Assembly (NCBI RefSeq): GCF_900302455.1
Contig: NZ_ONZG01000022.1
Span: forward strand, 1-38,619
DNA: 38,619 bases
Reading direction: 5' to 3'
DNA from: Falsiruegeria mediterranea M17
Lineage (GTDB): Bacteria > Pseudomonadota > Alphaproteobacteria > Rhodobacterales > Rhodobacteraceae
Below, piece by piece: positions 1 to 38,619 of this stretch. The position numbers and the translations under genes are program-made. Under the pieces are notes generated by a model. The model did not search any database, had not been told where the DNA came from, and worked only from the letters and a program-made list of their open reading frames with translations. How positions within the stretch are numbered: the stretch's first letter is position 1; every line of letters begins with the position of its first letter.

Positions 1-437
1 GAGAACTCGTAAAACAGTGCCGCCTGCGCTTCCTGCTTGGGTCCCATCATCGCCAATCCTCCCAATCAATAAGAGAATTGAATCAGCAGATCATGCCTCG
101 ATCAAGTATCAGTTTTTCAACAAAATCAGCCCAAGGTGTACTTTGAATTCTCTCGCTGTGTGCACTCGCAGCGTCAGAAATGCCGCGCAAGCAAAACATT
201 TGGTGCTGCCGCGCAGCGGAAAGAGCAGTCATTTTTGTAGACCGCAGCGTGGAAAAAACCTCGAATTTGCAGGTCGTGGGACAAAGGGTAAATTCGCTGC
301 GGTTTTCAAAGGTCGGTTTTTCGAATCCGCGTTCCGGCCGTTCGTGGTCGACTTAGAGAAGGTTGGAAAAGCGACCATTATGAAGTCCACATCCTATGGA
401 TACTTATAAGAAACAAATCAATGTAGCGAGGGTAAGT
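1..437. other. Left-edge region without a recognisable gene
   Basis: I see no convincing gene here. A rightward open frame of about 130 codons (17-409) has no recognisable domain, no ribosome binding site and an erratic composition, so it is probably chance. The stretch lies downstream of the leftward hydrolase gene that stops at 438. It could be decayed coding sequence or a junction with other DNA, but nothing in it is diagnostic. Confidence 0.4.
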
Positions 438-1490
438 TCACCCGCCAATTTCGCCCAGCGTATGGGTCAGGACATCCAGGAAGAACGGGCGTGGCCGTCC
501 ACGGAAATGAAACCCCACATGGCCTCCATATGGGGTCAGGAATATGCGAAAATTCGAGCAGCCGCTTTCGTTGACACGTTGGTAGGGATCGCTGTTGATC
601 CAGGGATCGTTTTCGGCGTGAAGCATCACAACCGGAACCTTGATTTGCCCCAGCCGCAGGAATGGGGAGGCCCGCCGGTAATAGTCCGCGGCATTAGCAA
701 ACCCGTGTCGTGGCGCGGTGAAAAGCTCGTCGTATTCAAGCAATGAACGGGGGCGCGGCAGCGGGTTTTCATCGAGCAGCCTGCCAGACCCGCACAGTTT
801 TCGTTCTAATCCCATCAGCGTGCCAAGCAATGCTTTTTGATAAATCAGGTTACGGCGCCGATTCATCCGGGAGGACGAGGCGATCAGGTCCAGCGGGGCC
901 GATACCGTCATGGCACCGCAAATCCGCAGATCACGTCCAAGCTCGGCCAGCGTGTTCAACAGGATCGTTCCGCCCATTGAAAACCCGCACAGGAAGATGC
1001 CGCGCTCGGTAAGCCCATCCGGCAGGGTATCCAGAATGTCGATAATCTCGGCGGTGCCAGCGCACTGATAAGTGACCGAGCAGCTTGCCAAAGACGACCC
1101 CGCCCCGCGGTGGTTGAGGCGCAGAACCCTCCTGCCCTGCTCGGCCAGGTGGCGCGCGGTTGCCTTGATATAGACGCTGTCCTCGGAGCCGGCGACGCCA
1201 TGCAGCAGGATCACCAGCGGACCGCCTTTTCCAGGATCATGCAGGGTCCCCGTCATGATATCGCCCGAGCCATCGCGCAGGGGGAATTGCATCGGCGTCT
1301 CGATTCCCGGAATGGGCAAGTCGCGATAAGTGATACGGTGCGCCACGGTTTGCAAATCACCGCCCAGCCAGGGCGCACGTTCACGGCTGTGAAGGACCTG
1401 GATGCGGAGATCCTCCAGCCGTGCCTCGTCAAACATCAAAGGGCTGTCCTGCGAGGACCTGAATTCTACGTTCTTGATCATTTTTGTCAC
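438..1490 (-). CDS. Alpha/beta hydrolase, YheT-like
   Basis: This 350-residue protein has the layout of the YheT/ABHD1-3 group of alpha/beta hydrolases, putative carboxylesterases. The oxyanion-loop motif HGVAG lies near residue 97, the nucleophile elbow GFSMGG places the catalytic serine at about residue 171, and an ENDPW acid region and a GGHVGFH histidine region follow near the C-terminus. No signal peptide is visible, so it is probably cytosolic. The first codon is GTG; an ATG three codons later (1481) is an alternative start. It lies downstream of, and in line with, the SCP2 gene, but 227 bases and a strong hairpin separate them, so it may have its own transcript. A role in releasing acyl chains for the neighbouring beta-oxidation genes is inference. 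Confidence 0.85.
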   Translation of the reverse strand: MTKMIKNVEFRSSQDSPLMFDEARLEDLRIQVLHSRERAPWLGGDLQTVAHRITYRDLPIPGIETPMQFPLRDGSGDIMTGTLHDPGKGGPLVILLHGVAGSEDSVYIKATARHLAEQGRRVLRLNHRGAGSSLASCSVTYQCAGTAEIIDILDTLPDGLTERGIFLCGFSMGGTILLNTLAELGRDLRICGAMTVSAPLDLIASSSRMNRRRNLIYQKALLGTLMGLERKLCGSGRLLDENPLPRPRSLLEYDELFTAPRHGFANAADYYRRASPFLRLGQIKVPVVMLHAENDPWINSDPYQRVNESGCSNFRIFLTPYGGHVGFHFRGRPRPFFLDVLTHTLGEIGG

Positions 1491-1648
1491 GCGCGGCCTG
1501 TTGATTTCCCAGCCTCAACCGCGTAGCCATCAAGTATCAAAACGCGCAAGGAAATCTCGCATTTTCTGAGTGGGCGTGACCTGGGCTGGCATCTTGTTCT
1601 TGCCAAAAGCCTATACGATATCATTTCACACATCTTCCTTTAGGGTCA

Positions 1649-1682
1649 CGGCCGGGTCCGGTTCAGACCGAATGCCCGGCCG
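1649..1682. terminator. Hairpin downstream of the SCP2 gene
   Basis: Perfect 8-base GC-rich arms (CGGCCGGG at 1649-1656, CCCGGCCG at 1675-1682) enclose a second small hairpin (CGGT-TCAG-ACCG). It sits just past the SCP2 stop codon on the leftward transcript. No T-run follows on that strand, so it could be a weak terminator or a 3' stabilising structure. Confidence 0.45.
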
Positions 1683-1717
1683 CAATCCCATTTGCACGGT
1701 GTCCACGACTGCCGAAA

Positions 1718-2008
1718 CTATCCCAGGATAGAGCCCAGCTTCATCGCCAGACCCATGTCGCCATCGATGGTAATCTTACCCATCATGAATGCCGAGGTGG
1801 AATTGATCGAGCCATCGAGCATGCCCTGAAAGGTTTCCGCGTTTGCGGTCACCGTCAGATCGGCCTCTTCATCCGAGGCCCGCGCCCCGGTGCCGTCGAT
1901 CACCACGGCGCCTTCACCTTCGATGTTGAATTTCACGGTTTCGCTCATGCCCGAGGCTTTAGCCTTCGTATCCAATTCTTCGACAGCCTTCGCGATCATA
2001 TCGCTCAT
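1718..2008 (-). CDS. SCP2 sterol/lipid-binding domain protein
   Basis: A 96-residue stand-alone SCP2 domain. The typical features are visible: an alpha-helical start, then FNIEGEGAVVIDG, DLTVTANAETFQGMLDGSI, FMMGKITIDGDMGLAMKLGSIL. SCP2 proteins bind fatty acyl-CoA or sterol-like ligands in a hydrophobic tunnel. The gene begins 18 bases after the acyl-CoA synthetase stop codon and has an AAAGGAA ribosome site, so the two are almost certainly co-transcribed. A likely job is to hold or deliver a bulky acyl-CoA intermediate to the beta-oxidation enzymes next door. The ligand cannot be read from the sequence. Confidence 0.9.
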   Translation of the reverse strand: MSDMIAKAVEELDTKAKASGMSETVKFNIEGEGAVVIDGTGARASDEEADLTVTANAETFQGMLDGSINSTSAFMMGKITIDGDMGLAMKLGSILG

Positions 2009-2026
2009 GGTTCTTTCCTTTCAGAT

Positions 2027-3955
2027 TTAGTTTGCAGTTTTCCAATCCCAGTGCGGGATGAAATCACCAAGAATATCATTGACTTGCTCGTCCGACACCC
2101 CATCGCGCGTGCCCGACAGATAGGCGGTCATGCCTTTGTTCTTGACATCAATGACCTGCGCCACTTTCAGGCCCAACCCTGCATCGGCAAGCGCATGGTC
2201 GAACACATGGGTAATCGACTGCTTGCGTAGATCGGGCTTGAAAACCTTGCCAACCGCGGTCTTGGGCAGCTCGGGCAGGATGATGATACGTTTCGGCACG
2301 GCGGCCTTTTCCGGCACATGTTTCCGGGCGAAATCCATGATTTCGGCCTCGGTTGCCGTGCCACCAGGAGCCAGTTCGACATAGGCCACAGGCAATTCGC
2401 CCGCCACGGCGTCGGGCTCGCCTATGGCACCGGCAAACGTCACATCGGGATGATGCACCAAAGCTTCTTCGATTTCAGCCGGATCGATATTGTGGCCGCC
2501 GCGGATAATGAGATCCTTCTTACGCCCGGTGATCCACAGATAGTCATCCTCGTCGAGATACCCCAGGTCGCCGGTCCGCAGATAGGTTTTGCCGTTCTCG
2601 ACCGCATAAAGCCCCTTGTTCCGGCTATCGTCGGTATAGGTGTGCCCCTCAACGACGCCCGGCCCATAAATGCAGATCTCGCCGATTTCATTCGGTCCAC
2701 AGTGTTTTTCGATGTTGCCATCATCGTCGCATTCGAAAATACGCGCCCCGGAATAGGGTGTCGGAATGCCAACCGACCCCACCTTGCGCGGACCATTGGG
2801 TGGGTTCGAGGTGACGAGACAGGTCGCCTCGGTCATGCCATAGCCCTCAAGGATCGACACGCCCAGTTTCTGCTCGAACTCCTCGAACAGCTTGGTCGGG
2901 AAAGGCGAGGAGCCGCTGCAAGCATATCGCAGCGAGGAAACATCGGCATTCACAGGGTAGTTGAGCAGCATCGCCGCTGCTGTAGGCACCGTCACGATGA
3001 TCGAGATTTTCCAGTGCTCAATCAGTTTCCAGAAATTCTCCCACACGCCATCGCCGCGATACCCCGCAGGCGTGGTCTGCACCATATGTGCGCCGGACAT
3101 GATCGCGCCCATCCAGATCGGATAGACCGCCATAACATGGAAGAGCGGCAGCGGGCACAGCACCACGTCGTCAGGCGTGAACAGGTTTTCAGCATTGGCC
3201 CATCCATTGAACATAGCACCCGACATGCGGTGCTGTGCCAGTTTCGGCGTGCCTGTGGTGCCGCCGGTGTGGAACATCGCGCAGATCCGATCTTCGCTCG
3301 TCTCCTCGAATGTCAGCCGGTCGTTGGGCTGTTCGGCCAATGCCTTTTGGAAATCCAGCACCCGCGCCTTGCGCGGCACCGTCATCTTGGGGCGGATCAT
3401 CGGCACGATCAGCTTTTTCAACCCGCTCAAATGCGGCAGCATGTCAATCTCGACGATGGTTTCGACATTGGGCGCAAGTGCGGCCGCCTGCGCCGCCTTT
3501 TCTGCCAGATCAACCTTGGGGAAGCTCTTGATCGTGACCAGAACCTTGGCGCCGCTTTCGCGCAGGATCGAAGCAATGATCTCGGGCTCCAGCAGCGGGT
3601 TGATCGGATTGGCCTTGCCTGCGGTCATGGCGCCGGTCACGGTGATCACCGCCTCGTTGAGGCCCGGCAACAGATAGGCGACCGCGTCATCCTCGCCCAC
3701 ACCAAGCGAGCGGAACAGGTTCGCGGCCTGCGTCACCTTTTCAAGCATCTGCCGCCAGCTCAGCGTCTGCGCCTTGCTGCCCGGTTCCGAGAACATCTGA
3801 AACGAACTTGCCGGCCGGTCAGGGTGCTTCTCGGCCGTAAGCTTCAAGAGCCCATAGACCGAGTTCGCTGGAAACCGGTCCTCGAGCGTAGTTTCGTTTT
3901 CCATCCGTTGGTAGTCGGCCAAAATCTCGGCCGAGGTTTCGAATTGTTGTCTCAT
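2027..3955 (-). CDS. Acyl-CoA synthetase (AMP-forming)
   Basis: An ANL-superfamily acid:CoA ligase of 642 residues, which adenylates a carboxylic acid and transfers it to CoA. Visible motifs are the phosphate loop HTGGTTGTPK, the EGYGMTEAT adenine-binding segment, YLRTGDLGYLDEDDYLWITGRKKD with the hinge, RGGHNIDPAEIEEAL, and the C-terminal catalytic lysine region PKTAVGKVFKP. The start at 3955 is chosen because GGAGGA lies five bases before that ATG; the frame stays open to 4009 but without a comparable ribosome site. It is slightly longer than most medium-chain ligases. It follows the fadJ-like gene with a 126-base gap and leads into the SCP2 gene. It probably activates the acid consumed by the cluster, like LvaE in the levulinate pathway. 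Confidence 0.93.
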   Translation of the reverse strand: MRQQFETSAEILADYQRMENETTLEDRFPANSVYGLLKLTAEKHPDRPASSFQMFSEPGSKAQTLSWRQMLEKVTQAANLFRSLGVGEDDAVAYLLPGLNEAVITVTGAMTAGKANPINPLLEPEIIASILRESGAKVLVTIKSFPKVDLAEKAAQAAALAPNVETIVEIDMLPHLSGLKKLIVPMIRPKMTVPRKARVLDFQKALAEQPNDRLTFEETSEDRICAMFHTGGTTGTPKLAQHRMSGAMFNGWANAENLFTPDDVVLCPLPLFHVMAVYPIWMGAIMSGAHMVQTTPAGYRGDGVWENFWKLIEHWKISIIVTVPTAAAMLLNYPVNADVSSLRYACSGSSPFPTKLFEEFEQKLGVSILEGYGMTEATCLVTSNPPNGPRKVGSVGIPTPYSGARIFECDDDGNIEKHCGPNEIGEICIYGPGVVEGHTYTDDSRNKGLYAVENGKTYLRTGDLGYLDEDDYLWITGRKKDLIIRGGHNIDPAEIEEALVHHPDVTFAGAIGEPDAVAGELPVAYVELAPGGTATEAEIMDFARKHVPEKAAVPKRIIILPELPKTAVGKVFKPDLRKQSITHVFDHALADAGLGLKVAQVIDVKNKGMTAYLSGTRDGVSDEQVNDILGDFIPHWDWKTAN

Positions 3956-4081
3956 TTGGTCCTCCCCAGGCACTTTTGTCACAAGCTGCGCCATTTCTTG
4001 CCAGAACAAGAAATGGCGCGCCCTATGTCAACAGTTTTCTCTCCGATCACCGAAACCCGGCGTGGAGTCACGGCTTCAAGC

Positions 4082-6289
4082 TCAGGCCGCCGCCTTCGAT
4101 TGTGAACCGAAACGCGCGTAGAACCCCTCCCCCGCTGCCGCGATATCGCGCAGCAGCTTGGGCGGCTCGAACGTTGCCCCGTGTTTCAAGGCCAGCTCTT
4201 CGCCCAAACGCACGGCTTTGCCCGCGCCAAGGATATCGAGGTACGAGAATGGCCCGCCCGACCAGGGCATGAAGCCCCAGCCCAGTATGGCACCGACATC
4301 GCCCTCGCGAATGTCCAGAAGCACGTCATCTTCCAACGCGCGCACCGCCTCGAAACTCTGACTCAGCGCAAGGCGGTCCATTACCTCCTGCACATCGGGC
4401 TGATCCTCCGCCCTTGGGAACTTCTCGGCCAGACCAGGCCAAATTCCCCGCCTCTTACCCGCCTCGTCATAGTCGTAATAACCCGCCTTGGTCTTCTTGC
4501 CATAGCGCCCAGCCTCATAAAGGTATTCGACCACCTCTTCGGTGCCCGTGGACTGATAGGCATCCCCCATCGCCGCCCGCGTGGCCTTGCCGATCCGGTA
4601 AGCCAGGTCAATCGCGGTCTCGTCCCCCAATTGCAGCGGCCCCAGCGGCATACCCATCTGCTTGGCCGCGTTTTCGATCAGCGCCGGGTTCACCCCTTCG
4701 CACAGCATCCGCAGACCCTCGTTCATGTAAGGCACGATGCAGCGATTGGCATAGAAGAAGCGCGCATCGTTCACGACGATCGGCGTCTTGCGTATCTGGC
4801 GCACGAAATCGAGCGCCTTGGCCACGGCCTCGTCCCCGGTGTCGCGACCCTTGATGATCTCGACCAGCGCCATCTTTTCGACGGGCGAAAAGAAATGGAT
4901 GCCGATGAAGCGGCCTGCATCGCAGCTCGCCTTGGCAAGATCGGTGATCGGCAGGGTCGAGGTGTTGGTGGCAAATATCGCACCCTCTCCCAGCTGCGCT
5001 TCGGCCAGTTTGTTCACTTCCGCCTTCACGCCGACATCTTCGAACACCGCTTCGACCACCAGATCGCAGCCTTTGAGCGCGGCGTAGTCGGTGGTTGCGG
5101 TGATCCGGTCCAACACTGCGGCTTTCTTTTCAGCCGTGCTGCGCCCACGGGCGATGGCCTTGTCCAGAATTGTCTCGGAATAGGCCTTGCCCTTGTCGAC
5201 GGCCTCCTGGCTCTGGTCGATCAGCACGACCTCGATCCCGGCTTTGGCCGACACATGGGCAATCCCCGCGCCCATCAGGCCTGCGCCCAGAACCCCCAGC
5301 TTTTGCACCCGCATATCCGGCACGCCAGCGGGGCGGTTTGCGCCTTTTTCCAGCGCCTGTTTGTTGATGAACAGCGATTTGATCATCGCTGCCGAGGACG
5401 GATCCATCATGACCGAGGTCATCCAGCGCGCCTCGATCTCAAGTGCTACGTCAAACGGCACCAGCGAGGCCTCGTACATCACCGCCAACAACGCCTTGGG
5501 AGCCGGGTAGGCGCCCTTGGTCTGGCCGTGCAGCATGGCCGCAGCGCCAACATAGTTCATCATCCCGGCAGGATGATAGGCATGCCCGCCGGGCAGCTTG
5601 AAACCCTTTTTGTCCCAGGGCTTGACGATATCGGCATCGCTCGCACCCCGCACCCAGTCCTTGGCGCGCGAAATCAGATCATCAGCAGGCACCACCTCAT
5701 CAAGATAGCCCGCTTTTGCCGCCTTGTCGGCAGACAGCATCTTGCCCTGGCTCAGCAGTTGCATGGCATTCGCCATGCCGACCTTATGCAGCATCCGAAC
5801 GGTGCCACCGCCACCGGGGAAAATGCCCACAAGGATCTCGGGCAGGCCGAATTTCGGCCCCGGGCGATCCGACACAAAAACCCGGTGACAGGCCAGCGCC
5901 ACTTCGATACCGATCCCGGCGGCTGTGCCGGGCAAGGCGGCGGCGATGGGCTTGCCGCCTTTCAGGGTTTTCGGGTCCATACCGCCGCGCTCGATCTTGC
6001 GCAGGATGCGGTGGCCATGCATCACATTGTCGAAAATCCCCTGGGCGGGGTTTTCCCCCGCGCTGACACGCGCCGCGCCCAGTTCGTTCAGATCCATGCC
6101 CCCGGCAAAATCGGGCTTGGCCGAGGTGATCACTGCGCCCTTGATATTGTCGTCACCCAGCACCGTGTCGATATGCGCGTCAAGTTCGACAAACCCTTGC
6201 GACGACATCACGTTCATTGCCTTTTCGGCAACGTCCCAGGTGATGATAGCGATACCGTCTTCGTCTACGTTCAAATGAAATTCAGCCAT
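4082..6289 (-). CDS. Bifunctional enoyl-CoA hydratase/3-hydroxyacyl-CoA dehydrogenase (FadJ/FadB type)
   Basis: A 735-residue multifunctional beta-oxidation protein. Residues 1 to about 190 are a crotonase domain, with both catalytic glutamates in place (E129 in GIGIEVALACH and E151 in GLPEILVGIFPGGGGT). The NAD-binding 3-hydroxyacyl-CoA dehydrogenase domain begins near 328 (GVLGAGLMGAG) and carries NTSTLPI and the catalytic histidine in GIHFFSPVEKM. The C-terminal 3HCDH domains follow. It hydrates 2-enoyl-CoA and oxidises the product to 3-ketoacyl-CoA. AAGGAG precedes the ATG. The thiolase gene ends 12 bases upstream, the usual paired arrangement. Which chain length it uses is not evident. 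Confidence 0.95.
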   Translation of the reverse strand: MAEFHLNVDEDGIAIITWDVAEKAMNVMSSQGFVELDAHIDTVLGDDNIKGAVITSAKPDFAGGMDLNELGAARVSAGENPAQGIFDNVMHGHRILRKIERGGMDPKTLKGGKPIAAALPGTAAGIGIEVALACHRVFVSDRPGPKFGLPEILVGIFPGGGGTVRMLHKVGMANAMQLLSQGKMLSADKAAKAGYLDEVVPADDLISRAKDWVRGASDADIVKPWDKKGFKLPGGHAYHPAGMMNYVGAAAMLHGQTKGAYPAPKALLAVMYEASLVPFDVALEIEARWMTSVMMDPSSAAMIKSLFINKQALEKGANRPAGVPDMRVQKLGVLGAGLMGAGIAHVSAKAGIEVVLIDQSQEAVDKGKAYSETILDKAIARGRSTAEKKAAVLDRITATTDYAALKGCDLVVEAVFEDVGVKAEVNKLAEAQLGEGAIFATNTSTLPITDLAKASCDAGRFIGIHFFSPVEKMALVEIIKGRDTGDEAVAKALDFVRQIRKTPIVVNDARFFYANRCIVPYMNEGLRMLCEGVNPALIENAAKQMGMPLGPLQLGDETAIDLAYRIGKATRAAMGDAYQSTGTEEVVEYLYEAGRYGKKTKAGYYDYDEAGKRRGIWPGLAEKFPRAEDQPDVQEVMDRLALSQSFEAVRALEDDVLLDIREGDVGAILGWGFMPWSGGPFSYLDILGAGKAVRLGEELALKHGATFEPPKLLRDIAAAGEGFYARFGSQSKAAA

Positions 6290-6301
6290 GCATCCAGCTC
6301 C

Positions 6302-7516
6302 TTATACGCGTTCCAGAATGGTGGCCGAGCCCATGCCGGCGGCCACGCACAGGGTTGCCAGACCGGTTTCCTTGTCGGCCCTCTCCATTTCGTCCAACAG
6401 ATGCGAGATCAGCATGGCGCCGGTCGCCCCCAGCGGATGGCCCATGGCGATGGCGCCGCCATTCAGGTTGACCTTTTCATGATCCACATCAAAGGCCTGC
6501 ATGAAGCGCAGCACCACGGCGGCGAAGGCCTCGTTCACCTCAAAGAGGTCGATGTCGCCGATCTCCATACCGTTTTCGCGCAGGATCTTTTCGGTCACTG
6601 GGACTGGGCCGGTCAGGTTGATGGTCGGGTCGGTGCCGATCTTGGCCATGGATTTGATGCGGGCGCGCGGGGTCAGGCCGTTACGCTCGCCGAACTCTTT
6701 CGAGCCGATCAGCACTGCCGCCGAGCCGTCGACGATACCTGACGAATTGCCCGCGTGATGCACATGGTTGATTCGCTCCAGATGCGGGTATTTCAGCAAG
6801 GCCACGGCATCAAAGCCGGGCATCACCTCGCCCTGTTCCTTGAAAGCGGGTTTCAGCGCCCCGAGAGACTGCATGTCCGTGCCCCGGCGCAGATATTCAT
6901 CATGATCTAGAATGGTCAGCCCATTGCGATCCTTCACCGGCGCTATGGAGCGCTCAAAACGGTTCTCGTCCCAGGCCTTTGCCGCGCGGCGCTGACTCTC
7001 CACCGCGTAGGCGTCACATTCGTCACGAGTAAATCCGTATTCGGTGGCGATGATATCGGCGGAGATCCCCTGAGGCACGAAATAGCTTTTCATCGCCAAG
7101 GTCGGGTCGGCCGCAATCGCGCCGCCGTCCGAGCCCATCGGCACCCGGCCCATCATTTCGACCCCGCCCGAGATATAGGCAGAGCCTACCCCGGCCTTGA
7201 CCTGAGCCGCACCCAGATTCACCGCCTCAAGCCCCGAGGCGCAAAAGCGGTTGATCGAAATGCCGGGAAGCTGTTCGCCCAGATCCGAGTTCAACACCGC
7301 GCTTCGCGCAAGGCAGGCTCCCTGCTCACCCACTTGCGTGACATTACCCCAGATCACGTCCTCGACCTGAGTAGCATCAAGATCATTGCGATCTTTGATC
7401 GTGTTCAACATTTCGGAGGACAGGTCCAGCGCTGTGACTTGGTGCAGGCTGCCGTCCTTGCGCCCCTTGCCGCGCGGGCTGCGGATTGCGTCATAGATAT
7501 AGGCGTCTTGGGTCAT
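6302..7516 (-). CDS. Acetyl-CoA C-acyltransferase (thiolase)
   Basis: A 404-residue thiolase that cleaves 3-ketoacyl-CoA to acetyl-CoA and a shortened acyl-CoA. The nucleophilic cysteine is C92 in NRFCASGLEAV. The C-terminal half has the NGGAIAMGHPLGATGA histidine motif and the second active-site cysteine in LCVAAGMGSA. The start at 7516 (MTQDAYIYDA) fits the family N-terminus and has AAAGGGA upstream; the frame stays open to 7567, which would overlap the preceding gene. It lies between the large acyl-CoA dehydrogenase gene (34 bases) and the fadJ-like gene (12 bases) in one leftward operon. Confidence 0.95.
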   Translation of the reverse strand: MTQDAYIYDAIRSPRGKGRKDGSLHQVTALDLSSEMLNTIKDRNDLDATQVEDVIWGNVTQVGEQGACLARSAVLNSDLGEQLPGISINRFCASGLEAVNLGAAQVKAGVGSAYISGGVEMMGRVPMGSDGGAIAADPTLAMKSYFVPQGISADIIATEYGFTRDECDAYAVESQRRAAKAWDENRFERSIAPVKDRNGLTILDHDEYLRRGTDMQSLGALKPAFKEQGEVMPGFDAVALLKYPHLERINHVHHAGNSSGIVDGSAAVLIGSKEFGERNGLTPRARIKSMAKIGTDPTINLTGPVPVTEKILRENGMEIGDIDLFEVNEAFAAVVLRFMQAFDVDHEKVNLNGGAIAMGHPLGATGAMLISHLLDEMERADKETGLATLCVAAGMGSATILERV

Positions 7517-7550
7517 TCGTTGTCCCTTTCGTGAAATCTGTCGTGCCAGC

Positions 7551-9329
7551 TCAGAAAGCTGCGGCATCCGGCGCCATCACCGTTTCCGGCCCGGCCTGAA
7601 TGCGTTTGAGATGCATGCGCGTCATCGGCAGATGTCGGTTGAAATAGTGACGAACGGTCAGGAGCTTTTGGGTGTAAAACGCTGCATCACCGGTTCCGGC
7701 CTCCAACGCGGCCTGCGCTGCCTCGGCGCTGAGCGCCAGCATGTAGCCCATGGTCAGATGCCCCATCAGATGCAGGAAATCGGTCGACCCGGCCAGCGCG
7801 GCATTCGGATCTTTCATACCGTTCTGCATCATGTATTGACCGGCGCTCTGGAAATCTCCCAGCCCTGCCATAAGTGGTTTTCCCACCATGTCGGTCAGAG
7901 CTTCATTCTGGATCAGACGGTCAGCCAGCCCCTTGATCATAACGCCATAGGCCATGGTGTGTTTGCCGCCATCGGCACCGAGTTTCCGACCGACGAGGTC
8001 GAGCGCCTGCACGCCGTTCGCGCCCTCGTAGATCTTGGCGATCCGCACGTCGCGCACGAACTGCGACATGCCCCATTCTTCGATGTATCCATGCCCGCCC
8101 AGAACCTGCTGTGCATCGGTGGCGGCCTCATATCCCTTGTCGCTGGAAAAGGCCTTGAACACGGGCGTCACAAGCGACAGCAGACCTTGCGCACCTGCAT
8201 CATCGGTGCGCGACACCCGATCGGCCTGCATGGTGCACCAATAGGCAAAGACCCGGGCCCCTTCGATGAAGCTGCGCTGATCCATCAGGGTGCGCCGGAT
8301 ATCGGGGTGCACGATGATCGGGTCGGCCGGTCCATCGGGGTTCGCGGGTCCGGTAACGGCCCGCATCTGCAGACGTTCGCGGGCATAGGCCACCGCATTC
8401 TGATACGCCGCCTCGGCGATGCAATACCCCTGTGCGCCGGTGCCAATCCGCGCCTCGTTTACCAATGTGAACATCGCACTCATACCCTTGTTGGGTTGGC
8501 CCAGAAGATAGCCGGTGGCGCCTTCAAAGTTCATTTCACAAGTGGCATTGCCGTGGATGCCCATTTTGGTTTCCAACCGGCCTGCGCGCACGGCGTTGCG
8601 CTCACCAAGGCTATCATCGTCATTCACCAAGTATTTGGGCACGATGAACAGCGACACACCCTTGATCCCCTCGGGGCCGCCGGGAATTTTCGCCAGCACA
8701 AGGTGGATGATGTTGTCGCCCATCTCGTGATCACCTGCCGAGATGAAGATCTTGGTGCCGGTGATCTTGTAGCTGCCGTCGTCCTGAGGCTCGGCGCTGG
8801 TGCGCATCAGGCCCAGATCGGTGCCGCAATTGGGCTCGGTCAGGTTCATCGTACCGAACCACTCACAGTTCGCCATCTTGGGCAGATAGGTGTGCTTTTG
8901 CGCCTCTGTTCCGTGCGCAAAGATGGTGTTCCAGGCACCGTGCGTCAGCCCGCCATACATCACCATCGCGTGGTTCGCCGAGGAAAAGCATTCGCCCGCC
9001 GCCATGTGCATCAATTTGGGCAAGCCCTGCCCGCCATAATCCACATCAAGATCAAGCGATGTCCACCCGCCCTCGCGCAGAACATTGATTGCCTCGGGAA
9101 AACCGTTTGGCACCTGCACCTTGCCGTCCACAAGGCTGGTGCCCTCCTGATCGCCCACGCGATTCAAGGGGGCCAGCACGTTCGAAGCGATCTTGCCGGC
9201 CTCTTCGAGGACCGGACCCGTCAGGTCGGGGGTCAGGTCTTCGTAGCCCGGAATGTCTGCCTGTGAGACTTTCAGAGCCTCGTGCAGAACGAAATCAATA
9301 TCCCTTAGCGGTGCTGTGTAAGTCGGCAT
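7551..9329 (-). CDS. Acyl-CoA dehydrogenase, long form with C-terminal extension
   Basis: A 592-residue acyl-CoA dehydrogenase of the class with an extra C-terminal helical domain. It shows the flavin segment [19 protein letters not shown], the middle-domain [12 protein letters not shown], and the catalytic base in [19 protein letters not shown]. Residues after about 470 match the C-terminal extension of this class. It introduces the 2,3 double bond into an acyl-CoA and would pass electrons to ETF, which is not encoded in the window. A strong GGAGG precedes the ATG. It is the first gene of the leftward operon and faces the kinase gene across a 144-base divergent promoter region. Confidence 0.94.
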
Positions 9330-9363
9330 TCTTGCCCTTCCTCCATGACGAATCTCAATGTTT

Positions 9364-9380
9364 TGTCATATTGTGTGTAA
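9364..9380. promoter_or_regulatory. Weak match to the recurring TGWCAT-N5-ATGNCA site
   Basis: TGTCAT followed after five bases by GTGTAA, which keeps four of six positions of the second half-site. It lies in the 144-base divergent promoter region between the two main beta-oxidation operons, which is where a shared operator would be expected. Taken alone the match is weak; the better copies at 14237, 21023, 21142 and 23631 give it some weight. Confidence 0.3.
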
Positions 9381-9473
9381 ATACTTCTTGAGATACATGG
9401 CAAGGCTCAATATGCTGACGGCCAATTAACGCGGCGGCAGTTTCAATGCCGATAGCAGAAAGGCAAACCGCCA

Positions 9474-10472
9474 ATGGATGCAGAAACGGCCACCAAGGCC
9501 CTGAGGTTGGCAACAGGTAGCTGCGAGACGGTTTCAGCGGTCGCGCCCCTGTCTGGTGGTGTGTCGAACCTGACATACCTTCTGACGCTGTTTTCGGGCG
9601 CGCGACTGGTCATGCGCACGCCACCGCCCGGGCAGCGGTCGGGGAATGCCCATAACATGATCCGCGAGGCCCGTGTGCTCGAAGCGGTGCATCCGCTGTT
9701 CCCTGAAGCGCCCGCCATTGTCGGTTACAGCGAAGACCCCTCGGTCACCGGCGATCAGTTCATGATCATGGCCCAGATCGACGGGCGCATCCTGCCCCCC
9801 GGCAGCCCGTTCGAGGTAAGCCCCGATCAGGCCCGCACCCTGTGCGAAAACTTCGTCGACGGATTAGCGCGGCTGCACGAGGCCGACCTTACCGACGCCG
9901 TGCGCGCAGCGTTTGGCGACCCGCAGGGGTTTGTCGCGCGTCAGGTGGCCGGATGGTCGCGGCGATACGAAAAGATCGGGCTGGACAACCCGCGCAGCGC
10001 CCTGCGCGACTGGCTGTCTGCCAACATCCCGCCTGATCCGGACCGCGCCTCGATCCTGCACAATGACTACAAGTTCGACAATATGGTGCTGGACCGAGAC
10101 GATCCGACCCGGATCATCGGCGTGCTCGACTGGGAACTCTCGGGCCTCGGAGATTCGTTCATGGATCTCGGCAATGCGCTAGCCTATTGGGTCGAGGCCG
10201 GCGATCCGCATGCACTGCAGCGCTTCAAGCGCGGCCCGACGGATCTGCCCGGCATGATGAGCCGCGACGAGATCATCGATGCCTATTGCACAGCGAGAGG
10301 ATTCGACCGCCCCGCAAACATGAATTTCTATCAGTCGATGGGCCTCTTCCGTCTCGCCGTCATCGCATTGCAGGTGCACGTGCGCGTGGCCGGTGGTGTT
10401 GGCAAGCCAAGCCCTTTCCTTGATGCCGCGTTGGCTTTGCTGGATCGCGCCGAAGACTTCGCAGGAGTATAG
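9474..10472 (+). CDS. APH-type kinase, candidate hydroxyacyl-CoA kinase (LvaA/ACAD11-N-like)
   Basis: A 332-residue protein of the aminoglycoside-phosphotransferase fold. The kinase motifs are intact: a glycine-rich LSGGVSNLTY loop near 27-35, the Brenner motif HNDYKFDN (H196, D198, N203), and the metal-binding DWE (D219-E221). An antibiotic role is unlikely because the next gene, three bases downstream, is an acyl-CoA dehydrogenase. This pairing corresponds to human ACAD10/ACAD11 (kinase fused to dehydrogenase) and to LvaA with LvaC of the Pseudomonas levulinate pathway, where the kinase phosphorylates the 4-hydroxyl of a 4-hydroxyacyl-CoA. The family match is seen in sequence; the substrate is inferred. 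AAAGG lies upstream of the ATG. Confidence 0.88.
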   Translation: MDAETATKALRLATGSCETVSAVAPLSGGVSNLTYLLTLFSGARLVMRTPPPGQRSGNAHNMIREARVLEAVHPLFPEAPAIVGYSEDPSVTGDQFMIMAQIDGRILPPGSPFEVSPDQARTLCENFVDGLARLHEADLTDAVRAAFGDPQGFVARQVAGWSRRYEKIGLDNPRSALRDWLSANIPPDPDRASILHNDYKFDNMVLDRDDPTRIIGVLDWELSGLGDSFMDLGNALAYWVEAGDPHALQRFKRGPTDLPGMMSRDEIIDAYCTARGFDRPANMNFYQSMGLFRLAVIALQVHVRVAGGVGKPSPFLDAALALLDRAEDFAGV

Positions 10473-10475
10473 ACC

Positions 10476-11717
10476 ATGGATTTTGCGCCTTCTGCAAAAG
10501 CACAGGATTTCGCACAACGCCTGACCGCCTTCATGGAAGAACATGTCTATCCGGCGGAACAGGTTTACCACGACCAGCACGTCCAGCTTGGTGACAGATG
10601 GGCCGTGCCGCCGATCATCGAAGAGCTCAAGGAAAAGGCCCGCTCGGCCGGGCTTTGGAATCTGTTCTTGCCCGATGAACGTTTCGGCGCAGGGTTGTCT
10701 ATTCTTGAATACGCTCCTTTGGCGGAAATCACGGGCCGCTGCCATATCGCACCGGAAGTGTTCAATTGCGCTGCCCCTGACAGCGGCAACATGGAAACGT
10801 TGTCGCTTTACGGCACGCCAGAACAGCAGGACCAATGGCTGCGGCCTTTACTGGATGGCAAGATTCGCTCGGCGTTCTTGATGACCGAGCCTCAGGTCGC
10901 ATCGAGTGATGCCACGAATATCGAATGCCAAATCCGACGCGACGGTGACGAATACGTGATCAACGGACGCAAGTGGTGGTCTTCTGGTGCGGGCGATCCG
11001 CGCTGCGCGATCTTTATCGTTATGGGCAAGACCGACCTCGATGCCGCAGCTCACGCACAACAAAGCATGGTGCTTGTTCCCGCCGATACGCCCGGCGTGA
11101 CGATCGAGCGTCACCTGCCTGTCTTTGGCTATGACGACGCGCCGCACGGACATATGGAAGTGTCCCTGAAAGATGTCCGCGTCCCGGCCACGAACATCCT
11201 TTTGGGCGACGGCCGCGGCTTTGAGATTGCTCAGGGCCGATTGGGACCAGGGCGCATTCACCACTGCATGCGTTCGATCGGGGCCGCCGAACGGGCGCTG
11301 GAAATGATGACCGAAAGGCTGCTTAGCCGCGAGGTTTTCGGCAAGGCCATCGGCATGCATTCGGTCTGGGAAGAGCGCGTCGCCAATGCACGGCTAGATA
11401 TAGAAATGACCCGGCTCATCTGCCTGAAGGCGGCCAGGATGATGGGCACGGTTGGCAACAAGGCGGCGAAGGACGAGATCGCCATGATCAAGATCGCGGC
11501 GCCGTCGATGGCGCTTCGGGTGATCGACGACGCGATCCAGTCCTTCGGCGGCGCGGGCGTGTCTGATGATACGCCATTGGCCCAGATGTGGGCTGGCCAG
11601 CGCTCGTTGCGTCTGGCCGATGGCCCGGACGAAGTGCATCGCCGCGCGGTGGCGCGATCCGAATTCAAACGCGCCGCCGGGCGTTTGGGGATCAATATCA
11701 GGGAGATCAGGAAATGA
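10476..11717 (+). CDS. Acyl-CoA dehydrogenase family protein (ACAD10/11 or LvaC-like)
   Basis: A 413-residue acyl-CoA dehydrogenase fold protein with [32 protein letters not shown], the [23 protein letters not shown] segment, [31 protein letters not shown] and a C-terminal [12 protein letters not shown]. These are typical of the ACAD10/11 branch. In that branch the enzyme can turn a 4-phosphoacyl-CoA made by the partner kinase into an enoyl-CoA that enters beta-oxidation. Whether this protein does so or is a plain dehydrogenase cannot be settled by reading. GGAG precedes the ATG. It starts three bases after the kinase gene stop and overlaps the next gene by ATGA, indicating translational coupling. 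Confidence 0.92.
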
Positions 11718-12454
11718 GCGCAAAGAACGTTCTCGTAACAGGGGCATCGTCAGGATTGGGCGACCAGTTCTGCCGCACACTGGCGGCAAATGGCTATACC
11801 GTCATTGCAGCCGCCCGCCGCAAGGACCGACTGGAGAGCTTGTGCAATGACATCTCAGAAGCCGGCGGCGTGGCGCATCCTCTCGCGATGGATGTCTCGG
11901 ATGTGGAAAACTTTGCCATCGCATTGGACGAAGCCGAAGCGATGGCCGGACCGATCACCTGCCTGATCAACAACGCCGGCACCTCGGTCAGCAAATTCGC
12001 CACCGACATGACGCCCGAGGATTTCGATGCCGTTATGGGGCTCAATCTTCGGGGCCCCTACTTCTTGTCTACCGAGCTGGCCCGACGCTGGATCGCGCGC
12101 AACACAGGCGGCCGGATCGTCAACATCGGCTCGCTTTCCGACAGTCGCGCGATGCCGGGCCACACGGTCTATGGCACGTCAAAGGCGGCGATTGCACGAC
12201 TGACCCAGCAGATGGCGCGGGAATGGATCAACAAGGGCATCAACGTCAATGCGCTGGCGCCGGGATATATCCGCACCGAACTGAACGCGCCCTATTTCGA
12301 CAGCCCAAATGGGCAAGCCGTCATCGCGCAATTCCCGCGCCGACGGGTGGGGGAACCAGCGGATCTGGACAAGGCCATCCTGTATCTGTGTGACCCCGAC
12401 CAGCGTTTCCTGACTGGTCAGGTTCTGCATCTGGACGATGGACAAGGATTATAA
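11714..12454 (+). CDS. Short-chain dehydrogenase/reductase (SDR)
   Basis: A 246-residue classical SDR. It has the cofactor motif TGASSGLG (residues 9-16), LINNAG near 84-89, and the catalytic set N111, S140, Y153 and K157 (YGTSK). ARR after the second strand suggests NADP preference, which is inference. The start overlaps the dehydrogenase stop codon by ATGA. By position and family it matches LvaD, which interconverts 4-keto- and 4-hydroxyacyl-CoA, but SDRs are too broad for the substrate to be assigned. The last codons overlap an alternative upstream start of the sulfatase gene. Confidence 0.92.
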
Positions 12455-12458
12455 ACCG

Positions 12459-14213
12459 ATGAAATTCACGCTCGCCGCAACCTTTGCAATCGCCGCTGCC
12501 ATCCCTGCGATGGCGCAAGAGGCCGCCCGTCCAAACATCCTGCTGGTATTGTTGGACGACGCTGGTTTCATGGATTTCGGTGCCTATGGCGGCGATGCCG
12601 CCACCCCCAATATCGACGCGTTGGCCGATCGGGGCGCGATGTTTTCTAGGTTTTATATGTCGCCGCAATGCGGCCCGAGCCGGGCGATGCTGATGACCGG
12701 GCGCGACAATCACGAGGTCGGGTTAGGCTCGATCCCTGAAACCCTTTCCCCTGATATGCGCCAATACCCCGGCTATTCAATGCGTTGGGAAGACGGGTTG
12801 CCAACCATCGCCTCGCGCCTGAATGAAGAAGGATACCAGACCTTTATCTCGGGCAAGTGGGGCATCGGCGATATCGGGCAGAACCTGCCGCACCGTTTCG
12901 GCTTTGACCGCTCTTTCGTGATCGACGCCACCGGGGGCAGCAATTACGACCACACGCCTTATGTGCCACTTTATAATACCACAAATTGGTATGAGGATGG
13001 CAAACCGACTACCCTGCCTGAGGGGTTCTACTCGTCTGAGGGCATCGTCGACCGGATGATCAATTATCTCGACGAGGCCGACCCGCAAAAACCGTTCTTC
13101 AGCTTCCTGTCCTTCCAAGCAATCCACATACCGATCCAGGTCGCGCCGGAGTACCGCGACCGCTATGCAGGACGTTTTGATGAAGGCTGGGAGGCGATGC
13201 GCAAGCAGCGGCTGGAACGCGCTGTCGACTTGGGACTGGTGCCCGAGAGCACGGAATTGGCCCCCCTGCCCGCTTCGTCGCGCGACTGGGAGAATCTGAG
13301 CCCCGCGGACCAGAGCTATTGGGCGCGGTCTATGCAGGTCAATGCTGGGATGCTGGAGGCCGCGGATCACCATTTGGGCCGCCTGCTGGCGCATCTCGAG
13401 GCGCAAGGTCAGCTCGACAACACTCTTGTTATCGTGACCTCGGACAACGGACCGGAATCCAGTGGGATCGGCAATGCACCCGGCGCCGAAGGCGTGTTTC
13501 AGCGCTGGTGGATGCGGCAAACCGGGTGGAACCAGGACTTCGAAACACTGGGGGAGCGCAACACCATGACCTTTATCGGCGAGGAATGGGCCTCGGTTTC
13601 GGCCGCGCCTTTTGCGCTGTTCAAATTCACCGCGACCGAGGGCGGGTTGCGCGTGCCGCTTGTCATTGCGGGTCCGGACCTGCCTCAAACCGGCATTCTG
13701 GACGGCCGCGCCCATGTCACCGACCTGGTGCCAACCATGCTGGATATTGCCGGGCTGGACCCGGTAGCGCCCGACATTCGCGGCCGCAGCCTCTTGCCCA
13801 TGCTCAGTGGTGCGCGCGCCGCGGTCTACGGCGACGACGAGGCGGTTGGGTTCGAGGTCAGTGGCAACGCGGCACTCTATCGTGGCAACTGGAAAATCTC
13901 GCGGATTCCGACACCGCTGGGTGATGGCAAATGGCATATGTATGACCTCGCGACCGATCCGGGCGAGACCACGGACCTTGCAAGCGCCCGTCCCGAGCTG
14001 TTTCAGGACATGCAGAACGAATATCTCAGCTATGCCGACGAGGTTGGCGTGGTGCCTGTGCCTGCGGACTACAACCCGTTCAAGCAGATCAAGAAAAACG
14101 TGGTCAGCAAAATGGCGCGCGAACACTGGCCTGGACTGCTTGTTGCCGGGCTGGTCTTGCTTACGATCCTGTTCTTTTCCTTCCGCTGGGTCGGGCGCCG
14201 GTTGCGCCCTTGA
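12459..14213 (+). CDS. Sulfatase (type I, secreted, C-terminal membrane anchor)
   Basis: A 584-residue sulfatase that would hydrolyse an organic sulfate ester. The start at 12459 is chosen because it gives a clean signal peptide ending AIPAMAQ and has AAGGA 10 bases upstream. The metal-binding DD lies in LLVLLDDAGFMDFGAYGG. The formylglycine signature is CGPSRAMLMTGR with Cys71 as the residue to be converted, SGKWGIG supplies the active-site lysine, and VTSDNGPE completes the metal site. Residues from about 553 form one hydrophobic segment ending in RWVGRRLRP, so the enzyme is probably tethered to the inner membrane facing the periplasm. It follows the SDR gene by four bases. Maturation needs the formylglycine-generating enzyme encoded at 22004-22891. 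Confidence 0.94.
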   Translation: MKFTLAATFAIAAAIPAMAQEAARPNILLVLLDDAGFMDFGAYGGDAATPNIDALADRGAMFSRFYMSPQCGPSRAMLMTGRDNHEVGLGSIPETLSPDMRQYPGYSMRWEDGLPTIASRLNEEGYQTFISGKWGIGDIGQNLPHRFGFDRSFVIDATGGSNYDHTPYVPLYNTTNWYEDGKPTTLPEGFYSSEGIVDRMINYLDEADPQKPFFSFLSFQAIHIPIQVAPEYRDRYAGRFDEGWEAMRKQRLERAVDLGLVPESTELAPLPASSRDWENLSPADQSYWARSMQVNAGMLEAADHHLGRLLAHLEAQGQLDNTLVIVTSDNGPESSGIGNAPGAEGVFQRWWMRQTGWNQDFETLGERNTMTFIGEEWASVSAAPFALFKFTATEGGLRVPLVIAGPDLPQTGILDGRAHVTDLVPTMLDIAGLDPVAPDIRGRSLLPMLSGARAAVYGDDEAVGFEVSGNAALYRGNWKISRIPTPLGDGKWHMYDLATDPGETTDLASARPELFQDMQNEYLSYADEVGVVPVPADYNPFKQIKKNVVSKMAREHWPGLLVAGLVLLTILFFSFRWVGRRLRP

Positions 14214-14236
14214 TCGGCCCTTACCCTAGCATAATA

Positions 14237-14253
14237 TGTCATACGAGATGCCA
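14237..14253. promoter_or_regulatory. Candidate TetR operator, TGTCAT-N5-ATGCCA
   Basis: The two half-sites are separated by five bases and lie 17 bases before the ATG of the DJ-1-type gene, between it and the sulfatase gene. The same arrangement with the same half-sites recurs at 21023-21039, and close variants occur at 21142 and 23631. A regulator bound here would overlap the ribosome site or the start of the transcript. This suggests the DJ-1-type gene has its own promoter. Confidence 0.55.
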
Positions 14254-14270
14254 ACTTAAGGAGAACCCCA

Positions 14271-15092
14271 ATGTCCTGGCTGAAAATCATCCTCATCGCA
14301 ATTCCTGTTCTCACCATCGTGGTCTATTTCGGACTGCCGCGGGCGCTGAACATGATGGGCCTTCATCCGCACTACGATATCCCCGAATATGATCTGGCCG
14401 GCAAACGCGCCCTGATCATCGCCACCAGCCAGGACACGCTGGGCGACACTGGCAAGGAAACTGGCGTCTTCGGTTCGGAATTGACCGTGCCCTACTATGC
14501 CTTCCTTGACGCGGGCATGGAGGTCGACCTCGTCTCGATCAAGGGCGGTGAGATCCCGGTTGAGCCGCGCTCGATGGGCTGGCCTCTGGGCACAGAGGCC
14601 GATTTCCGGTTCAAGAAAGACACGGTTGCGATGGCCAAACTGACGAACTCGATCTCTGTCAAAGATGTCGACATCACCAAATATGACGCGATCTTCCTTT
14701 CGGGCGGTTGGGGCGCAGCCTATGACTTTGCTCAATCCGAGGAACTGGCAGCGCTGGTGACCGCAGCCAACGCCGATAACGACGTGATCGGATCTGTCTG
14801 CCACGGGGCGCTGGGGCTGGTGAATGCCAAAGACACCGATGGAACGCCGCTGATTGAGGGGCGCACCGTGACCGGTGTGACCGATACCCAGATCGACCAG
14901 CTGGGCATTTCGATAACCCCCAAACACCCTGAAACCGAACTGCGCGCCGCCAAGGCCAACTTCGAGGCCGACACGGCCTTCCGCGACATGTTCGCCAACC
15001 ATGTCAGCGTTGATGGCCGCCTTGTGACGGGTCAGAACCAAAACAGCGGTGCCGAGGCCGCACACCGGATGATGGAATTGCTGTCCAAGTGA
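14271..15092 (+). CDS. Membrane-anchored DJ-1/PfpI-type (class I glutamine amidotransferase-like) protein
   Basis: A 273-residue protein with one N-terminal transmembrane segment (WLKIILIAIPVLTIVVYFGL) followed by a DJ-1/PfpI-fold domain. Visible are ALIIATSQDTLGDTGKETGVFGSEL, typical of the Hsp31-like branch, the YDAIFLSGGWGAAYDF strand, and the nucleophile elbow SVCHGALGLVNAK with the conserved Cys-His pair. Members act as glyoxalase III/deglycase-type enzymes or chaperones; the specific function is unknown. The anchor is unusual, and by the positive-inside rule the domain may face the periplasm. AAGGAG gives a strong ribosome site, and a hairpin terminator follows at 15108. Confidence 0.85.
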   Translation: MSWLKIILIAIPVLTIVVYFGLPRALNMMGLHPHYDIPEYDLAGKRALIIATSQDTLGDTGKETGVFGSELTVPYYAFLDAGMEVDLVSIKGGEIPVEPRSMGWPLGTEADFRFKKDTVAMAKLTNSISVKDVDITKYDAIFLSGGWGAAYDFAQSEELAALVTAANADNDVIGSVCHGALGLVNAKDTDGTPLIEGRTVTGVTDTQIDQLGISITPKHPETELRAAKANFEADTAFRDMFANHVSVDGRLVTGQNQNSGAEAAHRMMELLSK

Positions 15093-15107
15093 GAAAGACA
15101 GCCCATG

Positions 15108-15133
15108 GGCAGTCGGCGAGATCGTCGGCTGCC
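15108..15133 (+). terminator. Stem-loop terminator after the DJ-1-type gene
   Basis: Twelve-base arms with two G-U wobbles and a two-base loop, followed by TTT, starting 15 bases after the stop codon at 15092. It probably ends the DJ-1-type transcript before the GST gene. Confidence 0.6.
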
Positions 15134-15184
15134 TTTCAGCCCTCCCTGAGATGCAATTCAACCGATTAGCGAAAGAAACGTCCA

Positions 15185-16198
15185 ATGACCGATTAAAAAC
15201 TCTATGGCGGGTCGATGTCGCCCTTCTCGATGAAAATGCGCGCCTACATGCGGTATCGTCGCATCCCGTTTCAATGGATCACGGACGAACGCGCCAATAC
15301 AGTCGCGCAAACCAAAGTCGAAACCTATATGGTCCCGGTTCTGGAAGATCCCGAAGGGGTATTTCGCAACGATTCCACCTTTATGATCGATCTGCTCGAA
15401 GAGCGGTTCCCCGACAGACGTGCCGAGCCGGAAGATGAGGCCGATGCCTTCCTTGCGTATCTTATCGAAGATTTCGCCGACGAATGGCTACTTTGGCCGT
15501 TCTTCATGATGCGTTGGCGGCATGAGGAGGATCGCAAGTTCAACAGCCAATGGATCGTTTACGAATATCTGAGAGGTGACACGACAACGCCGCAATTTGA
15601 CGGTTTTGCCACCATGTGGGCGGCTCGCCAGACCAAGCTCGTGCGCGCGACATGCGGCGAGCAAGAGATGTTCCCGCTGCATGACGAAAGCCTTGATGCG
15701 CTGTTGAAGATCACGGAACGCGCCTTTACCTCTGGCATGTTTCTTTTTGGCACGCGACCGTCGCGCGCTGAATTCGCGCTTTATGGAATACTTTCACAAC
15801 TCATTCTTGATCACACGCCTTCGGCGCACTTACGCCAGAACTTCAACTTCACCTATCGCTGGACGACTTTGATGGAAGACCTCAGCGGCCGCGAAGGTGC
15901 GTGGCAATCCTTGTCGGCAGATCCTGAACGTCTCAAGTCCTCTCCTGTGATTGATCTGCTCAGGCTGAGCGCAAAATACCACTTGCCGCTTTTGCGCGCG
16001 AACAGGCGCGCGATGGACGCAGGAGAGAAAATGCTCAGTTTCCCGATCGATGACAGCACCTTTACCCGACGGCCCGCAGAGCGGCATCAAGGTTGCCTAC
16101 CTGCCCTGCAGGATCGCTACCAAAGCCTGTCCGACGACGCGAAGGCCAATTTGAACAGCGTGCTGACGGATACGGGATGCTTGGACTATCTGGCCTAG
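15185..16198 (+). CDS. Long glutathione S-transferase family protein, stop codon at codon 4
   Basis: A GST-fold protein of about 327 residues when read from the ATG at 15215, with a thioredoxin-like N-terminal domain and a helical C-terminal domain (LIEDFADEWLLWPFFMMRW, LFGTRPSRAEFALYGIL). The natural start appears to be 15185: ATG ACC GAT then TAA at 15194-15196, then in the same frame KLYGGSMSPFS, the expected first strand and SPFS active-site serine motif. The intact neighbour at 19323 begins MTDQVVFYGG, so a sense codon has probably become TAA. Re-initiation at ATG 15215, 18 bases after the stop, could make a shortened protein lacking the first strand. It may be a recent pseudogene or a sequencing error. 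Confidence 0.75.
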
Positions 16199-16268
16199 GC
16201 CCGACAGACCCTACAGGCCCGGCAGCGCAGCAAAGGCACCGAAAAGACTCTGATCTTGGAACAAATCA

Positions 16269-16964
16269 ATGACAAAGCTTCCACCCCAACTCTCGATCGG
16301 CGTGCCTGCCGGTGCGATTGCGCCGGCGGCCATGGCGGTGGCTCCCTATTGGGCATGGCCCTGGATTGCTGCTGCGGCACTCTATGCTCTGTTTTTGAGC
16401 CACTATCAGAATTGGCGCGGCCCGCTGACACAGGCCGAAGTCGACGACGTCCTCAAGACCATCCAGCCCAAGAATGATCCTGACGGGTTTCGCGCCTTTC
16501 TCGAAACCGATGATGGCGGTGAGTTTTTCATGCTCAATCTCATGCTGTTTCCCGACGGCAAGATCGCGCATCCTGATACCGGCGCGCCGATCGAGCCGCG
16601 GACACTGGTGCAAAGCTACTCCCGACCATTTATCAAACAGCTGCTCCTGCGCGGCGGGCACCCTACACTTTTAATGATGCGTCATGGCGGGGATGTTGAC
16701 AGTTGGGGGTCGACCGCCGAGAGCGGCGCACAATGGGGAGTGACCAACGTGATGCGCTATCGCAGTCGCCGCGATCTGGCAAATATGGCCGCCATGTCTG
16801 CCTTTGCGGGCATCCACCAGTTTAAGCGCGCAGCCATTCTCGAAAACATCAGCTACCCGAACAAGATGATGATGACGGGTTTTGCCGGTCCGCGGCTTTT
16901 CATGGCGACGGCGTTAATCCTAGCCGCAGCGCTCGGCAATCTCGTCATTCAGGCGCTAAGTTAG
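16269..16964 (+). CDS. Unknown membrane protein with DUF1330-like segment
   Basis: A 231-residue protein I do not firmly recognise. It has hydrophobic segments at about 10-45 (possibly two passes) and at 203-228, with a soluble part between. The stretch GGEFFMLNLMLFPDGK and the later GAQWGVTNVMRYRSRRDLANM resemble the dimeric alpha/beta-barrel DUF1330/EthD type of small oxygenase-like or isomerase-like proteins, here set between membrane anchors. The ribosome site is weak. It lies 70 bases after the GST gene and 61 bases before the DUF2855 gene on the same strand, so it may be co-transcribed with both. The function is unknown. Confidence 0.65.
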   Translation: MTKLPPQLSIGVPAGAIAPAAMAVAPYWAWPWIAAAALYALFLSHYQNWRGPLTQAEVDDVLKTIQPKNDPDGFRAFLETDDGGEFFMLNLMLFPDGKIAHPDTGAPIEPRTLVQSYSRPFIKQLLLRGGHPTLLMMRHGGDVDSWGSTAESGAQWGVTNVMRYRSRRDLANMAAMSAFAGIHQFKRAAILENISYPNKMMMTGFAGPRLFMATALILAAALGNLVIQALS

Positions 16965-17025
16965 CGAGAGGCGATATCTCCCAAGTTAATGATTTCGGGT
17001 TCTGACCCAGAATGAGGATTTTTGC

Positions 17026-18111
17026 ATGACCACGATCACCGAGCTTTGGACCAACCGCACCGATTTGCGCGACACCAAAACCGGCACGCTCCCCGCCCCC
17101 GAACTGAAAGAGGGCGAAGTTCTGATGAAAATCGAGAAACTCGGCCTGACCGCTAACAACGTCAGCTATGCCGTGACCGGCGATAAGATCGGCTATTGGG
17201 GTTATTTCCCCGCTGATGAAAACTGGGGCAAGGTGCCTGCTTGGGGCTTTGCCCATGCCGTAGAGAGCAACTGCGCTGAAATTGAGCCAGGCGAACGGGT
17301 CTGGGGCTTCTTCCCGCTGGCCAGCCATGTGGTGCTACGCCCGAGCAAGGTGACCGACAGCCGCTTTTTTGACGCTGCCGATCACCGCAGTGCGCTGCCG
17401 CCGATGTATAACGCCTATATGCGCACGGGGCCGGAGCCTGAAATCCTGAACCAGTTTGAGGATGAGCGCTGCATCCTTTTCCCGCTCTTCGCGACCTCTT
17501 ATATTCTGTATGACTTTCTGATCGACAATGATTTCTTTGGCGCGGATCAGGTGTTGATTGGCTCGGCATCCTCCAAAACCGGCTTTGGTCTGGCGCATCT
17601 TCTGTTCAACGACAAGACGGTGGGCAAACGTGTTGCTGGGCTCACGTCGCAGGGCAATGTCGCATTTTGCGAAAAGCTCGGATGTTTTGACGAGATCACT
17701 GTCTATGGCGCGGAAAACGCGTTGGACGCATCTGTCAAATCCGTTTTTATCGACATGTCTGGAGATGTGCCTTTGACCATACGCATGCACGCGCATTTCA
17801 CCGACAATATTCTGGCCACATGGGTTGTCGGTGCCACCCATTGGGAGGACGGCGGCAAACCGCCCAGCGACCTGCCGGGCGCAAAACCCGCCTTCTTCTT
17901 TGCCCCCACCCATATGGGCAAGCGCGACAAGGAATGGGGCCCGGGCAAGTTCTGGCAAAAGGCTTTTACCGCCAGTATCGGCGTGACACAGGACACCGCG
18001 TCGACGCTGGACATCGTGGCGCAGAACGGTGTCGACAAGGTCGCCGCGTCCTGGCTTGCGCTTTTGGACAACAAAGTGCCCGGCAGCTCAGGGTTGATTG
18101 TCAGTATCTAG
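17026..18111 (+). CDS. DUF2855 family protein (MDR/quinone oxidoreductase-like)
   Basis: A 361-residue protein matching DUF2855, a branch related to zinc-free medium-chain dehydrogenases. The N-terminal half has LKEGEVLMKIEKLGLTANNVSYAVTGDKIGYW and WGFAHAVES followed by GERVWGFFPLASHV. The second half has VLIGSASSKTGFGLAHLL, a dinucleotide-fold-like segment, then VAGLTSQGNVAFCEKLGCFDEI. Members are annotated without a known reaction. The context (three long GST genes, two sulfatases, CoA enzymes) suggests an NAD(P)H-dependent reduction in the same catabolic route, but that is inference. It is transcribed toward the leftward GST gene, whose stop lies 51 bases away. Confidence 0.85.
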   Translation: MTTITELWTNRTDLRDTKTGTLPAPELKEGEVLMKIEKLGLTANNVSYAVTGDKIGYWGYFPADENWGKVPAWGFAHAVESNCAEIEPGERVWGFFPLASHVVLRPSKVTDSRFFDAADHRSALPPMYNAYMRTGPEPEILNQFEDERCILFPLFATSYILYDFLIDNDFFGADQVLIGSASSKTGFGLAHLLFNDKTVGKRVAGLTSQGNVAFCEKLGCFDEITVYGAENALDASVKSVFIDMSGDVPLTIRMHAHFTDNILATWVVGATHWEDGGKPPSDLPGAKPAFFFAPTHMGKRDKEWGPGKFWQKAFTASIGVTQDTASTLDIVAQNGVDKVAASWLALLDNKVPGSSGLIVSI

Positions 18112-18162
18112 GATCAGGACCTAGCCCAGAGCATTTCGCCTCCATCCGGTGCCAGGCCTGTG

Positions 18163-19323
18163 TCACAGGTTTTCTTGTTCCGAAGGTGCCTCAATCGGCT
18201 CCCATATCTCAAGATGGTCTTGCCACCCGACACGACGTGACACCCGCAGGTCGAGGAATGGTGCAAGGCCGCAACGCTCAAACAGGGTGCGCACTGTCGC
18301 TTGCGCCGCCTCGGGGGCATCATCGAAGGCGTCTGTCATGCGTTGCGAAAGGAAATGCCGGTAGGCCTTGACCGGCCCCGGCATCTTGGCCCCGCGCAGT
18401 TCGAATTGCGTAATTGCGAAAACCCGGTGGCCTTCGATCACCTCGTTGGGTTGTTTCGCCAGCCACTTATCACAATAGGCATGATGGGCGGCGTATTCGG
18501 CGGCGTATTCTTCGGCCACGTACTTAAGCAAAGACAGAAATGTGTCCGGCGGGTTTTCAAGATTCACCATGCCTGTGCCCCACGCCAGCGAAACAGCGTC
18601 CTCGATATCCTCGAACGCGTTCATCCGTTCGGTCCAGTCAAAGACAAAAGGCGCGCGTTCCTGCATCAGAGCCAGCGGGAGCCGGTCGCGCCCAAGGTGA
18701 GCAAACATCGGGCCAAACAGCGCGTAATCCGCGATTGTCGGACGCCCACCTAAGAGGTAGGGCATCACAGCGAAATGCGCGTTCAGCCGGCCGAGAAAGT
18801 CCAGATAGGCCGCCTCGATCTCCGCCGCGTTCTTGGCGTTTGCCCCGATCATCGCAGTATATGTGCGTAAGAGACCCGACAGCTTCTCGAAACCTGCGTC
18901 ACTTTCCGCTTCGTTTTTGCCCAACGGTAGGGCGTCGCGGAAAATATGCCGAACAAATGGCGTTTGCTCAGGTAAGTTCCAGCGATAGTGCATCGCTGGA
19001 CGCATGAGGCCCTCGTTGCCGAACAGATCGAATAGGCGGGCGACGACATTCAGTGCTTGGTCTTTGGGATAGACCGAAAACCGGCTCTGTCCTGAGGCCT
19101 CAAAGTGGTCAATGATGCGCGCGCCATCCTGCAACAGCGTGCCATCAGGCAGTTCCACCACAGGTATGATACGCCGCCCAATTGCGGGGTAGATTACCTT
19201 TAGAGCCCGCTCTGACCCCGGCGCGCGTTCCGTGAACGCAATGCGCTGATGGCGCAGATAGGACCGCACTCTTGCAGAGTATAGCGACAGCTTGCCGCCA
19301 TAAAAAACCACTTGGTCCGTCAT
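18163..19323 (-). CDS. Long glutathione S-transferase family protein (intact copy)
   Basis: A 386-residue GST-fold protein, the only one of the three long GSTs here that reads through intact. The N-terminal thioredoxin-like domain starts MTDQVVFYGGKLSLYS and includes IIPVVELPDGTLLQDGARIIDHFE. The helical domain includes YLLGGRPTIADYALFGPMFAHL. It has about 150 residues beyond a typical GST of 220, including a C-terminal region (VIEGHRVFAITQFELRGAKMPGPVKAYRHFLSQ) shared in outline with the two paralogues. AAAGGTG precedes the ATG. It starts 21 bases after the sulfatase stop, so the two are co-transcribed. It may conjugate or isomerise a product of sulfate ester cleavage with glutathione. Confidence 0.9.
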   Translation of the reverse strand: MTDQVVFYGGKLSLYSARVRSYLRHQRIAFTERAPGSERALKVIYPAIGRRIIPVVELPDGTLLQDGARIIDHFEASGQSRFSVYPKDQALNVVARLFDLFGNEGLMRPAMHYRWNLPEQTPFVRHIFRDALPLGKNEAESDAGFEKLSGLLRTYTAMIGANAKNAAEIEAAYLDFLGRLNAHFAVMPYLLGGRPTIADYALFGPMFAHLGRDRLPLALMQERAPFVFDWTERMNAFEDIEDAVSLAWGTGMVNLENPPDTFLSLLKYVAEEYAAEYAAHHAYCDKWLAKQPNEVIEGHRVFAITQFELRGAKMPGPVKAYRHFLSQRMTDAFDDAPEAAQATVRTLFERCGLAPFLDLRVSRRVGWQDHLEIWEPIEAPSEQENL

Positions 19324-19344
19324 GATTGTTCACCTTTCAGGCAG

Positions 19345-20988
19345 TTAATTCGGCCAGTAGACAAAGGCATCCCCCGCGACAAACTCGTCAGCCAGATGCT
19401 TGTCGATGGCTAGCGGGCCCGCAACGACCGACTGCGCCAGAGGTTGCGAACCCGCCCAATGCGCCTCGATCAGCGCGGTCAGTTCCGCCACCTTTTCCGG
19501 CTCTTCATCGATCAGGTTGGTTTGCTCGGTCGGGTCGTCATTCAGATTGAACAGCCAGCCTTGATCGAATCTCGGGTTGAGCTGCAATTTCCAGCCCCCC
19601 GCCTGCACCACGCGGTAGTCCGACGTCCCCCAATGGATCGCATCGTCGGGTCGTGTCAGCCGGTCCGACCCGGTCCAGAGCGGCGTCATGTCGTGCCCGT
19701 CGATATCGCGATCCACCGGCAGCGCCCCGCCCCCGGCGGACACCAGCGTCGGCATCAAGTCAAGATGCGTCACCGGCGCGTCGATTTTTGTACCCGGAGC
19801 GATCTTGCCTGGCCATGTCACCGACATCGGGATTTTTAGCCCGCCTTCGAAAAACGTATTTTTCCAACCGCGATAGGGCGCATTGACCCCGTCAACACCA
19901 ATATAGTCCGCCGCGCCATTGTCGCTGGACAGAACCAGGATCGTATTGTCGGCAATCCCTTCCGCCTCTAGCTTGTCCATGATGCGACCCACCGAACGAT
20001 CAAGCGAGTGCATCATCCCCGCATAGACCCGTTTGCGGTGGGGTTGGATATCGCCAACCGCTTCGTAATCCTCTTTCGTGGCTTGCAAAGGCGTGTGCGC
20101 GCCCCAGTGCGCCAGATAAAGGAAAAACGGCCGACCCGCGTTGGCCTCGATGGCGCGCACGGCATGTTCAGTAAAATAGTCCGTCAGATAGCCCTTGGGC
20201 GCGAACCAGTCGCCACCACCCTGCATCACCGAATATTGCACCCGCGCCCACAAAAACTTGTCGAGGGACGAAAAGGGCAGCTTGGCATTGACCACGTTCG
20301 GGTCGTCGACCGGTAGGAAAAGCCCGCTGGCCATCATCAGATCTTCATCAAAGCCCTGGTCTTTGGGCCACATGCCTTCCGCCCGACCCAGATGCCATTT
20401 GCCGATATGCATCGTGTGATAGCCAGTATCGCGCAAGATCTCGGCCAAAGTGATCTCGGACCCTGGTAAGCCGCGCGCGTCAAAAGTCGGGTTGGCCGCG
20501 TCGGCCGCTTTGTCATAGATGTATTCGGGCCGCCCCATGGGATTGTAGTTGCCGATCATGGCGATCATCCGGCCCATGCCATCGGGCGTGGGCGTCACGT
20601 CATAGCCGGTGCTGGATGCATCACGCCCAGTCAGGATCGCTGCCCGTGATGGCGCACAGTTGGCGTGCCCGGCATAGGCATTGGTGAAAATCGCGCCCTT
20701 GGCTGCAAGCCGGGCAATATTGGGCGTCGGGGTGATACCCTCGCCAAAGCCGCTAAGGTCATTGATGCCAACATCATCCAGCAGGATGAACACGATGTTG
20801 GGTTTGTCGACGGGCAAGGATTCGGTTTTCTCGGGCCCTTTTTCCCAAGTGACTGGACGGTTGGGCCCCGTCTCAGGGAGATCCCGGTTGGCCACAACAT
20901 AAAGCAGGATATCCATCCGCTTTGCATATCCAACAACACCCGCCACAAGTATCAGCGCCACCGCGCCGAGACTGATCTTTTTCCACAT
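19345..20988 (-). CDS. Sulfatase (type I, N-terminal membrane anchor)
   Basis: A 547-residue sulfatase. Residues 5-22 (ISLGAVALILVAGVVGYA) form a signal anchor, so the enzyme probably stays attached to the outer face of the inner membrane. The metal site starts at IVFILLDDVGINDLSGFG. The formylglycine signature is CAPSRAAILTGR with Cys111, IGKWHLGR and AHWGAHTPL contain active-site residues, and LSSDNGAADY completes the metal site. It differs clearly from the sulfatase at 12459, so the two may have different substrates. The start at 20988 follows GGAGG; the open frame reaches 21015. It heads a leftward pair with the intact GST and has an operator-like site 34 bases upstream of the ATG. Confidence 0.94.
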   Translation of the reverse strand: MWKKISLGAVALILVAGVVGYAKRMDILLYVVANRDLPETGPNRPVTWEKGPEKTESLPVDKPNIVFILLDDVGINDLSGFGEGITPTPNIARLAAKGAIFTNAYAGHANCAPSRAAILTGRDASSTGYDVTPTPDGMGRMIAMIGNYNPMGRPEYIYDKAADAANPTFDARGLPGSEITLAEILRDTGYHTMHIGKWHLGRAEGMWPKDQGFDEDLMMASGLFLPVDDPNVVNAKLPFSSLDKFLWARVQYSVMQGGGDWFAPKGYLTDYFTEHAVRAIEANAGRPFFLYLAHWGAHTPLQATKEDYEAVGDIQPHRKRVYAGMMHSLDRSVGRIMDKLEAEGIADNTILVLSSDNGAADYIGVDGVNAPYRGWKNTFFEGGLKIPMSVTWPGKIAPGTKIDAPVTHLDLMPTLVSAGGGALPVDRDIDGHDMTPLWTGSDRLTRPDDAIHWGTSDYRVVQAGGWKLQLNPRFDQGWLFNLNDDPTEQTNLIDEEPEKVAELTALIEAHWAGSQPLAQSVVAGPLAIDKHLADEFVAGDAFVYWPN

Positions 20989-21022
20989 TGGCCTTGTCCT
21001 CCCTGACCGGGGCAATTTATTT

Positions 21023-21039
21023 TGTCATATCTAATGCCA
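21023..21039. promoter_or_regulatory. Candidate TetR operator, TGTCAT-N5-ATGCCA
   Basis: It has the same half-sites and spacer length as the site at 14237, and lies 34 bases upstream of the second sulfatase start in the divergent region shared with the third GST gene. A second copy follows at 21142 on the GST side, so each direction of transcription has its own site. Confidence 0.55.
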
Positions 21040-21141
21040 GTTTATCGTGGAAGTTGAAAAGCGCAAGCCCGGTGTCGTTGCGTAATTCCGCAGGGTACGT
21101 GCATGGCACCCACTGCATCGCAGCGCGCGATCCGCATATAT

Positions 21142-21158
21142 TGACATATAGCATGTCG
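21142..21158. promoter_or_regulatory. Candidate TetR operator, TGACAT-N5-ATGTCG
   Basis: A near-palindrome (TTGACAT and ATGTCGA flanking ATAGC) set inside a larger quasi-palindrome, 21133-21165, whose outer arms are CGCATAT and ATATGCG. It lies 17 bases before the original ATG of the broken GST gene, the same distance as the 14237 site from its gene. Confidence 0.5.
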
Positions 21159-21175
21159 ATATGCGCAAGGTCGAA

Positions 21176-22007
21176 ATGTCTGAATCAGCGAAACCAATCG
21201 AACTTCTTGGTGCACCGGCCTCGCCGTATACACGCCAGTGATCCCGCCACCCGGTTCCTTCAGGACATTATCGAGGATTACGCCGACGAATGGCTGAGCA
21301 AGATGATGTTCCACTATCGTTGGGCGGTGCCGGAAAAAAATGCCGATCATGTCGCGCCGCTGCTGGTCTACTGGATGATGCCCCAGGCCACGGAAGGCCC
21401 CGCCAATGCCTTTGCAGCAAGTTTTGCCGCTCGCCAGATCGGGCGACTTGGCGTCGTGGGGTCGAAAGATACGACCGCCGCGATCATCGAAGCCAGCTAC
21501 CTGCGTGTCCTCAAGCTTCTGGATAGCATCGTCGCGTCCCGGCCGTTCCTGTTCGGCACCCGCCCCTCGGCCGCCGATTTCGCCATTCTCGGCCAGTTCA
21601 CACAATTGCTGACGATCGAGCCGACCTCTGCCGCGATCGCGCGCGAAAACGCGCCGCGCCTGCGCGCCTGGATCGACCACCTGGAAGACGCTACCGGTTA
21701 CGCCGCTGACGAAAACGGCTGGCTGTCTCGCGACGAGGTGGCCACCACCCTGCGACCGTTGTTCTGTGAGATCGGCAAAACCTATGCGCCCTTCTTGCAG
21801 GCCAATGCCACCGCCCATGCGGCGGGTGAAAAACAGGTCACGTTAGAGATCGACGGAGCACCCTGGACACAGGCCACGTTCCCCTATCAGGCCAAATGCC
21901 TACGGGTTTTGCGCGACAGCTTCGCCGCGCTTTCGACGCAAGACCAGACCGCAGTGCGCGATGCATTCGACGGCACCGGCTGCGAAGTGTTAACGACACC
22001 CCCCTAA
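21176..22007 (+). pseudogene. Long glutathione S-transferase, internal out-of-frame deletion
   Basis: The original ATG at 21176 starts a normal GST N-terminus ending in the active-site segment (IELLGAPASPYTR), then hits TGA at 21239-21241. In another frame, from about 21230, the rest of a long GST continues: DPATRFLQDIIEDYADEWLSKMMFHYRW, ASRPFLFGTRPSAADFAILGQF, and the family's C-terminal extension ending CEVLTTPP at 22007. The missing part is most of the thioredoxin-like domain, roughly 60-80 residues, lost with a frame change near 21230-21245. An uninterrupted frame from 20988 covers the C-terminal part, but its first 80 codons are not GST-like. No functional GST can be made from this gene as it stands. 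Confidence 0.8.
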
Positions 22008-22891
22008 CCCGGATCCTTCACAATGCGAAACCCAGTATGCGCGGTCGAAAAATCGGGCTCCAAGCTTTCGCGGGCGGCGGCGCGGTAGCTGCGGCAGTAG
22101 TTCGAACCGCACAGGTATGACCCACCCTTGATGGTGAACTGCGGGCTGCCGTCGCCGAAGGGGGTTTCGGTCCATTCCCAGACATTGCCGATCATGTCAT
22201 GGGCCCCGATCAGGCTGGCACGGTAGCATCCCACCGGGGCGGTTCCCGCAAACCCATCTTCGGCAGTGTTCAGCACAGGGAAAATACCGTTCCAGGTGTT
22301 GGCCCGGATCTCGCCATCGGGGCCGCGAAGACCAGATTCCGGATCGCCGGGGTCAAAGAGGCCAAGGCTCGCGGCATATTCCCACTCAATCTCATTGGGC
22401 AAACGCCCCTCGGCCCAGGCTGCATAGGCACGCGCATCCGTCAGGCTGACATGCACCACCGGGTGGCGGCCCAGCCCGGCAATATCCGACCCCGCCCCGA
22501 CTGGTGTGCGCCAGGTCGCGCCCTCGTCCAGCTTCCACCAGGACAGAAGGTCCGAAGGCGTCTCGGTCTCGATAAACCCCACCGAACCGCCGTTTTGTTC
22601 GGCCTCGGTGACATAGCCAGTGGCGGCCACGAAAGCGGCGAACTGGTCATTCGTCACCTCGGTGACCGACAACGAGAACGGCGAGACATGCAGCTTGATC
22701 GGTCCGCCTTCTTCGGGATAGATCGCGTCGGCACCCTTGACGAACCCGCCGCCCGGCACCTGCACGAACCCGCCAATGCTATCGTCAGCCAGAACGCAGT
22801 GCCGTGATGGATCGTCACCGTGCGGCCACCAGATGGACGCAGCCGCCAAACCAAGAGCCATCAGGCCAGACACCGAAACCCGCCAACGCAT
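22004..22891 (-). CDS. Formylglycine-generating enzyme (sulfatase-activating), exported
   Basis: A 295-residue SUMF1/FGE-family protein. It converts the cysteine of the CxPSR sulfatase signature to formylglycine. It is probably a true FGE, not a look-alike, because the copper-binding cysteine pair is present in GGSYLCGSNYCRSYR (Cys261 and Cys266), matching the corresponding segment of human FGE. Other family marks are VPGGGF, VTEVTNDQFAAFV, HPVVHVSLTDARAYAAWAEGRLPNEIEWEYAA and GNVWEWTE. The first 21 residues look like a signal peptide or anchor, so maturation may occur outside the cytoplasm. The gene starts four bases after the TetR stop, so the two form one operon. It probably serves both sulfatases in this island. 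Confidence 0.92.
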   Translation of the reverse strand: MRWRVSVSGLMALGLAAASIWWPHGDDPSRHCVLADDSIGGFVQVPGGGFVKGADAIYPEEGGPIKLHVSPFSLSVTEVTNDQFAAFVAATGYVTEAEQNGGSVGFIETETPSDLLSWWKLDEGATWRTPVGAGSDIAGLGRHPVVHVSLTDARAYAAWAEGRLPNEIEWEYAASLGLFDPGDPESGLRGPDGEIRANTWNGIFPVLNTAEDGFAGTAPVGCYRASLIGAHDMIGNVWEWTETPFGDGSPQFTIKGGSYLCGSNYCRSYRAAARESLEPDFSTAHTGFRIVKDPG

Positions 22892-22895
22892 CCCG

Positions 22896-23501
22896 CTATC
22901 CGGCGCTAGCGATCAAAGCTTCGACAGTGCGGCGCACAACCGCCTGCGCCGCATCAGCGGACAGCCCACGATCCATGCGCATGTTGATCCAGCAACCAAC
23001 CCCCAACACTTCATTCAGAGAATTGAAACACGCCTCATCCGCGGTAATGTTCTCCGGCAACACCGCCCTCAGGGAAGCGCCCTCAAGTTCAAGAACCTGT
23101 TGGTATTCTTCTAGCAGGAATTTCGACTGGAAGCGGCACAACGATGCAGACAGGCGGACCGGCAGGATGTCTTCCCAGACCGCGACGCGGCGCGCGATAT
23201 TCTCGTCCAGCTGACCCCGCCAGTCGGTTGCCGTGTAAGGCTGCAGGAACCGCGGCAGCAATTCTTTCTGCATATCGCCCGCGATTTCGCGCAGCAGGCT
23301 TTCCATGTCATCGATATGGCGAAACACCGTGCGCATGCTCAGGCCCGAATGTTCCGAGATATCAATGGCCCGCGGGGCATAGTTTCCGGCACGGATCAGG
23401 GTGAGGATCGATGTCTTGATCTTGTCCCGGCTGCGCGCACTGCGCTGCTTGCGACCGTCTGTTTTTTCTTTTTTTGCAACGGGTTCTGCCTTGACTGCCA
23501 C
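22896..23501 (-). CDS. TetR-family transcriptional regulator
   Basis: A 201-residue TetR-type regulator with a basic N-terminal tail (KKEKTDGRKQRSARSRDKIK) and a helix-turn-helix at about residues 43-68 (RAIDISEHSGLSMRTVFRHIDD). A ligand-binding domain follows, ending in WINMRMDRGLSADAAQAVVRRTVEALI. The start is GTG at 23501 with AAAGGA upstream. It is followed directly by the FGE gene. The spaced palindrome at 23631 lies in its promoter region, and related sites lie before other island genes, so it is the natural candidate for the local repressor. The ligand is probably an acyl-CoA or a product of desulfation, but that is inference. Confidence 0.9.
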   Translation of the reverse strand: MAVKAEPVAKKEKTDGRKQRSARSRDKIKTSILTLIRAGNYAPRAIDISEHSGLSMRTVFRHIDDMESLLREIAGDMQKELLPRFLQPYTATDWRGQLDENIARRVAVWEDILPVRLSASLCRFQSKFLLEEYQQVLELEGASLRAVLPENITADEACFNSLNEVLGVGCWINMRMDRGLSADAAQAVVRRTVEALIASAG

Positions 23502-23630
23502 TGTTGCATTCCTTTCAGGTCAACCATTCCCAACACCCTATTTGAATGGCTTCCAAAATGCCAGCACTTAGAAAAACGATCGCGCCAGTCCGGTTGAGGG
23601 CTTTGATTGTAACGCCCTTAAACATTTTAT

Positions 23631-23647
23631 TGACATATATAATGACA
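23631..23647. promoter_or_regulatory. Candidate TetR operator, TGACAT-N5-ATGACA
   Basis: It lies in the 230-base divergent region between tetR and the small secreted protein gene. The half-sites match the consensus at every position of TGWCAT-N5-ATGWCA. It overlaps a TTGACA (23630-23635) that could serve as a -35 element for the rightward gene, which would suit repression and autoregulation. Confidence 0.55.
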
Positions 23648-23731
23648 TTACTTTAGGCATTTCGCAAGAGACGGAAGGTCGCCGAAAGACCAATACTTAA
23701 CGGCGCGCTTCACATCGACAGGAGGTTACCG

Positions 23732-24013
23732 ATGAAAACAGTCACAATCTTCGCATTCGCGTTAGCAATCAGCGCAACAGGCGCACAGGCCGGATGGAAC
23801 GAGGCCGATGCCTGCGCTGCCGGGCTATCCGGCGACAGCAAGTTGATCTACAACAGGGTCAAACCGAAAATCGTGGTTGGCGACACATCAGGCAACGAGG
23901 CGCGGATCAAATCAACCGTCAAGGACATGGTGTCCAAAGACGAAGTTGCCTTTTTCGGGGTCAGGGGCAAAGCCAAACAGGCCGTGGCGTGCCTGCAAAA
24001 GGTGAATTCCTGA
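23732..24013 (+). CDS. Small secreted protein of unknown function
   Basis: A 93-residue protein with a clear signal peptide (cleavage after about residue 20, GAQA) and a strong AGGAGG ribosome site. The mature part of some 73 residues has two cysteines (C28 and C87) that could form a disulfide, and is mildly basic. I do not recognise the family. It is divergent from tetR and shares its promoter region, so it may be controlled by that regulator. It is followed after 46 bases by the double DsbA-like gene. Confidence 0.75.
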   Translation: MKTVTIFAFALAISATGAQAGWNEADACAAGLSGDSKLIYNRVKPKIVVGDTSGNEARIKSTVKDMVSKDEVAFFGVRGKAKQAVACLQKVNS

Positions 24014-24059
24014 ATCCTGGAAACCATGCGCCGGGTCGGACCTGGAAAGATAGGTATTC

Positions 24060-25316
24060 ATGTCCTTTGACAGCCTGATCAAATCGCGCATCATTGCCCA
24101 TATCACGAGCGAACCACGGCAATTGCGAAAGCGGGCCGCTTTCGAGCGACAGCGCCTGCGCCTGCGCCGAGGTGCAGCGCATGTCGTCGACTATTTCCAT
24201 GACGTCTCTGATCCATACTCTCATCTCACGGCACAGGTCCTGCGCCGGTTTCAGGATCGTTATGAGATCGAGCTTCGCCCCCACCTGATCTCCGCGCCGC
24301 CAGACTGGGCCGCACCGGACCGGACGGCGCTGGAAAGTTATGCACGGCTGGATGCCGCGCGGCTGGCTGCAAAGGCAGGGCTTGCCCTTCCCGCCACGAC
24401 GACCCCGCCAACAACCGAAAGGCTGGACCATGCCCGCGCCCTTGTGGCCGCTGCCTTGCCTCGGCCCGATTTCGCTCAGACCGCGATCGCCGTCGGCACC
24501 GCCTTATGGCGAGGCGAGGCTTTGCCGGACGCCCCTGTGACCAAACCGGCCACAGAGATGGCACAAGGCGACGCGCGGCTGGAACAGCTGGGGCACTATC
24601 TTGGTGCAACATTCCACTATGGCGGCGAATGGTACTGGGGCATTGACCGGTTGCATTACCTGGAAGCCCGATTGCGCGGGCAAGGCGTGGCCAAACCGGA
24701 CGCGCTAGCAGATCCAATATACGCCCCGCTCTCGCCCGATGCGACGTCCCCTGCCCCGCCGGGCACGGTGATCGAACTTTTCGCCTCTTTTCGCAGCCCC
24801 TATTCCTATCTCGCCTTTGACCGTGCCCGCGAATTTGCCCGGGCCCGTGGCGCCGAACTCCGCTTCCGCCCGGTCCTGCCAATGGTCATGCGCGGCTTGG
24901 CCGTACCTCAGGCAAAACAGTTCTACATCCTGCATGACGTCGCCCGCGAAGCCCGACGGCTGGGTATCCCGTTTGGCCATGTCTGTGACCCGCTTGGAAA
25001 GGCGGTCGAGCGCGGCTATGCGCTGATCGGATACGCACGCGAGGCCGGGCGACTGGACGATTATGCCTCAAGCTTTCTGCGTGGCGTCTGGGCCGACGGG
25101 ATCGACGCCAAAACAAACCGCGGCCTTGCCCGGATTGTCGAACGGGCCGGGCTGGATTGGGACAAGGCAAAACCACACCTTCAAAGCGACAACTGGCGCG
25201 CGGAAGTCGAAGAAAACCGCCGCGCCCTGACCGCACTGGGCCTTTGGGGCGTGCCCAGTTTCCGCTACGGCGATACCGTATTTTGGGGCCAGGACAGGCT
25301 TTGGCTGCTTGCTTGA
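24060..25316 (+). CDS. Tandem DsbA/2-hydroxychromene-2-carboxylate isomerase-like protein
   Basis: A 418-residue protein with two copies of the DsbA/GST-kappa/HCCA-isomerase fold. The first copy starts near residue 40 (VDYFHDVSDPYSHL); the second starts near 240 (VIELFASFRSPYSYLAF) and ends ALGLWGVPSFRYGDTVFWGQDRLWLL, the usual end of HCCA isomerases. The active-site position has SPYS or DPYS in place of a CxxC pair, so it is not a thiol oxidase. The family fits glutathione-dependent isomerisation. No signal peptide is visible, so it is cytosolic. Together with the long GSTs it suggests a glutathione step in the pathway. The enoyl-CoA hydratase gene follows after 41 bases. Confidence 0.87.
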   Translation: MSFDSLIKSRIIAHITSEPRQLRKRAAFERQRLRLRRGAAHVVDYFHDVSDPYSHLTAQVLRRFQDRYEIELRPHLISAPPDWAAPDRTALESYARLDAARLAAKAGLALPATTTPPTTERLDHARALVAAALPRPDFAQTAIAVGTALWRGEALPDAPVTKPATEMAQGDARLEQLGHYLGATFHYGGEWYWGIDRLHYLEARLRGQGVAKPDALADPIYAPLSPDATSPAPPGTVIELFASFRSPYSYLAFDRAREFARARGAELRFRPVLPMVMRGLAVPQAKQFYILHDVAREARRLGIPFGHVCDPLGKAVERGYALIGYAREAGRLDDYASSFLRGVWADGIDAKTNRGLARIVERAGLDWDKAKPHLQSDNWRAEVEENRRALTALGLWGVPSFRYGDTVFWGQDRLWLLA

Positions 25317-25357
25317 AGCCGGCACTGTCCCGCAAGGAAAACGACTAGGAAACGACA

Positions 25358-26143
25358 TTGAGCGCTGTATTACTGAACATAAAAAACCATGTCGCCACAT
25401 TGTCCAACAATGATGCGCCCTATAACCGCATGACCCTTGAATACATGGACGAGCTTGAGCGTCTGGTCCCGGAACTGGGCGCTGACAACTCTGTTCGCGC
25501 GCTTGTGTTTACATCAGAGGGCGAAGACCACTTTTCGGTTGGCATGAATCTGAAGCAGATTCCCGAGGGCATCGAACGCAAGGGATCATTGGAGGCGGTT
25601 CTGGACCAACGCCTGCGGGTCCTCGATCTCATCGAGAACCTGGGCAAACCCAGCATAGCAACATTGTTTGGTTATTGTTTGGGGGGCGGGCTTGAACTAC
25701 CGCTGGCCTGTCATTTCCGGCTCGCTGCGGATGCGGGCGCTCAGATCGGCTTGCCGGAGATGGATCTCGGCACGGTCCCCGCTTGGGGCGGCTCTGGCCG
25801 CCTGCCGAGGGTGGTTGGCCGCGATGTTGCGCTCGATATGATCCTTCGGGGACGAAAAATTTCCGGAGAAGAAGCCCTGAAGTTTGGGTTGGTCATGGAT
25901 ACTTGCCCGGTCACCGAGATCAAGGCACGGGCACAGGCTCTAGGAGAGGAACTTGCAAAGCAGCCGCGTCTTGCTGTGAAAGGCGTGCTCGACACCATCG
26001 TTGGCTTTGAGGCGAAAAGCTTGCAGCAGTCAATTCTTGATGAACGGGCAGCGGTGCTGCTCACGCGTAACACAGCAGATTCCCAAGAGGGCATGCTGGC
26101 GTTTCTCGAAAAACGGGAGCCTGTCTTTAACAAGGATGATTGA
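25358..26143 (+). CDS. Enoyl-CoA hydratase/isomerase family protein
   Basis: A 261-residue crotonase-fold protein. The oxyanion region SEGEDHFSVGMNLKQI and the CLGGGLELPLACHFRLAADAGAQIGLPEMDLGTVPAWGGSGRLPRVVG segment are clear, with glutamates at the two positions used for hydration. The first codon appears to be TTG with AGGA eight bases upstream, giving MSAVLLNIKNH. It is probably co-transcribed with the upstream DsbA-like gene. It duplicates an activity of the fadJ-like protein, so it may act on a different intermediate, such as a branched or ring-containing acyl-CoA. It is the last gene of the catabolic island on this side. Confidence 0.92.
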   Translation: MSAVLLNIKNHVATLSNNDAPYNRMTLEYMDELERLVPELGADNSVRALVFTSEGEDHFSVGMNLKQIPEGIERKGSLEAVLDQRLRVLDLIENLGKPSIATLFGYCLGGGLELPLACHFRLAADAGAQIGLPEMDLGTVPAWGGSGRLPRVVGRDVALDMILRGRKISGEEALKFGLVMDTCPVTEIKARAQALGEELAKQPRLAVKGVLDTIVGFEAKSLQQSILDERAAVLLTRNTADSQEGMLAFLEKREPVFNKDD

Positions 26144-26371
26144 CTTGTCCGCGTCTCGCCCATTCACGCGCTATGCGTCGAAAGTGTTGTTTGGATGAGG
26201 CCGTCGAAACCGACCGGCAACGGTCGCTTCTGCGCCTTGGGCTACGTTGCGGCGTAGAGCTCGCTGCATATGCAAAGCAATGCTGCGCGAGCAGTAGCTG
26301 CGCCTGCACAAGTCCGGAAAGTCCGCACTGGCGACCTTCGCCGCCGCCTTATTGAACGGCAGCTTTCTCCA

Positions 26372-26398
26372 CGTGAGGACGGGCGTTATTTCCTCACG
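26372..26398. terminator. Inverted repeat at the 3' end of the small secreted protein gene
   Basis: Arms CGTGAGGA (26372-26379) and TCCTCACG (26391-26398) with an 11-base loop, spanning the stop codon of the leftward gene ending at 26386. It may end that transcript. The 242 bases 26144-26385 between the hydratase gene and this gene hold nothing else I can identify, and mark the border between the catabolic island and the conjugation module. Confidence 0.4.
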
Positions 26399-26673
26399 CC
26401 GTCCACAAGCTCCAAAACGCGCGCGTACTCTTCGCTGATCTCGCGCGCCTGCTCGAAGACCTCACGCCGCTGCTGATCTAGACAACGGAAGTACCGCTCG
26501 ACATCGGCAAAATACGTCTCCGCATCGCGCCTCAACAGGTCAGCATATTCCTGCACGTCATCCGCATTAGTCGGCATCCAGGGCTGCACAGGCGGCAGGC
26601 AACTGCCCGCGGCCGAAGCAGATCCCCAGCTTAGAAGGACCATAACCGCCCACGTTTGTTTCAAAAGCGCCAT
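26386..26673 (-). CDS. Small exported protein of unknown function
   Basis: A 95-residue protein with a signal peptide (MALLKQTWAVMVLLSWGSASA). The mature part is short and rich in acidic and aromatic residues, with two cysteines in the mature region (SCLPP and RCLDQ) and a C-terminal helix that could form a coiled coil (REVFEQAREISEEYARVLELV). I do not recognise the family. It faces the virB operon across a promoter region with an AT-rich palindrome, so it may be part of the conjugation module, for example an entry-exclusion or accessory envelope protein. That is only positional. Confidence 0.65.
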   Translation of the reverse strand: MALLKQTWAVMVLLSWGSASAAGSCLPPVQPWMPTNADDVQEYADLLRRDAETYFADVERYFRCLDQQRREVFEQAREISEEYARVLELVDGVRK

Positions 26674-26751
26674 ATTATCTTGGCTAAGCCACTCCGTTGC
26701 AGTAAATTTGTTTCAACGCATGAAGGGCGCAATAACTCAAATTGCACCTAT

Positions 26752-26777
26752 TGATTGCAAGATTATAATATTGTATC
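26752..26777. promoter_or_regulatory. AT-rich palindrome upstream of the virB operon
   Basis: TGATT, then GCAAGATTATAATATTG, then TATC. It matches the palindrome at 37698-37723 upstream of mobC, apart from one inserted base and a few changes, and shares the core ATTATAATATTG. It lies in the divergent region 33 bases before the first gene of the virB series. It is probably a binding site for a plasmid regulator that controls transfer genes. Confidence 0.5.
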
Positions 26778-26809
26778 GGTTCGGTAGTCCATGAGGGACT
26801 GCCGGGCTA

Positions 26810-27163
26810 ATGCACAATTCTGCAAGGCTCGATCCTATGAATTTGATGCAAGACGCCCCTAATGTTGTCAGTGAAGACGGGCTGCGCACGCTGCTTGCCG
26901 AGGGTCATTCGGCGGATGTTGTGTGTCGGGTTACGCCCAAACGTACAGGTGCTCAGTGGTCCGGAGTTTGGACCGTGCATTGCGTCTCGTCAGATGGCGA
27001 GACGCGCCGCCTGCTCGTCACCGCGCGCAACAACATGACTGCCAGGGAATTCAAGACAATCAACGGCTTATCGAGCTTCCTTGCAGGGCTGGGCGTTTCG
27101 ATCATTTCTATCCCGATGTTTGAGGGCAAAGTCGCCTCGCATCAGCTGGACGACGTCGACTAA
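26810..27163 (+). CDS. Protein of unknown function at the head of the virB operon
   Basis: A 117-residue protein with no signal peptide or membrane segment and no family I recognise. The middle part (VCRVTPKRTGAQWSGVWTVHCVSSDGETRRLLVTARN) looks like a small beta-rich domain. The C-terminal third is helical and then hydrophobic. An internal ATG at 26837 is an alternative start. It overlaps the start of the lytic transglycosylase gene, so the two are translated from one message. Position suggests a small cytosolic factor of the transfer system, perhaps regulatory. Confidence 0.65.
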   Translation: MHNSARLDPMNLMQDAPNVVSEDGLRTLLAEGHSADVVCRVTPKRTGAQWSGVWTVHCVSSDGETRRLLVTARNNMTAREFKTINGLSSFLAGLGVSIISIPMFEGKVASHQLDDVD

Positions 27164-27806
27164 GCTACTTGCATTTGGTACTTCGCTTCTCGCTGCGCCA
27201 GCTTACTCTGAAGGCTTCGTGCTCTCCATGCGCACCGATGGCCAGTTGGAGACAAAAGCACCACAATCCGGTTTCGCGCAAAGCTATATCGACGGGATTG
27301 GCGCGAACCCACCAGAACTGATTGTGTTTTCAGCTCCTGAGCCTGAAGCTCCGCCACGTGCATCCGCCCGCGCGATCCCCCGTCCCGAAATCCTCGAAGC
27401 CCTTGAAAGTACCGCGCATCGCTATGGCGGACACCCTGCCCTACGCCGCGCCGGTCTATCTGTGTCTGACTGGCGCGCGCTTTTCCAAGCCAATATCGAG
27501 ATCGAAAGCGCCTATCGCCCGAATGCGCGCAGTTCCGCAGGTGCGATTGGCCTCGGGCAGTTGATGCCTGCGACAGCTGTGCAGCTTGGTGTCGATCCCC
27601 ATAACTGGCAGGCCAACCTGGACGGCTCTGCCCGTTACCTTCTGATGATGCTTGCCCAATTTGGCACGCCAGAACTTGCACTTGCAGCTTACAACGCGGG
27701 GCCTAACGCGGTCACGCGCTACGGCGGCATTCCTCCCTACCAAGAAACCCAAAATCACGTGCGCCGTGTCATGGCCGTGCGTGATCGACTGACTGGAGCC
27801 TCATGA
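27120..27806 (+). CDS. virB1: VirB1-like lytic transglycosylase
   Basis: A soluble-lytic-transglycosylase (SLT) domain protein of about 228 residues that would open peptidoglycan for the type IV secretion channel. The catalytic glutamate is in IEIESAYRPNARSSAGAIGLGQLMP, followed by YLLMMLAQFGTPELALAAYNAGPNAVTRYGGIPPYQETQNHV, both hallmark segments. No ATG fits; the TTG at 27120 gives a proper signal peptide (TSTKLLAFGTSLLAAPAYS), while a TTG at 27081 is also open. The start is therefore uncertain. It overlaps the VirB2-like gene by ATGA. Confidence 0.88.
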   Translation: MRAKSPRISWTTSTKLLAFGTSLLAAPAYSEGFVLSMRTDGQLETKAPQSGFAQSYIDGIGANPPELIVFSAPEPEAPPRASARAIPRPEILEALESTAHRYGGHPALRRAGLSVSDWRALFQANIEIESAYRPNARSSAGAIGLGQLMPATAVQLGVDPHNWQANLDGSARYLLMMLAQFGTPELALAAYNAGPNAVTRYGGIPPYQETQNHVRRVMAVRDRLTGAS

Positions 27807-28129
27807 TGCACACACAAATCCGCATGATCCTTTCGCTGGCTCTGGCCAGTTTGATGATTGCCAATCCCGCACTCGCGCAAAGTATCGACCTCTCGCCGGT
27901 GCAGAATCTTCTACAAGGCATCGTCGACACAATCACAGGCCCCTTTGTGTTGCTGTTTCTCTGGGTTCAGAGCTGGCCGGTGATCATCATCGCAGCCGTG
28001 GCCTATCCTGCGCTGTGGAAAGCGGCGGATTGGGATCCGGCCTTTCTTGAAGTGATGGTCACCGCTTTGCAGGAAACGCCCCCTACGCCGAACCGCAAGA
28101 TCCATTCGGGGGACAGCTATGCTCCGTGA
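27803..28129 (+). CDS. VirB2-like pilin, possibly fused to a VirB3 C-terminus
   Basis: A 108-residue protein. The start is VirB2-like: a signal peptide ending NPALAQ, then SIDLSPVQNLLQGIVDTITGPFVLLFLW. VirB2 would normally continue with a second membrane segment and end. Instead, after a second hydrophobic stretch, it ends WDPAFLEVMVTALQETPPTPNRKIHSGDSYAP, which looks like the cytosolic tail of VirB3-type proteins. No separate virB3 gene lies before virB4, which starts inside this gene's last codons. An in-frame deletion joining virB2 to virB3 would explain this. A divergent single VirB2 or VirB3 family is the alternative. Confidence 0.65.
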   Translation: MMHTQIRMILSLALASLMIANPALAQSIDLSPVQNLLQGIVDTITGPFVLLFLWVQSWPVIIIAAVAYPALWKAADWDPAFLEVMVTALQETPPTPNRKIHSGDSYAP

Positions 28130-30467
28130 TCCTTCGGATGATCTTGCCATGCTGCCAGAATGGGCGCGCAAAGAGCGGCCGATGGCCAGCATGCTGCCCT
28201 ATGTCAGCCTCGTGAATGACGTGACGATCCGCACGCGCGGCAATGCCCTTTTCCAGTGCATCCGCCTTGACGGCGTCAACAGCATGACCAGCGAGGACGC
28301 GCATTTGGAGAAGATCCGCGCGCTCTTTGCGGCGATCATCGCGCAGATCGGGCCGGAGTACAGTTTCTATGTGCACAAGGTTTCAAAAGCGATTGAGACT
28401 GCCTTGCCGCCGGTTCGCGAGGAAGGGTTTGCGCAAGAACTGGATACCCGCTGGCAAACGGCGATGGCGCGGGCGGGCCTGCGGGACAAAACGCTCACAC
28501 TCACGGTTTTGAAACGTCCTCCCCTGCGCGCAAGGCTGCACCTGAAACGCGCGGATTCGATCGCACAGCTGAAAGACCAGACAGCCAAGCAGTTGCGCAA
28601 ACTCGAGGAAGTCGTCGGGTTTCTGCGATCGTCCTTTGCCGAGATGAACCCGCGTCTTCTTGGGGCCAAAAGCGGCGAACTGTTTGGTTTCCTCGGGGCG
28701 CTCAACATCGGCCAAGAGCGACCGCTCTTCGCAAAATCCCGCTTTGGCATCATTGCCGAGGATGTGGCAAACACCCGCGTCACGTTTCAGGGGCGAGGTT
28801 TTGCGCTCGACGATGGGACGACGGGCAAGCGGTTTGGTACCAGCTTTGCTATCAAGACCTATCCGGCCAAAACCAACTGCACCATGTTCGATGAGCTGAA
28901 CCTGCCCGTCGGCATGGTGGTCACGCACTCCTTCACGCCGATCAACAGCAACATCATGGCCAGCCGGATCAAACGCCAACAGCGCCTGATGAAGGCCAGC
29001 GATGACGGCGCGATTTCTCTTGCTGAAGAACTGGTCGACGCGCTGGACGATCTGGAATCCAAGCGCCTCAGCTTTGGCGATCATCACATGACCGTCACGG
29101 TTTTCGCCGAGACCGAGGAAAAGCTGGAAGCAATCGCCGCCGAAGTACGCAACATCGCGGCCAGTGAAGGCGTAAACCTGGTGAACGAAAGCTTCGCTGC
29201 GCGAACTCACTATTTCGCGCAGCATCCGGGAAACGGACAGATGCGCAGCCGCAAGGCCGCCATCACCAACACAAACTTTGCCGATCTCGCGGCGCTTCAT
29301 CGCGGTCAACTTGGAAAGGCTGGCCATCATGTGCCCTGGGGCAAACCAATCTCCCTCTTCCCGACGCCTGAACGCTCGGGCTTCCTGTTCAACTATCATG
29401 AGACGGGTCAGCCGGACAAAGAACCGACAGGCGGGCACACCTTGATCCTCGGCCGTCCTGGCTCAGGCAAATCGGTGCTGTCGGCCTTCCTCATGACCCA
29501 AGCGCGTCGCTGCGACGCGCGCGTCTTTGTCTTCGACTATCGTGCGGGTATGGAAATGGCCGTGCGGGCCAATGCGGGGCGATACAGTGCCATCAAGGCA
29601 GGTGAATCGACCGGCCTGAACCCGCTGTGCACGGAAATCGATGGGCGCGGGCAAGCCTGGCTGTCTGATTGGCTGGCCACGCTACTGCATCGCGCCGACA
29701 AGCCTCTGAGCCCGTTTCAGATCAACCGCATTCAGGAGGTGGTGCGCCAGAACGCCGGGGCGAGCGATGCCGCCCTTCGCAACTGGCAGGATCTGGCCTC
29801 GCTCTTTGTGGCGGGGGCTGATGAAGGGGATCTGTTCGAGCGGATTCAGGAATGGACCGCTGATGGCCGCTACGGTTGGATTTTCGGGCAAAGCTCTGAG
29901 GATACCTTCTCGCTCGATGGTGATGTCGTCGGGTTCGACCTGACCGGCATTCTCGACAGCGAAAGCGAGAAAGAGCGCATGGCGGTCCTCTCTTACCTGT
30001 TTCGGCGGGTGGAACGCGTGATCGAAGATCGCAAGCCGACGCTGATCATCATCGATGAAGCTTGGAAAGCGCTGGATAACCCGTATTTCGCAGACCGGCT
30101 GAGCAACTGGCTGGTCACGGCGCGCAAACAGAACGCGGTCGTCGTGATGATGACCCAATACGCAAGCCAACTCGAGAAAACCCGCACCGGCAAGACGATT
30201 GTCGAGGCTGTGCCGACGCAGCTATTGCTTCCAAACATCCGCGCCTCGACCAGTGATTACGCGATGCTGGGGCTCACTAACAAAGAGCTCAGCGTTTTGC
30301 TCGGCACGGGTAGCAACTCTCGCCTAGCGCTGGTGCGTGACGATCAAGGCTCGGTCGTGATCAATGCGGAAGGCAAGCGTCGAGGCGATGCAGATTGCCG
30401 CACCTGCCGCAAACGCCCTGACATGTCCAATCGCGCTCAGCCAGCCTGCGATGTAAAAACAGCCTAA
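28119..30467 (+). CDS. virB4: VirB4 ATPase of the type IV secretion system, C-terminus replaced
   Basis: A CagE/TrbE/VirB4-type ATPase that powers pilus assembly and substrate transfer. The Walker A motif GRPGSGKS lies near residue 445 and the Walker B motif LIIIDEAWKAL near 640-650, followed by TARKQNAVVVMMTQYASQLEKT and the arginine-rich region. The family sequence stops at about residue 748 (LVRDDQGSVVIN). The last 34 residues (KRRGDADCRTCRKRP and on) are the antisense reading of an MFS transporter gene. The normal tail, usually several tens of residues, is missing. The ATPase core is complete, but assembly function is doubtful. The ATG overlaps the upstream gene by 11 bases. Confidence 0.9.
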   Translation: MLRDPSDDLAMLPEWARKERPMASMLPYVSLVNDVTIRTRGNALFQCIRLDGVNSMTSEDAHLEKIRALFAAIIAQIGPEYSFYVHKVSKAIETALPPVREEGFAQELDTRWQTAMARAGLRDKTLTLTVLKRPPLRARLHLKRADSIAQLKDQTAKQLRKLEEVVGFLRSSFAEMNPRLLGAKSGELFGFLGALNIGQERPLFAKSRFGIIAEDVANTRVTFQGRGFALDDGTTGKRFGTSFAIKTYPAKTNCTMFDELNLPVGMVVTHSFTPINSNIMASRIKRQQRLMKASDDGAISLAEELVDALDDLESKRLSFGDHHMTVTVFAETEEKLEAIAAEVRNIAASEGVNLVNESFAARTHYFAQHPGNGQMRSRKAAITNTNFADLAALHRGQLGKAGHHVPWGKPISLFPTPERSGFLFNYHETGQPDKEPTGGHTLILGRPGSGKSVLSAFLMTQARRCDARVFVFDYRAGMEMAVRANAGRYSAIKAGESTGLNPLCTEIDGRGQAWLSDWLATLLHRADKPLSPFQINRIQEVVRQNAGASDAALRNWQDLASLFVAGADEGDLFERIQEWTADGRYGWIFGQSSEDTFSLDGDVVGFDLTGILDSESEKERMAVLSYLFRRVERVIEDRKPTLIIIDEAWKALDNPYFADRLSNWLVTARKQNAVVVMMTQYASQLEKTRTGKTIVEAVPTQLLLPNIRASTSDYAMLGLTNKELSVLLGTGSNSRLALVRDDQGSVVINAEGKRRGDADCRTCRKRPDMSNRAQPACDVKTA

Positions 30468-30641
30468 GAGAAACCCAAGCGAATAAAATGCGGGTGCAAG
30501 TGCTGCTGCCTCTTGTGAAGCGCCGGTCTCGGCAAAATAGAGAGCAACGAGCGTGCCGGAGGCTGCGGTGACAAGTTGAACCGCAGCCATTGCAACAAAA
30601 AGCGATCGCAAGGTCAGCAGTCTTTCTTTGAACGGGTCCAT
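30324..30641 (-). pseudogene. MFS transporter, N-terminal fragment
   Basis: Translated leftward, this starts MDPFKERLLTLRSLFVAMAAVQ and continues with helices AASGTLVALYFAE and APAFYSLGFLLGCFYIAGWLSAIGHVRAFAAGAAICIAS. These are the first three membrane segments of a major-facilitator transporter, including the typical loop between helices 2 and 3. At about 30357-30375 it runs into the virB4 gene, read antisense, and ends soon after. About 90 of an expected 380-400 residues remain. It lies 72 bases downstream of the tannase-family gene, with which it was probably co-transcribed. Confidence 0.8.
30357..30375. other. Left junction of a foreign segment, virB4 to MFS
   Basis: The join between virB4 on the plus strand and an MFS gene on the minus strand. 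To the left, both predicted products read as virB4 (sense) or nonsense (antisense); to the right, as nonsense or MFS. No insertion sequence, terminal repeat or obvious target duplication is visible at the join. Confidence 0.7.
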
Positions 30642-30713
30642 CTATTGCTCTTATTTAGGGGGCGTGTTGTTGGGAACCAAAGCCGCGGAGGCTGCGCTTG
30701 GGCAGCCGTCACG

Positions 30714-32285
30714 TCATTCAGGAGTATGGCATGAGAAGCTATCGGCGACATTGGGATCGCCATTGCCGTCGTAGGTGACAATGGATGGATGTGCGCAGAT
30801 GATACGTCCCCCTCCGGTCGCCTGGCGTGTGAGCGGATCCACGAATGGGGCGTGGAGTTGATCTGGGGCAACGCCCGAGTCGAGCCAGTCTTCCAATGCG
30901 GCGATGTAGTTGGTGCCGTCCGGGCCGGGACCATTTGCGCAATGCGTTACCCCCGGCCGAATGAACAAGCGCACATCTTCGTGCGCTGTCGCGTCAAAGT
31001 TCAAGACATCCTCATAGTAATCGATGGTTCCGAAAGCTGACAGTGATCCATCCATCCACCCATTGTCGAGGATGAGCTTGCCACCTTTGGCCCGGAACCC
31101 AGAAAGGTCAGGACTATTCGCATCAAGCGTTGTGCTCAGACGTGCAGCGTGAAAAGCAAAATCAGCAAAATCATACCCCTCATAGCTCCATTCGGGATCG
31201 CTGTAGAAGAAGTACTTCATCATCTGCGTTGCGAACCCCCAAGTGGCATTGGGAATGGGAGGCATTTCAAATGCATCACCGTCGCTTTCACCTGGGTGGA
31301 AGTCGAGGTCATTACCTTCGACAAACCCTCCGGTGGTCCACATCGACCATCCGAGCGGGTTGCCAGGCAGCTCAGCGCCCATCGGCATACCTGGCCAGGA
31401 TGTACCGCCAAATTCCACCTCACGAAAAAGATCTTCGGCCACTCGAACTTGATCTTCTGTTAGGCATTGGTTGCTGCCCACCTCACCGCATTGAAGGCTT
31501 GCGACCTCAAAGTCACATTGCCGCGGGTCGTTCAGGATCCCATCCTTCAGCCCGTCAATTGTGTCGCACCTCGCCATAATCGCGTTCCCAATCAGGGCCT
31601 GAGCCTCGCCATCAATGACAGGAGCGGAGATTTGGGTCGGGTCGGGAAACATGTTCATAGCGTCATAGGTCCAGCGACCGGCCATTTCCTTGGTCCAATA
31701 ATAGGCTGGCGCCCCGGCATAGATCCCCTCAAATAATTCTGGAGAACGTTGCGCTACCATCATCGCTTGCCCACCACCGCGGGAACATCCTACGAAGAGA
31801 TTTCTCTGGATATCGTCCCCATAGTACTCTGCAATGATTGCTTTGGAGGTGACTGCCGTCCGGTGCACCGCCTGAAACCCGAAATTGACCTGCCGCTCCA
31901 GATTATTAAGGGCCCAGGAAGCGACAATGTTGTTGCCTTTGTGCCCAGTGTCTGTCGTGACGGTCGCCCAGCCGTCGGTAAGGATATTTGCCATCCGCAA
32001 AGCTGCGTTGTTGAAATCGCCTGAGAAGCCACCCCCACCGCCCATGACGAACTTGCCATTCCAGTCATCCGGCAAAAGGAGCTCAAACCCTGTCTCTGTC
32101 CCAAGTTCCCCAACCACACGGCAATGAGGGGCGGGAGAAGTCACAGTCTCCGCAGTTAGGATCCTAACATCGGGCACAACTGGGATGTCCGCAGCATTGC
32201 ATTCACCAGCCATCGCCTCAGAAGTCAGAGCAACACAGGCAATAGACAAGCTGGCCGCGACGTTTATTGGTTTCCTACGACGCAT
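30714..32285 (-). CDS. Tannase/feruloyl esterase family hydrolase, secreted
   Basis: A 523-residue protein with a signal peptide (cleavage near MAGEC) and the tannase-family arrangement. The nucleophile elbow is VGCSRGGGQAMM with Ser168 next to the family cysteine Cys167, in the place of the usual GCSxGGR. A long lid domain follows, then KGGKLILDNGWMDGSLS with the aspartate, and the histidine motif GVTHCANGPGPD. Such enzymes cleave aromatic esters such as gallates or hydroxycinnamates, or related esters. It would act in the periplasm or outside the cell. It sits in the segment that interrupts the conjugation module and leads into the MFS fragment. Confidence 0.9.
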   Translation of the reverse strand: MRRRKPINVAASLSIACVALTSEAMAGECNAADIPVVPDVRILTAETVTSPAPHCRVVGELGTETGFELLLPDDWNGKFVMGGGGGFSGDFNNAALRMANILTDGWATVTTDTGHKGNNIVASWALNNLERQVNFGFQAVHRTAVTSKAIIAEYYGDDIQRNLFVGCSRGGGQAMMVAQRSPELFEGIYAGAPAYYWTKEMAGRWTYDAMNMFPDPTQISAPVIDGEAQALIGNAIMARCDTIDGLKDGILNDPRQCDFEVASLQCGEVGSNQCLTEDQVRVAEDLFREVEFGGTSWPGMPMGAELPGNPLGWSMWTTGGFVEGNDLDFHPGESDGDAFEMPPIPNATWGFATQMMKYFFYSDPEWSYEGYDFADFAFHAARLSTTLDANSPDLSGFRAKGGKLILDNGWMDGSLSAFGTIDYYEDVLNFDATAHEDVRLFIRPGVTHCANGPGPDGTNYIAALEDWLDSGVAPDQLHAPFVDPLTRQATGGGRIICAHPSIVTYDGNGDPNVADSFSCHTPE

Positions 32286-32635
32286 ATTGAGGCTCCTTTA
32301 GAGACAATGATTGGCGTGTTGAGTGAGTTCCGATGGACGTACAAGGTAACGAACTACTTCAACCGCCGCGAGATGTTGGCCTTGCGAAAAAACATAAAGA
32401 CCTCAAGGCCATTGAGAAAGCAAATTCATGCGTCTGATTTACGCCTTCAATTTGAGGGCCCTGAAACAGCCGTGCCGAGTGTCGACCCTGACTTTGAACT
32501 TGTAGTTGGAGTAATGGAACAGATTGCGGGCCAGCAGTTGGTACGCACCATTAGAAAACCCACTGCAACTCTCTCGCTTTGACTGGCATGCATTTCTGAT
32601 AGTCGCACTTTCACACCCCCTGAAGTCATGTCACT
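32286..32635. other. Intergenic region between the tannase-family and DUF3124 genes
   Basis: This divergent spacer must hold promoters for both neighbours. A 91-codon open frame at 32307-32582 has no ribosome site or family resemblance and is probably chance. I see no repeat or RNA gene in it. Confidence 0.4.
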
Positions 32636-33157
32636 ATGACCCAAACAAACGAGCAAATGGACAGGATGATGCCAAGACTTAAAGAGACCAGAGTCTTTCA
32701 AAAACTGCTTGCCCTAATTATGCTTGTCTCCGGCTCAGCTGCAGCTCAGGCGGACAATCAAATTGTCCTATCCAAAGGCGGCACAATCTATGTTCCGGCC
32801 TTTTCACAAGTCCCCGTCAGCGATTCTGAGCGGCAGCCCTTGGCTGCAACCTTGGTTGTTCACAACGTCGATGCCCAGGAAAAGATCAAGCTGACGGACG
32901 TTCGGTACTATAGCAAGGATGGTACTCTGTTGCGCGATTTTGTCGATGAGCCTTTCCCGCTATCCAGCTTTCAATCGAGTGACTACGTGATTGGCATTCG
33001 CGAAAACACTGGCGGAACCGGCGCTAATTTCGTGGTCAGGTGGGAGGCGCCGTCGATGGTCGTTGAACCAATGGCCAACGCCCTGATGGTCGGCGGAACC
33101 GGCACTCAGGGGTTGTCTTTTCAAACAAGTGGTAAAGTCATCGAGCGCCATCAATAG
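32636..33157 (+). CDS. DUF3124 family secreted protein
   Basis: Up to 173 residues, with a signal peptide (KLLALIMLVSGSAAAQA) and a DUF3124 domain: IYVPAFSQVPVSDSE, LAATLVVHNVDAQEKIKLTDVRYYSKDGTLLRDF, YVIGIRENTGGTGANFVVRWEAPSMVVEPMANALMVGGTGTQGLSFQTSGKVI. The family is a periplasmic beta-sandwich of unknown function. The ATG at 32669 (MPRLKETRVF), 33 bases downstream, gives a more usual signal peptide and is a reasonable alternative start. The permease gene follows after 103 bases; no functional link is known to me. Confidence 0.88.
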   Translation: MTQTNEQMDRMMPRLKETRVFQKLLALIMLVSGSAAAQADNQIVLSKGGTIYVPAFSQVPVSDSERQPLAATLVVHNVDAQEKIKLTDVRYYSKDGTLLRDFVDEPFPLSSFQSSDYVIGIRENTGGTGANFVVRWEAPSMVVEPMANALMVGGTGTQGLSFQTSGKVIERHQ

Positions 33158-33260
33158 CCAACATACTATAGCCGGCAGCAACCAAGCTTCGAAATGTGCC
33201 ATCCGGTAACCTAGCCCTACCTTTAGCTATTTGACGTTCTAATTCGGAAAAAACCCAGAC

Positions 33261-34913
33261 ATGATGGGAGACGCAGAATTTGTCTTTGTTCTGATCGCGG
33301 TCGCCGGGGGAATGATGGCAAGCAATCGGGTGCGATATGATCTGGTTGCTCTCATAGTTGTAATCGCGCTGATTGTGTCTGGTGTGCTGACCTCGGATGA
33401 GGCGTTGTCCGGTTTTGGCAGTCCAGTTGTCATAATGGTTGTTGGGTTGCTCATTGTCGGCGAAATGCTGGAACGCACCGGCATCGCGCACACCATTGGC
33501 AACTTGATCTTGGGATATGGAGGGCGCAGTGAAACACGCTTAACCATATTGTTGATACTCGGAGCCGCATTACTCGGCAGCGTGATGAGTTCTACTGCCG
33601 TGGTCGCGATCTTCATTCCCGTCATTTTGAGGATTGCGGCCGACACCGGACTGCAACAATCCCGGCTTTTGCTCCCAATGTCTTATGCCGCATTGATTAG
33701 CGGGATGCTCACGTTGATCGCAACGCCACCCAACCTTGTTGTCAGCGATAGCTTGCAAGAAGCCGGTTACGAAGCGCTCGGCTTTTTTAGCTTTTTCCCT
33801 ATCGGGCTGGTCGTTTTGATGTCCACCATCATCTACTTCTTGGCCTTTGGTCGCAAGCTTCTAACCGGGTTTGCACACGACGCCAGTGAACAGACAATGG
33901 GGCGAGCCAAGAACCGGCAATCCACACTGCAGTTTCTGGACGACTACGCTCTGCTGGACCAATTCCACCTTGTCGAAGTGGTCTCGAAGCCAAGAGCCGA
34001 CCTTGAGGCGATTTTTCATGACAGTGAAGCCAGGGTTCTCGCGCGTAGTCGCCCTTCGAACCAGCACAGTCAATCGGATGCCTTTGTCCCCGGAATGGAG
34101 CTTTTACCTGGCGACCAACTCCTGATTTCTGGGACGCGAGATGAACTGGGCAAAGTCTCAGAACTTTCTTCATTTAAATATCTCGGAGCTGTGACCGAGG
34201 CCACCGGCCAATGGCGGGAGTCTGTTGGCGTGGCTGATATTCTGGTGCACCCAGAGGCGGCTATCCTTGGTAAAAGCGTAAAGGAATACGCTTTCCGTGA
34301 CACATATGGTGTCGATGTAATTGGCGTTCTGCGTGGCGGCGAAACTTTGGCGGATCCTTTTGGTACCAGCCTCAAAATCGGGGATTGTTTGCTGATCGCA
34401 GGGCCAACAGAGGAGATTGATGCCTTTTTCGACAGAAACCATGATTTTGTACTGCTTCGGGTCCCTAAGGAGCGTGAGGAACGTCCGCTTGTTCCTAACA
34501 AATTCCTGACGTCCTTGTTGATCTTGGCCGGCATGGTCGCGTTAAGCGTGTCGGGGGTCGTCCCGGTGGTCGTGGCCGTGATTCTGGCTGCTGTTGCTGC
34601 AGTGCTATGTCGCACTATTTCCGCTGATCGAGCGTATCGTTCGATTCACTGGAGCAGCATTGTCCTTGTAGCTGGCATGCTGCCTTTGGCCGATGCGCTT
34701 CAAAAAACGGGCGGTGCTGACATGGTTGTTGAGGCCTTGCTGGAAATCGCCGGTGACGGACCACCACAGATGATGATGGCGATGCTCTTTGCGGTGACTG
34801 CCGGATTACCGCGCCCTGTCGGAGCCACGATCAAGGCATGCGGGAAGACCTTGGACATGACGAATGGCTTTCGGCTCTTGGGCTTGCCCATTTTGCCAAG
34901 GACAAATCCGTGA
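33261..34913 (+). pseudogene. SLC13-family permease with two TrkA-C domains, 3' end lost
   Basis: A transporter of the SLC13/ArsB-like ion-transporter group with the usual order: N-terminal membrane half (GSVMSSTAVVAIFIPV, LISGMLTLIATPPNLVVSDSL), two RCK-C (TrkA-C) domains at about 230-400, then the second membrane half (SSIVLVAGMLPLADALQKTGGADMV). Family sequence ends at AVTAGL, near 34808. The following 34 residues are the antisense of a virD4 gene. The last membrane segments, some 70-90 residues, are missing, including the second re-entrant region, so it is unlikely to transport. Members carry sulfate, dicarboxylates or other anions; the substrate is unknown. Confidence 0.8.
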
Positions 34914-35242
34914 CCGGTCTTGCCGAAAAAGCCATTCCGCTTCATCTCGGACATATGCTGCCAATGGGTTTCACCGAACTTGGTCAGCGCGTCGTTCATC
35001 AATACGGCGCTGAGAAGAACACCGGAAGCGGTGCTGATCCCGACGATCAGGTGGACGATCTGAATATCGTCTGGCTGAGATGTCCGAAGGGCCGCGTAAC
35101 CGCGTGCCAGCATCAAAAAATCGATATCCGCGCCAACCCCGAACCAGTGGAAGGTCAGAAAGGCCGAGGCCAGCACATAGCCCAAAGCAGCGCCGAGCAA
35201 GGCAAAGCTGAAAACGCCAAGCGCGATCCGGATCTTACCCAT
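34700..35242 (-). pseudogene. virD4: VirD4/TraG-type coupling protein, N-terminal fragment
   Basis: The first 145 or so residues are the membrane part of a type IV coupling protein. They comprise an N-terminal helix (IRIALGVFSFALLGAALGYVLASAF), a second pair of helices (IVHLIVGISTASGVLLSAVLM), then HWQHMSEMKRNGFFGKTGHGFVLGKMGK and FPHALIVAPTGRG, the start of Walker A. The lysine and everything after it are replaced by antisense permease sequence, ending in PPVF. Full-length VirD4 proteins have some 600 residues or more. No ATPase can be made, so the relaxosome could not be coupled to the channel by this copy. The start overlaps the relaxase stop by eight bases. Confidence 0.85.
34803..34811. 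other. Right junction of the foreign segment, SLC13 to virD4
   Basis: The join between the SLC13 permease on the plus strand and virD4 on the minus strand. It cuts virD4 inside its Walker A motif, after GRG and before the essential lysine. No insertion sequence end or repeat is visible here. Confidence 0.7.
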
Positions 35243-37052
35243 GTGTCACGCCTTTCTCCCCGTCCGCATCAACGTGCCGCTCGCGTTGAACGTTGACCTC
35301 TTCATTGGCGATTTCATCAAGAACTTGTTCCATCGCTTCGCTATTCGCCAAGGCGGCATCGCTTTGAAGGTAGGCCTTGGCCGCATAGAGCCGGTCCAGA
35401 CGGTCGCTCATATGCTCGTCCAGCGGACTCTCGTCGCCTGCCGCGAGGTCAGAGACATGTTCTTTGCCGACCAGTTCTTCCAACTCGACCCGCAAAGTTT
35501 CGCGCTCCAAGTCATTCCGGAAAGGATCCGTGGTTGGGTCTTCCCTCTGCCGATCCAAGACTTCCGAAGTGATGGGCGGCAATCGATCGCTGATAATTTC
35601 CCGTTCGACGGGCTCCATGTCCTGTGCCACCCCACTGTCTTTGAGGACATTTTCCTCCGCCAACACGCGCCCCAGATCTGTATGGATCTGATCAAGGCGG
35701 TCGATCGCTTTTTCGAGCTCATCGGTGCGCGACAGGTCAAAGCCCTCGTCGCCTGCGATTGCCTTCAGATCCTGCCCAAGCCAATGCCGCTCCAAAGCAG
35801 CGTTGCCCGCGCCGATTTCAATGCGGCGGGTCACCTCTTGCACACTGATGCCAGTACCTTTCAAAGCGAACTCGACACGCTCAGCCAGATCTGGATCCTG
35901 CAATAGGTCTCCAACCTCGGCCCGAATGTTGGCAGCAGAATAAATCCCGCTCTTTGAAGCATCCTCCAGCAATGTGTGAGACTGCGTGCCAATCGGGCTG
36001 AGATGCGACAAGGAGCGATAGATGTCGTTCAGCCCGTGTTCGAGCTCGGCACGGCGCTCGACTGGGGCCTCGGCGACAACACGCTCGGCCTGGCCAATCT
36101 TGTCATGGAAAGCATCCACGACCTCATCAAACGAACGCTGTTCTTCAGCCATGCCATATACCTTTCCATCTGCTTCAATTGGTTTTCCCTGCGCCAAAAG
36201 CGTCGCGGCCTTTTCCAGGGCTGCCGCAATATCAAGTTGGTTCTCGCGCGTGGCCTCTGCCGCTAGGCCGCGATAAAGCCGCGCGTTCTTCGCCACCTCC
36301 GCCAGAACGCGGTCAAGCTCTGGTCCTACGCGCTCCCGTTCGCTCAACGCCTGCCCAGTTGCTTTCGCGCCGCGATGTTCAACATCGTTTGGGCTTGTCG
36401 TCGTGATCCCACGCTCGACCTTGCGGGTCGCCTCAAGCCGCAGCCCATACCGGTCAGACACTTCCACCATTGCCTCGCGAAAACTGTCGTAGTTGAAGTG
36501 GTGCCCCTGCTTAAGAAAGAAGAACTGGCCGTCCTTGCTGCGCCGGTTCAAAACGATATGCGCGTGCGGGTGATCACGGTCCTCGTGCACGGCCACGATA
36601 TAATCGAAATGGCTGCCTTCGCCTTGAAAGAACCGCTCGCAAATTTCTCGGGTGATATCGGCCACGTCAGCGCCACGCGTACCAATCGGAAAAGCCATCA
36701 AGAGGTGCGAGGTATGCCCCAGCTTTGGATGAAACCCCTCGTTCCACTGCGCCGAAAACCGACGTTTGACCTGATCGATTTCTTTGGCTGACAGCACGCT
36801 TTGGCCGTCATAGGTGCCACGACTATCGATGATGAAACTCGACTTCGTCGTGAGATATTCCAGCTGGTTGCGCAGCTGCGCTTTGCTGTGCGTCCCGCCG
36901 TCGCGGATGCCTTTGAAGATCGCGGGCGAATGCCCCATGGCAGCGCGCGCCATCTGCTTTTGACGCTGACGCGGCGCACTTCCGCGAATGCGGCTCCAGT
37001 CGCGATCGAAGAAGGCATCTTGGGCTGCGACAACAGCACTATTCCGTGCCAT
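35235..37052 (-). CDS. VirD2-type relaxase
   Basis: A DNA relaxase of about 605 residues that nicks oriT and pilots the strand in conjugation. The catalytic fold is in the first 250 residues, with the three-histidine metal motif in HEDRDHPHAHIVLNRRSKDG and the upstream TSHLLMAFPIGT and YLTTKSSFIIDS segments. The C-terminal half is long, acidic and helical, as in other VirD2 and MobA-type relaxases. The ATG at 37052 (MARNSAVVAAQD) overlaps the end of mobC by 14 bases and fits the family start; the frame stays open to 37136. It appears intact, so the DNA could still be mobilised by a helper system. Confidence 0.87.
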   Translation of the reverse strand: MARNSAVVAAQDAFFDRDWSRIRGSAPRQRQKQMARAAMGHSPAIFKGIRDGGTHSKAQLRNQLEYLTTKSSFIIDSRGTYDGQSVLSAKEIDQVKRRFSAQWNEGFHPKLGHTSHLLMAFPIGTRGADVADITREICERFFQGEGSHFDYIVAVHEDRDHPHAHIVLNRRSKDGQFFFLKQGHHFNYDSFREAMVEVSDRYGLRLEATRKVERGITTTSPNDVEHRGAKATGQALSERERVGPELDRVLAEVAKNARLYRGLAAEATRENQLDIAAALEKAATLLAQGKPIEADGKVYGMAEEQRSFDEVVDAFHDKIGQAERVVAEAPVERRAELEHGLNDIYRSLSHLSPIGTQSHTLLEDASKSGIYSAANIRAEVGDLLQDPDLAERVEFALKGTGISVQEVTRRIEIGAGNAALERHWLGQDLKAIAGDEGFDLSRTDELEKAIDRLDQIHTDLGRVLAEENVLKDSGVAQDMEPVEREIISDRLPPITSEVLDRQREDPTTDPFRNDLERETLRVELEELVGKEHVSDLAAGDESPLDEHMSDRLDRLYAAKAYLQSDAALANSEAMEQVLDEIANEEVNVQRERHVDADGEKGVTHG

Positions 37053-37629
37053 CGGCAAAGCCTCCCAGAACGCGGGCAACCTCTCCAGACAGAGCGCTGC
37101 GGCGACGCTGCGCCATGTCCTGAACCTGGTCCGCAATATTGAAGATCAATCCCGCCAAGGCACGAACCTGGCCATGTGCAGAATTGCCATAGGGTGGCGT
37201 TTTGCCCTGGCGCTTCGCCTCGTTCAGGCGCTGTGCAATCTGGTTGATGTTGTTACCGATGCGATTGAGCGAGGCCGACAATCCCTGCATCTGTTCGGCC
37301 AACTCGTCATCGGGAACAAACAGGTCATTCGATGCATAGATGAGCCTCCGCAGCCCCTCCGCACGGCTGGCGATGTCATGCCGCGCGAGAGCCGCATCAA
37401 AGCCCAAGAGCTCTTTCGGGGTGAGCCGGACATTTACCAATTCAGACCGCACGCGCCCGTCAAGTTTGCGGCTTTGGTCAGCCTTCAATGTGTAGAAGAT
37501 GCTGCGGGTCGTGACGCCAAAATCACGGGCCAAATCCTCGACCGGGATGCCCTCAGCACGCTTGCGCACAATGGCAAAACGCTGGGTTTGCGTCAGTCGT
37601 TTGTGCCGTGGTGCGCGCGGTCGGACCAT
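37039..37629 (-). CDS. mobC: MobC-like relaxosome accessory protein
   Basis: A 196-residue protein with an N-terminal helix-turn-helix (AIVRKRAEGIPVEDLARDFGVTTRSIFYTLK) and a C-terminal MobC/ribbon-helix-like half (VNVRLTPKELLGFDAALARHDIASRAEGLRRLIY). The latter includes LNRIGNNINQIAQRLNEAKRQG, the MobC signature. It would bind oriT beside the nick and help the relaxase, and may regulate its own operon. It is the first gene of the leftward mobC-relaxase-virD4 operon, and the repeats in the 170 bases upstream are its likely targets. Confidence 0.87.
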   Translation of the reverse strand: MVRPRAPRHKRLTQTQRFAIVRKRAEGIPVEDLARDFGVTTRSIFYTLKADQSRKLDGRVRSELVNVRLTPKELLGFDAALARHDIASRAEGLRRLIYASNDLFVPDDELAEQMQGLSASLNRIGNNINQIAQRLNEAKRQGKTPPYGNSAHGQVRALAGLIFNIADQVQDMAQRRRSALSGEVARVLGGFADGTE

Positions 37630-37662
37630 GTGAAGTAATCACCCCTATTTCTTGCCAGCATC

Positions 37663-37734
37663 ATACAGGCAGCTCCGTTATGGCACTTCGCCATAATTGA
37701 TTCAATATTATAATATTGCATCAACTGCCTGTAT
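37663..37734. other. oriT: Candidate oriT with nested inverted repeats
   Basis: Three inverted repeats lie one inside or beside another in the AT-rich gap upstream of mobC. Outer arms ATACAGGCAG (37663-37672) and CTGCCTGTAT (37725-37734) are perfect. A hairpin TTATGGC-ACTTC-GCCATAA occupies 37678-37696. A 26-base palindrome with one mismatched pair occupies 37698-37723. Position beside mobC and the relaxase gene, and this dense symmetry, are typical of transfer origins. The nick site itself cannot be named. Confidence 0.55.
37698..37723. promoter_or_regulatory. AT-rich palindrome upstream of mobC, shared with virB promoter
   Basis: The centre CAATATTATAATATTG (37703-37718) is a perfect palindrome, extended by TGATT and CATCA with one mismatch. 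A related copy lies at 26752-26777 before the virB series. It is probably an operator or a MobC/IHF-type binding site. Confidence 0.55.
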
Positions 37735-37803
37735 TCCGTTTGGAGCAGCCATCGGCTGCGACCGCCGGGCAAAGCACGGCCACATGCGCAAGGCATGGCA
37801 CCA

Positions 37804-38085
37804 CTAGTCGTGGTTCCACGCCTCAGCTTCGCCAAGCAATTGCAGCGCTATTGCGCGGGCCGCGCCTTCGGCGCTGGCATAGGTTTGATGATCGGGCAGC
37901 TCGTGTAGATCAAAGGGCTGTTGCGGGTCGTCCGGGGTCTCAACTCGGACATAAATCGCCCAGCCATCGATCAGCACCAGATCGTCACAATACTCCTGCC
38001 CGCCATCGGGCAGATTGCAAAACCCATGAAGATGCACGCTGGCGCGGCCCTCACGGGCCGCCTGCCTGATGTCAGAATACTTCAT
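37804..38085 (-). CDS. Small plasmid protein of unknown function
   Basis: A 93-residue soluble protein (MKYSDIRQAAREG, SVHLHGFCNLPDGGQEYCDDLVLIDGWAIYVRVETPDDP, then an acidic helical end). I do not recognise the family. It is the last gene of a tightly packed leftward series after ardC, and its start overlaps the end of the preceding gene by 14 bases. Such small proteins commonly accompany ardC on alphaproteobacterial plasmids; no function can be given. Confidence 0.7.
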   Translation of the reverse strand: MKYSDIRQAAREGRASVHLHGFCNLPDGGQEYCDDLVLIDGWAIYVRVETPDDPQQPFDLHELPDHQTYASAEGAARAIALQLLGEAEAWNHD

Positions 38086-38296
38086 GGCAAACCTCGGCGT
38101 TTTCCCCGATGAAAAATTCGTCAGGCTTGCCGTTCAGGCGGGTGCCATCCCAACTGGTCAAACCGATAGCCGACCCGTTTCGCGTGAAAGTGATGAGGTA
38201 TTGCCCGAGGTCATCACGCGTCACCACATACCCGCTGTTGACCCAATGAACGCGGTTGCCCGCGTCCACTGCTGCCTTGATGCCTGCCAAGGTCAT
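38072..38296 (-). CDS. Small plasmid protein of unknown function
   Basis: A 74-residue soluble protein (LAGIKAAVDAGNRVHWVNSGYVVTRDDLGQYLITFTRNGSAIGLT). The strand pattern suggests a small beta-rich fold that binds nucleic acid or protein, but no family is recognised. It overlaps the upstream gene by ATGA and the downstream gene by 14 bases, so the series is translationally coupled. Confidence 0.7.
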   Translation of the reverse strand: MTLAGIKAAVDAGNRVHWVNSGYVVTRDDLGQYLITFTRNGSAIGLTSWDGTRLNGKPDEFFIGENAEVCHEVF

Positions 38297-38496
38297 CGCA
38301 ACGCTTCCTCAAGAATTGCGAGAGCCCCAAGGCAATCGTCGATATAGGGCTGCTCCTCGCCCTCCAGATCGTTCAGCTCCAGCCGGTTCAACACCGCGTA
38401 AAGCGTTGCGCGGGCCTCACGGGCCGCGCTCCGAATGCTCACTGTGTCCTCTAGACGTGCGGTCGCAAAGTCATCGCTGTGATAATCAGGGATCAT
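38293..38496 (-). CDS. Small plasmid protein of unknown function
   Basis: A 67-residue acidic, mainly helical protein (SIRSAAREARATLYAVLNRLELNDLEGEEQPYIDDCLGALAILEEAL). It is not recognised as a known family. It overlaps the ardC stop codon by ATGA and is likely translated together with it. Confidence 0.7.
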   Translation of the reverse strand: MIPDYHSDDFATARLEDTVSIRSAAREARATLYAVLNRLELNDLEGEEQPYIDDCLGALAILEEALR

Positions 38497-38619
38497 GCTG
38501 CCACCTCCTTGCTTTGACCTGCTGCTTGCAAAGCAAAGTCGGCAGCTTTCTGCGCTTCAGATGCCGCACGAAAAATCGCCCGCTTGTCCTCTTTGAGCGC
38601 TTTCAACCACCCTTCGACA
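38493..38619 (-). CDS. ardC: ArdC-type antirestriction protein, C-terminal fragment (cut by the window edge)
   Basis: The last 41 residues of a protein that continues beyond the right edge: VEGWLKALKEDKRAIFRAASEAQKAADFAL and an end in KEVAA. The WLK-LK-DKRAIF-AA--AQKAAD pattern is the usual C-terminus of ArdC/DUF1738 proteins, which have an ssDNA-binding N-terminal domain and a zincin-like domain and protect incoming plasmid DNA. It is the first gene seen of the leftward small operon. Only this end can be judged. Confidence 0.65.
   Translation of the reverse strand, partial: VEGWLKALKEDKRAIFRAASEAQKAADFALQAAGQSKEVAA

Follow-up and report, generated by a model that had tools for sequence, protein, structure and literature searches.

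A mobile island of Rhodobacteraceae that joins sulfatases to an ACAD10/11-type kinase and dehydrogenase and may serve sulfate-ester lipid catabolism

In a window of 38,619 nucleotides from Falsiruegeria mediterranea M17, the whole stretch analysed here, we found an island (positions 128 to 26,327) that joins two sulfatases and a sulfatase-modifying enzyme to an APH-fold kinase, an acyl-CoA dehydrogenase (ACAD) of the ACAD10/11 type and genes of beta-oxidation. Comparison with other genomes indicates that the island has moved horizontally among Rhodobacteraceae. Its gene content suggests the catabolism of sulfate-ester lipids, a reading to which we assign a probability of about one half. The linkage of the kinase-ACAD pair to the sulfatases is genuine and is passed on as a whole, yet it is young and composite, and the island has the look of two modules put together.

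Results

The window contains every gene named in the preliminary description: kinase, ACAD, SDR, sulfatase and a divergent beta-oxidation operon. The reverse strand carries an alpha/beta hydrolase (438-1490; PF00561), an SCP2 domain protein (1718-2008; PF02036, 62.7 bits), an acyl-CoA synthetase, that is, a CoA ligase of the AMP-ligase type (2027-4009; NF005714, 790.6 bits against a cut-off of 632), family matches to a FadJ-type enoyl-CoA hydratase/3-hydroxyacyl-CoA dehydrogenase (4082-6289) and a thiolase (6302-7567), and an ACAD with a PF12806 C-terminus and without the HCMR motif (7551-9329). The forward strand continues with the kinase (9474-10472; PF01636, 145.7 bits), the ACAD10/11-type ACAD (10476-11717), an SDR oxidoreductase with its YxxxK motif (11714-12454, the start being our choice within an open frame of 11588-12454) and sulfatase 1 (12438-14213), which has a signal-like N-terminus by eye. 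Only 3 bases separate the kinase from the ACAD; the ACAD and SDR frames share 4 bases, and those of the SDR and sulfatase 1 share 17.

Next on the forward strand are a DJ-1/PfpI family protein (14271-15092), GST1 (15215-16198), whose position is taken by an MDR-type reductase in Planktotalea frisia, a 231-aa protein with no Pfam family (16269-16964) and a DUF2855 protein (17026-18111; PF11017) that is MDR-like by eye. GST2, an unusual GST (18163-19323), and sulfatase 2 (19345-21015), with an N-terminal membrane anchor by eye, lie on the reverse strand. Structure models of the DUF2855 protein (pLDDT 28.8) and GST2 (pLDDT 47.3) were of too low a quality to serve in fold comparison. The GST3 open frame (20988-22007, forward) is shorter on its N-terminal side than the copies in SB2 and P. 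frisia. It is followed on the reverse strand by the sulfatase-modifying FGE (22004-22891) and a regulator, TetR-like by eye with a weak HTH (22896-23501), matches to which stand beside GST2 and a sulfatase in loci L195 and L197. A DSBA-domain protein (24060-25316) and an enoyl-CoA hydratase/isomerase (25358-26143), both family matches on the forward strand, complete the island.

Family membership and intact catalytic motifs could be established from the sequences. The CxPSR motif is intact in both sulfatases (CGPSR in sulfatase 1, CAPSR in sulfatase 2), which identifies them as type I, formylglycine sulfatases; the nearest solved structure to sulfatase 1 is an arylsulfatase (1hdh, 377 bits). 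The FGE has a PF03781 domain (194 bits) and the paired cysteines of GGSYLCGSNYC, which we take to be copper-binding. The preliminary description saw no importer in the window, and this holds for the protein families identified in the shared island; outside the island, the window has an anion-transporter-like gene (33261-34913). A TRAP importer is found in EL53 about 0.3 kb past the island's end.

The ACAD scored 482.9 bits against ACAD11, 459 against the putative bacterial ACAD 4hr3 and 134.1 against medium-chain ACAD, and it does not group with ordinary dehydrogenases. In the 12-residue motif at residue 255 and beyond it, R255, R260, H263, C264, M265, R266 and D382 align to mouse ACAD11, so that the HCMR motif, the upstream Arg and the catalytic Asp are kept; the available text of PMC12440821 describes HCMR, the extra Arg and the catalytic Asp as specific to ACAD10/11 and LvaC. 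Where identity was 38% or higher, 69 of the 73 matching rows had the full motif, a few genes being counted twice; of the 4 rows below 33%, none had it. Among solved structures, the kinase scored highest (201 bits) with 9o56, entitled "Aminoglycoside phosphotransferase"; the kinase domain of ACAD11 followed at 124 and 120 bits and 3dxp ("putative acyl-CoA dehydrogenase") at 113 bits. A macrolide kinase came next with 29 bits, and by these scores the kinase does not fall among unrelated APH families. It keeps D198 and N203 (catalytic Asp and Asn), R64-E65 (the Arg beside the alphaC Glu) and R156 (the CoA-region Arg), as in LvaA and the ACAD10/11 kinases, with the first of these arginines placed by the Arg-Glu pair, the published R86 being unmapped by number and the printed chain having R83. 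Assignment of the pair to the ACAD10/11-LvaA/LvaC kind of chemistry is thus well supported by sequence. We propose that the kinase is a 4-hydroxyacyl-CoA kinase and that the ACAD eliminates phosphate from 4-phosphoacyl-CoA.

We found five copies of the island: in the window, Tropicibacter, EL53, SB2 and P. frisia. EL53, a marine gorgonian isolate of another genus, matches positions 128-26327 (26.2 kb) as a single block at 97.5% DNA identity, whereas in two other stretches compared between the two genomes the longest pieces reached only 71-84%, which argues for horizontal transfer. Three further named genomes carry the island as a block with small gaps; in SB2 the gene order is kept, most pieces being 81-93% identical and one short piece 74%. 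Both sulfatases, the FGE and the kinase-ACAD-SDR genes occur in four named Rhodobacteraceae besides the window. The shared block shows that the grouping of these genes is more than chance, and their linkage is conserved. Directly beside the island, EL53 has a second cluster of a sulfatase, a GST, a CoA ligase and an ACAD with the HCMR motif; that 20-kb stretch gave no additional kinase match. Because the cluster adjoins the island, it is not an independent case.

The preliminary description had proposed a search for the kinase-ACAD-SDR-sulfatase neighbourhood in other genomes. It recurs there as this one mobile island; elsewhere, a sulfatase match was seen in just one of 60 ACAD10/11-type neighbourhoods, a weak one (27%), the queries being the window's two sulfatases only. 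Beyond the island's close kin the four-gene arrangement did not recur. None of five distant kinase loci had a sulfatase match, and none of the 17 ACAD10/11-type loci displayed for the genomes of the GST survey lay near a sulfatase. A diverged relative, locus L079, has kinase-ACAD-SDR together with FadJ-thiolase; 56.6 kb beside it was read without a sulfatase match, while on the opposite side its contig stops 1.3 kb past FadJ. Around the window genome's other sulfatases, 17 stretches (L146-L162), covering 19 of its 20 sulfatase rows and leaving out a weak one on contig C36, held no kinase or ACAD10/11-type match. The stretch shown for the closest plasmid sulfatase (Ruegeria, 38%) has no kinase or ACAD annotated.

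Relatives of GST2 recur near sulfatases and dehalogenases. Of 64 GST2-type GSTs in 20 genomes, 18 had a sulfatase no more than 5 kb away and nine had a haloalkane-dehalogenase-type gene no more than 5 kb away, against 1.19 and 0.69 expected, respectively, under a crude, uniform-placement null. In the sample of the class, sulfatase-GST pairs were found in six families. Four loci with close relatives of sulfatase 2 held no kinase match of note, bar one of 26% in L195, and three weaker GST loci of the family (L180-L182) gave no sulfatase match. A plasmid search with GST2 returned one distant match, from Pseudomonas mandelii, with no sulfatase annotated in the stretch shown.

In P. frisia the island itself includes a haloalkane dehalogenase (L047:17161-18078; NF002043, 390.5 bits against a cut-off of 265; motif FCQDWGG), that genome's only NF002043 match at 1e-25. 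The islands of the window, Tropicibacter, EL53 and SB2 lack it. Dehalogenases of this type occur elsewhere in the genomes of Tropicibacter, EL53 and the window, the window genome's single match being on another contig, and SB2 has no match; the two loci read, from the window genome and EL53, showed no GST or sulfatase match alongside. The genome of L079 has a dehalogenase as well, on another contig, and the 18 kb covered there (L218) gave no match to GST or sulfatase. Across the family, 32 of 325 genomes have the gene. A phyletic link between island and dehalogenase was rejected as confounded, a congener without the island (G073) having the dehalogenase too. The GST/dehalogenase side is the best clue to the substrate and was missing from the preliminary account; because GST2 relatives stand beside dehalogenases, the lipids degraded may be sulfated and possibly also chlorinated.

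Discussion

Sulfatase substrates cannot be read from homology, and we infer each reaction, the reaction order, the cell compartment and the substrate from gene families, motifs and linkage. In the pathway we favour, exported sulfatases matured by the FGE would take off one or two sulfates, and the GSTs, in P. frisia with the haloalkane dehalogenase, would handle further substituents, probably halogens. The SDR and ligase would lead to an acyl-CoA, which ACAD, FadJ and thiolase would shorten until the freed hydroxyl stands at C4. There the kinase would phosphorylate the hydroxyl, and the ACAD10/11-type enzyme would eliminate the phosphate to give a 2-enoyl-CoA, so that beta-oxidation could continue. 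A sequence from sulfatases through ligase and kinase/ACAD to beta-oxidation had been suggested in the preliminary description, an account that our results support in part; its sulfatase link proved not to be general.

Within the sulfate-ester lipid reading, the substrate is perhaps a chlorosulfolipid. Chlorosulfolipids are polychlorinated sulfate-ester lipids of algae, and one of them, danicalipin A, has one sulfate at C14. An octocoral C15 compound quoted in PMC7767177 has its sulfate at C4, or C12 when the chain is numbered from the opposite end. From a sulfate at an even position (C12 or C14), whole beta-oxidation cycles from the acid end would arrive at C4, the position of the kinase/ACAD step. 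A search of open-licence papers found no bacterial pathway for chlorosulfolipid breakdown. The island would then be the first genetic system for it, in which sulfatases remove the sulfates, GST and haloalkane dehalogenase functions the chlorines, and kinase/ACAD the freed hydroxyl; we consider this reading unlikely.

The island might instead hold two independent functions: salvage of 4-hydroxy or 4-oxo acids by kinase-ACAD-SDR-FadJ-thiolase, and a separate sulfatase-GST module that merely travels along. Locus L079, which is the first module without a sulfatase in the part read, the sulfatase-GST pairs of six families, the near absence of kinase matches around sulfatase 2 relatives and the single sulfatase among 60 neighbourhoods all fit such a division. 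Against it stand the 17-base overlap of the SDR and sulfatase 1 frames, the block order kept in SB2 at its lower identity, and the adjoining EL53 cluster, which itself joins sulfatase, GST, ligase and HCMR-type ACAD. We regard two functions as possible though doubtful.

Two readings with other substrates fare worse. SCP2, SDR, thiolase and ligase would suit steroid side-chain beta-oxidation following a sulfatase, as in degradation of sterol or bile-alcohol sulfates; the island proteins scanned include no steroid ring-degradation family, and the dehalogenase link would go unexplained. We set this very unlikely reading aside for want of a ring-degradation family among those proteins. Halogenated aromatic sulfates, of which algal bromophenol sulfates are an example, would match the arylsulfatase closest to sulfatase 1 and the GSTs near dehalogenase-type genes elsewhere, but would leave no need for a complete set of fatty-acid-type beta-oxidation genes or for a pair that removes a hydroxyl from an acyl chain. 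No ring-cleavage family was among the island proteins scanned, and we give this reading scant credence.

If the sulfate-ester lipid reading is true, the island is a natural pathway, open to transfer, in which sulfate-ester hydrolysis is coupled to hydroxyl removal of the ACAD10/11 kind, and GST2, sulfatase 2, the dehalogenase and the kinase-ACAD pair would be marker genes for consumers of sulfated, perhaps chlorinated, algal lipids. PMC13413282 reports chlorosulfolipids in mussels and, when blooms occur, in coastal waters. P. frisia SH6-1 and EL53, both named strains, would make the reading directly testable.

In the Lva (levulinate) operon of Pseudomonas putida, the LvaB gene sits between LvaA and LvaC. 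The 3 bases between kinase and ACAD leave no room for such a gene, so that, for this gap, the earlier observation of no LvaB-like partner stands. The operon, described in PMC12440821 and PMC11342911, shares with the island an APH-type kinase and an ACAD10/11-type ACAD. An SDR and a CoA ligase accompany the pair in both cases; in the island, however, the ligase lies in the divergent operon, and sulfatases, FGE, GSTs and genes of beta-oxidation are linked to the pair. Mammalian ACAD10 and ACAD11 have the same kinase and ACAD motifs, including HCMR, the extra Arg and the catalytic Asp, whereas the island encodes two separate proteins on mobile bacterial DNA. The plasmid operons of S2214 and Ideonella also place ACAD, SDR and phosphotransferase side by side, but in another order, with a histidine phosphatase beside the kinase, and the annotation of the 20.8-kb stretches shown includes no sulfatase. 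The P. frisia dehalogenase is of the same type as the PRK00870-type haloalkane dehalogenases (NF002043; 5esr), although it lies inside the island in P. frisia only among the five copies. With the plasmid-borne SDS-degradation module of Psychrobacter (PMC10779009), the island would share mobile alkyl-sulfate catabolism.

The island and its neighbours on the contig

The window is a complete contig (C3, 38,619 bases) of a 5.28-Mb genome. Gene calls and family matches bore out the kinase, acyl-CoA dehydrogenase (ACAD), SDR, sulfatase and divergent beta-oxidation genes of the preliminary description. The kinase (9474-10472), ACAD (10476-11717), SDR and sulfatase 1 (12438-14213) run on the plus strand, with a 3-base gap first and short overlaps after; ACAD, thiolase, FadJ, ligase and SCP2 genes run divergently on the minus strand. 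Past this span lie a DJ-1 protein, three GST-type frames (GST1, 15215-16198, plus; GST2, 18163-19323, minus; GST3, 20988-22007, plus), DUF2855, sulfatase 2 (19345-21015, minus), an FGE, a regulator, a DSBA protein and an enoyl-CoA hydratase, with conjugation-type genes beyond 26.3 kb. The GST1 match runs upstream of the GST1 ATG across a stop (15188-15215) in both the window and EL53. Compared with the copies in Rhodobacteraceae bacterium SB2 and Planktotalea frisia SH6-1, the GST3 frame has a shortened N-terminal side, and about 0.21 kb present in those genomes is missing from the window.

Aligned by BLAST with 60 kb of EL53, a genome of the same family and a different genus, the window gave a single match (window positions 128-26327) at 97.5% identity over 26,205 columns. 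Two other stretches of both genomes were less alike: the longest pieces were 71% and 75% identical around the second ACAD10/11-type gene and 74-84% around the dehalogenase gene. This disparity in the aligned sequences points to acquisition of the island by horizontal transfer. The same block was present in Tropicibacter sp. Alg240-R139 (94-99%), SB2 (81-93%, plus a single short 74% piece) and P. frisia (mostly 91-94%, with pieces at 72% and 83%). All four genomes carry both sulfatases and the FGE. Protein matches show this in P. frisia, EL53 and SB2; the FGE of Tropicibacter lies within a 98% DNA match that spans the whole right part. The right-end DSBA and hydratase genes had no match in SB2. 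Among 394 sampled family genomes, three ACADs were at least 99% identical (the window's counted) and one was 77% identical.

The contig's right third (26810-38069), outside the EL53-shared block, holds lytic transglycosylase, VirB2/3-like, VirB4-like and relaxase genes of conjugation type, along with a tannase-family gene (30714-32285); a CitMHS/TrkA_C anion-transporter-like gene (33261-34913) is close to the island but also outside that block.

In EL53, a TRAP-type importer, GntR regulator, GST, 781-aa sulfatase, AMP-ligase and ACAD with ARIQHCMR begin about 0.3 kb past the shared block. This second cluster again brings a sulfatase and a GST together with a ligase and an ACAD10/11-type gene, and it could supply an importer; no kinase match was found in that 20-kb stretch. 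Because the cluster adjoins the island, the two may have been acquired together. Past it lie candidate BREX-like genes, judged by eye (EL53 stretch L037:14224-20000).

Sulfatase matches are rare beside other ACAD10/11-type genes

Sixty further ACAD10/11-type neighbourhoods of up to 20 kb (20 next-best family matches, 20 best class matches and 20 hand-picked) were searched with the window proteins at E 1e-8, a search that sulfatases remote from the window's two could escape. A kinase matched in 40 of the 60, within 2 kb of the ACAD in 27; at that threshold a sulfatase matched in one, at 27% identity, and an FGE in none. Five distant kinase loci gave no sulfatase match to the window queries. The kinase-ACAD-SDR-sulfatase neighbourhood first described recurs as a mobile island in four other named genomes; among the other loci searched, a sulfatase matched only in this single weak case.

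The nearest diverged relative (L079) retains FadJ (70%), thiolase (79%), kinase (60%), ACAD (77%) and SDR (64%), and had no sulfatase match within the 56.6 kb read; in the other direction its contig stops 1.3 kb beyond FadJ. ACAD-SDR-kinase-histidine phosphatase operons are found on named plasmids. The window's genome has 22 listed sulfatases, 20 of them outside the window; the surroundings of 19 of these 20 were compared and gave no kinase or ACAD10/11-type match. Given the rarity of sulfatase matches near other ACAD10/11-type genes, their absence in the part of L079 read, and own-genome sulfatases with no kinase or ACAD10/11-type match nearby, the island can be read as a joining of two modules: one comprises kinase-ACAD-SDR and FadJ-thiolase, the other sulfatase-FGE-GST.

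Sulfatase, GST and dehalogenase genes

GST2 relatives were rare in the family, with 6/394 genomes at 1e-12; the class had them more often, in 49/289 genomes at 1e-15. Both counts include the window's genome. Seven of 20 class GST2 loci fetched had a sulfatase match (window queries, 1e-6), four with 44-48% identity to sulfatase 2; of these, the L201 match is a fragment at a contig edge and is absent from the Pfam listing at 1e-15. The 20 genomes with the best GST2 matches, a selected sample, yielded 64 GST rows, 98 sulfatase rows (two split pairs merged) and, at 1e-25, 60 dehalogenase rows. Eighteen of the 64 GSTs lay within 5 kb of a sulfatase (10 genomes, 6 families, 17 distinct sulfatases) against 1.19 expected under uniform placement, and nine within 5 kb of a dehalogenase-family gene (7 genomes, 5 families, 8 distinct genes) against 0.69, a null that takes no account of genes clustering in operons or of kinship between genomes (G415 and G644 belong to one genus). 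Seven of those eight genes exceed the cut-off of NF002043, a haloalkane dehalogenase family, and the eighth that of NF002938. None of the 17 ACAD10/11-type genes displayed for these genomes was near a sulfatase (Fisher p 0.01).

Among the class GST2 loci, L195 and L197 share the order GST, dehalogenase, regulator, sulfatase; in L199 the GST adjoins a dehalogenase, with no sulfatase match; and in L192 a PRK03592-type dehalogenase is 4.3 kb from the GST, with a sulfatase on the opposite side. A conserved protein, 65-85% identical, is next to the GST2 relative and dehalogenase (L195:8681-9385, L197:8520-9212, L199:10525-11193) and had no NCBIfam match in the two of three tested. At L198:7693-15316 an HCMR-bearing ACAD (49%) is about 5 kb from a GST2 relative, and the 18 kb read there gave no sulfatase match.

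The P. frisia island contains a 2-kb insert encoding a dehalogenase and an MBL-fold hydrolase, the latter 37% identical to one in L201 that adjoins a GST2 relative and sulfatase. The dehalogenase scores 390.5 bits against NF002043 (cut-off 265) and 329 bits against haloalkane dehalogenase 5esr, carries FCQDWGG, and is that genome's only NF002043 match at 1e-25. Against the dehalogenase as an island part, the window's genome, Tropicibacter and EL53 each have one outside the island, and SB2 had no match. The two off-island loci read (L217, L219) had no GST or sulfatase match by the dehalogenase. At 1e-60 the gene occurs in 32/325 family genomes, including the window's, EL53 and an island-free congener.

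Substrate and relation to ACAD10 and ACAD11

The pathway first proposed, in which sulfatases would expose a hydroxyl for the kinase and ACAD to remove, is partly supported: the genes are kept together on a mobile island, but the link is not general outside it. Their joining looks recent and composite. EL53 is listed with Eunicella gorgonian associates (PMC6316421). Chlorosulfolipids are described in association with blooms along the Eastern Pacific coast, as C12 to C27 chains bearing up to 11 chlorines (PMC13413282), and in the octocoral Dendronephthya as a C15 chain with sulfate on C4 (PMC7767177). Were that chain oxidised from the opposite end, the freed hydroxyl would be at C12, and at C4 after four cycles. 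Such a compound would fit the kinase/ACAD position; equally, so would any alkyl sulfate whose secondary hydroxyl sits at an even-numbered position. The accessible portions of the open-licence literature on chlorosulfolipid degradation yielded no bacterial catabolism of these lipids.

The genome's second ACAD10/11-type gene (G000:C22:469819-471000; stretches L040, L119) is 57% identical and keeps HCMR; no kinase match was found beside it in the 20 kb fetched.

Among solved structures, the window's ACAD scored 482.9 bits against ACAD11, 459 against a putative bacterial ACAD (4hr3) and 134 against the next, a medium-chain ACAD. Its R255, H263, R266 and D382 align with mouse R626, H634, R637 and D753 (the printed chain is numbered one lower), residues tied to 4-phosphoacyl-CoA binding and catalysis in PMC12440821. 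The kinase's top solved relatives were 9o56, the ACAD11 kinase domain and 3dxp, with antibiotic kinases at 29 bits or less. In the alignment, D198 falls on the catalytic Asp and N203 on the Asn that goes with it, while R156 corresponds to R176 of PMC12440821 and R64-E65 to the alphaC helix Arg-Glu pair; the paper's R86 has no match by number. Because of these best-scoring structural relatives, the kept residues, and the report that either ACAD10 domain can be replaced by bacterial orthologues (PMC11342911), the kinase and ACAD are likely, with a probability of about 0.85, to remove a hydroxyl as ACAD10 and ACAD11 do.
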